A stretch of DNA of 64,000 nt from Nocardioides sp. CFH 31398 (GTDB lineage Bacteria > Actinomycetota > Actinomycetes > Propionibacteriales > Nocardioidaceae), in contig NZ_JAKUHT010000011.1 in NCBI RefSeq assembly GCF_022436705.1, positions 1 to 64,000 of the forward strand, written 5' to 3'. How positions within the stretch are numbered: the first letter of the stretch is position 1; each line of letters starts with the position of its first letter. Positions 1 through 64,000 of the stretch are shown piece by piece. Below the pieces are notes generated by a model that was not told the origin of the DNA, did no database searches, and saw nothing but the letters and a program-made list of their open reading frames with translations. The translations under genes and the position numbers were made by a program.

Positions 1-73
1 CCTGTGGGCTGGCGCCGCGCGCCCCGCCCCGCGCCGGGGGCGGGCCCCCCCCCCGGGGGGGCCCCCCCCCCCC
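1..73. other. GC-only low-complexity window edge
   Basis: Positions 11-73 contain no A or T at all and end in long runs of G and C. No gene or ordinary intergenic structure is visible. A contig terminus or a poorly resolved assembly end is more likely than biological sequence; the frameshifted gene that follows supports low base quality here. Confidence 0.6.
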
Positions 74-115
74 ACGGCACTGACCATTCGCGTACCGCGC
101 CGGTAGACCGGGCCC

Positions 116-603
116 GTGATCAGCTCGCGTCGTGACCTCTCCCCGTTCGTGCTGCTCAGCGCCGTCATCGTCCTGCTCCTAGCGGCGACGCCCGCCGAGG
201 CAGCGACGACGGCAGCGGTGACAGCGCGGACCCCACGGACGACCGTGGAGGTCACGATCGTCGGCTGCGATGGTTGCCGGGTCCACCCCGTGCAGAACAA
301 GGACCGCGACCTCACCTACGGAGCGCAGCCGAAGACGACGCGCGATGCCGAGGACACCCTCGTCTTCACCGTCCCCCGCGCACGGACCCGCCAGATGGCC
401 TTCCTGGTGTCGCGCCGTTCGACGAGCTCGCCCAGGCGTGCTTGCCCGCGGTGACCGCGGTCGGTTTTCGGGGCAAGCGCGTCGGGTCGACCGTCGGGTC
501 GCGGTACGTCAGCCGACCGCGGCCGGCCTCCGGGTGCTGGGGTGGGGTCGACAGGCCCGCGGTTCGCGCGACGTCCAAGGTCCGACGCGTGACAACCCGA
601 GCG
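116..603 (+). pseudogene. Secreted protein gene, frameshifted
   Basis: A GTG-started frame encodes a signal peptide (basic residues, then the hydrophobic run FVLLSAVIVLLLAA and an A-E-A cleavage-like site near residue 29). A small extracellular domain with CDGC follows (VEVTIVGCDGC). The frame then closes early at 454. Near position 405-420 the sense appears to continue in another frame (FDELAQACLPAVTAVGFRG, then a SGCWGG segment), as expected for a one-base frameshift. I do not recognise a named family. Either the gene is decayed or the read is wrong close to the window edge. The 3' end is approximate. Confidence 0.4.
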
Positions 604-689
604 CCGCTCCTCGGTCCGGGTCGCTACGTCACCGCAGCGGCCCAAGAACGCTCTGCACGCGAGCGATCCCTCCATCTGCCGCTGATCCG

Positions 690-746
690 GCCTCCTTTGC
701 GGTGGGTTCTCCGCTCATGGAGCAGAGAACCCACCGCAAAGGAGGC
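690..746. repeat. Long perfect hairpin upstream of sugE
   Basis: Two 22-nt arms (690-711 and 725-746) are exact reverse complements around a 13-nt loop. No T-run follows, so it is not a classical terminator. It may end the upstream transcript, be a leader structure, or be part of a small inverted-repeat element. Confidence 0.65.
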
Positions 747-854
747 AGAGGTCACCCATCCTCGACTGGAGCCGCCCGACGCGACGTGGGAACCTGAGGC
801 CGTCCCGCGGTCCGCGGCGACCCGGACGAGCGCAGACGTACCCGGCCCGACAAG

Positions 855-877
855 ACGACTGCTCCTCGAGGAGTCGT
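855..877 (+). promoter_or_regulatory. Hairpin holding the sugE ribosome-binding site
   Basis: The bases before the sugE ATG can fold as ACGA/TCGT plus CTCC/GGAG around a TCGA loop, placing the GAGGAG ribosome-binding site in the 3' arm. Such a fold could gate translation of the exporter. I could not match the region to the known guanidine riboswitch classes, so this is only a structural observation. Confidence 0.35.
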
Positions 878-878
878 C

Positions 879-1193
879 ATGGCATGGATCGTGCTCGTCA
901 TCTCCGGTGTGCTGGAGGCCGTCTGGGCCACCGCGCTCGGCCGCACCGAGGGCTTCACCCGGCTGACCCCGTCGCTCGTGTTCGGCGTCGCCGTCACCGC
1001 CAGCATGGTCGGCCTCGCCTACGCCATGCGCACGCTGCCGACCGGCACGGCGTACGCCGTGTGGGTGGGCATCGGCGCGACCCTGACCGTCGTCTACGCG
1101 ATCGCGACGGGGGAGGAGCCCGCCAGCCTGGCGAAAGTCCTGCTGATCCTGGGCCTGATCGGGTGCGTCGTGGGGCTGAAGGTCGTCAGCTGA
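879..1193 (+). CDS. sugE: Small multidrug resistance family guanidinium exporter (SugE/Gdx)
   Basis: The 104-residue product has four transmembrane helices and the SMR N-terminus MAWIVLVISGVLEAVWA, with the essential helix-1 glutamate (Glu13) and the following Trp16. The GxTxGFTRLxPS stretch after helix 1 resembles the Gdx/SugE branch (guanidinium/proton antiport) more than EmrE. Family members work as antiparallel dimers in the inner membrane. GAGGAG lies 6-7 nt before the ATG. It converges on katA and is separated from it by a terminator-like hairpin. The substrate is inferred from the subfamily. Confidence 0.88.
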   Translation: MAWIVLVISGVLEAVWATALGRTEGFTRLTPSLVFGVAVTASMVGLAYAMRTLPTGTAYAVWVGIGATLTVVYAIATGEEPASLAKVLLILGLIGCVVGLKVVS

Positions 1194-1212
1194 GCCCGAC
1201 GCTTCAGAACGC

Positions 1213-1251
1213 GGAAGATCCCAGCGCCAGAAGCGCTGGGATCCTCCGTCG
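1213..1251. terminator. Hairpin terminator, copy 1 of a 39-nt repeated element
   Basis: GATCCCAGCGC (1217-1227) pairs with GCGCTGGGATC (1233-1243) around a 5-nt loop, between the convergent genes sugE and katA. The whole 39-nt element recurs with 33 of 39 identical positions at 45937-45975. Confidence 0.75.
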
Positions 1252-1268
1252 TGCGGCGTGTCGTCGGC

Positions 1269-2792
1269 TCAGATGACGCCGACGCGCTCGGTGGGGCCGG
1301 GGGCGGGGGCCTTGTCGTCCTTGCCCGCCATCACCGCCTCCTCGATGCGCTTGCCGGTGTCGGGGTCGACGCTCTTCCAGTAGTCGAACACCTTCGGCAG
1401 GAGCGCGTCGCTCACGCCGCCGAGGACGTGCCCGGCGACGTTCCCGACGAACCGGTCGCGCTGGGCGTCGTCCCAGACCTCGCGGACCAGGGCGCCGGCC
1501 TGCGAGAAGTCGTCGTCGTCCGGCCGCAGCTCGTACGCCGTCCGCACCATCTCGCCGTCGGCCTCCCAGGCGTCCTCGGGCTTGCCGGTGAGGTCGGAGT
1601 ACGGGTCGCCGTAGGAGTTCGGGGCGTACTTCGAGCGGTCGCCCGCGTGGTCGTAGGCCATGGGACCGTCGAACTGGTAGGTGTAGGCGCCCTCGACGCG
1701 GTGCCGGTTCACCGGCAGCTGCTGGTAGTTCGGGCCGATCCGGTAGCGGTGGGTGTCGGCGTACGAGAAGACGCGGCCGAGGAGCATCTTGTCGGGGCTG
1801 AAGCCGACGCCGGGCACCACGGACGACGGCTCGAACGCCGCCTGCTCGATCTGCGCGAAGTGGTTCTCCGGGTTGCGGTTCAGCTCCATGGTGCCGACCT
1901 TGATGAGCGGGTAGTCCGCGTGCGGCCACACCTTCGTCAGGTCGAACGGGTTGATCCGGTACGTCTTGGCGTCCTCGTACGGCATCACCTGGACGTGGAG
2001 CGTCCACGTCGGGAAGTCGCCGGCGGCGATCGTGTCGAACAGGTCGCGGCGGTGGAAGTCGGTGTCCTCGCCGGCGATCTGGTTCGCGGCCTCCTGGGTG
2101 AGGTTCCTGACGCCGGCGTCGGCGTGGAAGTGGTACTTCACCCACGACCGCTCGCCCGCGGCGTTGATCCACATGAAGGTGTGGGAGCCGTACCCGTTCA
2201 TCTCCCGCCACGAGGCGGGGACGCCGCGGTCGCCCATGAGGTAGGTGACCTGGTGGGCCGACTCCGGGTTGAGGGTCCAGAAGTCCCACTGCATGTCGTT
2301 GTCGCGCAGCCCGTTGGCGCCGCGACGCTTCTGGCTGCGGATGAAGTGCTGAAACTTCATGGTGTCGCGGACGAAGAACACCGGGGTGTTGTTGCCGACC
2401 AGGTCGTAGTTGCCCTCGGTCGTGTAGAACTTCAGCGCGAAGCCGCGGGGGTCGCGCCAGGTGTCGGGGGAGCCCTGCTCGCCGGCCACGGTGGAGAAGC
2501 GGGCCAGCATCTCGGTCTCGACGCCCGGCTGAAACAGCGCCGCCTTCGTGTAGCGGCTGACGTCCTCGGTGGTGCGGAACGTGCCGAAGGCGCCGCTGCC
2601 CTTCGCGTGCACGTTGCGCTCCGGCACGCGCTCGCGGTTGAAGTGCGCCATCTGCTCGATCAGGTGGTGGTCGTGCAGCAGGATCGGGCCGGTGTGACCC
2701 AGGGTCAGGCTGTTGCGGTCGCTCGGCGCGGGGGCGCCGGCACCGGTCGTGGAGCCGGTCGTGGTGCCTGTGGGGACGCTCAAGTCGGTCAT
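1269..2792 (-). CDS. katA: Monofunctional haem catalase
   Basis: This cytosolic enzyme dismutates H2O2 to water and oxygen. The 507-residue size is that of small-subunit (clade 3-type) catalases. The distal catalytic His62 sits in NVHAKGSG, the distal Asn in [10 protein letters not shown] (134/135), and the proximal haem-ligand Tyr344 in [12 protein letters not shown]. The N-terminal 25 residues are a low-complexity S/T/G/A/P tail. It is divergent from katG with 107 bp between the starts. No ribosome-binding site is visible before the ATG, so translation may be leaderless. Immediate neighbours are a bifunctional KatG and, beyond it, a Fur-family regulator, which makes this a peroxide-defence locus. 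Confidence 0.95.
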
Positions 2793-2813
2793 GCGTTGTC
2801 GTACCCGACCGCG

Positions 2814-2833
2814 TCGGCGCGATACAGCGCCGA
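2814..2833. promoter_or_regulatory. Inverted repeat in the katA-katG divergent promoter region
   Basis: TCGGCGC (2814-2820) and GCGCCGA (2827-2833) are perfect 7-nt arms around a 6-nt spacer, in the only space that can hold both divergent promoters. It could be an operator for a peroxide-responsive regulator. It does not resemble the TTTCTGGAAC word found before fur and the second katG. Confidence 0.4.
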
Positions 2834-2899
2834 GCGGGCTTGGGAGAGGGGGGCGGGGGGCACCTCGGGGCAGGCCCCCACCCAGAGGAGATCCATGCC

Positions 2900-5167
2900 A
2901 TGACGGACTACGCCGACTACGAGGACGTGCTGGAGGGCAAGTGCCCCTTCGGCGGCAACACCATCGGAGGTGCCGAGACCTCGCGGCCCACCCTGCAGGA
3001 CTGGTACCCGGACCGCCTGCGGGTGGAGCAGCTCCACGCCGACGGCCCCCAGGCCGACCCCCTGCGCGACTTCGACTACGAGGCGGCGTTCTCCGCCATC
3101 GACCTCGAGGAGCTGAAGGGTGACATCAAGACGTTCCTCACCACCTCCGTGCCGTGGTGGCCCTCGGACTACGGCAACTACGCGCCGCAGATGATCCGCA
3201 TGGCCTGGCACTCCGCCGGGACGTACCGCATCGCCGACGGACGCGGTGGCGCCGGCCAGGCGCTCCAGCGCTTCGCGCCCATCAGCAGCTGGTGGGACAA
3301 CGGCAACACCGACAAGTCCCGCCGCCTGCTGTGGCCGATCAAGAAGAAGTACGGCAACGCGCTGTCGTGGGCCGACCTGATGATCCTCACCGGCAACTGC
3401 GCGCTGGAGATCATGGGCTTCCCGACGACGGGCTTCGCCGGCGGACGCCGTGACTCCTACGAGCCGGACGACCGGACCTACTGGGGTCCGGAGTGGATCA
3501 ACAACATGAACCCGGACGCCCAGGACGACATGGTCTTCCGGGACGGGCGCTGGACGGGTGAGCCGGGCAGCAGCGACTACGAGCTGCAGCAGCCGCTGGC
3601 CGCCTCGCACTCGTCGATCATCTACGTGAACCCCGAGGGCCCGCTCGGGGACGGCGACGCCGCGGCGTCCGCCGTCGACATCCGCATCACCTTCGGCCGC
3701 ATGGCGATGAACGACGTCGAGACGGTGGCCCTGATCGCGGGCGGCCACGCGTTCGGCAAGAGCCACGGCGCCGTCGGTGCCGACCGGATCGGTCCGCCGC
3801 CGGACATCGCGCCCATGGAGGCGATGGGCCTGGGCTGGCACAACCCGCAGGGGTCGGGCAACGCCGAGAACACGATGACCAACGGCATCGAGGGCTCGTG
3901 GACGCAGAACCCCACCCAGTGGGACAACTCCTACCTGGAGAACCTCTTCGGCCACGAGTGGAAGCAGACGCAGAGCCCCGCCGGCGCCCTGCAGTGGATG
4001 CCCGTCGACGACGACGCCCCGACGACGCCCGACGCGCACCTCGAGGGCGTCGAGCACCCGCTGATGATGATGACGAGCGACATCGCGCTGAAGGTCGACC
4101 CGGTCTACCGGGAGATCTGCGAGTCGTTCCTGGCCGACTTCGACTACTTCACGCGGGAGTTCTCGAAGGCCTGGTACAAGCTCACGCACCGCGACATGGG
4201 GCCGAAGTCGCGCTACCTCGGGCCGGAGGTCGCGGAGGAGGACTTCATCTGGCAGGACCCGCTGCCCGCCTGGGAGCACGCCGTCGTCGGCGACGCGGAG
4301 ATCGACCGCCTCAAGCAGGCGGTCCGGGACGCCGGGCTGTCGACGTCCGACCTGGCCTTTACCGCGTTCTCCTCCGCGGCCAGCTACCGCCACTCCGACA
4401 AGCGCGGCGGGGCCAACGGCGCGCGCATCGCGCTCGCGCCGCAGAAGGACTGGGCGGTCAACGCCCGCACGGTGCCGGTGGTGGAGCGGTTGACGCAGGT
4501 CACCGAGGCGTTCAACGCCGAGGGGGAGGCGAAGGTCAGCCTGGCCGACGTCCTCGTCCTCGCCGGGTGCGTGGCCGTGGAGGACGCCGCCGCCGCGGGC
4601 GGCACCGAGATCTCGGTCCCGTTCACCCCGGGTCGCGTCGACGCCCGCCAGGACCAGACCGACGTGCCGCAGTTCGAGTGGCTGGCCCCCGTCGTCGACG
4701 GCTTCCGCAACTACGTGATGCCGGGCTTCTCGACGGTCTCGACGCTCGCCCCGGAGGCCATGTTCCTGGACCGGGCGGGCCTGCTGAACCTCTCCGCCCC
4801 CGAGTGGGTGGTGCTCACCGCCGGCCTGCGGGTGCTCGGCTGCAACCACGACGGCGCCGAGGACGGCGTGTTCACCGACCGCGTCGGCACGCTGAGCACC
4901 GACTTCCTCGACGTCCTGACCAGCACCGACTACGAGTGGCGCAAGACGGACGACGCCGGGACGGCCTTCGCGCTCGACCCCCGCGACGGCGAGGGCCGGT
5001 CCTGGACCGCGACCCGCAACGACCTCGTCTTCGGCTCGAACGCGCAGCTGCGCGCCGTGGCCGAGGTCTACGCCGGCAGCGACGGCCACGAGCGCTTCGT
5101 GCGCGACTTCGTGGCCGTCTGGGACAAGGTGATGATGAGCGACCGGTACGACGTCAAGCCCGGCTGA
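2900..5167 (+). CDS. katG: Catalase-peroxidase KatG (first copy)
   Basis: Class I haem peroxidase with catalase activity, 755 residues from the ATG at 2900. GAGGAG at 2885-2890 gives 9-nt spacing; an earlier in-frame GTG/ATG would add a tail without family match. Distal Arg100, Trp103 and His104 lie in [13 protein letters not shown]. Tyr242 (IYVNPEG) and Met268 (GRMAMND) complete the Met-Tyr-Trp adduct, and proximal His283 is in [10 protein letters not shown]. At the place of the mobile Arg of E. coli/Mycobacterium KatG (LxLRxDP), this protein reads ALKVDP (Lys398). The N- and C-terminal domains are both full length. It is more divergent than the copy at 31851 and could belong to another KatG clade. 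Confidence 0.93.
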
Positions 5168-5182
5168 GGCGTGACCGGCAGG

Positions 5183-5212
5183 CGCGGCCGGCCCCGGTGG
5201 GGGTCGGCCGCG
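5183..5212. terminator. Terminator-like hairpin between katG and fur
   Basis: CGCGGCCGGCCCC (5183-5195) pairs with GGGGTCGGCCGCG (5200-5212), with one G-T pair, in the gap between convergent katG and fur. There is no clear T tract. Confidence 0.55.
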
Positions 5213-5235
5213 TCGGCGTTCCCGCGCCGTCGTCC

Positions 5236-5685
5236 CTAGGCGTCGGCGGTGTGGCTGCTGCAGGCCGCGCAGAGGCCCCAGAAGGTCACCTCGGCCTCGT
5301 CGACGACGAAGCCGGGGACGGGCGAGCCGCTCGTCACGGGGTCGAGGCAGGGGGCCTCGCCGACCGCGCAGTCGACGTCGGCGACCGCACCGCAGCCACG
5401 GCACACCAGGTGGTGGTGGTTGTCCGCGGTCCGCAGCTCGTAGCGCGCCACCGAGCCGGCGGGCTGGAACCGGCGCACGACCCCGTGGGCGGTCAGGGCG
5501 TTGAGCACGTCGTACACCGCCTGCGTGGAGACCTCGGCCTCACTGCGGACGGCGGTCAGCACGGCGTCGGCCGCGGAGTGCGGCGCCGCCGCGAGGGCGC
5601 GCAGGACGGCGAGCCGCGGGCGGGTCACGCGCAGGCCCGCGGACCGCAGGACGGTCTCGGGCGCGATCGCCGCGTGGGTGCTCAC
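5236..5685 (-). CDS. Fur-family transcriptional regulator (peroxide/metal sensing type)
   Basis: The 149-residue repressor has an N-terminal winged helix (about 10-85, RVTRPRLAVLRAL and a VYDVLNAL recognition region) and a dimerisation/metal domain with His90-92 (NHHHLVC). Two zinc CxxC pairs are present, at Cys95/98 (CRGCG) and Cys139/142 (CAAC). Fur proteins beside katG (FurA, CatR) usually respond to peroxide or iron, and the neighbourhood supports that role. Here it converges on katG instead of preceding it. A CTGGAA/TTCCAG operator lies 10-28 nt before the start, and the same word occurs before katG2. The gene is downstream of, and on the same strand as, the AAA-TPR-TPR operon. Confidence 0.88.
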   Translation of the reverse strand: MSTHAAIAPETVLRSAGLRVTRPRLAVLRALAAAPHSAADAVLTAVRSEAEVSTQAVYDVLNALTAHGVVRRFQPAGSVARYELRTADNHHHLVCRGCGAVADVDCAVGEAPCLDPVTSGSPVPGFVVDEAEVTFWGLCAACSSHTADA

Positions 5686-5694
5686 CCTCCGAGA

Positions 5695-5713
5695 GTTCCA
5701 GCCTTTCTGGAAC
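5695..5713 (-). promoter_or_regulatory. Candidate Fur operator before fur (autoregulation)
   Basis: GTTCCAG (5695-5701) and CTGGAAC (5707-5713) are perfect 7-nt arms with a 5-nt spacer. The word TTTCTGGAAC (5704-5713) is identical to the one 55 nt before the katG2 start at 34140-34149. Only 31 bases separate fur from the upstream TPR gene, so the operator fills the gap. Confidence 0.6.
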
Positions 5714-5716
5714 CAG

Positions 5717-6733
5717 TCAAGAAAAGAGCGAGCGCCGCAGTCGTGTCGTCACCCACACGGGCCCGCCCATCCAGCGCAGCAGGCCCCACACCGGCGCGAG
5801 GAGCCACGGGACGAGGAACCACGGCAGCAGCGCCCCGGCCAGGCCGTGCGGGTCGGGGACGATGCTGAGCGCCACCGCGAGCACGGCCGTCGCGGATGTC
5901 GTGAGCCACACGACGACCAGGTACGCCGTCCGCGGCACGAGACGGCGGGCCTCGCGGCGGACTCCGACCGGGACGTCGCGCTGCAGGCGCCGCCACCACA
6001 GCAGCGTCACCACCGCGGCGGCGAGCCCGCCCGTCCCGACCAGGGCCGCGACCGACCAGGCGAGGACGGCGCCGAGCAGGGCGCGGCGAGCGGTCTTGTC
6101 GGCCCAGTCCTGGACGCTGCGCCGGTACTCGACGTCCTGGGGCTCGGCGCGGAGCAGGTCCGAGAGCGTCCCGGCCTGCTCGCGCAGCGAGCCCGGGCGC
6201 AGCTGCAGGAGCTCGTGACGCGCCCGCGTGTGGTGGGGGTCGAGGGCCAGGGCCCGCTCGAAGCACGCCGCGGGGTCCTCGTCGCGGTGCCAGAGGGCCA
6301 CCACCCCGGCCTCGACGTGGACGTCCGGGTCCTCGGGCGCGAGGGAGCGGGCCCGCGCCACCACCTTCCAGGCCTCGTCGTGGCGCTCCTGCGCGAGCAG
6401 GGCGTGGGACAGCGTCAGGAGCGCGGAGACGTCGTGGGGTCGGCGCCGCAGCGCGGTGCGCAGCACCTCCTCGGCCTCGGCGGGCCGGTCCGTCCTCAGC
6501 AGGACGTGGCCGCGCAGCACCAGGGCCGAGAGATCCTCCGGCGCCAGCGCGAGGGCGGCGGTGGTGGCGACGAGGGACTCGTCGAGCCGGCCGAGGTCCT
6601 CCAGGGCCCACGCCGCCGCGACGTGCAGGTCGGGGTCCTCGGGCGCCGAGGCAAGCAGGCGCCCCGTGGTCGTGAGGGCCTCCTGGGGCCGGCCGCGGTC
6701 GAGGAGGAACCACACCCGGTCGAGGTCGGTCAC
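5717..6733 (-). CDS. TPR-repeat membrane protein (third gene of AAA-TPR-TPR operon)
   Basis: The GTG start at 6733 overlaps the stop of the gene before it by four bases, giving 338 residues. About 200 N-terminal residues form tetratricopeptide repeats (DRVWFLLDRGRPQEALTTTG, then several 34-residue A/L-rich units such as DDPDLHVAAAWALEDLGRLD-like blocks). Two pairs of hydrophobic helices follow (LLGAVLAWSVAALVGTGG, YLVVVWLTTSATAVLAVALS, ALLPWFLVPWLLAPVW). The architecture suggests a membrane-anchored scaffold with cytosolic TPRs, presumably partnering the AAA ATPase encoded two genes upstream. No named family is recognised. The middle gene's product has the same layout, so the two are probably paralogues. 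Confidence 0.72.
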   Translation of the reverse strand: MTDLDRVWFLLDRGRPQEALTTTGRLLASAPEDPDLHVAAAWALEDLGRLDESLVATTAALALAPEDLSALVLRGHVLLRTDRPAEAEEVLRTALRRRPHDVSALLTLSHALLAQERHDEAWKVVARARSLAPEDPDVHVEAGVVALWHRDEDPAACFERALALDPHHTRARHELLQLRPGSLREQAGTLSDLLRAEPQDVEYRRSVQDWADKTARRALLGAVLAWSVAALVGTGGLAAAVVTLLWWRRLQRDVPVGVRREARRLVPRTAYLVVVWLTTSATAVLAVALSIVPDPHGLAGALLPWFLVPWLLAPVWGLLRWMGGPVWVTTRLRRSLFS

Positions 6734-7779
6734 GGCCGGACCCGGGACCGCAGCCAGACGAGGGCGGGCAGTCCGGCCCCGAGGGTCCACGCCAGCGCGG
6801 CCAGCCCGACCACTCCCGTGCCGGGGAACGCGACCGCGACCGCGATCACGGCCAGGCCGAGGACCGCGACCACCAGGAGCACGACCAGCGGCGGCTCCGC
6901 GCGGACCAGCGCCTGGGCGTGCCGACGGACGCCGACGGGCAGCGACCGCAGGGTGTAGCCCCACCACACGGCCAGGACGGCCACCGTCAGCGCGGCGACG
7001 GTCACGACGGGCTGGCGGGGGTCGGTCGCGGGAGCCGCGACCAGGGTCACCAGCGACCCGACGACGGTGCTGGCCCACGCCCGCACCACGGTGCGCCGGG
7101 TGACGTCGTCCAGGGTCGCGCGGAAGTCCTCGCGCTGCGGGTCGAGCCGCAGCGCGCCGCCGATGCCCTCGGCGACCCGCCGCACGTCGCCGCCGCTCTG
7201 GAGCAGCGTGAGGTTGTGGACGGCGGTCGCGTGGCCCGGGTCCAGGGCGAGCGCGCGCTGGTAGGCCGCGACGGCCGTGCGGTGGTCGCGCCGGTGCCCG
7301 GCCACGAAGCCCACCGTGAAGTGGGCGTCGGCCACCTCGGGGGCGAGCTCGACGGTCCGCATCGCCGCGTCCCAGGCCAGTCGCAGGGTCGCGGGCTGCT
7401 CGGCGGCGATCTGCGCGAGGAGGGCGTGGTGCAGCCAGTGCTGCGGCTCGAGGCGCACCGCCTCGTGGGCGGCGGCGAGGGCCTCGGGCGTCCGCTCGAG
7501 GCGCAGCAGCGACACGGCCCGCTGGCGGTGGCCCGCGGCGCGGTCCGGGGCGAGCGCGGTCACCCGCTCCGCCGCGGCGAGGGCGTCGGTGTGGGAGCCG
7601 AGGCCGTGCAGGGCCTGGGCGTGGAGGCCGTGCAGGTACGGCGAGGAGGGGTCGGCGGCCAGCGCGGCCTCCACCTCCCGGCGGGCGTCGGCGTGGCGAC
7701 CGAGGTCGAGGAGGATCTCGGCCCGGTCGGCGGGGTCGTGCCCGCCGGTCGCCCCGCTCGTGCCGGCCGCGTCGGTCAC
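6730..7779 (-). CDS. TPR-repeat membrane protein (second gene of AAA-TPR-TPR operon)
   Basis: The 349-residue product has TPR units over roughly residues 15-205 (for example RAEILLDLGRHADARREVE and AVAAYQRALALDPGHATAVH). Two hydrophobic hairpins follow (SLVTLVAAP...VVTVAALTVAVLAVWWG and LVVLLVVAVLGLAVIAVAVA, then VVGLAALAWTLGAGLPALVW). A short conserved motif LPVGVRRHA between the helix pairs recurs as VPVGVRREA in the next gene, evidence of duplication. The ATG overlaps the AAA gene stop (ATGA) and the stop overlaps the next GTG, so the three proteins are translationally coupled. Function unknown. Confidence 0.75.
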   Translation of the reverse strand: MTDAAGTSGATGGHDPADRAEILLDLGRHADARREVEAALAADPSSPYLHGLHAQALHGLGSHTDALAAAERVTALAPDRAAGHRQRAVSLLRLERTPEALAAAHEAVRLEPQHWLHHALLAQIAAEQPATLRLAWDAAMRTVELAPEVADAHFTVGFVAGHRRDHRTAVAAYQRALALDPGHATAVHNLTLLQSGGDVRRVAEGIGGALRLDPQREDFRATLDDVTRRTVVRAWASTVVGSLVTLVAAPATDPRQPVVTVAALTVAVLAVWWGYTLRSLPVGVRRHAQALVRAEPPLVVLLVVAVLGLAVIAVAVAFPGTGVVGLAALAWTLGAGLPALVWLRSRVRP

Positions 7780-8999
7780 AGGCGCTTGTGCTTGCGCAGG
7801 TACGCCAGCAGCTCGTCGTACGAGCCGTCGTCGTTGGCGAACATCGCCACGTTGCGCGCCGACTCGAACCAGGGGCCGATGCTCGGACGCAGCTCCCGCA
7901 GCGCCGCCTCGAGGTCGGCCTGGCCGATCATGCGGGGCTCGCCGCTCTCGACGGAGTCCATCAGGGCGATCTCGGCGGCGCTCTCGCAGAGGTGGGCGAT
8001 GTCGGCGCCGGTGTAGCCGTCGGTGAGCTTCGCGAGACGTCGTACGTCGACCCCGGCGATGGGACGTTCCCGGAGGTGGGTCTGCCAGATGGCCTCGCGC
8101 GCCTCGCGGTCGGGGGGCAGCACCAGCAGGGTGCGGTCGAGGCGACCGGGACGCCGCAGGGCGGGGTCGACGTCCCAGGGGGCGTTGGTGGCCGCGAGCA
8201 CGAAGACGCCCTCGTTCTCGTTGCCGACGCTGTCCAGCTCGTAGAGCAGCTGGTTCACGACGGAGCGGTAGCCGTCGGAGGTCGACTGGGACCGCTTGCG
8301 GCCGAGGGCGTCGACCTCGTCGAGGAACAGCACGCAGGGGGCGCTGGCGCGGGCGGTGGCGAACAGCTCCTGGACGTTGCGCTCGGACGTGCCGATGTAC
8401 ATCTCGAAGATGTCGGCCATCCCGACGGCGAGGAACTGTGCGTCGAGCTCACCGGCCAGCGCCCGGGCGATGAAGGTCTTGCCGACGCCGGGAGGCCCGT
8501 ACATCAGCAGCCCGCCGCGCAGGCTCTTGCGGTACATCTGGCGCAGCCGGTCGTTGCGCAGCGGCGCCAGGAAGGCGGCGTGCAGGCGCTTCTTGACGTC
8601 GTTCATGCCGCCGACGTCGGCGAGGGTGATGCGCGCGCCCTCGACGTCGTACGCCGGGACCTGCGAGTCGTGCGCGGAGGCGTCCGCGAACATCGGCTCG
8701 ACGTCGGAGCCGAGGTCGTGCTCCGCCTGCGACCAGTCGAAACCGGCCGGGGCGGCCGGGGTCGTGGGGTTCGCCGGGGGCGCCGTGGGCGCCGGGGGAG
8801 CGAGGGCCTCGGCCATGACCGCCCGCGCCTCGGCCGAGGCGGGGTCGGCGGCGAGGACGGCGGCCGCGTGCTCGACGGCCTCGGCGCCCCGCCCGGCGTC
8901 CACGAGCTGCCGCGCCAGGTGCAGGCGCAGGGTCGGGTCGTCCGGGGCCGCGGCGACGGCGCGTGCGAGGCTCGCGATCAGGTCGGTCACACCCTCCAT
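7776..8999 (-). CDS. AAA ATPase of the Vps4/spastin-like (meiotic) type with N-terminal TPR
   Basis: 407 residues. About 60 N-terminal residues look like one or two TPR units, a Pro/Ala linker follows (68-85), then one AAA module. This has Walker A GPPGVGKT (168-175), Walker B VLFLDEVD (223-230), the sensor Asn272 and the arginine-finger region DPALRRPGRLDR. The extreme C-terminus (RPSIGPWFESARN, then FANDDGSYDELLAYL) resembles the oligomerisation tail of Vps4/katanin-like AAA proteins. The likely role is a hexameric remodeller of a membrane or protein complex with the two TPR membrane partners encoded downstream. GAGG precedes the ATG; a GTG at 8990 is an alternative start. Confidence 0.82.
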   Translation of the reverse strand: MEGVTDLIASLARAVAAAPDDPTLRLHLARQLVDAGRGAEAVEHAAAVLAADPASAEARAVMAEALAPPAPTAPPANPTTPAAPAGFDWSQAEHDLGSDVEPMFADASAHDSQVPAYDVEGARITLADVGGMNDVKKRLHAAFLAPLRNDRLRQMYRKSLRGGLLMYGPPGVGKTFIARALAGELDAQFLAVGMADIFEMYIGTSERNVQELFATARASAPCVLFLDEVDALGRKRSQSTSDGYRSVVNQLLYELDSVGNENEGVFVLAATNAPWDVDPALRRPGRLDRTLLVLPPDREAREAIWQTHLRERPIAGVDVRRLAKLTDGYTGADIAHLCESAAEIALMDSVESGEPRMIGQADLEAALRELRPSIGPWFESARNVAMFANDDGSYDELLAYLRKHKRL

Positions 9000-9118
9000 C
9001 TTCCTCGGAATAGGTGAAGGCCAAACCCGGTTCCGTATGATGTTCGATCTTCAACTATTGGACACGGAAACCGTCCGTGACCATCGACACACAGCGGGAC
9101 ACGCAGCGGGAGGCAGTC

Positions 9119-10201
9119 ATGCAGATCGGGATCTTCAGCGTCGGGGACGTCACCACCGACCCGACCACCGGTCGGACGCCGACGGAGCACGAGCGGATCA
9201 CGGCGCAGGTCCGCATCGCCGAGAAGGCCGAGGAGGTCGGCCTGGACGTCGTGGCCCTCGGCCAGCACCACAACCCGCCGTTCGTGGCGTCGTCGCCGAC
9301 GACCACCATGGCCTGGATCGCCGCCCGCACCAAGCGGATCCTGCTGTCGACGTCCACGACCCTCATCACCACCACGGACCCGGTCCGCATCGCCGAGGAC
9401 TACGGCACGCTCCAGCACCTGACCGAGGGCCGGATGGACCTCATGCTCGGCCGGGGCAACACCGGGCCGGTCTACCCCTGGTTCGGCAAGGACATCCGCC
9501 GCGGCCTCGAGCTCGCCGTCGAGAACTACGCCCTGCTGCACCGGCTGTGGCGCGAGGACGTCGTCGACTGGCAGGGCCAGTTCCGCACGCCGCTGCAGGG
9601 CTTCACCGCGACGCCGCGGCCCCTCGACGGGCTCCCGCCGTTCGTGTGGCACGGCTCGATCCGGACCCCCGAGATCGCCGAGCAGGCGGCCTACTACGAC
9701 GACGGGTTCTTCCACAACCACATCTTCTGGCCCGCCTCGCACACCCGGCAGATGGTCGCCCTCTACCGCCGGCGCTTCGAGCACTACGGCCACGGCGCCG
9801 CCGACCAGGCGATCGTGGGCCTCGGCGGGCAGTTCTTCATGCGGCGCAACAGCCAGGACGCCGTCAACGAGTTCCGGCCCTACTTCGACAACGCCCCCGT
9901 CTACGGCCACGGCCCCTCGCTGGAGGACTTCTCCTCCCAGACCCCGCTGACCGTCGGCTCTCCCCAGCAGGTGCTGGAGCGGACCCTGTCGTTCCGTGAC
10001 TATGTCGGCGACTACCAGCGCCAGCTGTTCCTCATCGACCACGCGGGCCTGCCGCTGTCGACGGTGCTGGAGCAGCTGGACCTGCTCGGCGAGATCCTCC
10101 CCGACCTGCGGGCCGGGTTCGCCGAGGGCCGCCCCGCCCACGTGCCCGACGCGCCCACGCACGCCGGACGCCTCGCCGCCCGCGAGGAGGCCGCGGCATG
10201 A
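9119..10201 (+). CDS. Luciferase-like FMN-dependent monooxygenase, CE1758 type
   Basis: 360 residues from the ATG at 9119 (GGGAGG 6 nt upstream). The bacterial-luciferase-like TIM barrel starts MQIGIFSVGD, with the flavin/substrate region ALGQHHNPPF and an EDYGTLQHLTEGRMDLMLGR segment typical of the LLM class. The ATGA overlap with the next gene, an FMN reductase, reproduces the CE1758/CE1759 pair known from corynebacteria and relatives. There one protein supplies reduced FMN to the other. The substrate is unknown. Confidence 0.88.
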   Translation: MQIGIFSVGDVTTDPTTGRTPTEHERITAQVRIAEKAEEVGLDVVALGQHHNPPFVASSPTTTMAWIAARTKRILLSTSTTLITTTDPVRIAEDYGTLQHLTEGRMDLMLGRGNTGPVYPWFGKDIRRGLELAVENYALLHRLWREDVVDWQGQFRTPLQGFTATPRPLDGLPPFVWHGSIRTPEIAEQAAYYDDGFFHNHIFWPASHTRQMVALYRRRFEHYGHGAADQAIVGLGGQFFMRRNSQDAVNEFRPYFDNAPVYGHGPSLEDFSSQTPLTVGSPQQVLERTLSFRDYVGDYQRQLFLIDHAGLPLSTVLEQLDLLGEILPDLRAGFAEGRPAHVPDAPTHAGRLAAREEAAA

Positions 10202-10842
10202 CCCGCTCGCTGGTGGTGGTCTCCGCCGGGCTCGGCGTCCCGTCGTCCACCACGGCGCTGGCCGAGCGCCTCGGTGCGGCGGCGGCCTCCGCGCTGCGTG
10301 ACGCGGGGGAGCGGGTCGAGGTGACCCACGTCGAGCTGCGGCCCCTCGCCCACGCCCTGGCCGACCGGATGCTGACCGGCTTCGCCACCGGCGACCTCGA
10401 CGAGGCGTTGCGCACCGTGTCGCGCGCCGACGCGCTGGTCGTCGCCACCCCGGTGTTCACGGCGTCCTACTCCGGCCTGTTCAAGACCTTCGTCGACGCG
10501 CTCGACCCCGACGCGCTGGTGGGCACCCCGGTGCTCGTCGCCGCGACCGCCGGCACCGCCCGGCACTCGCTGGTGATCGACCACGCGCTGCGCCCGCTGT
10601 TCGCCTACCTCAAGGCGGTCGTGGTCCCGACCGGCGTCTTCGCCGCCAGCGAGGACTTCGGCGCCGGCGGCGGCCAGGACGCCCTCGGCTCCCGCATCGA
10701 CCGCGCCGCGGGCGAGCTCGCCGCGCTCGTCGCGGGCCTGCCCACCCGGCGTACACCGCTGCGGGCGGTCAGCGACCCGGCGGAGGACGTCGACGACCTG
10801 CCCGAGCCCGTCCCGTTCGAGCAGCTGCTGCACCCGCGCTGA
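10198..10842 (+). CDS. NADPH-dependent FMN reductase, CE1759 type
   Basis: The 214-residue flavodoxin-like protein has an N-terminal phosphate-binding segment VVVSAGLGVPSSTTALAERL and the middle motif VVATPVFTASYSGLFKTFVDAL typical of NAD(P)H-dependent FMN reductases. It is translationally coupled to the luciferase-like monooxygenase upstream and should deliver FMNH2 to it. A strong hairpin follows the stop after about 80 nt and may end this two-gene operon. Confidence 0.87.
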   Translation: MTRSLVVVSAGLGVPSSTTALAERLGAAAASALRDAGERVEVTHVELRPLAHALADRMLTGFATGDLDEALRTVSRADALVVATPVFTASYSGLFKTFVDALDPDALVGTPVLVAATAGTARHSLVIDHALRPLFAYLKAVVVPTGVFAASEDFGAGGGQDALGSRIDRAAGELAALVAGLPTRRTPLRAVSDPAEDVDDLPEPVPFEQLLHPR

Positions 10843-10869
10843 GGTCGCTGCGCGCGCTGCACGGCGCGC

Positions 10870-10918
10870 AGCACGCCGGACCACGCCGGACAGCACGCCG
10901 GACGGCACGCCGGACAGC
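10870..10918. repeat. Short tandem CACGCCGGA repeats
   Basis: Four imperfect copies of CACGCCGGAC with 1-3 nt linkers follow the FMN reductase gene. No coding potential is evident. They adjoin the dispersed hairpin element that begins at 10920. Confidence 0.6.
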
Positions 10919-10919
10919 A

Positions 10920-10999
10920 CGAGACCCGGTGGTCGAGGTCGTCCCTCGACCCACCGGGTCTCGACACGCCTGTCGCGGCTTCGTCCCTCAGCCGCGAGG
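10920..10999. repeat. Hairpin and dispersed GGTCTCGACACGC element, copy 1
   Basis: An arm beginning CGAGACCCGGTGGTCGAGG (10920-10938) pairs with 10944-10963 around a 5-nt loop with one bulged C. The downstream part (CCGGGTCTCGACACGC, then about 33 nt later GCTGCTCGACC) recurs after the M20 peptidase gene at 38945-39012. The hairpin can act as a terminator between the + strand FMN reductase and the - strand PEBP gene. The rest of the gap to 11055 contains a second stem (GCCGGCGG/CCGCCGGC) and nothing coding. Confidence 0.65.
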
Positions 11000-11055
11000 C
11001 TGCTCGACCTGATGCCGCGACGCCGGCGGCTCGTTCCTCGCCGCCGGCTGCGTCA

Positions 11056-11580
11056 TCAGTGCTGGTAGGTGCCCGTGAGGATCGCGCGGCCCAGCGTCTT
11101 GAACGCGAGGTTGAACGACGTCACCGCGAACGAGGCGTTCTCGTCGACGCCCAGCTTCTCCTCGCCGACCGCGTGGACCACGAAGTAGTAGCGGTGCACC
11201 TGGTCGCCCTCCGGCGGGGCGGCGCCCATGAAGCCGTGCTCGCCGCCGTCGTTGCGCAGCTGGAACGCACCGGCGGGGAGGTTCCCTGACGCGGCGCCGG
11301 TGTCGAGGGAGGTCACGTCGGCCGGGATGTCCACGACGCCCCAGTGCCAGAAGCCCGACGGCGTGGGGGCGTCGGGGTCGAAGCAGGTGACGACGAACGA
11401 CTTGGTCCCCTCCGGGGCGCCGGACCAGCTGAGCTGCGGGGAGACGTTGCCGTCGTCGCCGGCGACCTGCGCGGCGCCGAGGGGCTGGCCGTCGGTCACG
11501 TCGGTGCTGGTCACGTCGAACGACGGGACGGTCGGGAGGAGCTCGTAGGGGTCGGGGTGCACGGGGCGCTCGAGGCTCAT
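11056..11580 (-). CDS. YbhB/YbcL-type phosphatidylethanolamine-binding (PEBP) protein
   Basis: 174 residues. The PEBP ligand-binding signatures are present: [19 protein letters not shown], the [19 protein letters not shown] motif with its Asp-Pro-Asp, and a later [15 protein letters not shown] block. Bacterial members are cytosolic proteins of unclear role, related to Raf-kinase inhibitor. No ribosome-binding site is seen; TAGGTT ends 7 nt before the ATG, consistent with a leaderless transcript. It is divergent from cysG. Confidence 0.9.
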
Positions 11581-11668
11581 GGCGCAGAACCTAGCCCGCA
11601 CCACGAAGTCGGACCACCGGATCGCCACCCCTCGGTCGCGGCTCCGTCCGGTCGGGGAGGATGGGCCC

Positions 11669-12901
11669 GTGACCGACCACTCGCCGTACTTCACCGGCCT
11701 GCGCCTCGCGGGCCGCCGCGTGGTGGTCGTGGGCGGCGGAGCGGTCGCCCAACGGCGGGTGCCGACGTTGATCGCGGCGGGCGCGGACGTCGTCCTCGTC
11801 GCCCCCGACGTCACCCCGGCGCTGGAGGGCCTCGCCCACGAGATCACCTGGCACGCCCGCGGCTTCACCGCCTCCGACCTGGACGAGGCCTGGTACGTCG
11901 TGGCCGCCACCGACGACACGGCGGTCAACGAGGCGGTGTCCGCGGCGGCGGAGGAGCGACGGATCTTCTGCGTCCGCTCGGACGACGCGACCCGGGCGAG
12001 CGCCTGGACCCCCGCGCAGGGCCGGTACGGCGACGTCGGCGTCGCCGTCCTCGCGAACCGCGAGCCGCGCCGCTCCGCCGCGCTGCGCGACGCCGTCCTC
12101 GACGGGCTGCGCGCCGGCACGCTGGACGCCACGCGCACGGACGCCGTGCGGCCCGGCGAGGTCGTCCTCGTCGGCGGTGGGCCCGGCGACCCGGGACTCG
12201 TCAGCGCCGCCGCCCGCCAGGCGCTGGCCAGCGCCGACGTGGTCGTCGCCGACCGGCTGGCCCCGCGGGAGGTGCTCGACGAGCTGCCGTCCGACGTGGA
12301 GGTCATCGACGTCGCCAAGCTGCCCCGCGGTCGCCACGTCAAGCAGGAGCAGATCAACGACACCCTCGTCGAGCACGCCCGGGCCGGGCGTCGCGTCGTC
12401 CGCTTCAAGGGCGGCGACCCGTTCGTCTTCGGTCGGGGCTTCGAGGAGGTCCTGGCGTGCCGGGACGCCGGCGTCCCGGTGTCCGTGGTGCCCGGCCTCA
12501 GCTCGTCGCTCGCCGTCCCCGCCCGGCTGGGCCTGCCGGTCACCCACCGGGGCGTCGCCCACGAGGTCACGGTCGTGTCCGGCCACCTGCCGCCCGACCA
12601 CCCCGACTCCCTCGTCGACTGGCCCGCGCTCGGTCACCTGCGCGGCACCCTGGTGCTGATGATGGCCGTCGAGAACGCCCCCGCCATCGCCGCCGTCCTC
12701 CTCGAGCACGGCCGGCCCGCCGACCTCCCGGTGGCCGTCGTGGTCGAGGGGACGATGCCGACCGAGCGGCTGGTGCTGAGCACCCTCGGGTCGCTGGCCG
12801 ACGACCTCGCGGCGCAGGAGGTCCGCCCGCCGGCGATCATCGTGATCGGCGACGTGGTGGGCGTGGCGCACCCGTCGTACGCCCGGGGCTCCCGCGTCTG
12901 A
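11669..12901 (+). CDS. cysG: Bifunctional siroheme synthase (precorrin-2 dehydrogenase / uroporphyrinogen-III methyltransferase)
   Basis: 410 residues from a GTG with GGGGAGG 8 nt upstream. The N-terminal 150 residues form the NAD-dependent precorrin-2 dehydrogenase/ferrochelatase part ([13 protein letters not shown]). The C-terminal half is a SUMT methyltransferase with the SAM loop [12 protein letters not shown], the [15 protein letters not shown] motif and [21 protein letters not shown]. The product, siroheme, serves sulfite and nitrite reductases, which are not in this window. It is followed 4 nt later by an rRNA methyltransferase gene. Confidence 0.93.
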
Positions 12902-12905
12902 TCCC

Positions 12906-13709
12906 GTGGCCGTCATCGAGCACGTCACGGACCCGGCCGACCCCCGGCTCGGGGACTACCGCGACCTGCGCGACGTCCAGCTGCGCCGTCACCTCGAGGC
13001 GGAGCACGGACTGTTCCTCGCGGAGGGGGAGAAGGTGGTCCGCCGCGCGGTGGAGGGCGGGCACGTGCCCCGCTCGTTCCTCATGGCGCCGCGGTGGCTC
13101 GACGGTCTCGCCGACGTCCTCGACCGGTCCGACGCGCCCTGCTACGTCCTGGAGGAGCGGCTCGCCGAGGAGGTCACCGGCTTCCACGTGCACCGCGGCG
13201 CGCTGGCCTCCCTCGAGCGGCGCCCGCTGCCGTCCATGGACTCCGTCCTGGAGGGCGTCCGCTCCGTGCTGGTGCTGGAGGACGTGGTCGACCACACCAA
13301 CGTCGGCGCGATCTTCCGCAGCGGCGCGGCGCTGGGCTTCGAGGCGGTGCTCCTGTCACCGCGGTGCGCCGACCCGCTCTACCGGCGCGCGGTGAAGGTC
13401 GCGATGGGCGCCGTGTTCGCGCTGCCGTGGACCCGGCTGCCCGACTGGCACGACGCGCTGCCGTCGCTGTCGCAGCGCGGCTTCACCACCGTGGCGCTCA
13501 CCCTCGCCGACGACGCCGTCGACGTCACCGAGGCCGTCGCGGGCGTCGACCGGCTCGCGCTGGTGCTCGGCGGGGAGGGACACGGGCTGTCCGAACGCTG
13601 GCAGGCCGCGGCCGACCGCCGCGCGGTCATCCCCATGGCGGCCGGCATCGACTCGCTCAACGTCGCCGCCGCGAGCGCGGTGGCCTGCTACGTGGCGGCG
13701 CGGCGGTGA
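12906..13709 (+). CDS. TrmH/SpoU-family RNA 2'-O-methyltransferase
   Basis: 267 residues, GTG start. The N-terminal substrate-binding domain (LEAEHGLFLAEGEKVVRRA) precedes a knotted SPOUT domain with motif 1 NVGAIFRSGAALGF, motif 2 LVLGGEGHGLS and motif 3 IPMAAGIDSLNVAAASAV, the SAM site. It resembles TsnR/RlmB-type rRNA methyltransferases; the exact nucleotide target cannot be told. It is co-oriented with cysG and its stop overlaps the next GTG. Confidence 0.9.
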   Translation: MAVIEHVTDPADPRLGDYRDLRDVQLRRHLEAEHGLFLAEGEKVVRRAVEGGHVPRSFLMAPRWLDGLADVLDRSDAPCYVLEERLAEEVTGFHVHRGALASLERRPLPSMDSVLEGVRSVLVLEDVVDHTNVGAIFRSGAALGFEAVLLSPRCADPLYRRAVKVAMGAVFALPWTRLPDWHDALPSLSQRGFTTVALTLADDAVDVTEAVAGVDRLALVLGGEGHGLSERWQAAADRRAVIPMAAGIDSLNVAAASAVACYVAARR

Positions 13710-14017
13710 GGCGGGTCCCCGAGCCCCTGTGGTGGGCGGTGCTGCCGGTCCTGGCCGGGTTCTTCGTCGCCTGGCCGGACCTGGTCGACGGCCGGCCCGC
13801 CGACCTCCTGGGCTGCCCGCTGCTCGACTGGGCCGACCTCGTCTCCGGCTCCCTCGCCGTGCTGCTGGTGCTCGCCGGCGTCGTCGTCCAGTGGCGGCGT
13901 CCCGCCGAGCGCCGCTGCCAGCCGCAGCTGCTGATGGGGCTGGTGGTCTTCCTCGGCGGGCTGGGCGTCTACCACCTACTCACCGGCGTCGGCCGCCTCG
14001 GCGGCGTCTGCTCCTGA
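13706..14017 (+). CDS. Small membrane protein of unknown function
   Basis: A GTG overlapping the previous stop by four bases opens a 103-residue frame with three hydrophobic helices (LWWAVLPVLAGFFVAW, LVSGSLAVLLVLAGVVV, LLMGLVVFLGGLGVYHLL). The conserved-looking LLGCPLLDWADL loop lies between the first two. I do not recognise the family. Translational coupling to the rRNA methyltransferase is the main support for it being a gene. Confidence 0.6.
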   Translation: MRRVPEPLWWAVLPVLAGFFVAWPDLVDGRPADLLGCPLLDWADLVSGSLAVLLVLAGVVVQWRRPAERRCQPQLLMGLVVFLGGLGVYHLLTGVGRLGGVCS

Positions 14018-14041
14018 GGCCCGCGCCGGGCCCGGTGACGT

Positions 14042-14105
14042 GCCGTTTCTGCCGAAACGGCGCGAGGACGTCGCGTCAGGACGCCGATTCGGCAGAAACG
14101 GCGTC
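14042..14105. repeat. Palindromic repeat family, composite pair A
   Basis: Unit A1 (14042-14062) is GCCGTTTC-TGCC-GAAACGGC. Unit A2 (14080-14105) is a second palindrome with a GATTCGG arm facing a GAAACGG arm. The same two-unit layout recurs at 41244-41310 and 57540-57602. A2 supplies the last codons of the deformylase gene, and the invariant GTCAGGAC preceding A2 supplies its stop codon. Confidence 0.85.
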
Positions 14106-14705
14106 GCCGGCGGGCCAGTCGGCGGGGTAGTCCTCGACGGAGCGGTCGTGCTCCTTGGCGAGGCGCTTGCGGGCCTTGGTGGGCAGGCGGTCGCCGAAGA
14201 CGGTGCCGCGGGTGTGGTCGGTCTCGTGCTGCAGGCAGCGGGCGAGGAGGCCGTCGCCGGAGAAGGTGACCTCCTCGCCGTCGAGACCGGTGCCGGTGAC
14301 GGTGGCGAAGTCCGGGCGGGCGCACTCGACGAACGCGCCGGGGTAGGACAGGCAGCCCTCGTCGCCGTCGTCCAGGTGCCTCTCGTCGCCCTCGGGCAGC
14401 GTCAGCTCCGGGTTGCAGACCACGCCGACGACGCGCTGGCCGGACTCGTCGGGGCAGTCGAAGCAGAAGACCGCCGCGTCGACGCCGATCTGGCAGGCGG
14501 CGAGCCCCACGCCGTCGGCGGCGTACATCGTCGCGACCATGTCGGCCACGAGCGCGCGCAGGTCGTCGTCGTACGCCGTCACCGGGGTGTTCACGCGGTG
14601 CATGACGGGGGTGCCCCAGCGGGTGATCGGTCGGACCGTGCCGCCCGTGGGCAGCGCTCCGTGGGGCGCCAGCGGCGGCGGGTCGTCGGTGGCGCTCCTG
14701 CTCAT
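14076..14705 (-). CDS. def: Peptide deformylase
   Basis: 209-residue cytosolic metalloenzyme removing N-formyl groups from new proteins. Motif 1 GVGLAACQIG (65-74), motif 2 EGCLSYPG with metal ligand Cys118, and motif 3 QHETDH with His160 and His164 are all intact. TACGAT ends 8 nt before the ATG, consistent with a leaderless transcript. The C-terminus GDAVSAESAS is encoded by a palindromic repeat unit, and the stop codon falls in conserved repeat sequence. The repeat therefore replaced or extended the original end. Confidence 0.94.
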   Translation of the reverse strand: MSRSATDDPPPLAPHGALPTGGTVRPITRWGTPVMHRVNTPVTAYDDDLRALVADMVATMYAADGVGLAACQIGVDAAVFCFDCPDESGQRVVGVVCNPELTLPEGDERHLDDGDEGCLSYPGAFVECARPDFATVTGTGLDGEEVTFSGDGLLARCLQHETDHTRGTVFGDRLPTKARKRLAKEHDRSVEDYPADWPAGDAVSAESAS

Positions 14706-14825
14706 GGCTCACGATCGTATCGACCCGGATCCGCGGCCCGGGTGCGCCGGTCGGCCGGCCCGGTCGGCTGCCGCGGGGGAGCGTCGGGTGTGGTCGGATC
14801 CACGCCGGACCGGTGTGGCCCCGGG

Positions 14826-14842
14826 TGTAAACGACAGTTACA
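14826..14842 (+). promoter_or_regulatory. Inverted repeat overlapping the acyl-CoA dehydrogenase promoter
   Basis: TGTAA (14826-14830) and TTACA (14838-14842) flank 7 bases. An outer GTGT/ACAC pair (14825-14828, 14847-14850) extends the symmetry up to the ATG. The 3' arm overlaps the putative -10 box TACAGT (14839-14844), which lies 6 nt before the ATG. Such sites are typical of TetR-type or similar lipid-catabolism repressors; none is encoded adjacent. Confidence 0.5.
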
Positions 14843-14850
14843 GTGAACAC

Positions 14851-16212
14851 ATGTCCACGACCAAGCCGCAGCGGACCAGCCGTCACGGACTCGCCTCCAC
14901 GGAGCGCCGCGACCCCATCGGGTACGCCGTCGCCGCGCTCGGTGCCGTCGCCCGCAGCGACCTGATCGACCGCCTCGGCCTGCGCAAGCAGACGGAGCAG
15001 GCCGTCTTCACGCTGACCCGCGGCGGGTTCACCACGATGGGGGCCGCGGGTCGTACCTTCAAGCGGGCCGGCAAGCGCGGCGCCGCGGGCGCTCGCGTCC
15101 CCGCCGCGAGCCGGCCGGGCGTCTTCGACCTGACGCCGACCGAGGACGAGCAGATGCTCGTCGACGTCGTCGCCGAGCTCGCCACGGACGTCCTGCGGCC
15201 GGCGGCCCAGGACGCCGACGAGGCGTGCGAGGCCCCCGCCGAGGTGCTCCAGGCCGGTCACGAGCTGGGTCTGCCGACCCTCGGCGTGCCGGAGTCCCTC
15301 GGGGGCATCTCCGAGGAGCGGTCCGCCACGGCGGGCGCGCTCGTCGCCGAGGCGCTGGCCCGGGGCGACCTCGGCCTGGCCGTCGCCAGCCTCGCGCCCG
15401 GGGCGGTCGCCACCGCGATCTCGCTGTGGGGCACCGACGCCCAGCAGCAGACCTACCTCCCGGCCTTCACCGGGGACGACGTCCCGGCCGCCGCCCTGGC
15501 CCTGACCGAGCCGACCGTGCTGTTCGACGTCCTCAGCCCCGCCACCACGGCCCGCGCCGAGGGTGCGGAGTACGTGCTGGACGGGACCAAGGCGCTCGTG
15601 CCCCTCGCCTCCACCGCCGAGCTCTTCGTCGTCGGCGCCGACCTCGACGGCAGCCCCGCCCTGTTCCTCGTCGAGTCGGGCACCGAGGGCGTCGGCATCG
15701 AGGCCGACCCCGCCATGGGCGTCCGCGCCGCCGGCCTCGGCCGCCTCCACCTGGACGGCGTGCGCATCCCCGCCGAGAACCTGCTCGGCGCCGCCGACGG
15801 CACGACGTACGCCGAGTGCGTGCGGCTGTCCCGCCTCGCGTGGTGCGCCCTCGGCGTCGGCGTGGGTCAGGCGGTCCTCGACTACGTGACGCCGTACGTC
15901 AAGGAGCGCAAGGCGTTCGGCGAGCCGGTCGCCCACCGCCAGTCGGTGGCGTTCATGGTCGCGACGATGGCCACGGAGCTGCAGGCCATGCGGCTGCTGA
16001 CCTACAAGGCCGCGTCCCGCGCGGCCCAGGGCCGCGACTTCGCCCGTGAGGTCGCGCTGGCCCGCAAGGCGTGCGCCGAGCACGGCATGCGCATCGGCCT
16101 CGACGGCGTCCAGCTGCTCGGCGGCCACGGCTTCGTCAAGGACCACCCGGTGGAGCGGTGGTACCGCGACCTCCGCGCCCTCGGGGTCATGGAAGGCGCC
16201 GTCCTCGTCTGA
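14851..16212 (+). CDS. Acyl-CoA dehydrogenase family protein (FadE-like), first of a pair
   Basis: 453 residues. An unusual basic N-terminal extension of about 90 residues (LTRGGFTTMGAAGRTFKRAGKR) precedes the ACAD fold. Substrate/FAD-binding regions and the closing segment HGMRIGLDGVQLLGGHGFVKDHPVERWYRD are present. The protein ends at VMEGAVLV, so it has the catalytic-type Glu but lacks the long tail seen in the next gene. The pair probably oxidises acyl-CoA as a heteromeric enzyme, as known for actinobacterial alpha2beta2 ACADs. The ATG lies 6 nt after TACAGT, consistent with a leaderless transcript. Confidence 0.85.
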   Translation: MSTTKPQRTSRHGLASTERRDPIGYAVAALGAVARSDLIDRLGLRKQTEQAVFTLTRGGFTTMGAAGRTFKRAGKRGAAGARVPAASRPGVFDLTPTEDEQMLVDVVAELATDVLRPAAQDADEACEAPAEVLQAGHELGLPTLGVPESLGGISEERSATAGALVAEALARGDLGLAVASLAPGAVATAISLWGTDAQQQTYLPAFTGDDVPAAALALTEPTVLFDVLSPATTARAEGAEYVLDGTKALVPLASTAELFVVGADLDGSPALFLVESGTEGVGIEADPAMGVRAAGLGRLHLDGVRIPAENLLGAADGTTYAECVRLSRLAWCALGVGVGQAVLDYVTPYVKERKAFGEPVAHRQSVAFMVATMATELQAMRLLTYKAASRAAQGRDFAREVALARKACAEHGMRIGLDGVQLLGGHGFVKDHPVERWYRDLRALGVMEGAVLV

Positions 16213-16265
16213 GGACAGGCCCTCCGCCCCGCCCCGCAGGACCCTCCGCACACCCAGGAGACACC

Positions 16266-17495
16266 GTGATCAACCTCGACGCCCCGAAGAAGCACCGCGC
16301 GCTGATCGACCAGGCGCACCAGGTCGCCATGAACATGCTGCGCCCCATCTCGCGCAAGTACGACAAGGCCGAGCACGAGTACCCCAAGGAGCTCGACATG
16401 CTCGCCGCGATGATCGACGGGCTCTCCGAGTCCGGCGCGGCGAACGGCGCGGGCGCCTCCGGCGTCGGCGGCGGCGAGGCCGAGAAGAAGAAGCGCGCGG
16501 ACGACGACGGCCGCACCAAGAACGGCGCGAACATGGCCTCGGCGCTCTCCATCGCCGAGATGTGCTGGGGCGACGTCGGGCTGCTGCTCTCGATGCCCCG
16601 CCAGGGCCTCGGCAACTCCGCGATCGCCGCGGTCGCGAACGCCGAGCAGCGCGAGCGGTTCGCCGGCGTGTGGGCCGGCATGGCCATCACCGAGCCCGCG
16701 GTCGGGTCTGACTCGGCCAACATCTCCACCACCGCGGTGAAGGACGGCGACTCGTACGTCATCAACGGCGAGAAGATCTACGTCACCGCGGGCGGTCGCT
16801 GCGACGCGGTCGTGGTCTGGGCGACGCTCGACAAGTCGCTGGGCCGCGCGGCCATCAAGTCGTTCGTGGTCCCGAAGGACACCCCCGGCATGCGCGTCGA
16901 GCGCCTCGAGCACAAGCTGGGCATCAAGGCCTCCGACACCGCGACGATCATCTTCGACGACTGCCGCGTGCCCGCGGAGAACCTCCTCGGGTCCCCCGAG
17001 GTCGACGTGAAGCAGGGCTTCGGCGGCGCGATGGCGACGTTCGACAACACGCGTCCGCTGGTGGCCGCGATGGCCGTCGGCTGCGCCCGCGCCGCGCTGG
17101 ACCTGACGCGGGAGCTGCTGGCCGACGCGGGGGTCGAGATCGACTACGACCGCCCGGCCCAGCTGCAGCCGGCCGCGGCCGCGAAGTTCCTCGAGCTCGA
17201 GTCCGAGTGGGAGGGCGCCCAGCTGCTCACCATGCAGGCGGCCTGGATGGCCGACAACCGCAAGCCCAACTCCCTCGAGGCGTCGATGGCGAAGGCGAAG
17301 GCGGGCCGCGTGGGCTCGGCCGTGACCCTCGGGTGCGTCGAGCTGTGCGGGGCCGTCGGGTACGGCGAGGGCGAGCTCCTGGAGAAGTGGGCCCGCGACT
17401 CCAAGATCCTCGACATCTTCGAGGGCACCCAGCAGATCCAGCAGCTCATCATCGCCCGTCGCGTGCTCGGGCTCTCCAGCGCCGAGCTCAAGTAG
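16266..17495 (+). CDS. Acyl-CoA dehydrogenase (FadE-like), second of a pair
   Basis: 409 residues from a GTG with AGGAG 5 nt upstream. Residues 55-85 form a charged/Gly insertion (EAEKKKRADDDGR) uncommon in the family. The ACAD signature AITEPAVGSDSANIST and the C-terminal catalytic motif ILDIFEGTQQIQQ with its Glu are clear. It follows the other ACAD after 53 nt and should be co-transcribed and co-assembled with it. The chain length preferred cannot be read from the sequence. Confidence 0.9.
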   Translation: MINLDAPKKHRALIDQAHQVAMNMLRPISRKYDKAEHEYPKELDMLAAMIDGLSESGAANGAGASGVGGGEAEKKKRADDDGRTKNGANMASALSIAEMCWGDVGLLLSMPRQGLGNSAIAAVANAEQRERFAGVWAGMAITEPAVGSDSANISTTAVKDGDSYVINGEKIYVTAGGRCDAVVVWATLDKSLGRAAIKSFVVPKDTPGMRVERLEHKLGIKASDTATIIFDDCRVPAENLLGSPEVDVKQGFGGAMATFDNTRPLVAAMAVGCARAALDLTRELLADAGVEIDYDRPAQLQPAAAAKFLELESEWEGAQLLTMQAAWMADNRKPNSLEASMAKAKAGRVGSAVTLGCVELCGAVGYGEGELLEKWARDSKILDIFEGTQQIQQLIIARRVLGLSSAELK

Positions 17496-17513
17496 CCGCT
17501 CGGCCCCAGAACC

Positions 17514-17560
17514 ACCGCTGTCCGCCGTTCATCCTTGGGGGGAGATCGGCGGACAGCGGT
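17514..17560. terminator. Bidirectional terminator-like hairpin
   Basis: ACCGCTGTCCGCCG (17514-17527) and its exact complement (17547-17560) flank a 19-nt loop, between the convergent acyl-CoA dehydrogenase and histone-like genes. Confidence 0.65.
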
Positions 17561-17577
17561 GTCTCAGGCGGTGGACC

Positions 17578-18474
17578 CTACGAGAGGTCGGTGTCGCCGG
17601 GCGGCAGCTGGGCCCCCGGCGACGACTCGGGGGCCGGGCCGTCGGTGCCGACGTTCTCGGCGATGTCGGCCGGCGTGGCCGCGGGCGGCGGCGTGCTCGG
17701 CGTCGGCTCCGGCGCGGGCTCGGCGGCCGGGGTCGACGAGGACTCCGTCGACGTCGCTGCCTTCGCCGAGGTGGCCTTCTTCGCCGCCGTCTTCGTGGCG
17801 GTGGTCTTCTTCGCCGGCGACTTCTTGGCCGCTGACTTCTTGGCCGGTGACTTCTTGGCCGGTGACTTCTTGGCCGGTGACTTCTCGGCGGTGGTCTTCT
17901 TCGCGGTCGGGGCCGTCGACGCCGGGGAGTCCGCCGGGGCCGTCGACGCCGGGGACGCCGCCGAGGACGCCGTCGAGGACGCGGTCGGTTCCGCCTTCTC
18001 AGCCGTGGCGGTCTTCGCGGCCGGGCTCTTCTTCGCCGGAGCCTTCGTGGCCGGAGCCTTCTTCGCCGCCGACTTCGTCGCCGGGGCCTTCTTCGCCGGG
18101 GCGTCGGTCGTCTTCGCGGCCGTCTGCTCGGCGGTCTTCTTCGCCGTCGAGGACGCCTTCTTCGCGGTCTTCTTCGCGGTCGAGGTGGTCTTCTTCGCCG
18201 CCTTCTTGGCGGGCTGCGCGACCTTCGCCGCGGGCGGGGTGGCGGCCGCAGCCGAGGTGGAGTCGCCCGACGACGCAGGCTCGGGGGTCCGGGCCGGCGC
18301 GGGGGTGTCGGCCGGGCCGTCGGAGTCGGGGGCGACCCGCGACCGGACCGCCTCGACGGCCTCGCCGGCGAGACCCACGGCGGTCCGGCCGACGCCGATG
18401 CCGACGTCGGTGGCCGTGCTCAGCGTGTCCTTCGCCGCGTCCTTGATCTTGTTCAGGGGGTTCTTCCGCGCCAC
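17578..18474 (-). CDS. Lys/Ala/Pro-rich histone H1-like protein
   Basis: 298 residues from a GTG with AGGAG 6 nt upstream. After a short amphipathic N-terminus (RKNPLNKIKDAAKDTLSTATDVG), most of the protein is low complexity with many KKAPATKAPAKKS and SPAKKSPAKK units. This resembles the basic tails of actinobacterial HupB and eukaryotic H1, and the C-terminus is acidic/Pro-rich. DNA or RNA compaction is plausible but not shown. The composition is unlike neighbouring proteins, and the coding DNA contains a 15-nt tandem repeat. Confidence 0.7.
   Translation of the reverse strand: MARKNPLNKIKDAAKDTLSTATDVGIGVGRTAVGLAGEAVEAVRSRVAPDSDGPADTPAPARTPEPASSGDSTSAAAATPPAAKVAQPAKKAAKKTTSTAKKTAKKASSTAKKTAEQTAAKTTDAPAKKAPATKSAAKKAPATKAPAKKSPAAKTATAEKAEPTASSTASSAASPASTAPADSPASTAPTAKKTTAEKSPAKKSPAKKSPAKKSAAKKSPAKKTTATKTAAKKATSAKAATSTESSSTPAAEPAPEPTPSTPPPAATPADIAENVGTDGPAPESSPGAQLPPGDTDLS
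17819..17883. repeat. 15-nt tandem repeat inside the histone-like gene
   Basis: Four 15-nt units (GACTTCTTGGCCG[G/C]T; 17819-17878) plus a partial fifth encode successive SPAKK pentapeptides on the minus strand. Slippage here would change tail length in steps of five residues without shifting the frame. Confidence 0.85.
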
Positions 18475-18568
18475 GTGCCGCTCCTGTCTGTCGGGCCGAG
18501 GTGCCCTTCCGCAGTCAAGCATGCCCGCCGGGGCGGCCTCCGATACGACACTCGCCCGGATCGCGGCG

Positions 18569-18865
18569 TCAGGTGAGGGGCTTGAAGGGGTCGTGCTGGC
18601 TCAGGATCGCCTCGACCCGGGCCTGGTCGAGACGCGTCACGACCTGCTGCGACTCCTGGTGGTCCCGGACGCACTTCGCGAGCGTGAACGCCGACGTCGT
18701 GAGGTAGAGGATGCCGACTCCCAGGAAGGCCCGGATCCAGGGGTCGACGGGGAGGTAGAAGACCGAGCCGACCAGGGTCAGCAGGGCGAGGGCGAACGAC
18801 AGGCCGGCCTGCGCGAAGAAGGCGGTCGTGGTGCTGCTGGGCGGGGTTCCTGAGTCCGTGGTCAT
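18569..18865 (-). CDS. YiaA/YiaB-family membrane protein
   Basis: 98 residues from the ATG at 18865 (a GTG two codons upstream is possible). Two hydrophobic helices (FFAQAGLSFALALLTLVGSV and AFLGVGILYLTTSAFTLAKC) carry the YiaA/B two-helix pattern, ending in CVRDHQE. A basic/polar C-terminal tail follows. Function is unknown in all relatives. It is divergent from the 2-TM protein gene at 18952. Confidence 0.75.
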   Translation of the reverse strand: MTTDSGTPPSSTTTAFFAQAGLSFALALLTLVGSVFYLPVDPWIRAFLGVGILYLTTSAFTLAKCVRDHQESQQVVTRLDQARVEAILSQHDPFKPLT

Positions 18866-18951
18866 GCCCACGAGGGTCCCCGCGGCACGGGGACGCGCGG
18901 AGCCGTCGCCCTACTCGACTCCCTGAGCCCGCGTACTCAATGATCACCCCC

Positions 18952-19692
18952 ATGAGCCTGTACGCCGCCCAGCCGGCCCGACGGTCCAGGCAGATCCTCA
19001 CGGACGTGCTGTACGTGGTGGTGCTGGTCGCGGCGGTGTGGCTGTCGCTGCGCCTGCACGACGCCGTCCTGGGCCTGACGGGCCCCACCGACGACGTCGG
19101 CGACGCCGGCCGGGACCTCGGCTCCGGCCTGCAGGACGCGGGGGACTTCCTGGGCGGCATCCCGCTGATCGGCGACGAGATCGCCGACGAGGTCTCGGTG
19201 CCGTTCGACCGGGCGGCCGCCGGCGCGGACTCGATGGCGAGCGCGGGGGACGACGCCTCGGCCGCCATCGAGCGCCTCGCGTTCTGGCTCGCCGTCGTGG
19301 TCGCCCTCGTCCCGATCCTCGGCGTCAGCGTGCAGTACCTGCCCGGGCGCATCGGGTTCGTCCGCGAGGCGTCGGCGTTGCGCCGGCTCGGCGGCCGCGG
19401 GCGCGAGCTGGGCCCGGCCGAGCTCGACCTGCTGGCCCTGCGGGCGCTGACCCGCGAGCCGATCGCCGTCCTGCGCGGCCTCGGCGACGACGTGGCCGCG
19501 CGGTGGCGCGATGGCGACCCGGCCGTCGTCCGCGAGCTCGCCAACCTCGAGCTGCGCGCCTGCGGCGTCCGCCCGACCACGCCCCCCACCGACGAGGGGT
19601 CGCCGCCGCCCGCTGCCGCCGGCCCGCGCCACCCGACGTCGGGGGGCCCCACCGCCATCCGCCGACCGCCCCCACGAGAGGACCAGCCATGA
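18952..19692 (+). CDS. Two-helix membrane protein coupled to DUF2252
   Basis: 246 residues from the ATG at 18952; an in-frame ATG at 18940 would add four residues. Two transmembrane helices (VLYVVVLVAAVWLSLRL and LAFWLAVVVALVPILGVSV) flank an Asp/Gly-rich, likely extracytoplasmic domain. The cytosolic C-terminal half is helical and Arg/Ala/Leu-rich with a Pro-rich tail. No family recognised. The stop overlaps the start of the DUF2252 gene (ATGA), implying a joint role. Confidence 0.65.
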   Translation: MSLYAAQPARRSRQILTDVLYVVVLVAAVWLSLRLHDAVLGLTGPTDDVGDAGRDLGSGLQDAGDFLGGIPLIGDEIADEVSVPFDRAAAGADSMASAGDDASAAIERLAFWLAVVVALVPILGVSVQYLPGRIGFVREASALRRLGGRGRELGPAELDLLALRALTREPIAVLRGLGDDVAARWRDGDPAVVRELANLELRACGVRPTTPPTDEGSPPPAAAGPRHPTSGGPTAIRRPPPREDQP

Positions 19693-21023
19693 GCAGCCCG
19701 TACGCCGACGCGGACACCGACGAGAGCCGCACCGACCTGATCATCCGGACGCTGGCCGACGCCTTCGCGCCGCTGATGAAGGCCGACCCCGCGGCCTTCC
19801 GGGGCAAGTACCGGAAGATGGCGGCCGACCCGCACGCGTTCTACCGCGGCACCGCCTGCCTGTACTACGCCGACGTCACCGCGATCGACGACCCGTACGT
19901 CGACGAGCAGAGCGGCCGCATCTGGGTCCACGGCGACCTGCACGTCGAGAACTTCGGGACCTACCTCGACTCCGACGGCCGGCTCGTCTTCGACGTCAAC
20001 GACTTCGACGAGGCCTACCTCGGCAGCTTCACCTGGGACCTGCGGCGCTTCGCCGCCTCGCTCGCGCTGGTCGGCTGGCAGAAGGCCCTGCCGACCGAGG
20101 AGGTGCGCAAGCTCATCCGCACCTACCTGCGCGGCTACCTCAGCCAGGTCGACCACTACTGCGGCACCTCCGACGACCAGGACTTCGCGCTGCGCCTCGA
20201 CAACACCGAGGGCCCGATCCGCGAGGCGCTCCAGGAGGCGCGGGAGCAGACCCGTGGCGCGCTGCTGGCCGGGGTGTCGACGATCGAGGACGGCGGCCGG
20301 GTGCTCCGCGACGACGCGACGACCCGCCGGCTGCCCGCGAAGGAGCGGCGCCGGGTCGAGAAGGCGTTCGCGGCGTACCTGGAGACCATCCCGGCGGACA
20401 AGCGGTTCGACCGCGACCTCTTCTACCGGGTGCACGACATCACCGGGAAGTCCGGCTTCGGCATCGGCAGCGCCGGCCTGCCCGCGTACAGCGTGCTCGT
20501 CGAGGGTCACAGCGAGGCGCTGGAGAACGACGTCCTGCTCTCGATGAAGCAGGCCAACACCCCGGCGATGAGCCGCTTCGTCGAGATCGAGGACGTCGAG
20601 CGCTACTTCGACCACGAGGGCCACCGCACCGTCGTCTCCCAGCGGGCGCTGCAGGCGCACACCGACCCGCTGCTCGGCTACACCGAGATCGACGGGGTGG
20701 GGTACGTCGTCGCCGAGGTGTCGCCGTACGAGATCGACCTCGACTGGGGCGACCTCGTCGAGCCCGACGAGATCAAGGCCGTCGTCGAGGACCTCGGCCG
20801 GGCGACCGCGAAGATCCACTGCGCGTCGGACTCCGACTCCGACCAGACCCTCGTCGACTTCCAGGTCGAGGCGGCGGTGGAGAGGAGCCTGCGCTCGCGA
20901 CGGCGCGAGTTCACGGAGTGGGTCGTCGACTTCGGGATCGACTACGCCGGGCGCGTCCGTGCCGACCACGCCCTCTTCGTCGAGGCCTTCCGCGAGAGCC
21001 GGGTGGGCGTCAGCGCCACCTGA
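19689..21023 (+). CDS. DUF2252 protein (kinase-like fold)
   Basis: 444 residues, GAGAGGA 6 nt before the ATG. The motifs HGDLHVENFG and FDVNDFDEAYLGSFTWDLRR are the DUF2252 hallmarks. They resemble the catalytic HGDxHxxN and DxD segments of aminoglycoside phosphotransferase-like kinases, so phosphoryl transfer is a plausible but unproven activity. KxxxxGFGIGSAGLPAYSVLV and the KQAN segment complete the fold. It is translationally coupled to the membrane protein upstream. Confidence 0.85.
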   Translation: MSSPYADADTDESRTDLIIRTLADAFAPLMKADPAAFRGKYRKMAADPHAFYRGTACLYYADVTAIDDPYVDEQSGRIWVHGDLHVENFGTYLDSDGRLVFDVNDFDEAYLGSFTWDLRRFAASLALVGWQKALPTEEVRKLIRTYLRGYLSQVDHYCGTSDDQDFALRLDNTEGPIREALQEAREQTRGALLAGVSTIEDGGRVLRDDATTRRLPAKERRRVEKAFAAYLETIPADKRFDRDLFYRVHDITGKSGFGIGSAGLPAYSVLVEGHSEALENDVLLSMKQANTPAMSRFVEIEDVERYFDHEGHRTVVSQRALQAHTDPLLGYTEIDGVGYVVAEVSPYEIDLDWGDLVEPDEIKAVVEDLGRATAKIHCASDSDSDQTLVDFQVEAAVERSLRSRRREFTEWVVDFGIDYAGRVRADHALFVEAFRESRVGVSAT

Positions 21024-21046
21024 GCGGCGCCGCCGACACGGGGGCG

Positions 21047-21061
21047 GATTGTGTAACAATC
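21047..21061 (+). promoter_or_regulatory. FadR-subfamily GntR operator before the EamA-gntR operon
   Basis: GATTGT-GTA-ACAATC is a perfect palindrome that contains TTGTGTAACAA, matching the FadR-subfamily consensus TNGTNNNACNA at every fixed position. It ends 6 nt before the GTG of the transporter and covers the likely -10. It also sits inside a larger hairpin (21039-21068) that includes the start codon. The regulator is encoded by the second gene. Confidence 0.75.
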
Positions 21062-21067
21062 GCCCCC

Positions 21068-22006
21068 GTGCCGACCCGTGCCCACCTCGCCGTGCTCGCC
21101 GCCGCCGTCTGCTTCGCGACGACGGGCAGTGCGGTGGCGATCGCGGACGTCGACGCCTCGCCACTCGCGGTCGGTGCCCTGCGGGTCCTCGTCGGCGGTG
21201 CGGTGCTCGGGCTGGTCGCGCTCCCCGCACTGGGCCGGCGCCGGGGCTCGGAGAACCGGCGCGTCGGGGCCGGGGGCCTCGGCCTGGCCGCGGTCGGGGC
21301 GCTCGGCGTGCTGGCCTACCAGCCGACGTTCTTCGCCGGCACCGCGGCGAACGGGGTCGCCGTCGGCACCGTGGTCGCGCTGGGGACGGCGCCCGTGGCG
21401 ACCGGCGTCCTGGAGTCGGTGGTCCGTCGTCGCCCGCCGACCGTCCGCTGGGCCCTCGCCACCGCGGTCGCGCTCGCCGGGGTCGTGCTGGTCGGCGGCG
21501 TGGTCGGGGTCGACCCGGGCTCGGTGAGCGGCCTCGGCGTCGCGGCCTCGTTCGGCGCCGGAGCGTCGTACGCCGTCTACGCCGTCGTGGGCAAGGTGCT
21601 CCTCGACCGCGGCTGGGGCCCGAGCACGACGATGGGGTCGGTCTTCGGCCTCGCGGCGCTGGGCAGCGTGCCGGTCCTCCTCCTGACCGCGCCCCCCGCG
21701 CTGCTCGCCCCGCGCGGGCTCGCGCTGGGCCTGTGGCTCGGGCTGGTGACCACGGCCCTCGCCTACCTGCTGTTCGGGTGGGGGCTGGCGCGGCTGCGGG
21801 CCACGACGGCCTCGACGCTGACGCTGGCGGAACCGCTCACGGCCACTCTGCTGGGCCTGCTGGTGCTGGGGGAGCGGCTCGGCCCCGTGGCCTCGGCGGG
21901 ACTGCTCCTCATCGCGCTGGGGATCGTCGTGCTCACCGCCCCGGGGCGCTCCGGAGCCGCGCATGAGCTCGACGAGGAGGAGCGCCGTGCCGTCGCGCCG
22001 GCCTGA
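21068..22006 (+). CDS. EamA/DMT-family transporter
   Basis: 312-residue inner-membrane protein with ten hydrophobic helices in two EamA repeats. The first starts LAVLAAAVCFATTGSAVAIA; the second ends SAGLLLIALGIVVLTAPG, with the family pattern TASTLTLAEPLTATLLGLLVLGE. Such proteins export metabolites or amino acids; the substrate is unknown. The start is a GTG 6 nt after the GntR-type operator. The last 20 nt overlap the regulator gene. Confidence 0.88.
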   Translation: MPTRAHLAVLAAAVCFATTGSAVAIADVDASPLAVGALRVLVGGAVLGLVALPALGRRRGSENRRVGAGGLGLAAVGALGVLAYQPTFFAGTAANGVAVGTVVALGTAPVATGVLESVVRRRPPTVRWALATAVALAGVVLVGGVVGVDPGSVSGLGVAASFGAGASYAVYAVVGKVLLDRGWGPSTTMGSVFGLAALGSVPVLLLTAPPALLAPRGLALGLWLGLVTTALAYLLFGWGLARLRATTASTLTLAEPLTATLLGLLVLGERLGPVASAGLLLIALGIVVLTAPGRSGAAHELDEEERRAVAPA

Positions 22007-22658
22007 GCCGGGTCCGACGGCGGCCGCCGTGCTTGCGGACACCCTGCGGACACGGATCCTCGACGGCACCCTCGCGCCGGGGGAGCCGCTGCGCCAGGAG
22101 GAGCTGTCGTCGCACCACGACGTCTCCCGGCACACGCTGCGCACGGCCCTGGCGACCCTCACCGCCGAGCGGCTGGTCGTCGCCGAGCCGTACCGCGGCG
22201 CACGGGTGGCCGACCTCGACGACGCGGCCCTGGTCGCCCTGCAGCAGCTGCGCTGCGCGCTGGAGACCGAGGCGGTGCGGCTGCTGCACGACGCCCACGG
22301 CGCCGCCTGGCCCGCCGCGGTGCTGGCGGACGTCGACCGCGCGCTCGACGCCCTCGAGGCCGCCGAGCACGCGGGTGACTGGCCGGGGACCGCCCGCGCC
22401 CACGCCGGCGTCCACCGCGCCCTCGTGGACGCCGCGGGCAGCCCGCGCATCAGCGAGGTCTGCGCCGGGCTCGACGCCGAGCTGCTCCTGCTGCTGCGCG
22501 GCGTGCGGCCCCACTACGGTCCGGGTGCGCTCGCCGCCGAGCACCGGGCGTACGTCGACGCGCTGCGCTCCGGACGGGTGGAGGCCGTCCGCGAACACCT
22601 GGCCCGCTCGACCGCGCTGATCCTCGAGGGCCGTCGACAGGGGGGCCCTCAGCAGTGA
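21987..22658 (+). CDS. GntR-family transcriptional regulator, FCD (FadR) subfamily
   Basis: 223 residues from a GTG with GAGGAGGAG 4 nt upstream; an ATG at 21963 is possible. Winged helix at about 10-75 (LRTRILDGTLAPGEPLRQEELSS, VSRHTLRTALATLTAERL) followed by an all-helical FCD ligand domain. Metal/ligand residues lie in the regions RLLHDAH, HAGVHRALVDAAGSPRI and EHRAYVDAL. It overlaps the transporter gene, so it most likely represses the operon through the palindrome at 21047-21061. Its stop overlaps galK by ten bases, tail to tail. Confidence 0.88.
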   Translation: MPSRRPEPGPTAAAVLADTLRTRILDGTLAPGEPLRQEELSSHHDVSRHTLRTALATLTAERLVVAEPYRGARVADLDDAALVALQQLRCALETEAVRLLHDAHGAAWPAAVLADVDRALDALEAAEHAGDWPGTARAHAGVHRALVDAAGSPRISEVCAGLDAELLLLLRGVRPHYGPGALAAEHRAYVDALRSGRVEAVREHLARSTALILEGRRQGGPQQ

Positions 22659-23827
22659 CCGGCGCCGGCGGACGGCTCGGCGAGCAGCAGGTGGGGGGCC
22701 CGCCAGCCGCGCTCGGCGTAGGCGGTCTCGAGGGCCGCGGCCACCCCGGGCAGGTGCTCCCGTCCGAGCAGGACGACGGCGGACCCGCCGAAGCCCCCGC
22801 CCGTCATGCGGGCGCCGAGGGCGCCGTGGGCCAGTGCCGTGGCGCACGTGACGTCCAGCTCCTCGCACGAGACGCGGTAGTCGTCGCGCAGGGAGGCGTG
22901 GGAGGCGTCGAGGAGCCGTCCGAGGCCGCTCCAGTCCTCGGCGTCGAGCGCGGCGACGGTCTCGTGGACGCGGGCGGACTCGGTGACCACGTGGCGTGCC
23001 AAGCGCCGGACCTCCTCGTCGGCGAGGGTCTCGACCGCGTCGGTCGTGGCCGCCGCCAGGTGCGGGACGCCCAGGAGGCGGGCGGCCTCCGCGGTGGCGT
23101 CCCGGCGGGCGGCGTACCCGCCGTCGGTGAGCGCGTGGGAGACCCGGGTGTCGACGACGAGCAGCGCCAGCCCCGCGGCCTCCAACGCCGACGGCACGGG
23201 GGTCCGGCTGCCGTCGGCGAAGTCGACGAGCAGCAGCGCGCCGCGGCGGGCGTGCATCGAGACCGTCTGGTCCATGCCTCCCGTCGGGGCGCCCGCCATC
23301 TCGGACTCGGCCCGCACCCCGGCGGCCACCAGACGGTCGCGCAGGGCGTCGTCCAGCGAGAGCCCGAGGCACTCGGTGACCGCCACGCCGACCGCGCACA
23401 GCAGCGCGGCGGAGCTGGACAGCCCGGCACCCGTCGGCACCGTGCTCGTCAGGTGCACGTCGAGACCCCCGGGCAACGTGAGCCCGTCCTGCGCGAGCGC
23501 CCACACCATCCCCGCGGCGTACGACGCCCAGCCGTCGACCGCGCCCGGGGCGAGGTCGGTGACGGCGCCGCTCCAGTCCTCGGCGGCCGGGTCGTCGCTG
23601 CGCAGGTGCAGCACCCCGTCGTCGCGGCGACGGGCGGCGGCGTACGTCGCGTGGGGCAGGGCGAGGGGCAGGACGGGTCCGCCGTTGTAGTCGACGTGCT
23701 CCCCGATCAGGTTGACCCGGCCGGGCGCCCGCACGACGGCCTCGGCGCCGCGGCCCGTCCAGGCGACGAAGGCCTCGCTGACCTGCTCGGCGAGGGCCAT
23801 GGGCGAACCGGGGTCGAGAATCTCCAC
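22649..23827 (-). CDS. galK: Galactokinase
   Basis: 392 residues. Galactokinase signature GRVNLIGEHVDYNGG (36-50), GHMP-kinase ATP loop VPTGAGLSSSAAL and C-terminal GARMTGGGFGGSAVVL are all present. It phosphorylates galactose to galactose 1-phosphate, the first Leloir step; galT and galE are not adjacent. TAGATT ends 8 nt before the GTG and no ribosome-binding site exists, so the start is taken as leaderless. An ATG nine codons later is an alternative. Confidence 0.92.
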   Translation of the reverse strand: MEILDPGSPMALAEQVSEAFVAWTGRGAEAVVRAPGRVNLIGEHVDYNGGPVLPLALPHATYAAARRRDDGVLHLRSDDPAAEDWSGAVTDLAPGAVDGWASYAAGMVWALAQDGLTLPGGLDVHLTSTVPTGAGLSSSAALLCAVGVAVTECLGLSLDDALRDRLVAAGVRAESEMAGAPTGGMDQTVSMHARRGALLLVDFADGSRTPVPSALEAAGLALLVVDTRVSHALTDGGYAARRDATAEAARLLGVPHLAAATTDAVETLADEEVRRLARHVVTESARVHETVAALDAEDWSGLGRLLDASHASLRDDYRVSCEELDVTCATALAHGALGARMTGGGFGGSAVVLLGREHLPGVAAALETAYAERGWRAPHLLLAEPSAGAGHC

Positions 23828-23907
23828 GGGGGACCAATCTAGGGCGTGACCTCGTCGGCCCTCGTCCGTTGGGGGTGGCACAGGGACGTCGACGACAGGA
23901 GTGCTCG

Positions 23908-25401
23908 ATGCGCCGATCCGTGCGCACCGCGACGCTGGCCGTGGCCTCGGCCACCGCGCTCGCCACCGTGTCCGCCGGTCAGCTCGCCGCCCAGGCGGCC
24001 CCGGCCCCGAGCGTCGCGGCGGAGCGTGCGCCGCTCGCCGAGGTGCAGGACTTCCTCGCCGGTGAGCTCCGGGGCCTGACCGGCGCCGAGAAGGTCACGG
24101 TGATGGTCCACGGCACCGACCTGGCGGCCGCGCAGGACGCCGTGGAGGCCACCGGGATGCGGACCGCGACCACCTTCGACGCCATCGGGGTCGTCGTGGC
24201 CCGGGGCACCGCGGAGCAGGTCGCGCAGGCGCGCACGGAGCCCGGTGTCACCTACCTGGAGGGCAACCAGCCCATCGAGCTCACCCAGGAGACCTCGAAC
24301 GTCGCCACCCGCGGGCTGGAGGCGACCCGGACCCTGACCGGCGCCGACGGCACGCCGCTCACCGGGAGGGGCGTCAGCGTCGGCGTCATCGACTCCGGCG
24401 TCGACCCGAACCACCCCTACCTCCGCGACGCGGACGGCACGAAGGCCGTCGTGTCGAACCAGAAGGTCGTCTGCGACCCGTTCGAGGCCGCCTGCCAGGT
24501 CCTCGACGTCGGCACCTCGGTCGACACCGACACCCTCTCGGTCGGCGGCCACGGCACCCACGTCACCGGCATCGCCGCGGGCCGTCCCACGACCCTGGGT
24601 GACGGCGGCGAGCTCCAGGGCGCCGCGCCCGGCGCGAAGGTCGTCTCGCTGTCGACCGGCGCCGCGCTGGTCATCGTCGGCGCCGACGCCGCGCTGAACT
24701 GGGTGCTGGAGAACCACGAGGCCCCCTGCGGCCCCGGGGTCAGCGCGGCCGCGTGCCCGCCGATCAAGGTCACGAACAACTCCTACGGGCCGTCCGGCGG
24801 CGGCGAGTTCGACCCGGAGTCGGCCACGGTGAAGCTCCAGCGCGCGCTGGCCGCCGAGGGCGTCGTCACCGTCTGGGCCGCCGGCAACGACGGCGGCGAC
24901 GGCTCGACCTCGCTGACCAACCCGCCCGGCCAGGACCCGACCGGGGGCATCCTGTCGGTGGCGTCGTACAACGACCTCGAGACCGGCACCCGTGACGGCG
25001 AGCTCAGCGAGTTCTCCTCCCGTGGTCGCGACGGTGAGGTGGGCACCTACCCGGACGTCTCCGCTCCCGGCGACACCATCACGTCGTCCTGCCGGCCCTA
25101 CCTGGTGATCTGCAGCACCGGCGCGGACCCGCGCAACGGCCCGGGTGCCCTGGACGTCGGCACCTTCAACACGATCAGCGGCACCTCGATGGCGGCACCG
25201 CACGTCGCCGGCATCGTCGCCCAGCTGTTCCAGGACACCCCCGACGCGACGCCCGCCGAGATCGAGCGGGCGATCACCTCGACCGCCCACCAGTACGACT
25301 TCGGCGCGCCCTACGAGGCCGGCGGCACCGGCGGCACCACGTCGTTCGACAAGGGCGCAGGCCTGGTCGACGTCGTCGCCGCCGCGAACGCGCTCGGCTG
25401 A
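23908..25401 (+). CDS. Secreted S8 (subtilisin-like) serine protease
   Basis: 497-residue preproprotein with AGGAG 6 nt before the ATG. A signal peptide of about 30 residues (MRRSVRTATLAVASATALAT to A-Q-A-A) is followed by an I9-like propeptide to about 125. The catalytic domain has Asp162 (GVIDSGVD), His215 (GGHGTHVTGI), the oxyanion Asn in AAGND and Ser427 (SGTSMAAPH). There are about five cysteines in the mature part, which could form disulfides. It is an extracellular peptidase with no dedicated inhibitor nearby. Confidence 0.93.
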   Translation: MRRSVRTATLAVASATALATVSAGQLAAQAAPAPSVAAERAPLAEVQDFLAGELRGLTGAEKVTVMVHGTDLAAAQDAVEATGMRTATTFDAIGVVVARGTAEQVAQARTEPGVTYLEGNQPIELTQETSNVATRGLEATRTLTGADGTPLTGRGVSVGVIDSGVDPNHPYLRDADGTKAVVSNQKVVCDPFEAACQVLDVGTSVDTDTLSVGGHGTHVTGIAAGRPTTLGDGGELQGAAPGAKVVSLSTGAALVIVGADAALNWVLENHEAPCGPGVSAAACPPIKVTNNSYGPSGGGEFDPESATVKLQRALAAEGVVTVWAAGNDGGDGSTSLTNPPGQDPTGGILSVASYNDLETGTRDGELSEFSSRGRDGEVGTYPDVSAPGDTITSSCRPYLVICSTGADPRNGPGALDVGTFNTISGTSMAAPHVAGIVAQLFQDTPDATPAEIERAITSTAHQYDFGAPYEAGGTGGTTSFDKGAGLVDVVAAANALG

Positions 25402-27351
<1,950 letters not shown>

Positions 27352-27353
27352 CA

Positions 27354-27393
27354 CGGATCGGCCCGGACGCCGATGGGCGTCCGGGCCGATCCG
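27354..27393. terminator. Strong bidirectional terminator hairpin
   Basis: Two perfect 18-nt arms (27354-27371 and 27376-27393) around a 4-nt loop, directly after guaB1 and before the convergent BCCT gene. A short T-rich tract follows on the plus strand. Confidence 0.8.
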
Positions 27394-27409
27394 TTCCTCG
27401 GGCTGGTCC

Positions 27410-29356
27410 CTAGGCCCAGTATCGCGGGGCCCCGTCTCGCGGTGCCGTGTCACGCGGCGCCGTGTCGCGCGAGTCGTCGTCCTCGACGATCACGTCGGCG
27501 CGGGTGGGGTCGGCGACCTCGGCGTCGCCGTCGAGGGACTCACCGGGCGGGCAGGGCCCGGGGTGGTTGCGCTGCCACGCCTGGGCCACCGCGCCGGACT
27601 CGTCGCGCTCGACGTGGATGGCGAAGTCGTCCCCGTGCTGCGTGACGCCCGTGACCACGGCGTGCTCGATGGCGGCGCCCGCGAACTCCTTGCGGACCAC
27701 CATCGGGTCGTTGCGCAGGTCCTTCACCAGCGACACGCACAGCGCGATCATCACGAAGACGAACGGCAGCGCCACGACGATCGTGATGTTCTGCAGGCCC
27801 GTGAGGGCGTCGTTGCCCCCGGACAGCAGCATCACGGCGGCGACCGCCCCGGTCGCGACACCCCAGAAGATGACGGTCGGCTTGCTGGGCTCGGTCGTGC
27901 CGCGCTCGGAGAGCGTGCCCATGACGATGGACGCGGCGTCGGCGCCGGAGACGAAGAAGATCGCCACCAGCAGCATCACCACGATGCTGGTCACGGTGGC
28001 CCAGGGGAACTCCGCCAGGGTGCTGAACAGCTGCGACTCCTGGCCGCCGGCGCCGGCGATGTCGACGCCCTTCTCCTGCAGGTCGATCGCCGTCCCGCCG
28101 AAGATGGCGAACCACGCCAGGCTGACCACGCTCGGGACCAGCAGGACGCCCGTGACGAACTGGCGCACGGTGCGGCCGCGCGAGATGCGGGCGATGAACA
28201 TGCCGACGAACGGCGTCCAGCTCATCCACCAGGCCCAGTAGAAGATCGTCCAGCTGGCCAGCCAGGCGTCGACCTCGGACCCCTCCGCGCCGGACCGCGC
28301 CGACATCATCGGCAGGTCGGCCGCGTAGGTGCCGAGGGAGGTCGGCAGCAGGTTGAGGATGAAGACCGTCGGGCCCACGACGAAGAGGAACGCCGCGAGC
28401 AGCAGCGCCAGCACCATGTTGATGTTGGACAGCCACTGGATGCCGCGGGCGACGCCCGAGACCGCCGAGACGACGAAGGCGGCGGTGAGCACCGCGATGA
28501 TGCCGACGAGGACGCCGTTGCCGACCTCGCCGATGCCGGCGACGATCTCCAGACCCGACTGGATCTGCAGGGTGCCGAGCCCGAGCGAGGCCGCCGAGCC
28601 GAAGAGGGTGGCGAAGATCGCCAGCATGTCGATGACCTTGCCGCCGGGACCGTGCACGCGCTTGCCGAGCAGCGGCTCGAAGGCCGCGCTGATCAGCTGC
28701 TTGCGGCCCTTGCGGAAGGTGCCGTAGGCGATCGCGAGACCCACCACGGCGTAGATCGCCCAGGGGTGCAGCGTCCAGTGGAAGAGCGTCGTGGCCATCG
28801 CGGTCTGCGCGGCCTCGGGGTTGCCGGCCATGCCGGTGCCCGGCGGCGGGGTGGTGAAGTGCGTGATGGGCTCGCTGACGCCGTAGAACATCAGTCCGAT
28901 GCCCATCCCGGCGCTGAACATCATCGCGATCCACGACACCGTCTTGAACTCCGGCGCCTCCCCGTCCCGCCCCAGGGTGATGTCGCCGAAGCGGCTCGCG
29001 GCGAGCCAGAGGACGAAGATCACGAACCCGGTCGCGGCGAGCACGAAGAGCCATCCGGCGCCACCCATGGTGCCGTTCAGCGCGGCCTGGGCGCTGGTCG
29101 AGAGGCTGGTGGTGTTGACGAAGCCCCACACGCAGAAGGCCACCGCGAGCACGGCGGTGACACCGAAGACGACCTTGTCGAGGGGATACCGGGACTCGTC
29201 GACCGGGTGGTGGACGTCGAGGGCGGGGTGGGCCCGAGGAGCGGGCTGCTTGACAGCGCGCGTGATGCGGTCCTTCGCGCGCTCGGAGCGACTCGGGTGG
29301 TGCGGCTCCTGCTCGGGACCGTCACTCCCCGTTCGTGGCGTCTGGTAAGTCGTCAT
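27410..29356 (-). CDS. BCCT-family betaine/carnitine/choline transporter
   Basis: 648 residues from an ATG with GAGGA 5 nt upstream. Twelve hydrophobic helices are preceded by a charged N-terminus of about 70 residues. The BCCT hallmarks WAWWMSWTPF and ARISRGRTVRQF, the Trp-rich helix 8 and the Gly-rich GMGIGLMFYGVSEP in helix 3 are present. These transporters import compatible solutes with Na+ or H+ under osmotic stress. The C-terminus is a long cytosolic acidic tail ending in degenerate RDTAPRD repeats, the part that senses osmolarity in BetP-like members. Confidence 0.92.
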   Translation of the reverse strand: MTTYQTPRTGSDGPEQEPHHPSRSERAKDRITRAVKQPAPRAHPALDVHHPVDESRYPLDKVVFGVTAVLAVAFCVWGFVNTTSLSTSAQAALNGTMGGAGWLFVLAATGFVIFVLWLAASRFGDITLGRDGEAPEFKTVSWIAMMFSAGMGIGLMFYGVSEPITHFTTPPPGTGMAGNPEAAQTAMATTLFHWTLHPWAIYAVVGLAIAYGTFRKGRKQLISAAFEPLLGKRVHGPGGKVIDMLAIFATLFGSAASLGLGTLQIQSGLEIVAGIGEVGNGVLVGIIAVLTAAFVVSAVSGVARGIQWLSNINMVLALLLAAFLFVVGPTVFILNLLPTSLGTYAADLPMMSARSGAEGSEVDAWLASWTIFYWAWWMSWTPFVGMFIARISRGRTVRQFVTGVLLVPSVVSLAWFAIFGGTAIDLQEKGVDIAGAGGQESQLFSTLAEFPWATVTSIVVMLLVAIFFVSGADAASIVMGTLSERGTTEPSKPTVIFWGVATGAVAAVMLLSGGNDALTGLQNITIVVALPFVFVMIALCVSLVKDLRNDPMVVRKEFAGAAIEHAVVTGVTQHGDDFAIHVERDESGAVAQAWQRNHPGPCPPGESLDGDAEVADPTRADVIVEDDDSRDTAPRDTAPRDGAPRYWA

Positions 29357-29439
29357 GCTGTCCTCTCCGTGGGGGCGAGGGCGGCGTGCCCGTGAGCGGC
29401 CCGAGTCGGCACCGGGAGCGGTCCACGCTGTCCAAATTG

Positions 29440-29451
29440 TTGCCTTGGCAA
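29440..29451. promoter_or_regulatory. TTGCC-TT-GGCAA inverted repeat before the BCCT gene
   Basis: A perfect 5-nt dyad in an A/T-richer patch 84-95 nt before the transporter start, the only such patch in the gap between the BCCT and HNH genes. Candidate operator or part of the promoter; no -35/-10 pair is convincing. Confidence 0.35.
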
Positions 29452-29547
29452 ACTGTGTCAGCGACCTGCCACAGTACGCCGATCGCCGGGATCGCTCGAC
29501 CCGTGCTGTCACGAGCCGGCCACGATGAGGTCTCGGTCACGTCCGGG

Positions 29548-30921
29548 TCAGCACCTGCGGTGGAAGGTGGCGGTGTCGTCGGGGTGCCAGCGGGTGTCGT
29601 AGGTGGGGTCGTGGGTGCGGTGGTGGTGGTGGGGGCAGAGCAGGGCGCCGTCGTCGACGCTGGTGTGGCCGCCTTCGGCCCAGGCGTGGCGGTGGTGGGT
29701 CTCGCACCAGGCGGCGGGGACGTCGCAGCCGCGGGCCTGGCAGGTGGGGTGTTGCAGTTCCAGGGCGAGGCGTTGGGGGCCGGTGTGCAGGCGGCGGGTG
29801 CGGCCGAGGTGGAGGGTCTCGCCGTCGCCGGAGACGACCCAGCCCCGGACCCCGTGCTGGCAGCCGAGGCGGATGGCCTCGCCGACGGAGACGGGGGCGC
29901 CGCCGGTCGTGGTCCCGTAGCCGGTGTAGCCGTGCTCGGTGGCTTCCTGGCGGAGGGTCTCCTCGGTGATCGTGACGACCACGGTGACCGGGGATCCGCC
30001 GTGGGTGGGGAGCCGGTCGGTGGCGAGGTTCTCGATGAGGGTGCAGAACGCCTGGCCGAGGCGTTGGGAGTCGGTGAGCCGCTGCCCGTCGGTGACGGGG
30101 TCACCGTCGAGCCGGCCGTCACCTGTCTCGTCCCCGGGGTTGTCGTGGAAGGGGATGCCTCCGTCGAGGTGGCTACGGCGCGGGTTGGTCAGTGCGCGCA
30201 GGGCGTGGTCGAGGATCGAGGCGTGCAGCTCGGGGATCTCCCCGCGGAACCGTCGGGTGCCACGGCCGGTCCGCGACATGGAGAACGTGGTCTCGCGGCG
30301 GGCTTGGCGTTCCTCGTCGGCGAGGCGCTTGGCCTCGAGGCGCTCGGCGACGTCGGGGGCGACGGCGTCGAGCAGCCGCGCGCCGAGGGTGCGGATCTGG
30401 GGCGGCGTGAACTCACCGCAGTGACCGAGCATCACGGTCTCGGCCTGCGCCAGCACCTCAGGCTCCAGCGCGTCCGGCCCAGAACGCGGTAGCCGGTCGA
30501 GGGCCTCGACGGCGGCGCGGGCGTGGTCGGTGGTGATCTCCCCCGCGGCCAGGGCAGCCGCAAGCCGCGGCCACCGGGTCAGTGCGGTGCCGAGCGTGGT
30601 GGCGGCGTGGAGGCGGTTCGCGCGGACGTGCTGCTCGCCGGCGAGCCAGTCCGCCGCGGACCGGGCAGCGGCGCCTTCGGCGATGGACTCCGCCCCCGAG
30701 TAGGCGATGAGGGTCCGCATCAGCAGGGCATCCAGGCTGGCCTGCGCCCGCCCCAGCGAGGTCAGCAGCTGGCCCTGGTCGTCGGGGGCGAGCCAGGCGG
30801 GGTCGGAGCCGGCGTCGATCGCCCCGTGCGCCGCCGCCAGGGCCGTGGTCAGCGACGAGGCAGCGTTCAGCAGCGGGTGCGCGCCGACGCCCCACCGACC
30901 CGCCTGCTGCTCGTCGTCCAT
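29548..30921 (-). CDS. DUF222 / HNH endonuclease-domain protein
   Basis: 457 residues. The N-terminal two thirds is the helical DUF222 region (LARAQASLDALLMRTLIAYSG, ADWLAGEQHVRANRL). The C-terminus is an HNH nuclease domain with CQARGCDVPAAWCETHH, HAWAEGGHTS and the closing CPHHHHRTHD zinc/metal residues. This is the multicopy actinobacterial family that includes the mycobacterial 13E12 proteins; its role and mobility are debated. No flanking inverted repeats or target duplication were seen. TATGTT ends 6 nt before the ATG, consistent with a leaderless transcript. Confidence 0.88.
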   Translation of the reverse strand: MDDEQQAGRWGVGAHPLLNAASSLTTALAAAHGAIDAGSDPAWLAPDDQGQLLTSLGRAQASLDALLMRTLIAYSGAESIAEGAAARSAADWLAGEQHVRANRLHAATTLGTALTRWPRLAAALAAGEITTDHARAAVEALDRLPRSGPDALEPEVLAQAETVMLGHCGEFTPPQIRTLGARLLDAVAPDVAERLEAKRLADEERQARRETTFSMSRTGRGTRRFRGEIPELHASILDHALRALTNPRRSHLDGGIPFHDNPGDETGDGRLDGDPVTDGQRLTDSQRLGQAFCTLIENLATDRLPTHGGSPVTVVVTITEETLRQEATEHGYTGYGTTTGGAPVSVGEAIRLGCQHGVRGWVVSGDGETLHLGRTRRLHTGPQRLALELQHPTCQARGCDVPAAWCETHHRHAWAEGGHTSVDDGALLCPHHHHRTHDPTYDTRWHPDDTATFHRRC

Positions 30922-31000
30922 GATTCGAACATACGCTCGACCACCGACAGTGACGGTGGCCCCGGTCCGACCGGGGTGGCGCACGGCCGCCCGGCGGTCG

Positions 31001-31762
31001 TCAGTTGAGCGGTCGCGTGCCCTCCGGCAGACCGCCGTCCGCGTGGACGGACTCCACGAGCTCCGCCAGGGCCGTGAGTGCGACGCGCTGGGACCAGGGA
31101 CCGTAGGAGACGCGGGCGACACCGAGCTCCTGCTGGCGCGACAGCGGGACCGAGCCGGGGACGGCGATGGTCGTGAGGCGCTGGGGGCCGTAGGCGTCGA
31201 CGAGGGTGCGGATCTGGTCCTCGTCAAGCTTGCCCGGGACGAAGACGACCGGCGCACCGGCGTCGAGGAACGCCTTGCCGCGGGTGACGGCCTCGGCCAG
31301 CGGGTCGTCGGCGCCCCTGACGAACGCGTCCGTGCGGGCGTTGAGCACGAAGTCGGGCACGCCCTCGGCGGCCGCCGCTGCCATGACGGCCTCGACCTGG
31401 GCGGCGGCCTCGGTGACCGGCTTCAGCTGGTCCTCGATGTTCGCACCGACGATGCCGACGCCGATGGCCTTCCGCACCGTCTCGGCGGCGTCGCCGTACC
31501 CGCCCTCGAGGTCGGCGGACACGGGCAGGTGGGTGGAGCGGGCGATGAGGCCCACCTCGGCGATCATCTCGTCGACCGGGATGTTCTCGCCGTCCTCGTA
31601 GCCGCGGGACGCCGCGATCGAGTGGCTCGCCGTCGCCAGGGCCCTCGTGCCGTCGAGGTCGGTGACGACCTGCGCGGTGATGGCGTCCCAGACGTTCACG
31701 ACCGTCAGGAGCTCGGTGTCGGAGTGCAGACGAAGCAGGGCGGTGGCCTTGTCGGAGGTCAT
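31001..31762 (-). CDS. Isocitrate lyase/PEP mutase superfamily protein
   Basis: 253 residues. The (beta/alpha)8 fold has NVWDAITAQVV near the start, the metal-binding VSADLEGGYG, NIEDQ and the arginine segment VLNARTDAF. The KKCGH loop of true isocitrate lyase is absent. It is therefore a short PEPM/ICL-like enzyme cleaving or forming a C-C or C-P bond in a small 2-oxo acid; the substrate cannot be told. The next gene downstream on its strand lies beyond 30.9 kb and is unrelated. Confidence 0.82.
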   Translation of the reverse strand: MTSDKATALLRLHSDTELLTVVNVWDAITAQVVTDLDGTRALATASHSIAASRGYEDGENIPVDEMIAEVGLIARSTHLPVSADLEGGYGDAAETVRKAIGVGIVGANIEDQLKPVTEAAAQVEAVMAAAAAEGVPDFVLNARTDAFVRGADDPLAEAVTRGKAFLDAGAPVVFVPGKLDEDQIRTLVDAYGPQRLTTIAVPGSVPLSRQQELGVARVSYGPWSQRVALTALAELVESVHADGGLPEGTRPLN

Positions 31763-31850
31763 GCCCCCGACAAGGCTCACCGCCCTGTCGTTGTTCCGCA
31801 GCGAGGTCGTCCGTCAGCTCACCGGGCCCCGCGCGTCTCGCGTCGAGGCC

Positions 31851-34190
<2,340 letters not shown>

Positions 34191-35531
34191 CTAGAAGCCG
34201 GCCTCGTCGGCGTACGGCCAGTTCTCGGCGAGCGGCAGGGCGCGCTCGACCTGGTACGGCGAGTTCTGCCAGAACAGCCACGGCCGGCCGAACCACAGGT
34301 AGGCGTCGACGTAGCGCCGGGCCAGCCGGCGGGTCTCGGCGTCCAGGCCCCAGCGGGGCGAGTCCACGTCCGCCGTCGGCGGGATGCCGAGCTGGACGCA
34401 GGTGTCCCCGGGGGCGGGCGTCGGCGTCGTGCACACCCGGGCGTTGTCGGCGATCGTGTTCTCCCCGCTGCCGCGGTACGTCCCGAACTCGAAGGGGTTG
34501 CCGTTCGACGAGGTGTTGATCACCCCGGTCTTGCCGGGCATGCCCTCGGCGGCGAGCGCCACGGACAGGTCGGCCACCCGCCGTACCTCCGCCTCGGTGG
34601 CGGCGAAGTGGGTGGAGTTGAGGGCGACGCCGTCGGCGTACTCGATGCCGGCGGGGACCAGGTAGCGCAGCACGCTGGCGACGCCGCCCTGGCCGGGGTG
34701 CGGCCAGTCGGAGGCGCCGGCCTCGAGGTAGACGGTGGTCTCGGGCAGCTCGGAGAGGACCTGGGCGGAGTAGCGGACCAGGCTGGTGGCCACGCCCTCC
34801 GGCCCGTCGGGCGCACAGAGCGCGAACGTGAGGTCGGGCTGCAGGACGATGGCGGTGGGGGTGTCGCCGATCGCCGCGGCGACCCGGTCGAACCAGTCCC
34901 GGTACGACGCGGCCTGCTCGGGGGTGGGCGCCCGCTTGCAGGAGTCGGTGTACCAGGGGTCGAGACGGAACAACGTCATCTGCACCAGGGCGTCGGGGTC
35001 GCCGTCCTGGCTGTCGGTGATGTACTCCGCGATCCGTCCGGCAATCTCGTCGTTCGGCATCCAGGCGCCGAACCACATCGCCTTCGGGGTCAGGGCGATC
35101 CGGCCGAGCATCTGCTTCGTGGCGCCGCTCGCGGCGTCGTACGGCGGGTGCGCGTGGTCGCCGGGGCCCTGGTAGTTGCCCCAGGGGTGGGCCTCGAAGG
35201 GGTTCTCCGACATGGCCCTCGCCGCGCGGGCGGCCTTGCGTGCCGACGTCCGGGCGTCCGGGGTGCTGAGGCCCGGGGGGACGGTCAGGCGGGGCTCGCG
35301 GGGGCGCCGCTGCCGCGGCTCGCGGACCTCCTGCGGTGGCGCCGGCGTCACCCCGGGCCCGGCCGCGGTCGTCTCCTCGACGGCGGCGGCGGGCACCTCG
35401 GTCTCCCCGTCCCGGGTGACGACCCAGAGCACCGAGGCGACCAGGAGCAGGGCGACGACCGCGGCGACGGTGCCGACCACGGCCCGGCGGTCCGCCAGGA
35501 CGTCGAGGTCGTGCCCGCCGCCGTCGCTCAC
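34191..35531 (-). CDS. Membrane-anchored glycoside hydrolase family 6-like protein
   Basis: 446 residues from a GTG with TACCCT 6 nt upstream. A short cytosolic start, one transmembrane helix (VVGTVAAVVALLLVASVLWVV) and a Pro/Arg/Glu-rich linker precede a GH6-like barrel. Recognisable GH6 landmarks are NPFEAHPWGNYQGPGDHAHP, VLQPDLTF, VYLEAGASDWPHPG, INTSSNGNPF and LWFGRPWLFWQN. The family cuts beta-1,4-glucans by inversion. The motifs are divergent, so the substrate may not be cellulose. No cellulose-binding module is present. Confidence 0.75.
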   Translation of the reverse strand: MSDGGGHDLDVLADRRAVVGTVAAVVALLLVASVLWVVTRDGETEVPAAAVEETTAAGPGVTPAPPQEVREPRQRRPREPRLTVPPGLSTPDARTSARKAARAARAMSENPFEAHPWGNYQGPGDHAHPPYDAASGATKQMLGRIALTPKAMWFGAWMPNDEIAGRIAEYITDSQDGDPDALVQMTLFRLDPWYTDSCKRAPTPEQAASYRDWFDRVAAAIGDTPTAIVLQPDLTFALCAPDGPEGVATSLVRYSAQVLSELPETTVYLEAGASDWPHPGQGGVASVLRYLVPAGIEYADGVALNSTHFAATEAEVRRVADLSVALAAEGMPGKTGVINTSSNGNPFEFGTYRGSGENTIADNARVCTTPTPAPGDTCVQLGIPPTADVDSPRWGLDAETRRLARRYVDAYLWFGRPWLFWQNSPYQVERALPLAENWPYADEAGF

Positions 35532-35554
35532 CGGGTCAGGGTAGGCGGGGACGA

Positions 35555-35587
35555 CGAAGGCCCCCACGCGGGGCGTGGGGGCCTTCG
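35555..35587 (-). terminator. tRNA-Leu terminator hairpin
   Basis: CGAAGGCCCCCACGC (35555-35569) pairs perfectly with 35573-35587 around a 3-nt loop, immediately downstream of tRNA-Leu on its strand. Confidence 0.75.
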
Positions 35588-35595
35588 TGTCGAGC

Positions 35596-35684
35596 TGGTG
35601 TCCGAGGGGGGACTTGAACCCCCACGCCCTAATACGGGCACTAGCACCTCAAGCTAGCGCGTCTGCCAATTCCGCCACCCGGAC
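35596..35684 (-). tRNA. tRNA-Leu (GAG anticodon)
   Basis: The minus strand starts GTCCGGGTGGCGGAATTGGC, whose first seven bases pair with CTCGGAC near the 3' end; the discriminator A and an encoded CCA follow. The anticodon stem CTAGC/GCTAG carries the loop TTGAGGT, giving GAG. The long variable arm (GTGCCCGTATTAGGGC region) and the T-loop GTTCAAGTC are those of a type II tRNA-Leu. Confidence 0.95.
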
Positions 35685-35747
35685 GAGTGCGACGGCGACA
35701 CTAGCAAAGCCCCCGGGTCGACCTCACATCGCCGTACCGTCCTCCCC

Positions 35748-36176
35748 GTGACCGCGCAGACAGCCCTCCTCGCGACGACCGGATCCGCCCTCTGGCTGGT
35801 GGTGGCCGGCGTCTGGTCGCTGGCCCTCGGCGGGGTGTCGGGCTGGGCCGTCGCGGCGGCGTTCCACCCCTCGCAGATGCTGAGGAAGGTCGGTGTGGAG
35901 CACCCGCGGCGGGTGCTGCAGCTGCACCTCGACTGGATCATCATGGGTTGCGTCATGGTCGCGGTGGGCCTCGCGACGCCGACCGCCCCCGGGTGGGCGC
36001 ACGCCCTGGTGCTGGCGGGGGCCGTCGTTAACCCGCTGCTGTTCGCGCCGTTGATGTTCTCGTCGGGCTGGTACACGAACCGGGCGTACGTCGCCGTCTC
36101 GCTGGCCTCGTTCACCGCGCTGAGCGCCGGGCTGGTCGTGTGCGCCGTCTCGCTGACGGCCCGCGTCGTCGGCTAG
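35748..36176 (+). CDS. Four-helix membrane protein of unknown function
   Basis: 142 residues with four hydrophobic segments (LWLVVAGVWSLALGGVSGWAV, LDWIIMGCVMVAVGLA, AHALVLAGAVVNPLLFAPLMF, VAVSLASFTALSAGLVVCAV). A conserved-looking loop, SQMLRKVGVEHPRRVLQLHLDW, contains His and charged residues. I do not recognise the family. The GTG follows TACCGT by 7 nt, consistent with a leaderless transcript. It converges on the histidine kinase gene. Confidence 0.65.
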   Translation: MTAQTALLATTGSALWLVVAGVWSLALGGVSGWAVAAAFHPSQMLRKVGVEHPRRVLQLHLDWIIMGCVMVAVGLATPTAPGWAHALVLAGAVVNPLLFAPLMFSSGWYTNRAYVAVSLASFTALSAGLVVCAVSLTARVVG

Positions 36177-36186
36177 GTCGCGCGGG

Positions 36187-37461
36187 TCAGTCCGGGAGCT
36201 CGAACCAGGCGAGGGTCCCGCCGTACGACGAGTCGTCGAGTCCGATGCGGCCGCCGTGCGACTCCACGACCCGCTGACAGGTGGCCAGACCGATGCCCGA
36301 GCCCGGCGTGCGGCTGTCGAGCTGGACGAGGGGCCGGAACACGCTCTCGCGCTTGTCGGCCGGCACGCCGGGGCCACGGTCGTGGACCTCGACCCGCACC
36401 CACCCGTCGCGCCGCTCCCCGCGGATCGTCAGGTGGGCGGGCTCGCCGGGGCGGGTGTACTTCGCGGCGTTGGCCACGAGGTTCTGCAGCACGGCGCGCA
36501 GCTGCACCGGGTCGCCGGTGGCGGTCGGCAGGTCGGTGACCTCGACCGTCGCGCCCTCGAGGTCGACGGCGAGGTCCTGCTGGACGGTCCGGGCGACGAG
36601 GTCCATGTCGACCGGCTCGCGACGCAGCTCCCCGCCGACGCGGGCGAAGGACAACAGGCCGTCGATCAGCGACTGCATCCGGGTGGCCCCGCTCAGCGCG
36701 CGGGCGACGAGGAAGTCGGAGTCGCTGCCGACCGTGGGGTCGGCACCGTCGCCGGACCGGGCCACGGTGTGCTCGGCCTCCAGCTCGTCGGCCAGCATCA
36801 TCAGCGACGTGGACACCGCCGTCAGCGGCCCGCGCAGGTCGTGGCTGACCTGGCCGGCGAACGCGGTGAGGTGCTCGTTGGAGCGTTGCAGCTCCTGACG
36901 GGCGCTCTCCAGGTCGGCGACGGCCGCGGCGAGCTCCTCCGAGCGCAGGTGCAGCTCGAGCAGGTCGACGACGCGGTCGGCCAGCGCCTTGAGCGCCGAG
37001 CGGCGCTCGGGTGTGATCGTGCGCGGACGGGTGTCGAACACGCACAGCGTGCCGATGGTCTCGCCGGTAGGGGTGACGAGCTGGTGGCTGGCGTAGAAAC
37101 GGACGCGGCCGATCTCGCCGGTGACGAACGGGTTGTGGGCGAAGCGCGCGTCGGTCGAGGCGTCGGACAGCACGACGGGCTCGGCCTCGGTCAGGACCGA
37201 GGCGCACATCGAGTCCTCCCGCGAGCACACGGCCGCGTCGAAGCCCACGGCGGCGATCTGGTGCTGCTCGTGCTCGGTGATCAGGTTGATCGTCGCCATC
37301 GGCACGTCGGCGACCATCGCGGCCACCTCGGTGAGCGCGCGCAGGTCGTCACGGTGGGGGTCCGCGAGGACGCCGTACTTGCGAATGGCGGCCGCCCGCA
37401 CGGCGGCGTCAAGGTCCACCGCCTCCTGCGCCCGCTCCGGGCCCGCCACGGTGTGCGTCAC
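36187..37461 (-). CDS. GAF-domain sensor histidine kinase
   Basis: 424 residues, GTG start with AGGAGGAG 8 nt upstream. A GAF domain (about 35-170; CSREDSMCASVL, then FYASHQLVTPTGETIGTLCVFD) is joined by a coiled coil to a HisKA dimerisation domain with phospho-acceptor His207 (SHDLRGPL). An HATPase follows (N box LVANAAKYT near 328-336, DRGPGV, GSGIGLA). No transmembrane helix, so it senses a cytosolic signal. No response regulator is adjacent, making it an orphan kinase. Confidence 0.9.
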   Translation of the reverse strand: MTHTVAGPERAQEAVDLDAAVRAAAIRKYGVLADPHRDDLRALTEVAAMVADVPMATINLITEHEQHQIAAVGFDAAVCSREDSMCASVLTEAEPVVLSDASTDARFAHNPFVTGEIGRVRFYASHQLVTPTGETIGTLCVFDTRPRTITPERRSALKALADRVVDLLELHLRSEELAAAVADLESARQELQRSNEHLTAFAGQVSHDLRGPLTAVSTSLMMLADELEAEHTVARSGDGADPTVGSDSDFLVARALSGATRMQSLIDGLLSFARVGGELRREPVDMDLVARTVQQDLAVDLEGATVEVTDLPTATGDPVQLRAVLQNLVANAAKYTRPGEPAHLTIRGERRDGWVRVEVHDRGPGVPADKRESVFRPLVQLDSRTPGSGIGLATCQRVVESHGGRIGLDDSSYGGTLAWFELPD

Positions 37462-37595
37462 GCTCCGTCTCCTCCTGCTCGCGACCGCCCGAGCGGCCCC
37501 CCCGGGGTGGCTTTACCTTCCGACTCGCAGGTTAACCGCGGCCGAGGGTCCCGCGCGGCGGTACCGGAATGTCCGCGGGGTGTCAGGATGGGGCA

Positions 37596-38921
37596 ATGGG
37601 TGACGAGCGCAGCTCCGAGACGCCGGCGTACGACCCCGCGGCCGAGGTCGTCGACCTCTGCCGCGACCTGATCCGGATGGACACCTCGAACTACGGCGAC
37701 CACTCCGGGCCGGGGGAGCGCAAGGCGGCCGAGCACGTCGCCACGCTGCTCGACGAGGTCGGCATCGAGTCGCAGCTCGTCGAGGGCACCCCAGGGCGCA
37801 CGTCGCTCGTCGCACGCTGGGGCGGCTCGACCGGGGACCCGCTGCTGCTGCACGGCCACCTGGACGTCGTCCCCGCCGAGGCCTCCGACTGGCAGGTCGA
37901 CCCGTTCTCCGGCGAGGTCACGGACGACGGCTACCTGTGGGGCCGTGGCGCCGTCGACATGAAGGACTTCGACGCGATGCTCCTCTCCGCAGTCCGGGCC
38001 CGCGCGCGGGCCGGCGCGGTGCCGGAGCGGCCGATGGTCCTGTGCTTCACCGCCGACGAGGAGGCGGGCGGCCACCACGGCGCCGAGGTCCTCGTGAACG
38101 ACCACCCCGACCTGCTGGCCGACTGCACCGAGGCCGTCGGCGAGGTCGGCGGCTTCAGCGCCACCGTCAGGGGCCAGCGGGTCTACCTCATCGAGGCCGC
38201 CGAGAAGGGCATGGCCTGGATGCGGTTGACCGCCCGCGGGCGCGCCGGGCACGGCTCGATGATCAACCGCGAGAACGCCGTCACCGAGCTCGCCGCGGCG
38301 GTGGGGAGGATCGGCGCGCACCAGTGGCCCGTCCGCCTCACCCCGACCATGGAGGTGCTCCTCGCGAGCATCGGCCAGCTCGCCGGCGTCGACCCGACGC
38401 CCGAGAACGCCGACGCGCTCGTCGAGGAGCTCGGCGGCACGGCGCGAATGCTGTCCGCGGTCATCCGCAACACGACGAACCCGACCATGCTCGGCGCCGG
38501 CTACAAGGTGAACGTCATCCCCACCGAGGCCACCGCCCACGTCGACGGGCGCTTCCTGCCCGGCCACGAGGAGGAGTTCTTCGAGACCCTCCGCGAGCTG
38601 TGCGGGCCCGGCATCGAGATCGACTTCGTCTCCCACCAGCAGCCCTGGGAGACGCCGTACGACGGGGCGCTGGTCGACACGATGACCCGCTCGCTGCTCG
38701 CCGAGGACCCCGACGCGATGGTCGCGCCGTACCTGATGAGCGGCGGCACCGACGCCAAGCACTTCCGCAAGCTCGGCATGCGCAGCTACGGCTTCGCGCC
38801 CCTGCGGCTGCCCGACGACCTCGACTTCATGAGCCTGTTCCACGGCGTCGACGAGCGCGTGCCCGTCGACGCGCTCCAGTTCGGGGCGCGGGTGCTGGAC
38901 CGGTTCTTGGGTGAGGCCTGA
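37596..38921 (+). CDS. M20-family metallopeptidase
   Basis: 441 residues. The M20 zinc ligands are in place: His88 and Asp90 (HGHLDVVP), Asp121 (GRGAVDMKDFDA), the Glu155-Glu156 pair (TADEEAGG) and a C-terminal His (LFHGVDERVP). The dimerisation domain carries GRAGHGSMINRENAV. It resembles cytosolic dipeptidases or acylase-type hydrolases of actinobacteria; the substrate is unknown. An ATG nine codons upstream exists, but the protein match begins near MGDERS. Confidence 0.88.
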   Translation: MGDERSSETPAYDPAAEVVDLCRDLIRMDTSNYGDHSGPGERKAAEHVATLLDEVGIESQLVEGTPGRTSLVARWGGSTGDPLLLHGHLDVVPAEASDWQVDPFSGEVTDDGYLWGRGAVDMKDFDAMLLSAVRARARAGAVPERPMVLCFTADEEAGGHHGAEVLVNDHPDLLADCTEAVGEVGGFSATVRGQRVYLIEAAEKGMAWMRLTARGRAGHGSMINRENAVTELAAAVGRIGAHQWPVRLTPTMEVLLASIGQLAGVDPTPENADALVEELGGTARMLSAVIRNTTNPTMLGAGYKVNVIPTEATAHVDGRFLPGHEEEFFETLRELCGPGIEIDFVSHQQPWETPYDGALVDTMTRSLLAEDPDAMVAPYLMSGGTDAKHFRKLGMRSYGFAPLRLPDDLDFMSLFHGVDERVPVDALQFGARVLDRFLGEA

Positions 38922-38944
38922 GGGGTCCGAGCCGACCTTTGTCT

Positions 38945-39012
38945 CACCGGGTCTCGACACGCTCGGTCGCGGCCTCGCAGGCTCGGCCGCGCTCGCTGCT
39001 CGACCACCGATG
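38945..39012. repeat. Dispersed GGTCTCGACACGC element, copy 2
   Basis: CACCGGGTCTCGACACGC followed about 33 nt later by GCTGCTCGACC matches the downstream part of the element at 10920-10999. It lies between the M20 peptidase and DUF5703 genes and can fold with its own G/C-rich arms. No gene is seen in it. Confidence 0.6.
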
Positions 39013-39059
39013 ACCGGTGCTCGCGGCCCGCGTCGCCGCCTCGCGAGCTCGGCTTCGAC

Positions 39060-39302
39060 TCAGGCCGTGCGCACCGCTCGGATGATCCTCCTACGCAGCA
39101 CGACCCGGCGCGTGCCGTCCGGGGTGATGCGGACCCGGTCGAGCTCCCAGCCGCCGTGCTCGGCGCGGTCGGTGAGCAGGCGGGTCACGGCGCCGCGGGA
39201 GAAGTCGCGGGGGTAGGTCACGCGGTCGAACTCCCACTCCATCCCGGACCGTGCGGCGCGGCGGGCGGCGAGGTCGGGGAACTGCGAGGGGTCGCGGGCC
39301 AT
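39060..39302 (-). CDS. DUF5703-type small protein
   Basis: 80 residues with GGAAGGAG 5 nt before the ATG. The pattern MEWEFDRVTYPRDFSRG...AEHGGWELDRVRITPDGTR...LRRRI matches a short actinobacterial family (DUF5703) of unknown function. It is soluble, basic and single-domain. It lies downstream of the aldo/keto reductase on the same strand with 21 nt between them, probably one transcript. Confidence 0.8.
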   Translation of the reverse strand: MARDPSQFPDLAARRAARSGMEWEFDRVTYPRDFSRGAVTRLLTDRAEHGGWELDRVRITPDGTRRVVLRRRIIRAVRTA

Positions 39303-39323
39303 CCGGGCTCCTTCCGGTATTTC

Positions 39324-40271
39324 TCAGCCCGACGAGACGTCGTCGAGCGCGTCGCTGATCTCCGCGGGCAGGACCAGCTCCTCGGTCGCCAGGGTGGCAC
39401 GCAGCTGGGAGGCGGTCCGGGCCCCCACGATCGGCGCGGTGACGCCGGGGCGGTCCCGCACCCAGGTCAGCGCCACCTCGAGGGCGGTCCACTCCAGGCC
39501 GTCCGCGGCCTTCGCCACGGCCTCCACGACGCGGGCCGAGACCGGGTCGAGGTAGGGGTCGACGAAACCGGAGAACCGGGCCGACGCGGCACGCGAGGCG
39601 GCCGGCGTCCCGGTCCGGTACTTGCCGGTCAGCACGCCGCGGCCCAGCGGTGACCACGGCAGCACCCCGAGACCGAGCGCCCGGGCGGCGGGCAGGACCT
39701 CGTCCTCGACGTCGCGGTTGAGCAGGGAGTACTCGACCTGCGTCGAGGCGAGCGGGACCCGGCCAGGCAGCGCCGCCTGCCACGTCGCGGCCTGCGCGGT
39801 CTGCCAGCCGGCGTAGTTCGAGACCCCGACGTACGCCGCCCGGCCGGTCGTGACGGCGGTCTCCAGGGCGGCCATCACCTCCTGCACGGGGGTGGCGGGG
39901 TCCCACGCGTGGACCTGCCAGAGGTCGACGTGGTCGGTGCCCAGCCGCTCGAGGGAGGCGTCGAGCTGGGTGAGCAGCGCGCGGCGGGAGGCGTCGACGC
40001 GGCGCACGCCGTCCCGGCGCGACAGGCCCGCCTTCGTCGCGAGGACGACGTCCTCGCGGGACACGACGGTGCCGAGCATGGAGCCCAGCAGCTCCTCGGA
40101 GGCGCCCTCGCCGTACGTCGCGGCGGTGTCGACGAGCGTCCCGCCCGCGTCCACGAAGCCGACGAGCTGCCCGCGGGCCTCGTGCTCGTCGACGTCGGAG
40201 CCCCAGGTCATGGTCCCGAGCCCGAGGCGGGAGACCCGCAGGCCGGTGGCACCCACGGAGCGCTGCTGCAT
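39324..40271 (-). CDS. Aldo/keto reductase
   Basis: 315 residues from the ATG at 40271; TAGGTT ends 7 nt upstream and no ribosome-binding site is present. The (beta/alpha)8 AKR fold shows DTAATYGEG, the catalytic Lys in VVLATKAGL, the His in LWQVHAWD and the NADPH-binding tail segment PIVGARTASQL. It reduces aldehydes or ketones with NADPH; the substrate cannot be assigned. Divergent from uppP. Confidence 0.9.
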   Translation of the reverse strand: MQQRSVGATGLRVSRLGLGTMTWGSDVDEHEARGQLVGFVDAGGTLVDTAATYGEGASEELLGSMLGTVVSREDVVLATKAGLSRRDGVRRVDASRRALLTQLDASLERLGTDHVDLWQVHAWDPATPVQEVMAALETAVTTGRAAYVGVSNYAGWQTAQAATWQAALPGRVPLASTQVEYSLLNRDVEDEVLPAARALGLGVLPWSPLGRGVLTGKYRTGTPAASRAASARFSGFVDPYLDPVSARVVEAVAKAADGLEWTALEVALTWVRDRPGVTAPIVGARTASQLRATLATEELVLPAEISDALDDVSSG

Positions 40272-40360
40272 GGCGCTCAACCTATCCGCCCGGCGCGCGG
40301 GCCCGGCCGCACGGCACGCCGCCGTGCGGCCCCTCCCCGGGGTCCGTACGCTCGACCCCC

Positions 40361-41197
40361 GTGTGGGACTACCTCCAGGCCGTCGTCCTCGGTCTCCTCC
40401 AGGGCCTGACGGAGTTCCTGCCGATCTCCTCCTCGGCGCACCTGCGGATCTACCCGCAGCTCTTCGGCTGGGGCGACCCGGGCGCCGCCTTCACCGCCGT
40501 CGTCCAGATCGGCACCGAGCTGGCGGTGCTCCTCTACTTCCGCAAGGACATCTGGCGCATCGCCGTGACGTGGCTGCGCTCGCTGGTGAAGCCGGAGTAC
40601 CGCGGCCACCGCGACGCCCGCATGGGCTGGTTCATCATCGTCGGCTCGCTGCCGATCGTGGTCCTGGGCCTGCTGTTCGAGGACGCCATCGACTCCGCCC
40701 TGCGCAGCCTCTGGGTGGTCGGGACCACCCTCATCGTCTTCGGCGTCGTGCTGGGGCTCGCCGACAGGTACGGCCGCAACGACAAGCCGATCGAGAAGCT
40801 GACCCTGCGCCACGCCGTCCTCATGGGTGCGGCGCAGGCCGCGGCGCTCGTGCCCGGGGTGTCGCGCAGCGGCGCGACGATCTCGATGGGTCGCGCGCTC
40901 GGCTACGAGCGTGCCGCCGCGACCCGCTACGCCTTCCTCCTCGCCATCCCCGCCGTCGTCGGCGCCGGCGTCTACAAGCTGAAGGACATCGGCGACGAGG
41001 CCAACGCCTACGGCTGGGGCGAGACCGCCGTCGCGACCCTCGTCTCCTTCGTCGTCGGGTACGCCGCCATCGCCTGGCTGCTCCGCTACGTCTCGACCCG
41101 CTCCTACACGCCGTTCGTGGTCTACCGCGTCCTCCTCGGCGCCGCCGTCCTCGGGCTCCTCGGCCTCGGCGTCCTCACCCCGCTCGCCGGCGCCTGA
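40361..41197 (+). CDS. uppP: Undecaprenyl-diphosphate phosphatase
   Basis: 278-residue integral membrane enzyme recycling the undecaprenyl carrier for peptidoglycan and other envelope polymers. Signature 1 GLLQGLTEFLPISSSAHL with its Glu and Ser cluster, and signature 2 LVPGVSRSGATIS with the essential Arg, are intact; eight hydrophobic segments are visible. The GTG follows TACGCT by 8 nt, consistent with a leaderless transcript. Confidence 0.94.
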   Translation: MWDYLQAVVLGLLQGLTEFLPISSSAHLRIYPQLFGWGDPGAAFTAVVQIGTELAVLLYFRKDIWRIAVTWLRSLVKPEYRGHRDARMGWFIIVGSLPIVVLGLLFEDAIDSALRSLWVVGTTLIVFGVVLGLADRYGRNDKPIEKLTLRHAVLMGAAQAAALVPGVSRSGATISMGRALGYERAAATRYAFLLAIPAVVGAGVYKLKDIGDEANAYGWGETAVATLVSFVVGYAAIAWLLRYVSTRSYTPFVVYRVLLGAAVLGLLGLGVLTPLAGA

Positions 41198-41199
41198 CG

Positions 41200-41310
41200 G
41201 GTCGGTCGGGCCGGTCGGTCGGGCCGGTCGGTCGGTGCCGGCAGCACGCCGTTTCCGCCGAATCGGTGCCGTTACGGCGCGCGGCGACGCCGATTCGGCA
41301 GAAACGGCGC
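41200..41310. repeat. 13-nt tandem repeat and palindromic repeat family, composite pair B
   Basis: 41200-41239 holds about three copies of GGTCGGTCGGGCC. Then come palindrome B1 (41244-41269; arms GCCGTTTCC and GAATCGGTGC) and B2 (41286-41310; a GATTCGG arm facing GAAACGGCG). The spacing and order match pairs A and C. The gap separates uppP from convergent corA. Confidence 0.85.
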
Positions 41311-41346
41311 GACGGCGCCCCCGACCGGCGGACGCGCCGACGCGGG

Positions 41347-42330
41347 TCAGAGCCAGCCGGAGCGCTTGAACAGCCACCAGAGGCCGGCGGCGGTGCCGCC
41401 CATCAGCAGCAGGGCGTAGGCGTAGCCGAAGCGCCACGCGAGCTCGGGCATGTGCTCGAAGTTCATGCCGTAGACCCCGGCGATGAGCGTGGGTACGACG
41501 ACGAGCGCGGCGCCGGCGGAGATCTTGCGCATGTCGTCGTTCTGCTGCATGGAGATCCGGGTGGCGTGGGCGTCGAACGCCGTCGAGAGCAGCCCGTCGA
41601 GCGACTCGACGTCCTCGGCGACGAGGTCGAGGTGGTCGGCGATGTCGCGGAAGTAGGGCGCCGCCTTGGACTCCACGCCCTCCACCTCGCCGCTGGCCAG
41701 CCGGCGCAGCGGCTCGCGCAGCGGCATCACCGCCCGCCGCATCTCGGCGAGCTCGCGCTTGAGGACGTAGATGCGGGCCGAGTCCTGCGTCCGCTCGTCG
41801 GAGAACACGGAGGCCTCGACCTCGTCGACGTCGACCATCAGCTCGCCGGCGACCCTGCCGTACTCCTCGACCACCCGGTCGCACACCGCGTGCAGGACGG
41901 CCGCGGTGCCGTGGCGCAGCAGCTCCTCGTGGGACTCCAGGGCGCTGCGGGCGCCGTCGAGCGGCGCCCCGGCGCCGTGACGGACGGTGACGACGAAGTC
42001 CGGGCCGATGAACACGTCGATCTCGCCGGTCTCGACCGCGTCCTCGGCGTCGACGTACCAGAGCGTCTTGAGGACGAGGAACAGCGTCTGGCCGTAGCGC
42101 TCCAGCTTCGGGCGCTGGTGGGCGTCGCGGGCGTCCTCCACCGAGAGCGGGTGCAGCTCGAAGACCCGGGCGACCTCGGCGAGCTCGTCCTCCTGCGGGT
42201 CGTGCAGGCCGACCCAGGCCACCTCGCCGTCCCGGCACCCCGCCCGCAGGGCCCGCAGGTCCGCGACGTCCTGGCTGGGCGCCTCGGACAGGCGGTGCCC
42301 GTCGAGGTAGCGCGCGGCGTCCACGATCAC
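41347..42330 (-). CDS. corA: CorA-family magnesium/cobalt transporter
   Basis: 327 residues. A large N-terminal cytosolic funnel domain is followed by the long stalk helix and two C-terminal helices. The signature YGMNFEHMPEL (GMN motif at the pore mouth) is intact, and the C-terminus WLFKRSGWL is basic as usual. It is a pentameric Mg2+ channel. TAGCCT ends 6 nt before the GTG, consistent with a leaderless transcript; divergent from the phosphomutase gene. Confidence 0.93.
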   Translation of the reverse strand: MIVDAARYLDGHRLSEAPSQDVADLRALRAGCRDGEVAWVGLHDPQEDELAEVARVFELHPLSVEDARDAHQRPKLERYGQTLFLVLKTLWYVDAEDAVETGEIDVFIGPDFVVTVRHGAGAPLDGARSALESHEELLRHGTAAVLHAVCDRVVEEYGRVAGELMVDVDEVEASVFSDERTQDSARIYVLKRELAEMRRAVMPLREPLRRLASGEVEGVESKAAPYFRDIADHLDLVAEDVESLDGLLSTAFDAHATRISMQQNDDMRKISAGAALVVVPTLIAGVYGMNFEHMPELAWRFGYAYALLLMGGTAAGLWWLFKRSGWL

Positions 42331-42391
42331 GGCCTCAGGCTAGGACCTCGCCGACCCGCGCGGGCCCGGACGCCCCGTAGGCTCCGGACCC

Positions 42392-43105
42392 ATGGCCACC
42401 GTCGTCCTCGTCCGTCACGGCCGTACGACGGCCAACGCCTCCGGCGTCCTCGCCGGGCGCTCCCCGGGCGTGAAGCTCGACGAGGTCGGCCAGGGCCAGG
42501 CCGCCCGCACCGCGGAGCGCCTCGCGGTCGTCCCGCTGGCCGCGGTGGTCTCGAGCCCGCTGGTCCGCTGCCGACAGACCGCCGCCGCGATCGTGGGTGC
42601 CCAGGCGAGCCCCGTGGACGTCGAGCTCGAGAAGGCGCTCACCGAGTGCGACTACGGCGAGTGGCAGGGCCGGCCCCTGAAGGAGCTCGCGAAGGAGAAG
42701 CTGTGGGCCAGCGTGCAGCGCACGCCGTCCTCGGTGACCTTCCCCGGCGGGGAGTCGATGCGCGCCATGCAGATGCGCGGCGTGGACGCGATCCGTCGCC
42801 ACGACGCCGCCGTGGAGGCCGCCCACGGGCCGGACGCCGTGTGGGTGGCCGTCAGCCACGGCGACGTCATCAAGTCGATCCTGGCCGAGGCGCTCGGCAC
42901 CCACCTCGACCTGTTCCAGCGACTCCACGTCGACCCGGCGTCCGTATCGGTGGTCAGGCTCGTGGGTGGCTCGCCGTCGGTGCCCTGCACCAACACCCAC
43001 GCCGGCGACCTCGGCTGGCTCGTGCCGCCCGCGAAGCCCGGGCGCCGCAGGCGCCGCAGCGCGGACGCCGTCGTCGGCGGCGGCGCTGGGCCGGGTACCG
43101 CGTAG
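42392..43105 (+). CDS. Histidine phosphatase / phosphomutase, MSMEG_4193 type
   Basis: 237 residues. The phosphoglycerate-mutase-like fold starts with the catalytic LVRHGRTTAN; the second His is in VSHGDVIKSI, and Glu lies in LTECDYGEWQG. The conserved order with DUF3090, SCO1664 and mshC genes matches the actinobacterial MSMEG_4193 subfamily, whose substrate is unknown. TAGGCT ends 8 nt before the ATG, consistent with a leaderless transcript. Confidence 0.88.
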   Translation: MATVVLVRHGRTTANASGVLAGRSPGVKLDEVGQGQAARTAERLAVVPLAAVVSSPLVRCRQTAAAIVGAQASPVDVELEKALTECDYGEWQGRPLKELAKEKLWASVQRTPSSVTFPGGESMRAMQMRGVDAIRRHDAAVEAAHGPDAVWVAVSHGDVIKSILAEALGTHLDLFQRLHVDPASVSVVRLVGGSPSVPCTNTHAGDLGWLVPPAKPGRRRRRSADAVVGGGAGPGTA

Positions 43106-43135
43106 GCGGGTGGGCCGCGGTCCTAGGCTTGTCCC

Positions 43136-43714
43136 ATGCCGCCCGTGGTGCACTCGTTCGACCCGCCCGAGAGGTTCGTGGCGGGCACCGTCGGCGAACC
43201 CGGCGCGCGCACGTTCTTCCTGCAGGCCCGCTCCGGCGTCCAGCTGGTCTCGGTCGCGCTGGAGAAGCAGCAGGTCCAGGCGCTCGCCGAGCGCGTCGAC
43301 GAGCTGCTCGACGAGGTCATGAACGCCAGCACGGCCGACACCGTCGTCCCCGCCGTCGCGCCGCTCGACCTGGAGGACACCGCGCCCCTGGAGCAGCCGA
43401 TCGAGGAGGAGTTCCGCGCCGGCACCATGACGCTGTCGTGGGACCCCGAGGACACCCGGGTCGTCATCGAGGTGTTCCCGTACTCCGACGCCGCCGTCGT
43501 CCGCCCCGACCAGGGCGAGGAGGAGGTCGAGGAGCCGGAGCCCGAGGAGGTGCTCCTGGTCCGCCTCGCCCCGGGCGCGGCCCGCGCCTTCGTGAAGCGC
43601 GCGGAGCAGGTGCTCGAGGCCGGTCGTCCCGCCTGCCCGTTCTGCGGCCACCCCATGGACCCCGACGGCCACCTGTGCGTGCGGGCCAACGGGTTCCGGC
43701 GGCGGGACCCCTGA
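43136..43714 (+). CDS. DUF3090 family protein
   Basis: 192 residues. The N-terminal FDPPERFVAGTVGEPGARTFFLQA and the C-terminal zinc-ribbon-like CPFCGHPMDPDGHLC identify the actinobacterial DUF3090 family of unknown function. An acidic linker (EEEVEEPEPEE) lies between. Its fixed position between the phosphomutase and SCO1664-type genes suggests a shared pathway. TAGGCT ends 6 nt before the ATG. Confidence 0.9.
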   Translation: MPPVVHSFDPPERFVAGTVGEPGARTFFLQARSGVQLVSVALEKQQVQALAERVDELLDEVMNASTADTVVPAVAPLDLEDTAPLEQPIEEEFRAGTMTLSWDPEDTRVVIEVFPYSDAAVVRPDQGEEEVEEPEPEEVLLVRLAPGAARAFVKRAEQVLEAGRPACPFCGHPMDPDGHLCVRANGFRRRDP

Positions 43715-43718
43715 GCGC

Positions 43719-44561
43719 GTGACCCCAGAGCCGCGGGACGGGTACACGGACGAGGTGACCGACTCCGCCCACCCGCTGGACGACGCCGTGGCCGAGGCGC
43801 TGCGCCACGCACCGCTCGAGGTGCGCGGCCGGATCATGCCTGCCTCGAACGCCACCTTCCTCGGCGAGGTCGAGGGCGTGCAGGTGGTCTACAAGCCGGT
43901 CGCGGGGGAGCGGCCGCTGTGGGACTTCCCCGACGGCACCCTCGCCGGGCGGGAGGTGGCGGCGTACCTGCTCAGCGAGTCGCTCGGCTGGGGCGTCGTC
44001 CCCCCGACGATCCTGCGCGACGGGCCCCACGGTCCGGGGATGGTCCAGCTGTGGCAGGACGTCGACGAGGCCCAGGACGCCGTCGACATCGTCGAGGCCG
44101 GTGAGCTCCCCGAGGGCTGGCTGCACGTCTTCGACGGCCTGGACGGCGACAACCGCGACGTCTCGCTCATCCACGAGGACTCCGACCCGCTGCGCCGCAT
44201 GGCCGTCTTCGACGTCCTCGCCAACAACGCCGACCGCAAGGGCGGCCACGTGCTCGCCATGGCCGACGGCCACCGCTACGGCGTCGACCACGGCCTGACC
44301 TTCCACGTCGAGACGAAGCTGCGGACGGTCCTGTGGGGCTGGGTCGGCGAGACCGTGCCCGAGGAGGACCTGGACGGCGTCCGCCGGGTCGTGACCGACC
44401 TGGGGGAGGCCCTCGACGGCCCGCTGGCCCTGGACCTGGTCGAGCACGTCAGCGAGCCCGAGATCACCGTCCTGCTGCGCCGCTGCCTGCGGATGCTGCG
44501 GGCCCCCGAGATGCCGGCGCCGCGGGGGATGGGCCCCGCCATCCCGTGGCCCCCGTTCTGA
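43719..44561 (+). CDS. SCO1664-family kinase-like protein
   Basis: 280 residues, GTG start 4 nt after the DUF3090 stop, so one transcript. It resembles a minimal PI3/4-kinase-like fold: ATP-site region VVYKPVAGERPLWDFPDGTLAGREVAA (split for length: VVYKPVAGERP then LWDFPDGTLAGREV), the catalytic-type segment DVLANNADRKGGHVL and metal motif GVDHGLTFH. Actinobacterial relatives are annotated as SCO1664 family; the substrate is unknown. It belongs to the conserved block leading into mshC. Confidence 0.85.
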   Translation: MTPEPRDGYTDEVTDSAHPLDDAVAEALRHAPLEVRGRIMPASNATFLGEVEGVQVVYKPVAGERPLWDFPDGTLAGREVAAYLLSESLGWGVVPPTILRDGPHGPGMVQLWQDVDEAQDAVDIVEAGELPEGWLHVFDGLDGDNRDVSLIHEDSDPLRRMAVFDVLANNADRKGGHVLAMADGHRYGVDHGLTFHVETKLRTVLWGWVGETVPEEDLDGVRRVVTDLGEALDGPLALDLVEHVSEPEITVLLRRCLRMLRAPEMPAPRGMGPAIPWPPF

Positions 44562-44585
44562 GACGGCCCCACTAGGCTCGCGCCC

Positions 44586-45824
44586 ATGCGTTCGTGGTCC
44601 TCGCCGTCGGTGCCCGCCCTCGACGTCGCGGGACCGCCGGTGGTCCTGCACGACGTGGCGACCGGCCGTCGTCGCACCACCGAGCCCGACGGCCCGGCGC
44701 GGCTCTACGTCTGCGGGATCACGCCGTACGACGCCACCCACATCGGTCACGCGGCGACCTACGTCGCCTTCGACCTGCTCGTGCGGGCCTGGCGCAACGC
44801 CGGCCACGAGGTCGTCTACGTCCAGAACGTCACCGACGTCGACGACCCGCTGCTCGAGCGCGCCACCGCGGTCGGCACCGACTGGCGGGCGCTCGCCGAG
44901 CGGGAGACCGAGCTGTTCCGCGAGGACATGACCGCCCTGCGCGTGATGGCCCCCGACCACTTCGTCGGCGCGGTCGAGTCGATCCCGCTGGTCGAGGACC
45001 TCATCGCCGAGCTCGAGGCGCGCGGGACGACGTACAGGGTGGACGACGACCTGTACTTCTCGGTCACCTCCGACCCGGACTTCGGCGCCGTGTCCGGCTG
45101 GAGCCGCGACGAGATGCTCCGGGTCTACCCCGAGCGCGGCGGCGACCCCGACCGCCCGGGCAAGAAGGACCCGCTCGACTGCGTGGTGTGGCGTGCCGAG
45201 CGCCCCGACGAGCCGGCCTGGGACTCCCGCTTCGGCCGCGGCCGCCCCGGCTGGCACATCGAGTGCACCGCGATCGCCCGCGAGCACCTCGGCGGATCCT
45301 TCGACGTCCAGGGCGGCGGCTCCGACCTCGTCTTCCCGCACCACGAGATGTGCGCCTCCGAGGCCCACGCGGCGACCCCGGGGACGCCGTTCGCGCAGAC
45401 CTACGCCCACGCCGGGATGGTGGCCTTCGACGGCGAGAAGATGTCGAAGTCGAAGGGCAACCTCGTCTTCGTCTCCGCCCTGCGCCACGCCGAGGTCGAC
45501 CCCATGGCCGTGCGGCTGCGGCTGCTCCGCGAGCACTACCGCTCCGACTGGGAGTGGACCGACGCCGACCTGTTCACCGCCGTCGACCAGCTCGACACCT
45601 GGCGCCGCGCCGTCGCCGTCGGCTCCGGCGCCCCCTCCGAGCCCGTCGTCGCCGGCGTCCTCGCCGCCCTCGCCGACGACCTCGACGCCCCCACCGCCGT
45701 CGCCATCGTCGACCGCTGGGCCGCCGACACCCTCGGCGTCTCCGGCCTGGCCGACACCTCCGACCGCCACGCAGGCGACGCCGTCAGCGCCGTCGTCGAC
45801 GCGGCCCTCGGCGTCCGGCTGTAG
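44586..45824 (+). CDS. mshC: Cysteine--1-D-myo-inosityl 2-amino-2-deoxy-alpha-D-glucopyranoside ligase (mycothiol synthesis)
   Basis: 412 residues. It joins Cys to GlcN-Ins, the third step of mycothiol synthesis, using ATP. Class I tRNA-synthetase-like fold: zinc Cys43 ([15 protein letters not shown] with the HIGH-like THIGH 51-55), WHIECTAIA, the second zinc site, and KMSKS (285-289). The short length compared with CysS and the absence of an anticodon domain favour MshC. TAGGCT ends 7 nt before the ATG. It shows the host uses mycothiol. Confidence 0.94.
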
Positions 45825-45845
45825 GTCCACCCGGGTCCGTCGTCG

Positions 45846-46073
45846 GCGCCGTTTCGTCACGAACGGCGGCCAGTTCGACGGCGGCGGCGCCGTTTCGCAC
45901 GAAACGGCGTCGGAAGGACCGGCCGAGGAAGACGGCGGAGGATCCCCGCGCCGGTCGCGCTGAGATCCTCCGTCGAGGCCGTTCTGCCGGCGCAGGGTTG
46001 AGGCGGACGCGCCGTTTCGCACGAAACGGCGCGCTGCGGGACGTCGTGCACGGCGTTTCTGCAGAAACGGCGC
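45846..46073. repeat. Cluster D of four palindromic repeat units
   Basis: D1 45846-45870 (GCGCCGTTTCGTC / ACGAACGGCGGC), D2 45886-45911, D3 46009-46032 (both with CGCCGTTTCG facing CGAAACGGCG) and D4 46051-46073 (GGCGTTTCTG / CAGAAACGGC) occupy the gap between convergent mshC and the PAC2 gene. A terminator-like element (45937-45975) sits in the middle. This is the densest cluster of the family in the window. Confidence 0.88.
45937..45975. terminator. Terminator-like hairpin, copy 2 of a 39-nt element
   Basis: 33 of 39 positions match the element after sugE (1213-1251), including the invariant GATCCTCCGTCG end. Substitutions in the stem are partly uncompensated here, and the stem GGATC/GATCC plus GCGC/GCGC is retained. 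It lies between convergent genes, like copy 1. Confidence 0.65.
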
Positions 46074-46096
46074 GCACCCCCGCCGCCCGGACGACC

Positions 46097-46942
46097 TCAG
46101 TCGCTGTCGCGCCGCTTCAGGTACCGCTCGAACTCGCGCGCGATGGCCTCGCCGGAGGCCTCGGGGAGGTCGGTGGTGTCGCGGGCCTCCTCGAGGGCCT
46201 TGACGTACTCGGCGACGTCCTCGTCCTCCTCGGCGAGCTCGTCGACGCCGCGCTCCCAGGCGCGGGACTCCTCGGGCAGGTCGCCGAGGGGGACCGAGAC
46301 CTCGAGCAGGTCCTCCACGTGGCCGAGCAGCGCCAGGGTCGCCTTGGGGCACGGCGGCTGCGCGACGTAGTGGGGGACGGCGGCCCAGTAGGAGACGTTG
46401 GGGATGTCGAGGCGGCCGCAGGCGTCGGCGAACACCCCGACGATCCCGGTCGGACCCTCGTACGTCGACGGCTCGACCTTGAGCCGGTCGAGCAGCTCGG
46501 GCTCGGTCGCGGTCCCCGTCACCGGCACCGGGCGGGTGTGGGGGGTGTCGGCGAGCAGGGCGCCGAGGGTGATGACCAGGGAGCCGCCCAGCTCGTCGCA
46601 GGCCGCCAGCAGCTCGGCGCAGAACTGCCGCCACCGCATGTTCGGCTCGATCCCGCGCAGCAGGATGACGTCGCGGTGCAGGTCGGGCGGCGAGGCGATG
46701 GCGATCTGGGTGCTCGGCCAGGTGATCTGGCGGTGGCCCGCCGGATCGGTCCCGACCAGGGGCCGGTGCATCTGGAAGTCGTAGAAGTCCTCCGGGTCGA
46801 TGGCTCCGACCACGCGGGCGTCCCAGGCCCTGATGAGGTGGTCCACCACGCCCGACGCGGCGTCCGCGGCGTCGTTCCAGCCCTCGAACGCGGCGATCAC
46901 CACGGGGTCGACCAGCTCGCCGACGTCCTCGATCTCGATCAC
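46097..46942 (-). CDS. PAC2-family protein
   Basis: 281 residues. The PAC2 (proteasome assembly chaperone 2-like) fold shows VVIAAFEGWNDAADAAS near the start, GIEPNMRWRQF, LGALLADTPHTRPVPVTGTA and a helical C-terminal extension. Bacterial members are common in actinobacteria and of unknown role. A link to the proteasome genes 15 kb away is only suggestive. TAGGCT ends 6 nt before the GTG and GGAGGA lies in between, so both leaderless and Shine-Dalgarno starts are possible. Confidence 0.88.
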   Translation of the reverse strand: MIEIEDVGELVDPVVIAAFEGWNDAADAASGVVDHLIRAWDARVVGAIDPEDFYDFQMHRPLVGTDPAGHRQITWPSTQIAIASPPDLHRDVILLRGIEPNMRWRQFCAELLAACDELGGSLVITLGALLADTPHTRPVPVTGTATEPELLDRLKVEPSTYEGPTGIVGVFADACGRLDIPNVSYWAAVPHYVAQPPCPKATLALLGHVEDLLEVSVPLGDLPEESRAWERGVDELAEEDEDVAEYVKALEEARDTTDLPEASGEAIAREFERYLKRRDSD

Positions 46943-47030
46943 TCCTCCAGCCTAGGCGGAGCGCGGACGCCGCAGGAGGAGCCGTCCGCCCGCCGTTCAC
47001 GATTACGTCACCCCGCGGGCCGGTGGGATC

Positions 47031-50789
<3,759 letters not shown>

Positions 50790-50794
50790 GCCCG

Positions 50795-51487
50795 ATGAAC
50801 GAGCCCGGCCCGGGGAGGGCCCGCGCCGTCCTGTGGGACATGGACGGCACCCTGGTCGACACCGAGCCCGCCTGGATCGCCGCGGAGCACGCGCTCGTGA
50901 CCGAGCACGGCGGCACGTGGACCCACGAGCACGCGATGGCGCTGGTGGGCGCGGACCTGCTGGACGCCGGCGCCTACCTGCGCGAGCACGGGGGAGTGGA
51001 CCTGACCCCGCACGAGATCGTCGAGGAGCTCCTCGACCGCGTGGTCGGCGTCGTCACCGCCGACATCCCCTGGCGGCCCGGCGCCCGTGACCTGCTCGCC
51101 GCCGTCCGGGAGGCCGGCGTCCCCTGCGCCCTGGTGACGATGTCGTGGGAGCGGTTCGCCGCCCCCGTCGTCGCCGCGCTCCCGCCCGGCACGTTCGACG
51201 CCGTCGTCACCGGCGACGCCGTACGACGCGGCAAGCCGCACCCCGACCCGTACCTGCGCGGCGCCGAGCTCCTCGGCGTCGACCCCACCGACTGCGTCGC
51301 CGTCGAGGACTCACCCACAGGCGCAGCCAGCGCCGCCGCCGCCGGCTGCGCCACCCTCGTCGTCCCCCACCACGTGCCCGTCGAGCCCGCGGCGGGCCTG
51401 GTGTTCGCCGATTCGCTCGAAACGGTGACGACCGACCACCTGCTCGGGCTCGCCCCGCGCTCCCCGGAGTCGCTCACCCGATCGTGA
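50795..51487 (+). CDS. HAD-family hydrolase (phosphatase)
   Basis: 230 residues. Motif I DMDGTLVDTE with nucleophile Asp15 and Asp17, motif II VTMSWERF, motif III Lys in RRGKPHPDPYL and motif IV AVEDSPTGAASA. The helical cap (about 25-85) is that of beta-phosphoglucomutase-like phosphatases. The start follows the metH stop by 5 nt (a GTG at 50786 would overlap it), so it is co-expressed. A degenerate match to the palindromic repeat lies in its 3' end (51407-51427). Confidence 0.9.
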   Translation: MNEPGPGRARAVLWDMDGTLVDTEPAWIAAEHALVTEHGGTWTHEHAMALVGADLLDAGAYLREHGGVDLTPHEIVEELLDRVVGVVTADIPWRPGARDLLAAVREAGVPCALVTMSWERFAAPVVAALPPGTFDAVVTGDAVRRGKPHPDPYLRGAELLGVDPTDCVAVEDSPTGAASAAAAGCATLVVPHHVPVEPAAGLVFADSLETVTTDHLLGLAPRSPESLTRS

Positions 51488-51521
51488 GCCGATCGTGACC
51501 TCGGTTCGGGCCGTTCAGGCG

Positions 51522-51550
51522 TGACCCGGCACGCGGGCGCGGACTAGATT
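51522..51550 (+). promoter_or_regulatory. Promoter of the peptide ABC transporter operon
   Basis: TGACCC (51522-51527) and TAGATT (51545-51550) are spaced by 17 bases, as for a primary-sigma promoter. A leader of roughly 45-50 nt then precedes the GTG at 51605 with AAGAGG. Just upstream is a direct repeat of GATCGTGA around the previous stop codon. Confidence 0.5.
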
Positions 51551-51604
51551 CCCGGCAGTCTGCTCGGGCGGTCCGCGCCCGTGCGCCTGGTCAAGAGGTG
51601 GCTC

Positions 51605-53260
51605 GTGGGTCTCAGCAGGAAAGTACGTCTGGCAACGGTGGGTCTCGCGACCGCCGCGGTGGTGCTCACCGGGTGCGCCGAGAGCGAGCGCGACTCGTCC
51701 TCCGGCGACGGCGGCGGGGAGGGTGGCGGCGGCACGTTCCGCTTCGCGGCGTCGGCCGAGCCCGTGACGCTCGACCCGTTCTTCGCCTCCGACGGTGAGA
51801 CGTTCCGCGTGTCGCGGCAGATCTTCGAGGGCCTCGTCGGTGTCGAGCCCGGCACCGCCGACCCGGCCCCGACCGGCCTGGCCACCGAGTGGGAGTCGTC
51901 CGAGGACGGCCTGACCCACACCTTCACCCTGCGTGAGGGCGTGACCTTCCACGACGGCAGCGACTTCAACGCCGAGGCGGTCTGCTTCAACTTCGACCGC
52001 TGGTACAACCTGCCCGAGTCCTCGCAGGTCGAGTCGCTCGCCTACTACTACGGCGCCCTCTTCGGTGGTTTCGCGACCGGCGACAACGCCGACAACGCGA
52101 TCTACGACTCGTGCGAGACCAACGGCGAGTACGAGGCCACGATCACCCTCACCGAGCCGTTCTCGGGCTTCATCGCCGCGCTGTCGCTGCCGGCGTTCGC
52201 CATGCAGAGCCCCACCGCGCTGCAGGAGTACCAGGACGACGGGGCCCAGAACCCGACGACCACGGAGTACGCCACCTCCCGCCCCAGCGGCACCGGGCCG
52301 TTCCAGCTCGAGGAGTGGAACCAGGGCACCGACGTCACGCTGACGGCGTACGACGACTACTGGGGCGAGCCCTCCACCATCGACGAGGCCGTCGTCGTCC
52401 CGATCGCGGAGCCCCGCGGTCGCGCCGACGCCCTGCGCAACGACGAGATCGACGGGTACGACCTCGTCGGCCCGGCCGACATCTCCGGCCTCGAGGACGA
52501 GGGCTTCCAGGTCGTCAACCGCGACCCGTTCAACGTCCTCTACCTCGGCTTCAACCAGGCGCAGGCCCCGTTCGACGACCTCCGCGTCCGCCAGGCGATC
52601 GCGTACGCGATCGACAAGGAGGAGGTCGTCAGCGCCTCCCTGCCCGAGGGCAGCGAGGTCGCCATCGAGTTCATGCCGCCGTCGGTGAGCGGCTGGGCGG
52701 ACGACGTCGAGACGTACGACTACGACCCGGACCGCGCCCGCCAGCTGCTCGAGCAGGCCGGCGCCGCGGGCGAGACGATCGAGTTCAACTACCCGACGGA
52801 CGTCAGCCGTCCCTACATGCCCTCGCCCGAGGACACCTTCAACGTCATCCGCACGCAGCTGGAGGAGGTCGGCCTCGAGGTCGAGCCCGTCGCGGACCGC
52901 TGGGACCCGGACTACCTGAACAAGATCCAGGGCTCCGAGAACCACGGCATCCACCTGCTCGGCTGGACCGGTGACTACAACGACACCGACAACTTCATCG
53001 GCCAGTTCTTCGGCTCGGAGAAGCCCGAGTGGGGCTTCAACGACCCGCAGCTGTTCCAGGGCCTGCGCGAGGCGCGCGGCGAGCCGTCCGTGGAGGACGC
53101 CGCCCCGCTGTACGAGGACCTGAACCGCGAGGTCATGGAGCTGCTCCCGGGCGTGCCGCTGGCCCACCCGGTGCCGTCCCTGGCGTTCGGCCCGGGCGTC
53201 GGCGGCTACGAGGCCAGCCCCGTCCAGGACGAGGTCTGGAACACCGTCACCCTCGACTGA
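51605..53260 (+). CDS. ABC transporter substrate-binding lipoprotein (peptide/nickel type)
   Basis: 551 residues from a GTG with AAGAGG 6 nt upstream; a GTG at 51581 is possible. Type II signal peptide with lipobox LTGC followed by a Ser/Gly-rich linker, then the family 5 (DppA/OppA) fold: GTFRFAASAEPVTLDPFFAS, TFTLREGVTFHDGSDFNAEAV and VRQAIAYAIDKEEVV. It is the extracytoplasmic receptor of the transporter encoded by the next four genes. The ligand may be an oligopeptide. Confidence 0.93.
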   Translation: MGLSRKVRLATVGLATAAVVLTGCAESERDSSSGDGGGEGGGGTFRFAASAEPVTLDPFFASDGETFRVSRQIFEGLVGVEPGTADPAPTGLATEWESSEDGLTHTFTLREGVTFHDGSDFNAEAVCFNFDRWYNLPESSQVESLAYYYGALFGGFATGDNADNAIYDSCETNGEYEATITLTEPFSGFIAALSLPAFAMQSPTALQEYQDDGAQNPTTTEYATSRPSGTGPFQLEEWNQGTDVTLTAYDDYWGEPSTIDEAVVVPIAEPRGRADALRNDEIDGYDLVGPADISGLEDEGFQVVNRDPFNVLYLGFNQAQAPFDDLRVRQAIAYAIDKEEVVSASLPEGSEVAIEFMPPSVSGWADDVETYDYDPDRARQLLEQAGAAGETIEFNYPTDVSRPYMPSPEDTFNVIRTQLEEVGLEVEPVADRWDPDYLNKIQGSENHGIHLLGWTGDYNDTDNFIGQFFGSEKPEWGFNDPQLFQGLREARGEPSVEDAAPLYEDLNREVMELLPGVPLAHPVPSLAFGPGVGGYEASPVQDEVWNTVTLD

Positions 53261-53266
53261 GCACCC

Positions 53267-53302
53267 CGCGCCCGTCCCCGGATCCGTCCGGGGACGGGCG
53301 CG
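53267..53302 (+). terminator. Stem-loop between binding-protein and permease genes
   Basis: A perfect 16-nt stem (53267-53282 with 53287-53302) and a TCCG tetraloop lie between the receptor gene and the first permease gene. This position is typical of attenuating or mRNA-stabilising stem-loops that keep the receptor in excess over the membrane proteins. Confidence 0.75.
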
Positions 53303-53341
53303 GTCACGTCTGCCCACCCCCGCCCGAAAGGCTCTCGACGC

Positions 53342-54346
53342 ATGCTCCGCTTCGTGCTGCGGCGCCTGGGACTCCTCGTCCCGGTGCTGATCGGCCTGTC
53401 GGTGCTGCTGTTCGCCTGGGTCCGCGCGCTGCCCGGTGACCCCGCCCGCGCGCTGCTCGGCGAGCGCGCCACCCCCGAGGCCGTCGCCCGGGTCCGTGAG
53501 GCCTACGGCTTCGACGACCCCCTGTGGCAGCAGTACTTCCGCTACGTCGGCTCCCTGCTGCGCGGCGACTTCGGCTCCTCGGTCCGCGACAACCGCCCGG
53601 TGGTCGACACCTTCCTCGAGAAGTTCCCCGCCACCGCCGAGCTCGCGATCGCCGCGCTCCTCATCGCCGTCGTCGTCGGGGTGCCGCTCGGCTACCTCGC
53701 CGCGCGCAACCAGGGCCGGCTGCTCGACACCGCCGTCGTGTCCGGCTCGCTGCTCGGCGTCGCGACCCCCGTCTTCTTCCTCGCCATCCTGCTGAAGCTG
53801 GTCTTCGCGACGTGGCTGGGCTGGCTGCCGTCGTCGTTGAGGCAGGACGTGACGATCGACGCCACCCACGTCACGAACTTCTACGTCCTCGACGGGATAC
53901 TCACGCGGGAGTGGGACGCCGCGGTGAACGCGGTCGCCCACCTCATCCTGCCCAGCATCGCGCTGGCGACCATCCCGCTGGCGATCATCGTCCGCATCAC
54001 CCGCGCCTCCGTGGCGGAGGTGATGAACGAGGACTTCGTCCGGACCGCCGAGTCCAAGGGGCTCTCGCGGCGCGTCGTGTCCCGACGCCACGTGCTGCGC
54101 AACGCGCTGCTGCCCGTCGTGACCACCATCGGCCTGCAGGCCGGCCTGCTGTTCTCCGGCGCCGTCCTCACCGAGACGGTGTTCGGCCTGCAGGGCATCG
54201 GTCAGTACCTCTTCGAGGCCATCGGCCGCCGCGACTACCCCGTGCTGCAGGGCTACATCCTGTTCATCGCCATCATCTACTCGCTCATCAACCTGTTGGT
54301 CGACCTCGCCTACGGCGTCATCGACCCGAGGGTGAGGGTCTCGTGA
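53342..54346 (+). CDS. ABC transporter permease, DppB/OppB type
   Basis: 334 residues with six transmembrane helices. FVLRRLGLLVPVLIGLSVLLFAW at the start, the large periplasmic loop after helix 1, and the EAA loop in RTAESKGLSRRVVSRRHVLRNALLPVVT, which docks with the ATPases (split: RTAESKGLSRRVV then RRHVLRNALLPVV). Its stop overlaps the next GTG, coupling the two permeases. Confidence 0.93.
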   Translation: MLRFVLRRLGLLVPVLIGLSVLLFAWVRALPGDPARALLGERATPEAVARVREAYGFDDPLWQQYFRYVGSLLRGDFGSSVRDNRPVVDTFLEKFPATAELAIAALLIAVVVGVPLGYLAARNQGRLLDTAVVSGSLLGVATPVFFLAILLKLVFATWLGWLPSSLRQDVTIDATHVTNFYVLDGILTREWDAAVNAVAHLILPSIALATIPLAIIVRITRASVAEVMNEDFVRTAESKGLSRRVVSRRHVLRNALLPVVTTIGLQAGLLFSGAVLTETVFGLQGIGQYLFEAIGRRDYPVLQGYILFIAIIYSLINLLVDLAYGVIDPRVRVS

Positions 54347-55332
54347 CCATCCCGCTCCCACCGTCCGGCGGCGGTGCCGTTTCGCCCGAATCGGCGCCCG
54401 GGACCCCCGGCGGCGCCACCGGCGCCCCCGACACCACCGCCGAGGACCGTGGCGTCAGCCTGTGGCGCGGCGCCTTCCGCCGGTTGCGGCGCAACCCCAC
54501 CGCCATCCTCGGCGCGGTCATCGTGCTCGCCTTCATCGCGGTCGCCGTCCTCGCCCCGCTGCTGACCAGCTACGAGCCCGGCGCCGCCCAGGACGCCGGC
54601 GAGATCACCCCGTCCAGCGTCCCCGGGCCGTCGCCCGACCACTGGCTCGGGCTCGACAGCTTCGGCTCCGACCTGTGGACCCAGCTGGTGTACGGCGCCC
54701 GCCAGTCGCTCGTCTACGGCGTCATCTCGACCGCCATCGGCCTCGTGGTGGGCGCCGCCCTGGGCGCCCTGGCCGGTGGCTTCGGTGCCGTCGGCGGCCG
54801 CGCCGGGCAGTGGGTCGACACCGCCGTGATGCGGATCGTCGACCTCTGGCTGTCGATCCCCAGCCTGCTGCTCGCCGTCAGCGTCGCCGCGATCCTCACC
54901 CAGTCGGCGTACGCGGTCATGATCGCCATCGGTGCCGCCCAGGTGCCGATCTTCGCGCGACTGCTGCGCGGGTCGATGCTCGCGCAGGGCCGCTCGGACT
55001 ACGTCCTCGCCGCAGGCGCACTCGGGCTGCGCAAGCGGCGCATCGTCATGAGCCACGTCCTGCCGAACTCGATCGGCCCGACGATCGTGCAGGCCACGCT
55101 GAACCTCGCGACCGCGATCATCGAGGTCGCGGCGCTGTCCTACCTGGGTCTCGGCACCGCGGACCCCGCGGTCGCCGAGTGGGGCCGCATGCTGGTCGCC
55201 GCCCAGGACCGCTTCGACGAGTCGCCGCAGCTCGCCATCTACCCCGGCGTGGCCATCGCGATCACCGCGCTCGGGTTCACCCTGTTCGGCGAGGCCCTGC
55301 GCGAGGCGCTCGACCCGAGGAGCCGCCGATGA
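54343..55332 (+). CDS. ABC transporter permease, DppC/OppC type, with repeat-encoded N-terminus
   Basis: 329 residues. N-terminal DppC signature LWRGAFRRLRRNPTAILG, six helices and the EAA loop AAGALGLRKRRIVMSHVLPN. Its GTG overlaps the previous stop. The first 40 residues are a Pro/Gly/Ala-rich stretch that includes GAVSPESAP, encoded by a palindromic repeat unit (54376-54397). Related proteins begin near the SLWRGAF motif, so this part looks added. Confidence 0.92.
   Translation: MTIPLPPSGGGAVSPESAPGTPGGATGAPDTTAEDRGVSLWRGAFRRLRRNPTAILGAVIVLAFIAVAVLAPLLTSYEPGAAQDAGEITPSSVPGPSPDHWLGLDSFGSDLWTQLVYGARQSLVYGVISTAIGLVVGAALGALAGGFGAVGGRAGQWVDTAVMRIVDLWLSIPSLLLAVSVAAILTQSAYAVMIAIGAAQVPIFARLLRGSMLAQGRSDYVLAAGALGLRKRRIVMSHVLPNSIGPTIVQATLNLATAIIEVAALSYLGLGTADPAVAEWGRMLVAAQDRFDESPQLAIYPGVAIAITALGFTLFGEALREALDPRSRR
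54376..54397. repeat. Palindromic repeat unit E inside the DppC-like gene
   Basis: GCCGTTTCG and CGAATCGGCGC arms around CC lie in frame near the permease N-terminus. The unit is read as A-V-S-P-E-S-A, the frame used in other coding copies. Confidence 0.82.
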
Positions 55333-56372
55333 GCACCCCCGCACCCGAGAAGACCACCGACACGACGCGGGACGACGTCCCGCTGCTGTCGGTGCGGAAC
55401 CTGTCGGTGACCTTCGGGCTCCGGGGTCAACGCGCCGTCCGCGCCGTCGACGAGGTCTCCTTCGACATCCGCCCCGGCCAGCACGTCGGACTGGTGGGGG
55501 AGTCCGGCAGCGGCAAGTCCGTCACCTCGCTCGCCCTCATGGGCCTGCTGCCCAAGCGGGGGGTGAAGGTCGCCGGCGAGGCGCTCTACCGGGGCCAGGA
55601 CCTGCTGACCCGGGACCGCAAGGCCATGGCCGGCCTGCGCGGCCGCGAGATCGCCATGGTGTTCCAGGACCCGATGACGTCCCTGAACCCCGTCGTCCGG
55701 ATCGGGGTCCAGCTGACCGAGGTCATCACCCGGCACACCGACCTGGGCAAGTCGGCGTCGCAGGACCGCGCCCGTGAGCTCCTCGCCCAGGTCGGCATCC
55801 CCGACCCCGGACGACGCCTGCGGGAGTACCCCCACCAGCTCTCCGGCGGGATGCGGCAGCGCGTGCTCATCGCGATCGCCCTGGCGTGCCGGCCGCGCCT
55901 GCTCATCGCCGACGAGCCGACCACCGCCCTCGACGTCACCATCCAGGCCCAGGTGCTCGAGGTGCTCAAGGACCTCGTCGCCGAGACCGACGCCGCCCTG
56001 CTGATGATCACCCACGACCTCGGCGTCGTCGCCGGGCTCTGCGACGAGGTGAACGTCATGTACTCCGGCCGCATCGTCGAGGCCGCCACCCGCGAGAAGC
56101 TGTTCGCCCGGCCCCGCCACCCGTACACCGGCGGCCTCCTGGCCAGCATCCCGCGGCTCGACACCCCACGCGGGCGGCCCCTGACCCCCATCCCGGGCTC
56201 ACCGACCCAGACCCTGCCGTGGTCCACCGGTTGCGCGTTCGCCCCTCGGTGCGCCAACGCCGCCGACGACTGCCGCACCACGGCCCCGACCCTCGAGGCG
56301 GACGACCACGGGGAGCTCCGCTGCTTCCACCCCCTGGACGCCGCCCGCACCCCCTCCGGGAGCGGCTCATGA
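55329..56372 (+). CDS. ABC transporter ATP-binding protein, DppD/OppD type
   Basis: 347 residues, ATG overlapping the previous stop. Walker [10 protein letters not shown]-loop [11 protein letters not shown], signature LSGGMRQRV, Walker [13 protein letters not shown] and switch His in ITHDLGVV. The C-terminal oligopeptide-ABC extension has a four-cysteine cluster ([18 protein letters not shown]), typical of DppD and thought to bind iron-sulfur. It pairs with the second ATPase. Confidence 0.94.
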
Positions 56373-57532
56373 GCGACCCCACCGCCCGCCCCACCCCCGG
56401 GCCCGCCGCGGCCGGGGGACCGGCCCCCGAGGACGCCGTTTCCGCCGAAACGGCGTCGGACGCCGGCGCCGGCGGCACCGATTCGGCACGAACGGCGGCC
56501 ACGCCCGACGTCCTGCTCCGCATCCGCGACCTCGAGGTGCACTTCCCGATCCGCGACGGACTCATCCTCAATCGCACGGTCGGAGCGGTCCGGGCCGTCG
56601 ACGGCGTCGACCTCGACGTCCCGCGCGGCGGCACGGTCGGCCTGGTCGGCGAGTCCGGGTGCGGCAAGTCCACCCTCGGCCGGGCCGTCCTGCGCCTGGT
56701 GGAGCCCACGGGCGGCAGGGTCGAGTTCGACGGGGTCGACGTCGCGTCGCTCAAGGGCGAGGCGCTGCGGGCGAAGCGGCAGGACATGCAGATGGTCTTC
56801 CAGGACCCGCTGGCCAGCCTGAACCCCCGGCAGAGCGTCGAGACGTTGCTGACCGAGCCGTTGCGGGCGCACCGCCGCAAGGTCTCCGACACCCGTGTCC
56901 GCGAGCTGCTCGACCAGGTCGGCCTGCCGTCGTCCGCGGCCGCGAAGTACCCGCACGAGTTCTCCGGCGGGCAGCGCCAGCGCATCGGCATCGCCCGCGC
57001 GCTCGCGTTGGAACCGTCGTTCATCATCGCCGACGAGCCCGTCTCGGCGCTCGACGTCTCGATCCAGGCGCAGGTGCTCAACCTGCTGGAGGACCTCCAG
57101 GAGTCCCTCGGCCTGACCTACCTCGTCATCGCCCACGACCTAGCTGTCGTCCGCCACGTCTCCGACCTGGTGGCCGTGATGTACCTCGGTGGCATCGTGG
57201 AGCGGGCGCCCTCCGACGACCTGTACGCCGAGCCGCTGCACCCGTACACGAAGGCCCTCATGTCGTCGGTGCCGGTCCCGGACCCCGTCGTCGAGGCCAC
57301 CCGGGAGCGGATCATCCTGACCGGCGACCTGCCGTCGCCGGCGGACCCGCCGACCGGTTGCCGCTTCCACACCCGGTGCCCCTTCCGGCAGGCGGAGCGC
57401 TGCGACAGCGAGCGACCCGTCCTGCGCGAGCTCCGCCCCGGGCACGCCGTCGCCTGTCACTTCGCCGAGGAGATCCTCGCGGGCACCATCACGCCGCACG
57501 AGGTCACGCCCGAGGAGGCCGCGGAGGTGTGA
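56369..57532 (+). CDS. ABC transporter ATP-binding protein, DppF/OppF type, with repeat-encoded N-terminus
   Basis: 387 residues, ATG overlapping the previous stop. Walker [20 protein letters not shown], signature [15 protein letters not shown], Walker [21 protein letters not shown] and the C-terminal cysteine cluster [15 protein letters not shown]. About 48 extra N-terminal residues precede the usual [13 protein letters not shown]. They include DAVSAETAS and GTDSARTAA, encoded by two palindromic repeat units (56432-56500), so the extension appears created by repeat insertion. Confidence 0.94.
56432..56500. repeat. Palindromic repeat pair F inside the DppF-like gene
   Basis: F1 (56432-56457) has perfect 11-nt arms GACGCCGTTTC and GAAACGGCGTC around CGCC. 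F2 (56473-56500) has CACCGATTCGG facing CGAACGGCGG. Both are in frame and add a disordered Ala/Ser/Thr-rich linker before the ATPase domain. Confidence 0.85.
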
Positions 57533-57539
57533 GGGACCC

Positions 57540-57602
57540 GCCGTTCCTGCCGAACCGGCGCCCCGACGGGCCGTCAGGACGCCGATTCGGCGGAAACGGC
57601 GT
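57540..57602. repeat. Palindromic repeat family, composite pair C
   Basis: C1 (57540-57560; GCCGTTCC and GAACCGGC arms) and C2 (57578-57602; GACGCCGATTCGG and GAAACGGCGT) follow the ABC operon stop. The segment from GTCAGGAC through C2 matches pair A at nearly every base, so the conserved element is larger than the palindromes themselves. Confidence 0.86.
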
Positions 57603-57639
57603 GCAGCGGGCGCGCCCGCCCAGGGCCGTCGAAGCGCGC

Positions 57640-58500
57640 TCAGGCCGGGTCGGCGGCGGGAGCGTCCGGCTGTTCGGCGGGGGCCGGGAGGGGCGGCGGG
57701 GTGCCGCCGTACGCCGGGCACAGGGCCTGGTGGGCGCACCAGTCGCACAGGCGTCCGGGGCTCGGCTGAAAGTCGCCGGTGGCCTCGGCGTGGCGGATGG
57801 CCGCCCAGATGGCCTCGACCTTGCGCTCGGTGGCGAGCAGGTCCTGCTCGTCGGGGACGTAGCGCAGCACCTCGCCGTTGCCCAGGTAGATCAGCTGCAG
57901 CATCGCCGGGACCCGGCCGCGGGTCCGCCACAGCACCAGGGCGTAGAACTTCAGCTGGAACAGCGCCTTCGCTTCGAACAGCTCGCTCGGGGCCCGCCCC
58001 GTCTTGTAGTCCACGATCCGCACCAGACCGTCGGGGGAGACGTCGACGCGGTCGACGAAACCGCGTAGCAGGAGCCGCGACTCGAGCACCGTCTCGACGT
58101 ACAGCTCGCGGTCGGCCGGCTCGAGCCGACGCGGGTCCTCGAGGGTGAAGTAGGTGTCCAGCGCGTCCGCGCAGGTGCCCAGCCACCGCTCGAGCGGCTC
58201 GGCCACCGCGGTCGCCGCCTCCGGGTCGGCGTCGCACACGGTCTCCCACGCCGGCCGGAGGAGGCCGCGGGCCCGTTCCGGCGTCCGGTCGGCCGCCGGG
58301 AGGTCGAACAGCTCCTCCAGCACCCGGTGCACCACCGTGCCGCGCACCGCCTCCGGCGACGACGGCTCGGGGAGCCGGTCGATCGTGCGGAACCGGTACA
58401 GCAGCGGGCAGCTCGTGAAGTCCCCGGCCCGGCTCGGTGACAGCGAGCCCAGCACCTCCACGCCGTCCACCGGCGTCGAGAGCAGCTCCGTCGGACCCAT
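57640..58500 (-). CDS. RecB-like PD-(D/E)XK exonuclease family protein
   Basis: 286 residues. Nuclease core RGFVDRVDVSPDG with the Asp, then IVDYKTGRAP (the DxK motif), and QLKFYALVL. A Cys early (TSCPLLYRF) plus three Cys at the end (LCDWCAHQALC) can form the iron-sulfur cluster known from AddB, Cas4 and related nucleases. No cas genes are nearby, and the position next to the site-2 protease is conserved in actinobacteria. TACTGT ends 6 nt before the ATG. Confidence 0.9.
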   Translation of the reverse strand: MGPTELLSTPVDGVEVLGSLSPSRAGDFTSCPLLYRFRTIDRLPEPSSPEAVRGTVVHRVLEELFDLPAADRTPERARGLLRPAWETVCDADPEAATAVAEPLERWLGTCADALDTYFTLEDPRRLEPADRELYVETVLESRLLLRGFVDRVDVSPDGLVRIVDYKTGRAPSELFEAKALFQLKFYALVLWRTRGRVPAMLQLIYLGNGEVLRYVPDEQDLLATERKVEAIWAAIRHAEATGDFQPSPGRLCDWCAHQALCPAYGGTPPPLPAPAEQPDAPAADPA

Positions 58501-58549
58501 GCCCCGACAGTAGGACAGCCCGCCGACAGTCCCCGGCTAGGCTCGAGGA

Positions 58550-59722
58550 GTGCCGGAGAACCGTCCCCACCCGCCCGGGACGATCCGGCTCGGCCGGATC
58601 GCCGGCAGCGACGTGCTCGTCTCCGGGTCCTGGTTCCTCGTCGCCGGTCTGATCGCCGTCCTGGTCGCGCCCCGCGCGGAGGTCGTGGCCCCCGGACTGG
58701 GCGTGTGGGCGTACGCCGTGGGCTTCGGCTTCGCCGTGCTGCTCTACGGCTCGGTCCTGCTGCACGAGGCGTCCCATGCGGTGGTGGCGCGGATGTTCGG
58801 GTTCCGGGTCAGCACCATCACCCTCCACTTCCTCGGCGGCGCGACCGCGATCGAGGGCGAGGCCCGCCGTCCCCGCCAGGAGTTCTGGATCGCCGTCGTC
58901 GGCCCCCTCACCTCCATCGGGGTGGGGCTCGCGTCGCTGGCGCTGCTGCCCGTCACGCCCGACGGTCTGCCCCGCCTCGCGGTCGAGGCACTGGCCGGGG
59001 CCAACCTGCTGGTCGGCGTCCTCAACCTCGTCCCCGGACTACCCCTGGACGGCGGCCGCGTGCTGAAGTCCGCCGTCTGGTCCCTCAGCGGGGACCAGCA
59101 CCGCGCCACCCTCGTCGCCGGGTGGGGTGGCCGGGTCGTCGCCGTCCTCGTCCTGCTGTGGCCGGTCGCGCTCGAGCTCGGTCTCGGTCGCAGGCCGCAG
59201 CTCGTGGACTACGCCGTCGCCTTCATCGTCGCGGTGTTCCTGTGGACCGGCGCCGGCGCGTCCATCGCCTCGGCCCGCATCCGGCGCCGCCTCCCCGGCC
59301 TCGCCGTCCGCGGTCTGGCGCGGCGCTCGCTCTCGGTCCCCGCGGACCTCCCCGTCTCCGAGGCCGTACGGCGGGCGCACGAGGCCGAGGCCGGCGGCAT
59401 CGTGACCCTCGGCCCGGACGGCGTCCCCGCCGGTCTGGTCAACGAGGCCGCACTGGCCGCCGTCCCGGAGGAGCGGCGTCCGTGGATGCCGATCTCGACC
59501 GTCGCCCGCAGCCTGTCCGAGCGCACCGCGCTGCCCGCCGACCTGGCCGGGGAGGGACTGATCGCGGCGCTGGGCCGCTCGCCCGCGCCGGAGTACCTCG
59601 TGGTCGAGGACGACGGACGCCTGCACGGCGTCCTCGTCACCGCCGACGTCGAACGTGCGTTCCGTCGCACCGACCGCCACCCCACCACCTCCCCGGGCAG
59701 GACGGCGGCGCCCGGCCACTAG
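58550..59722 (+). CDS. Site-2-type membrane metalloprotease (M50) with CBS domains
   Basis: 390 residues. Several transmembrane helices hold the zinc motif HEASH (His72, Glu73, His76) and the second metal motif PLDGGR. The C-terminal 150 residues form a CBS pair (LSVPADLPVSEAVRRAHEAEA onward). M50B proteases cut transmembrane substrates such as anti-sigma factors. TAGGCT ends 6 nt before the GTG, with GAGGA between. Confidence 0.9.
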   Translation: MPENRPHPPGTIRLGRIAGSDVLVSGSWFLVAGLIAVLVAPRAEVVAPGLGVWAYAVGFGFAVLLYGSVLLHEASHAVVARMFGFRVSTITLHFLGGATAIEGEARRPRQEFWIAVVGPLTSIGVGLASLALLPVTPDGLPRLAVEALAGANLLVGVLNLVPGLPLDGGRVLKSAVWSLSGDQHRATLVAGWGGRVVAVLVLLWPVALELGLGRRPQLVDYAVAFIVAVFLWTGAGASIASARIRRRLPGLAVRGLARRSLSVPADLPVSEAVRRAHEAEAGGIVTLGPDGVPAGLVNEAALAAVPEERRPWMPISTVARSLSERTALPADLAGEGLIAALGRSPAPEYLVVEDDGRLHGVLVTADVERAFRRTDRHPTTSPGRTAAPGH

Positions 59723-59732
59723 CCTGCTGCGC

Positions 59733-60743
59733 ATGCCCGAGCAGCCCGTCGACGTCCCCGATCCCACCGAGGACCCGGTCCGCTCCTCCAGCCCCGAGCC
59801 CGGCCTCGAGGCCGCGCCCGCCTGGGCCGGCGTACGTCGTGGCCCGCTGCAGGCGGGGGAGTGGATCCGCCTGGTCGACACCAAGGGCCGGCGCCACAAC
59901 TTCGAGCTGACCCCCGGCAAGCGGTTCTTCTCCAACCGGGGTCACATCGAGCACGACGACCTCATCGGCCGCGAGGAGGGCTTCGCGGTCACGTCGTCGG
60001 TGGGCGGCGAGTACGTCGTGTTCCGCCCGCTGCTCAGCGAGTTCGTGGTGTCCATGCCGCGCGGCGCGGCCGTGGTCTACCCGAAGGACAGCGCCCAGAT
60101 TGTGGCCATGATGGACGTGTTCCCCGGCGCGCACGTCGTCGAGGCCGGCGTCGGCTCCGGGGCGCTGACCTGCTCGCTGCTGCGGGCCGTCGGACCCGAC
60201 GGCAGGGTCGTGTCGTGGGAGCGGCGCGAGGAGTTCGCCGACGTGGCCCGCCGCAACGTCACCCAGTTCTTCGGCGGCGACCACCCCGCGTGGGACCTCC
60301 GCGTCGGCGACCTCGCCGAGGGGCTCCGCGAGTCGGGGACCCGCGCGGACCGCGTCGTCCTGGACATGCTCGCGCCGTGGGAGTGCGTCGACGAGGTGGC
60401 CGACGCGCTGCTGCCGGGCGGGATTGTGTGCGCATACGTCGCCACCACCACCCAGCTGTCCCGCATCACCGAGACGCTGCGCGCCCACGGCGGCTTCACC
60501 GAGCCACGGGCCTGGGAGTCGCTGGTGCGTGACTGGCACGTCGAGGGCCTCGCCGTCCGCCCCGGCCACTCCATGACCGGGCACACGGCCTTCCTGGTCA
60601 CCGCCCGCCGGATGGCCCCCGGCGAGCGCGCGCCCGCCAAGAAGCGTCGTCCCGCCCCCGGCGCCTACGGCGAGGACTACTCCGGCCCCCGCCCGCCCGA
60701 CCTCGCCCCCCAGGTCACCACCGAGGCGTACGACCCGCGCTGA
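59733..60743 (+). CDS. trmI: tRNA (adenine-58-N1)-methyltransferase TrmI
   Basis: 336 residues. An N-terminal beta-barrel (GPLQAGEWIRLVDTKGRRH) leads into the Rossmann SAM domain with VVEAGVGSGALTC, DGRVVSWERREEF and LDMLAPWECVDEV. The actinobacterial C-terminal tail is basic then Pro-rich (APAKKRRPAPGAYGEDYSG). It methylates A58 of tRNAs as a tetramer. It lies just before the proteasome ATPase, the order known in mycobacteria. TAGCCT ends 7 nt before the ATG. Confidence 0.93.
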   Translation: MPEQPVDVPDPTEDPVRSSSPEPGLEAAPAWAGVRRGPLQAGEWIRLVDTKGRRHNFELTPGKRFFSNRGHIEHDDLIGREEGFAVTSSVGGEYVVFRPLLSEFVVSMPRGAAVVYPKDSAQIVAMMDVFPGAHVVEAGVGSGALTCSLLRAVGPDGRVVSWERREEFADVARRNVTQFFGGDHPAWDLRVGDLAEGLRESGTRADRVVLDMLAPWECVDEVADALLPGGIVCAYVATTTQLSRITETLRAHGGFTEPRAWESLVRDWHVEGLAVRPGHSMTGHTAFLVTARRMAPGERAPAKKRRPAPGAYGEDYSGPRPPDLAPQVTTEAYDPR

Positions 60744-60799
60744 CCCTCGCTCCACCCGGTCGCCGGCCGTCGCCGTCACCCCGGCGTTGCTCCGGAGCT

Positions 60800-60865
60800 G
60801 CGCCGATTCGTGCGAAACGGCGGCCCGGACGGCCCGGACGACGCCGTTTCTGCCGAAACGGTGTT
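60800..60865. repeat. Palindromic repeat pair G upstream of mpa
   Basis: G1 (60800-60824; GCGCCGATTCG and CGAAACGGCGGC around TG) and G2 (60840-60865; GACGCCGTTTC and GAAACGGTGT around TGCC) lie between trmI and the mpa promoter. The remainder of the gap to 60966 is G/C-rich with no gene. Confidence 0.85.
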
Positions 60866-60966
60866 GCTTCGGCCGCGTCCTGGGCACCTCCAGCACCCCG
60901 CCCGACACCGCGCCGGCGCCGGGTGCGCGCCGGCCGTGTGACGAGTTGGTGACGACCCGGCGTGTG

Positions 60967-61008
60967 AGACGTCCAACGTCTTGGCAACCGGGGATGGGGC
61001 AGTAATGT
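60967..61008 (+). promoter_or_regulatory. mpa promoter with operator on the -35 box
   Basis: TTGGCA (60981-60986) and TAATGT (61003-61008) with a 16-base spacer form the best primary-sigma promoter in the window. The palindrome AGACGT-CCA-ACGTCT (60967-60981) abuts and overlaps the -35 by one base, so a regulator bound there would compete with polymerase or contact it. A 33-nt leader with GGAGG then leads to the GTG. Confidence 0.65.
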
Positions 61009-61041
61009 CCAGAGCAAGCGGACCTACCGGAGGTGGTCGTC

Positions 61042-62793
61042 GTGCCCGAGCAGCCTGAAGCCCAGACCGCGGCGGAGCTGCGCCGTCAGGTCGCCTACCT
61101 CGAGGCCGAGGTGGGGGACCTGCGCCGCCGCCAGTCGTCCGGCCGCACGTCGGGGTCGACGTCCGGTCTCGAGGCGCGGTTGGCCGACACCGAGCGCTCG
61201 CTGGCGTCGGTGTCCTCCCAGAACGAGCGACTGGCCTCCACCCTGCGCGAGGCGCGGGACCAGATCACGAAGCTGAAGGAGGAGGTCGACCGGCTCGCAC
61301 AGCCGCCGGCCGGCTTCGGCACCGTGCTGGACCGCAACGACGACGACACCGTCGACGTGTTCACCGGCGGCCGCAAGCTCCGGGTGAACGTCAGCCCCAA
61401 CGTGGAGCTCGACGACCTGCGCCGCGGCCAGGAGGTCCTGCTCAACGAGGCCCTGAACATCGTGGCCGCGTTCCACTACGAGCAGGTCGGCGAGGTCGTC
61501 ATGCTCAAGGAGGCGCTGGCCGACGGCGAGCGGGTCCTGGTCATCGCGAACGCCGACGAGGAGCGCGTCGTCCGGTTGGCCGAGCCGTTGCGCGGTCCCG
61601 ACGTGACGCTGCGCGCCGGGGACTCGCTGCTGCTCGACACCCGCTCCGGCTACGTCTACGAGGTCGTCCCGAAGTCCGAGGTCGAGGAGCTGGTCCTCGA
61701 GGAGGTCCCGGACATCGCCTACGAGTCCATCGGTGGTCTCGTCGGTCAGATCGAGCAGATCCGGGACGCCGTCGAGCTGCCCTACCTGCACCCGGAGATG
61801 TTCGTCGAGCACGAGCTCAAGCCGCCGAAGGGCGTCCTGCTGTACGGCCCGCCCGGCTGCGGCAAGACCCTCATCGCGAAGGCCGTCGCGAACAGCCTCG
61901 CGAAGAAGGTGGCCGCCCGCACGGGCCAGGAGGGCAAGTCCTACTTCCTGAACATCAAGGGCCCCGAGCTGCTCAACAAGTACGTCGGGGAGACCGAGCG
62001 CCACATCCGGCTCGTGTTCCAGCGGGCCCGGGAGAAGGCGTCGATGGGCACGCCCGTCATCGTGTTCTTCGACGAGATGGACTCGCTGTTCCGCACCCGC
62101 GGCTCCGGGGTCTCCTCGGACGTCGAGAACACGATCGTCCCGCAGCTGCTGAGCGAGATCGACGGCGTCGAGACGCTGGAGAACGTCCTGGTCATCGGTG
62201 CCTCGAACCGCGAGGACATGATCGACCCCGCGATCCTGCGCCCCGGCCGCCTCGACGTGAAGATCAAGATCGAGCGCCCGGACGCCGAGTCGGCACGCGA
62301 CATCTTCTCGAAGTACCTGACCCCCCGCCTCCCGCTGCACGCCGACGACCTGGGTGAGTTCGGCGGCGACCGCGTCGCGTGCGTCGACGGCATGATCCGG
62401 GCGACCGTCGAGCGGATGTACACCGAGACTGACGAGAACCGGTTCCTCGAGGTCACCTACGCCAACGGGGACAAGGAGATCCTGTACTTCAAGGACTTCA
62501 ACTCCGGCGCGATGATCCAGAACATCGTCGACCGGGCGAAGAAGATGGCGATCAAGGACCTCCTCGACCACGATCAGAAGGGCCTGCGGGTCCAGCACCT
62601 GCTCCAGGCCTGCGTCGACGAGTTCAAGGAGAACGAGGACCTCCCGAACACGACCAACCCCGACGACTGGGCCCGCATCTCCGGCAAGAAGGGCGAGCGG
62701 ATCGTCTTCATCCGCACCCTCATCACCGGCAAGCAGGGCACCGAGCCCGGCCGCTCCATCGACACGGTCTCCAACACCGGCCAGTACCTCTGA
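61042..62793 (+). CDS. mpa: Proteasome-activating AAA ATPase (Mpa/ARC)
   Basis: 583 residues, GTG with GGAGG 8 nt upstream. An N-terminal coiled coil (about 5-88) that captures Pup is followed by OB domains (about 90-210). The AAA module has Walker A GPPGCGKT (269-276) and Walker [10 protein letters not shown] (339-347). The C-terminus ends GQYL, the motif that docks into the 20S core. The ring unfolds pupylated proteins for the proteasome. Genes for Pup and the core are not in the window; a possible dop begins at 63991. Confidence 0.96.
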
Positions 62794-62816
62794 GTCCGGC
62801 GCCGGGCGGCCCCGGC

Positions 62817-62883
62817 GGCGCCGTTTCCGCGTAAACGGCAGTCGCCGGGCGCCCCGGCACGCCGTTCCGCACGAATCGGTGCC
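62817..62883. repeat. Palindromic repeat pair H
   Basis: H1 (62817-62841; GCGCCGTTTCC and GTAAACGGC) and H2 (62856-62883; GGCACGCCGTTCC and GAATCGGTGCC) lie between convergent mpa and the sulfotransferase gene. H1 has decayed arms. The gap to 62964 shows no gene. Confidence 0.82.
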
Positions 62884-62964
62884 CCGGGGGCTGCCCCGAG
62901 GGGCCGCGCCTCGGTCGGTAGGGCCTCGAGGCGCCGGCCGGAGGTCGTTCGGCCGTCGAGCCGC

Positions 62965-63861
62965 TCAGTAGGAGTGTGGGCGGGCCATCGTCGAGCGGAC
63001 GGCGTCGACGTCGAAGTCCTCGCCCAGCCATCGGAACAGACCCTCGAGCACCTGCGGGTCGGCCACCCAGTCGTCGTAGTGCACCCGGTACGCCGCGTCG
63101 CCGAGCTCGTCGGCCAGGGCGAGCAGGTCTGCCTCCGTGCGCTCGAGCAGGGCCCGCGACTCCGGGTCCTTGCCCCACCACTTGCTGACGGAGACCGCGT
63201 CGAGGTTGCGGGTGTTGACGATGAACCGGGCGCCGGGGAACACCTCCCGCAGCCACGCGACGTACCCCGGAGTGTCCGGCTCGTCCCAGCGGATCTCCTT
63301 GAAACCGGTCACCCGTGTGCCCGGCTCGGGACGCAGCAGCGAGTCGAGCGCCAGCTTGCGCTCGGCGAGGCGGGTGCGCCGGCTGGGCAGCTGATCCATG
63401 CCGAAGAACGGGTGGGTGGCGTCGTTGCCGTCCTCGATGCCCTTGCGGCGACGCTCGCGACGCTGGTTGCGGCGAACCTTGTGCACGGCTGCGTCGAACG
63501 CCCAGACGTGCCGCAGCGTCTGCCGATTCTCACCACGGATCAAGTAGCCCGGGATGGCGTTGAGGATGCCCTGGAGCAGGGTCGAACCACTGCGGCCGTA
63601 CGTGACGATGAAGACGTAGCCGAGGTCGTCGCGGACCTCCAGGCGCCCCACCTTGGCCCGCAGGGTCCGGGTCCGCTTCTCCAGCCGGGCCACCCGGGCG
63701 CGTGCCCGCTCGCGCTGCTGCTCGGCGGCCTCGGCGCGCGCGCGGGTCCGGGTCAGCTCCTCGCGGAGGGCCTCGACCTCGCTGCGACGGGCAGGGACCA
63801 CGCCACGCAGACCGCTGCGGGTGCGCCGCGCGACGCGCCGCGGCAGGTCGTCTCGTGTCAC
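62965..63861 (-). CDS. Sulfotransferase-family protein with N-terminal coiled coil
   Basis: 298 residues, GTG start without a clear ribosome-binding site. A basic N-terminus and a predicted coiled coil (about 28-76, REELTRTRARAEAAEQQRE) precede a PAPS-type sulfotransferase fold. The 5'-phosphosulfate loop is FIVTYGRSGSTLLQ (about 84-97), and a KEIRW...FIVNTRNLDAV segment holds the 3'-phosphate Arg. The acceptor is unknown. It interrupts the usual mpa-to-dop neighbourhood and is bracketed by palindromic repeats (62817-62883 and 63879-63902). Confidence 0.82.
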   Translation of the reverse strand: MTRDDLPRRVARRTRSGLRGVVPARRSEVEALREELTRTRARAEAAEQQRERARARVARLEKRTRTLRAKVGRLEVRDDLGYVFIVTYGRSGSTLLQGILNAIPGYLIRGENRQTLRHVWAFDAAVHKVRRNQRRERRRKGIEDGNDATHPFFGMDQLPSRRTRLAERKLALDSLLRPEPGTRVTGFKEIRWDEPDTPGYVAWLREVFPGARFIVNTRNLDAVSVSKWWGKDPESRALLERTEADLLALADELGDAAYRVHYDDWVADPQVLEGLFRWLGEDFDVDAVRSTMARPHSY

Positions 63862-63878
63862 GGCGGCGAGTCTCCCAC

Positions 63879-63902
63879 GCGCCGTTCGTGCCGAATCGGC
63901 GC
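63879..63902. repeat. Palindromic repeat unit I
   Basis: GCGCCGTTCG-TGC-CGAATCGGCGC, a single unit 17 nt before the sulfotransferase start codon. Confidence 0.8.
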
Positions 63903-63990
63903 AGTCGCGCCCGCCTCGGCCCCTCCTCGGTCCCTCCTCGGGCCCCGCCGGCGCGCACCGCACCCGCCTGCACCCGCGTAGGCTCGCCGC

Positions 63991-64000
63991 ATGAGCGTGC
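63991..64000 (+). CDS. Start of a gene cut by the window edge, possibly dop
   Basis: TAGGCT (63979-63984) is followed after 6 nt by an ATG opening M-S-V, the promoter/start pattern used throughout this window. In actinobacteria the depupylase gene dop usually follows mpa, and Dop proteins often begin MSVRR or similar. Three codons cannot prove it; the identity is inferred from position. Confidence 0.4.

Follow-up and report, generated by a model that had tools for sequence, protein, structure and literature searches.

The window, by which we mean the whole stretch of 64,000 nucleotides analysed here, represents positions 1-64000 of contig C41 in a genome of 4.42 Mb and 49 contigs (G000), and carries eight pairs of a 20-bp dyad unit with the consensus GCCG(A/T)TTC-N4-GAA(A/T)CGGC, as well as single units (Table 1). 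Three of these pairs, those beginning at 14042, 41248 and 57540 (A, B and C), had been noticed in a preliminary description and are real, with the exact limits tabulated; their spacer, given there as 17-20 nt, is 21 nt in all three, and with eight pairs in the window against three noted the element was understated. The string GTCAGGAC, reported before the second unit, is indeed present in pairs A and C but is no general feature.

Searched with the pattern GCCGWTTC-N4-GAAWCGGC at up to two mismatches, the whole 4.42 Mb genome yields 31 matches, where the reversed pattern yields three. Of the 31, 24 fall on C41, a contig of 242 kb, between 14,042 and 90,799, the rest being on C15 (3), C30 (3) and C35 (1). 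Over 124 kb of C41 the count is 24 units to no control hit, and the abundance of units on this contig is far above chance. Among the 10 pairs of this 124-kb stretch, five match better as inverted repeats and one as direct repeats; the other four tie because each unit is nearly palindromic by itself.

Table 1. Paired and single dyad units in the window (positions as in C41)
Feature	Position	Units	Start-to-start	Context and conservation
Composite pair	14042..14102	14042-14061, 14083-14102	41 bp	Convergent gene ends; orthologous pair in G224
Composite pair	41248..41308	41248, 41289	41 bp	Convergent intergenic; slot also filled in G224, G024, G009
Composite pair	45848..45908	45848, 45889	41 bp	mshC-PAC2 convergent intergenic; slot filled in 8/9 species
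Second composite pair	46011..46071	46011, 46052	41 bp	mshC-PAC2 intergenic
Unit-like match, weaker	51407..51426			Inside predicted gene 50795-51487; G224 20/20 identical, flanks 58/80
Single unit	54376..54395			In 5' coding part of predicted gene 54343-55332; same place kept in G224
Composite pair	56435..56496	56435, 56477	42 bp	In 5' coding part of predicted gene 56369-57532
Composite pair	57540..57600	57540, 57581	41 bp	Between 3' ends of predicted 56369-57532 (+) and 57640-58500 (-)
Composite pair	60802..60862	60802, 60843	41 bp	Slot filled in 5/9 species
Composite pair	62820..62880	62820, 62861	41 bp	Convergent intergenic
Single unit	63881..63900			Divergent intergenic, 62965-63801 (-) vs gene from contig position 64009 (+)

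A second genome, G224, carries the same pairs in the same chromosomal order as G000; the ortholog of the 57540 pair is found there at C4:177927/177968, and the first unit of the 56435 pair is conserved. The second unit of the 14042 pair overlaps the 3' end of a predicted minus-strand gene (14076-14705), and the genes flanking the 60802 pair are presumably trmI-like and ARC-like. The weaker match at 51407-51426 may be ordinary coding sequence. Units at C41:74704-74765, 54376 and 56435-56496 fall in weakly conserved coding parts and give AVSAETA-like or ARRFGGNGD-like peptides, as if the coding sequence there had accepted the element.

Spacing, letters and conservation of the pairs

Exact units of the window type occur in three of 215 genomes of the genus Nocardioides (G000, G224 and, as one isolated match, G011), and the letters of the unit vary among species groups, with GCCGTTTC, GCGGTTTG and GTCGTTTGG types. 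When 20 further members of the genus were searched de novo for paired palindromes, five yielded a GCGGTTTG-N4-CAAACCGC unit, again 41 bp apart, and relaxed and composite searches brought the carriers up to 10 of the 20, adding GTCGTTTGG, GGGGATTGG and GCGGAATGG types. The other 10 were counted as site-free, the recurring 41-bp pair not being found in them; at 15-16/20 composite matches five of these give scattered unrelated hits, and at 17/20 there are none in neighbouring stretches. The broader pattern GCSGTTTS-N4-SAAACSGC matches 43 of the 215 genomes, 36 of them at least twice. In the order, a pair pattern of the GTTTGGTC type, the only motif type scanned outside the genus, was met in 28 of 391 genomes (control 0), all in one of 40 genera, Nocardioides, and in no other genus.

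The pairs were followed in regions of nine species, fetched around the neighbourhood of RecB and the gene called X below, which hold 204 units at up to two mismatches (control 1) and 7-18 pairs each. The 97 pairs assembled, with missing partners rescued at 41 and 42 bp only, are spaced at 41 bp in 91 cases, 42 in five and 40 in one; without rescue, neighbouring strong units no more than 60 bp apart (n=89) lie at 41 bp in 83 cases, at 42 in four, and at 40 and 58 in one each. The earlier view that the pair is the unit is borne out by this fixed distance, and orientation is not random either: when the second unit is compared with the first, the reverse complement gives the better fit in 73 of the 97 pairs and the direct reading in 16, with equal fit in eight. 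Most pairs are therefore 61-bp composite dyads. Seven of the 16 direct pairs come from G024, where seven of 12 pairs are better matched as direct, and in G010 the composite is symmetric although the individual units are not. A weak third dyad, CGGNCCG-like, may lie in the middle of the spacer; the consensus showing it pooled both orientations and is symmetric by construction. In some of the 21-nt spacers (pairs of G161 and G159, and the mshC-PAC2 pair of G062) the middle reads GGGAGCGCTCCC or nearly so, which we take to be the CebR operator palindrome of Streptomyces.

Units and spacers have fared very differently. In nine comparisons of orthologous pairs between G000 and G224 (two sharing one G224 pair, and the 42-bp one shifted by one base in its second half), unit identity is 27-36/40 and spacer identity 6-12/21. 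Within one genome, the mean identity of units is 0.77-0.96 and that of spacers 0.40-0.50 (0.33-0.49 over the inner 17 nt), with 0.23-0.34 for shuffled spacers. Positions also persist when the letters differ: species with different motifs share 63 syntenic slots, where 19.3 would be expected and the highest of 5000 shuffles gave 36. These shuffles hold the slot type fixed and do not model common descent, which is itself the point of the slot sharing: inherited sites changed their letters together. The slot between prcA and X is filled in 9/9 species. The distance between motifs tracks the distance between X proteins (Spearman 0.59), and also that between neutral genes (0.42). At paired positions, 191 changes are broken and 24 compensated at the level of the composite (22 kept as G-T), with 99 broken and four compensated within units (23 G-T). 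Changes are thus mostly uncompensated, and recognition as double-stranded DNA is therefore favoured over a hairpin. Judged by these sequence comparisons, the pattern points to the pairs being individually selected protein-binding sites that would have been altered together with a protein.

The setting of the 97 pairs, as assigned by a simple gene caller, is convergent intergenic in 47 (15.5 kb in total), tandem in 41 (69.3 kb), divergent in one (31.8 kb) and coding in eight. The gap between mshC and PAC2 measures 100-132 bp in five carriers, 255 bp in one and 616-656 bp in three; in site-free species it is 27, 55, 0 and 67 bp in four, and 354, 455 and 2713 bp in three. By eye, the site-free G030 (L105) has a different and longer repeat array in this slot.

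Gene X and the position of the sites

X, a gene that evolves fast, lies just beyond the window (C41:67850-68812, 320 aa), between prcA and pafA. Orthologs occupy the same place in 12 of 12 site-bearing genomes (the nine scanned, together with G010, G008 and G018), and none was found between prcA and pafA in the nine of nine site-free genomes that show the locus, the tenth, G060, displaying none of these genes; lower-scoring relatives occur elsewhere in several site-free genomes. A profile search separates 62 genomes at 348 bits or more (two partial) from others at 308 or less, the cut for calling a genome X-positive being our choice between these values. By this measure X is present in 34 of the 36 genomes with at least two GCSGTTTS-N4-SAAACSGC matches, the exceptions being G077, which has 11 exact units and in which no X passes the E 1e-20 threshold, and G202, with X only as a 77-residue fragment at a contig end. 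In a draw from the order, all 28 genomes bearing GTTTGGTC-type pairs are X-positive against three of 92 pair-free ones, counts that include genomes of shared ancestry; these three (G000, G125 and G137) all carry other motif variants.

On a RecB-like tree of 30 genomes, where gain and loss of X are indistinguishable, the best tree has at least six changes of X state, three of them forced by well supported branches, and the system therefore seems dispensable. Three supported independent contrasts agree with the link between X and the sites, too few for significance (p 0.25); G078 and G004, with ambiguous site status, were left out of these contrasts, and most other site-free rows rest on pattern counts. 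X is itself flanked by units. Around the 30 best-scoring of the 62 X loci, the unit pattern is present on the upstream side at all 30, 29 times as a pair, and on the downstream side at 27, with nine other hits and two control hits over 117 kb, and a test of composite symmetry places a composite upstream of X in 24 of the 30. In G000 and G224 no downstream unit at X was found with their own motif.

The AlphaFold model of X (pLDDT 87.6, pTM 0.86) resembles an AbiEi-antitoxin-like fold joined to a Vsr/homing-endonuclease-like domain. Residues 1-174 match AbiEi (6y8q, Z 9.1, 159 aligned, rmsd 6.0), with Rv2827c (1zel) matching over a longer range at Z 6.8, below the safe level of the tool; residues 178-280 match I-Bth0305I (3r3p, Z 9.7), 3hrl (Z 9.3) and Vsr (1cw0, Z 8.2), and more weakly TnsA (Z 5.5-5.6). 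With Foldseek no match reached E 0.001; the top rows were a mitoribosomal protein of Toxoplasma (E 0.0028) and Rv2827c (1zel, E 0.013), R2 retrotransposon proteins ranking lower, and searching the sequences of solved structures produced no significant match. The N-terminus is short and no full winged helix was seen there. Pfam matches in the X family are weak (DUF559 in four of 12 members, AbiEi_1 in one of 12) and include no transposase for X, and the PADLOC AbiEi models match two and one of the 12, at best with 2e-5. The invariant residues E178, E182, D214, E225, D227, H231 and D240 would fit a putative EDxHD-type site, the residue assignment being our own. At a first, loose look the X profile gives about 28-83 candidates per listed genome, which suggests a large family of AbiEi/DUF559-like paralogs in the genus.

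Other candidate binders were set aside. The coiled-coil-like gene at 62965-63801, with a single unit upstream, matches a sulfotransferase family. The core geometry GTTTC-N4-GAAAC resembles that of parS; unlike the sites described here, three parS-like matches adjoin parB on contig C30. Of the 13 carriers tested, eight encode one ParB_N protein each and therefore offer no ParB/Noc paralog as a reader of the sites. As to a viral origin, viral contigs scanned for the GTTTGGTC type alone contain no exact pair of that type, and X has no PHROG match.

All 18 genomes scanned with a dif consensus at up to three mismatches have a dif-like site (control 0), three of them with two matches; in G071 a second match, with fewer mismatches, lies near ParB, and the match at 391 kb was used. 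Where the genome is complete or nearly so, the clusters are close to dif and roughly opposite ParB (G024, sites 977.6-1078.6 kb and dif 1000.3 kb; G076, 2118.7-2190.7 and 2139.6 kb; G036, 1967.1-2064.8 and 1969.5 kb; G077, 4501.5-4708.3 and 4572.8 kb). In G000 the single dif-like site is at C41:137790-137811, beyond the window, with two mismatches to an actinobacterial consensus, and the minimum of the cumulative GC skew over the 124 kb examined falls near C41:78 kb. The sites centre on X, which is 31-69 kb from the dif-like site, and 87 of the 97 pairs are nearer X than dif, a figure biased towards X by the fetching of regions around the X/RecB neighbourhood. A compact domain is not general across species: the sites listed for G128, G116, G123 and G014 range widely over the chromosome and do not cluster near X. 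Single pairs also lie far from the cluster in G000, G224, G076 and G036; no regulator gene was evident by eye beside those at G224 C1:572775, G224 C2:656755 and G000 C30:429569, and both of the G224 pairs lie between convergent genes.

Interpretation of the composite sites

The pairs form a family of paired-dyad sites that is under selection, has been rewritten in step across species, is tied to X and lies near the terminus in the species examined. The explanation that we favour is that they would be composite sites in double-stranded DNA, each made of two 20-bp dyads, mostly inverted and 41 bp (about four helical turns) apart; selection would keep each site, and the recognised letters would shift in step with a trans-acting protein. 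X is the most likely candidate for this protein. We infer that X binds the sites, gripping both halves of a composite with a dimer interaction, and that it represses its own gene through the composite upstream; bound to the 7-18 pairs around its gene, it may hold or mark a part of the chromosome next to dif, about 25-100 kb long. This model as a whole, with composite sites bound by X, autoregulation and segment marking beside dif, seems to us evenly poised between right and wrong.

Binding of X to the inverted repeats of its own promoter is plausible because paired units lie upstream of X in 29 of the 30 loci. AbiEi and Rv2827c are each described as binding their own promoters at paired inverted repeats of 23 bp, and AbiEi proteins as autoregulating (PMC7319586). 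A feature shared with X is that paired inverted repeats, each about 20 bp long, precede a gene whose product has the AbiEi fold. The repeats described for AbiEi are 3 bp apart and those for Rv2827c 13 bp, in the promoter (PMC7319586), whereas those described here are 21 nt apart and present at many places, and X has an additional Vsr-like domain. No DUF1814 toxin gene, the neighbour expected for a member of the AbiEi family, adjoins X, its flanks being prcA and pafA in the 12 genomes examined. The closest functional analogue is the MatP/matS system of the Ter macrodomain, where repeated short dyads are concentrated at the terminus, as ours are in the complete genomes G024, G076, G036 and G077, though with distant outliers in some genomes and with dispersal in four other species; here too they are probably bound by one protein. 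However, matS is given as a single 13-bp site with 23 copies over 800 kb (PMC3330122), whereas our sites are 20-bp dyads in pairs that in the nine species fall mostly inside some 100 kb, with X and not dif at the centre.

The chief rival is a mobile doublet of the REPIN kind, in which the composite would be a non-autonomous element copied by the nuclease-fold protein X in the role of a RAYT, and the clustering would reflect local spread from the X gene; we think this unlikely, though by no means negligible. A REPIN is described as a pair of REPs in inverted order that flank a spacer of diverse sequence, their distance being constant (71 bp for one class); REPINs are associated with a gene that is single-copy and passed on vertically, isolated REPs count as remnants, and compensatory changes are called common (PMC8049555, PMC3116915). 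Architecturally, REPIN/RAYT elements, or BIMEs, are the closest known system: both are doublets of short palindromes, mostly inverted and mostly extragenic, at a fixed distance around a diverse spacer, with species-specific letters and a tie to a single gene flanked by repeats. The BIME-type organisation suggested in the preliminary description holds to the extent that inverted order and a variable spacer make the doublet BIME/REPIN-like. Mobility would also suit the dispersed sites of G128, G116, G123 and G014, the single 41-bp pair among the 11 exact units of the X-less G077, where two units in one fetched stretch have no composite partner, the short mshC-PAC2 gaps of four site-free species (0-67 bp, against 100-656 bp in carriers, with 354-2713 bp in three other site-free species) and the presence of TnsA of Tn7 among the weaker fold matches to X (Z 5.5-5.6). 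Membership of the BIME class is nevertheless unsupported. Random extragenic spread was not what we found: 24 of the 31 sites of G000 are on the 242-kb contig, and the copies lie around one locus in nine species, with 7-18 pairs around the X gene and 87 of 97 pairs nearer X (under the biased sampling), being scattered in the four others just named. Orthologous positions outlast the change of motif between species, copies in one genome share their units (0.77-0.96) far more than their spacers, and compensatory changes are rare (24 against 191 broken). The linked protein, moreover, resembles AbiEi plus Vsr and has neither a tyrosine (HUH) transposase match nor any other transposase match in Pfam.

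An ordinary local regulon, in which the sites would be operators and X or another regulator would control the neighbouring genes (proteasome, mycothiol and others), is improbable. It would agree with the units found ahead of X at all 30 of the best-scoring loci and with the autoregulation described for AbiEi proteins (PMC7319586), but 47 of 97 pairs are convergent and one of 97 divergent, the reverse of what is expected of operators at promoters. That the elements serve at gene ends as RNA hairpins, or as terminators of transcription in both directions, is more improbable still: pairs strongly prefer the 3' ends of genes, the unit or composite could fold, and the site-free G070 has, by eye, a plain hairpin in its mshC-PAC2 gap, but uncompensated changes dominate, a stem pair is lost with the A/T exchange that position 5 of the unit tolerates, eight of 97 pairs lie inside predicted genes, a G+C-rich stem with a T run occurs at two sites in 45000-63500 (2.7 expected), neither of them at a unit, no Rfam family matches within 40000-64000, and terminators would not track X.

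Returning to the favoured explanation, composite sites read by X, it is possible, if doubtful, that they represent a class of chromosome-domain system not described before, in which a fusion of AbiEi-antitoxin-like and homing-endonuclease/Vsr-like parts would act with composite dyads as an actinobacterial organiser on the terminus side, its site alphabet having changed several times, along with the protein, while the chromosomal positions stayed fixed. The titles and abstract openings listed in searches of an open-access library describe no such sites, nor a site-specific terminus organiser in an actinobacterium, for which the present system would be a candidate. If X binds the sites, the genus offers a natural experiment on the joint change of specificity of a protein and dozens of sites, with positions retained. 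It would also suggest a possible role for AbiEi/DUF559/Vsr-like proteins, seemingly many in these genomes, and it bears on the function that REPINs and other doublet repeats serve in their hosts.

Two other features of the window may be recorded. Its six longest inverted repeats (arms 71-82% complementary) arise from the predicted long genes at 2900-5167 (+) and 31851-34085 (-), which from their N-terminal sequences we take to be two catalase-peroxidases. A 15-nt direct repeat array spans 17726-18231, where the gene caller gives a plus-strand gene; read by hand, the minus strand would encode a lysine/alanine/proline-rich (PAKKS-like) tail as in histone-like proteins.
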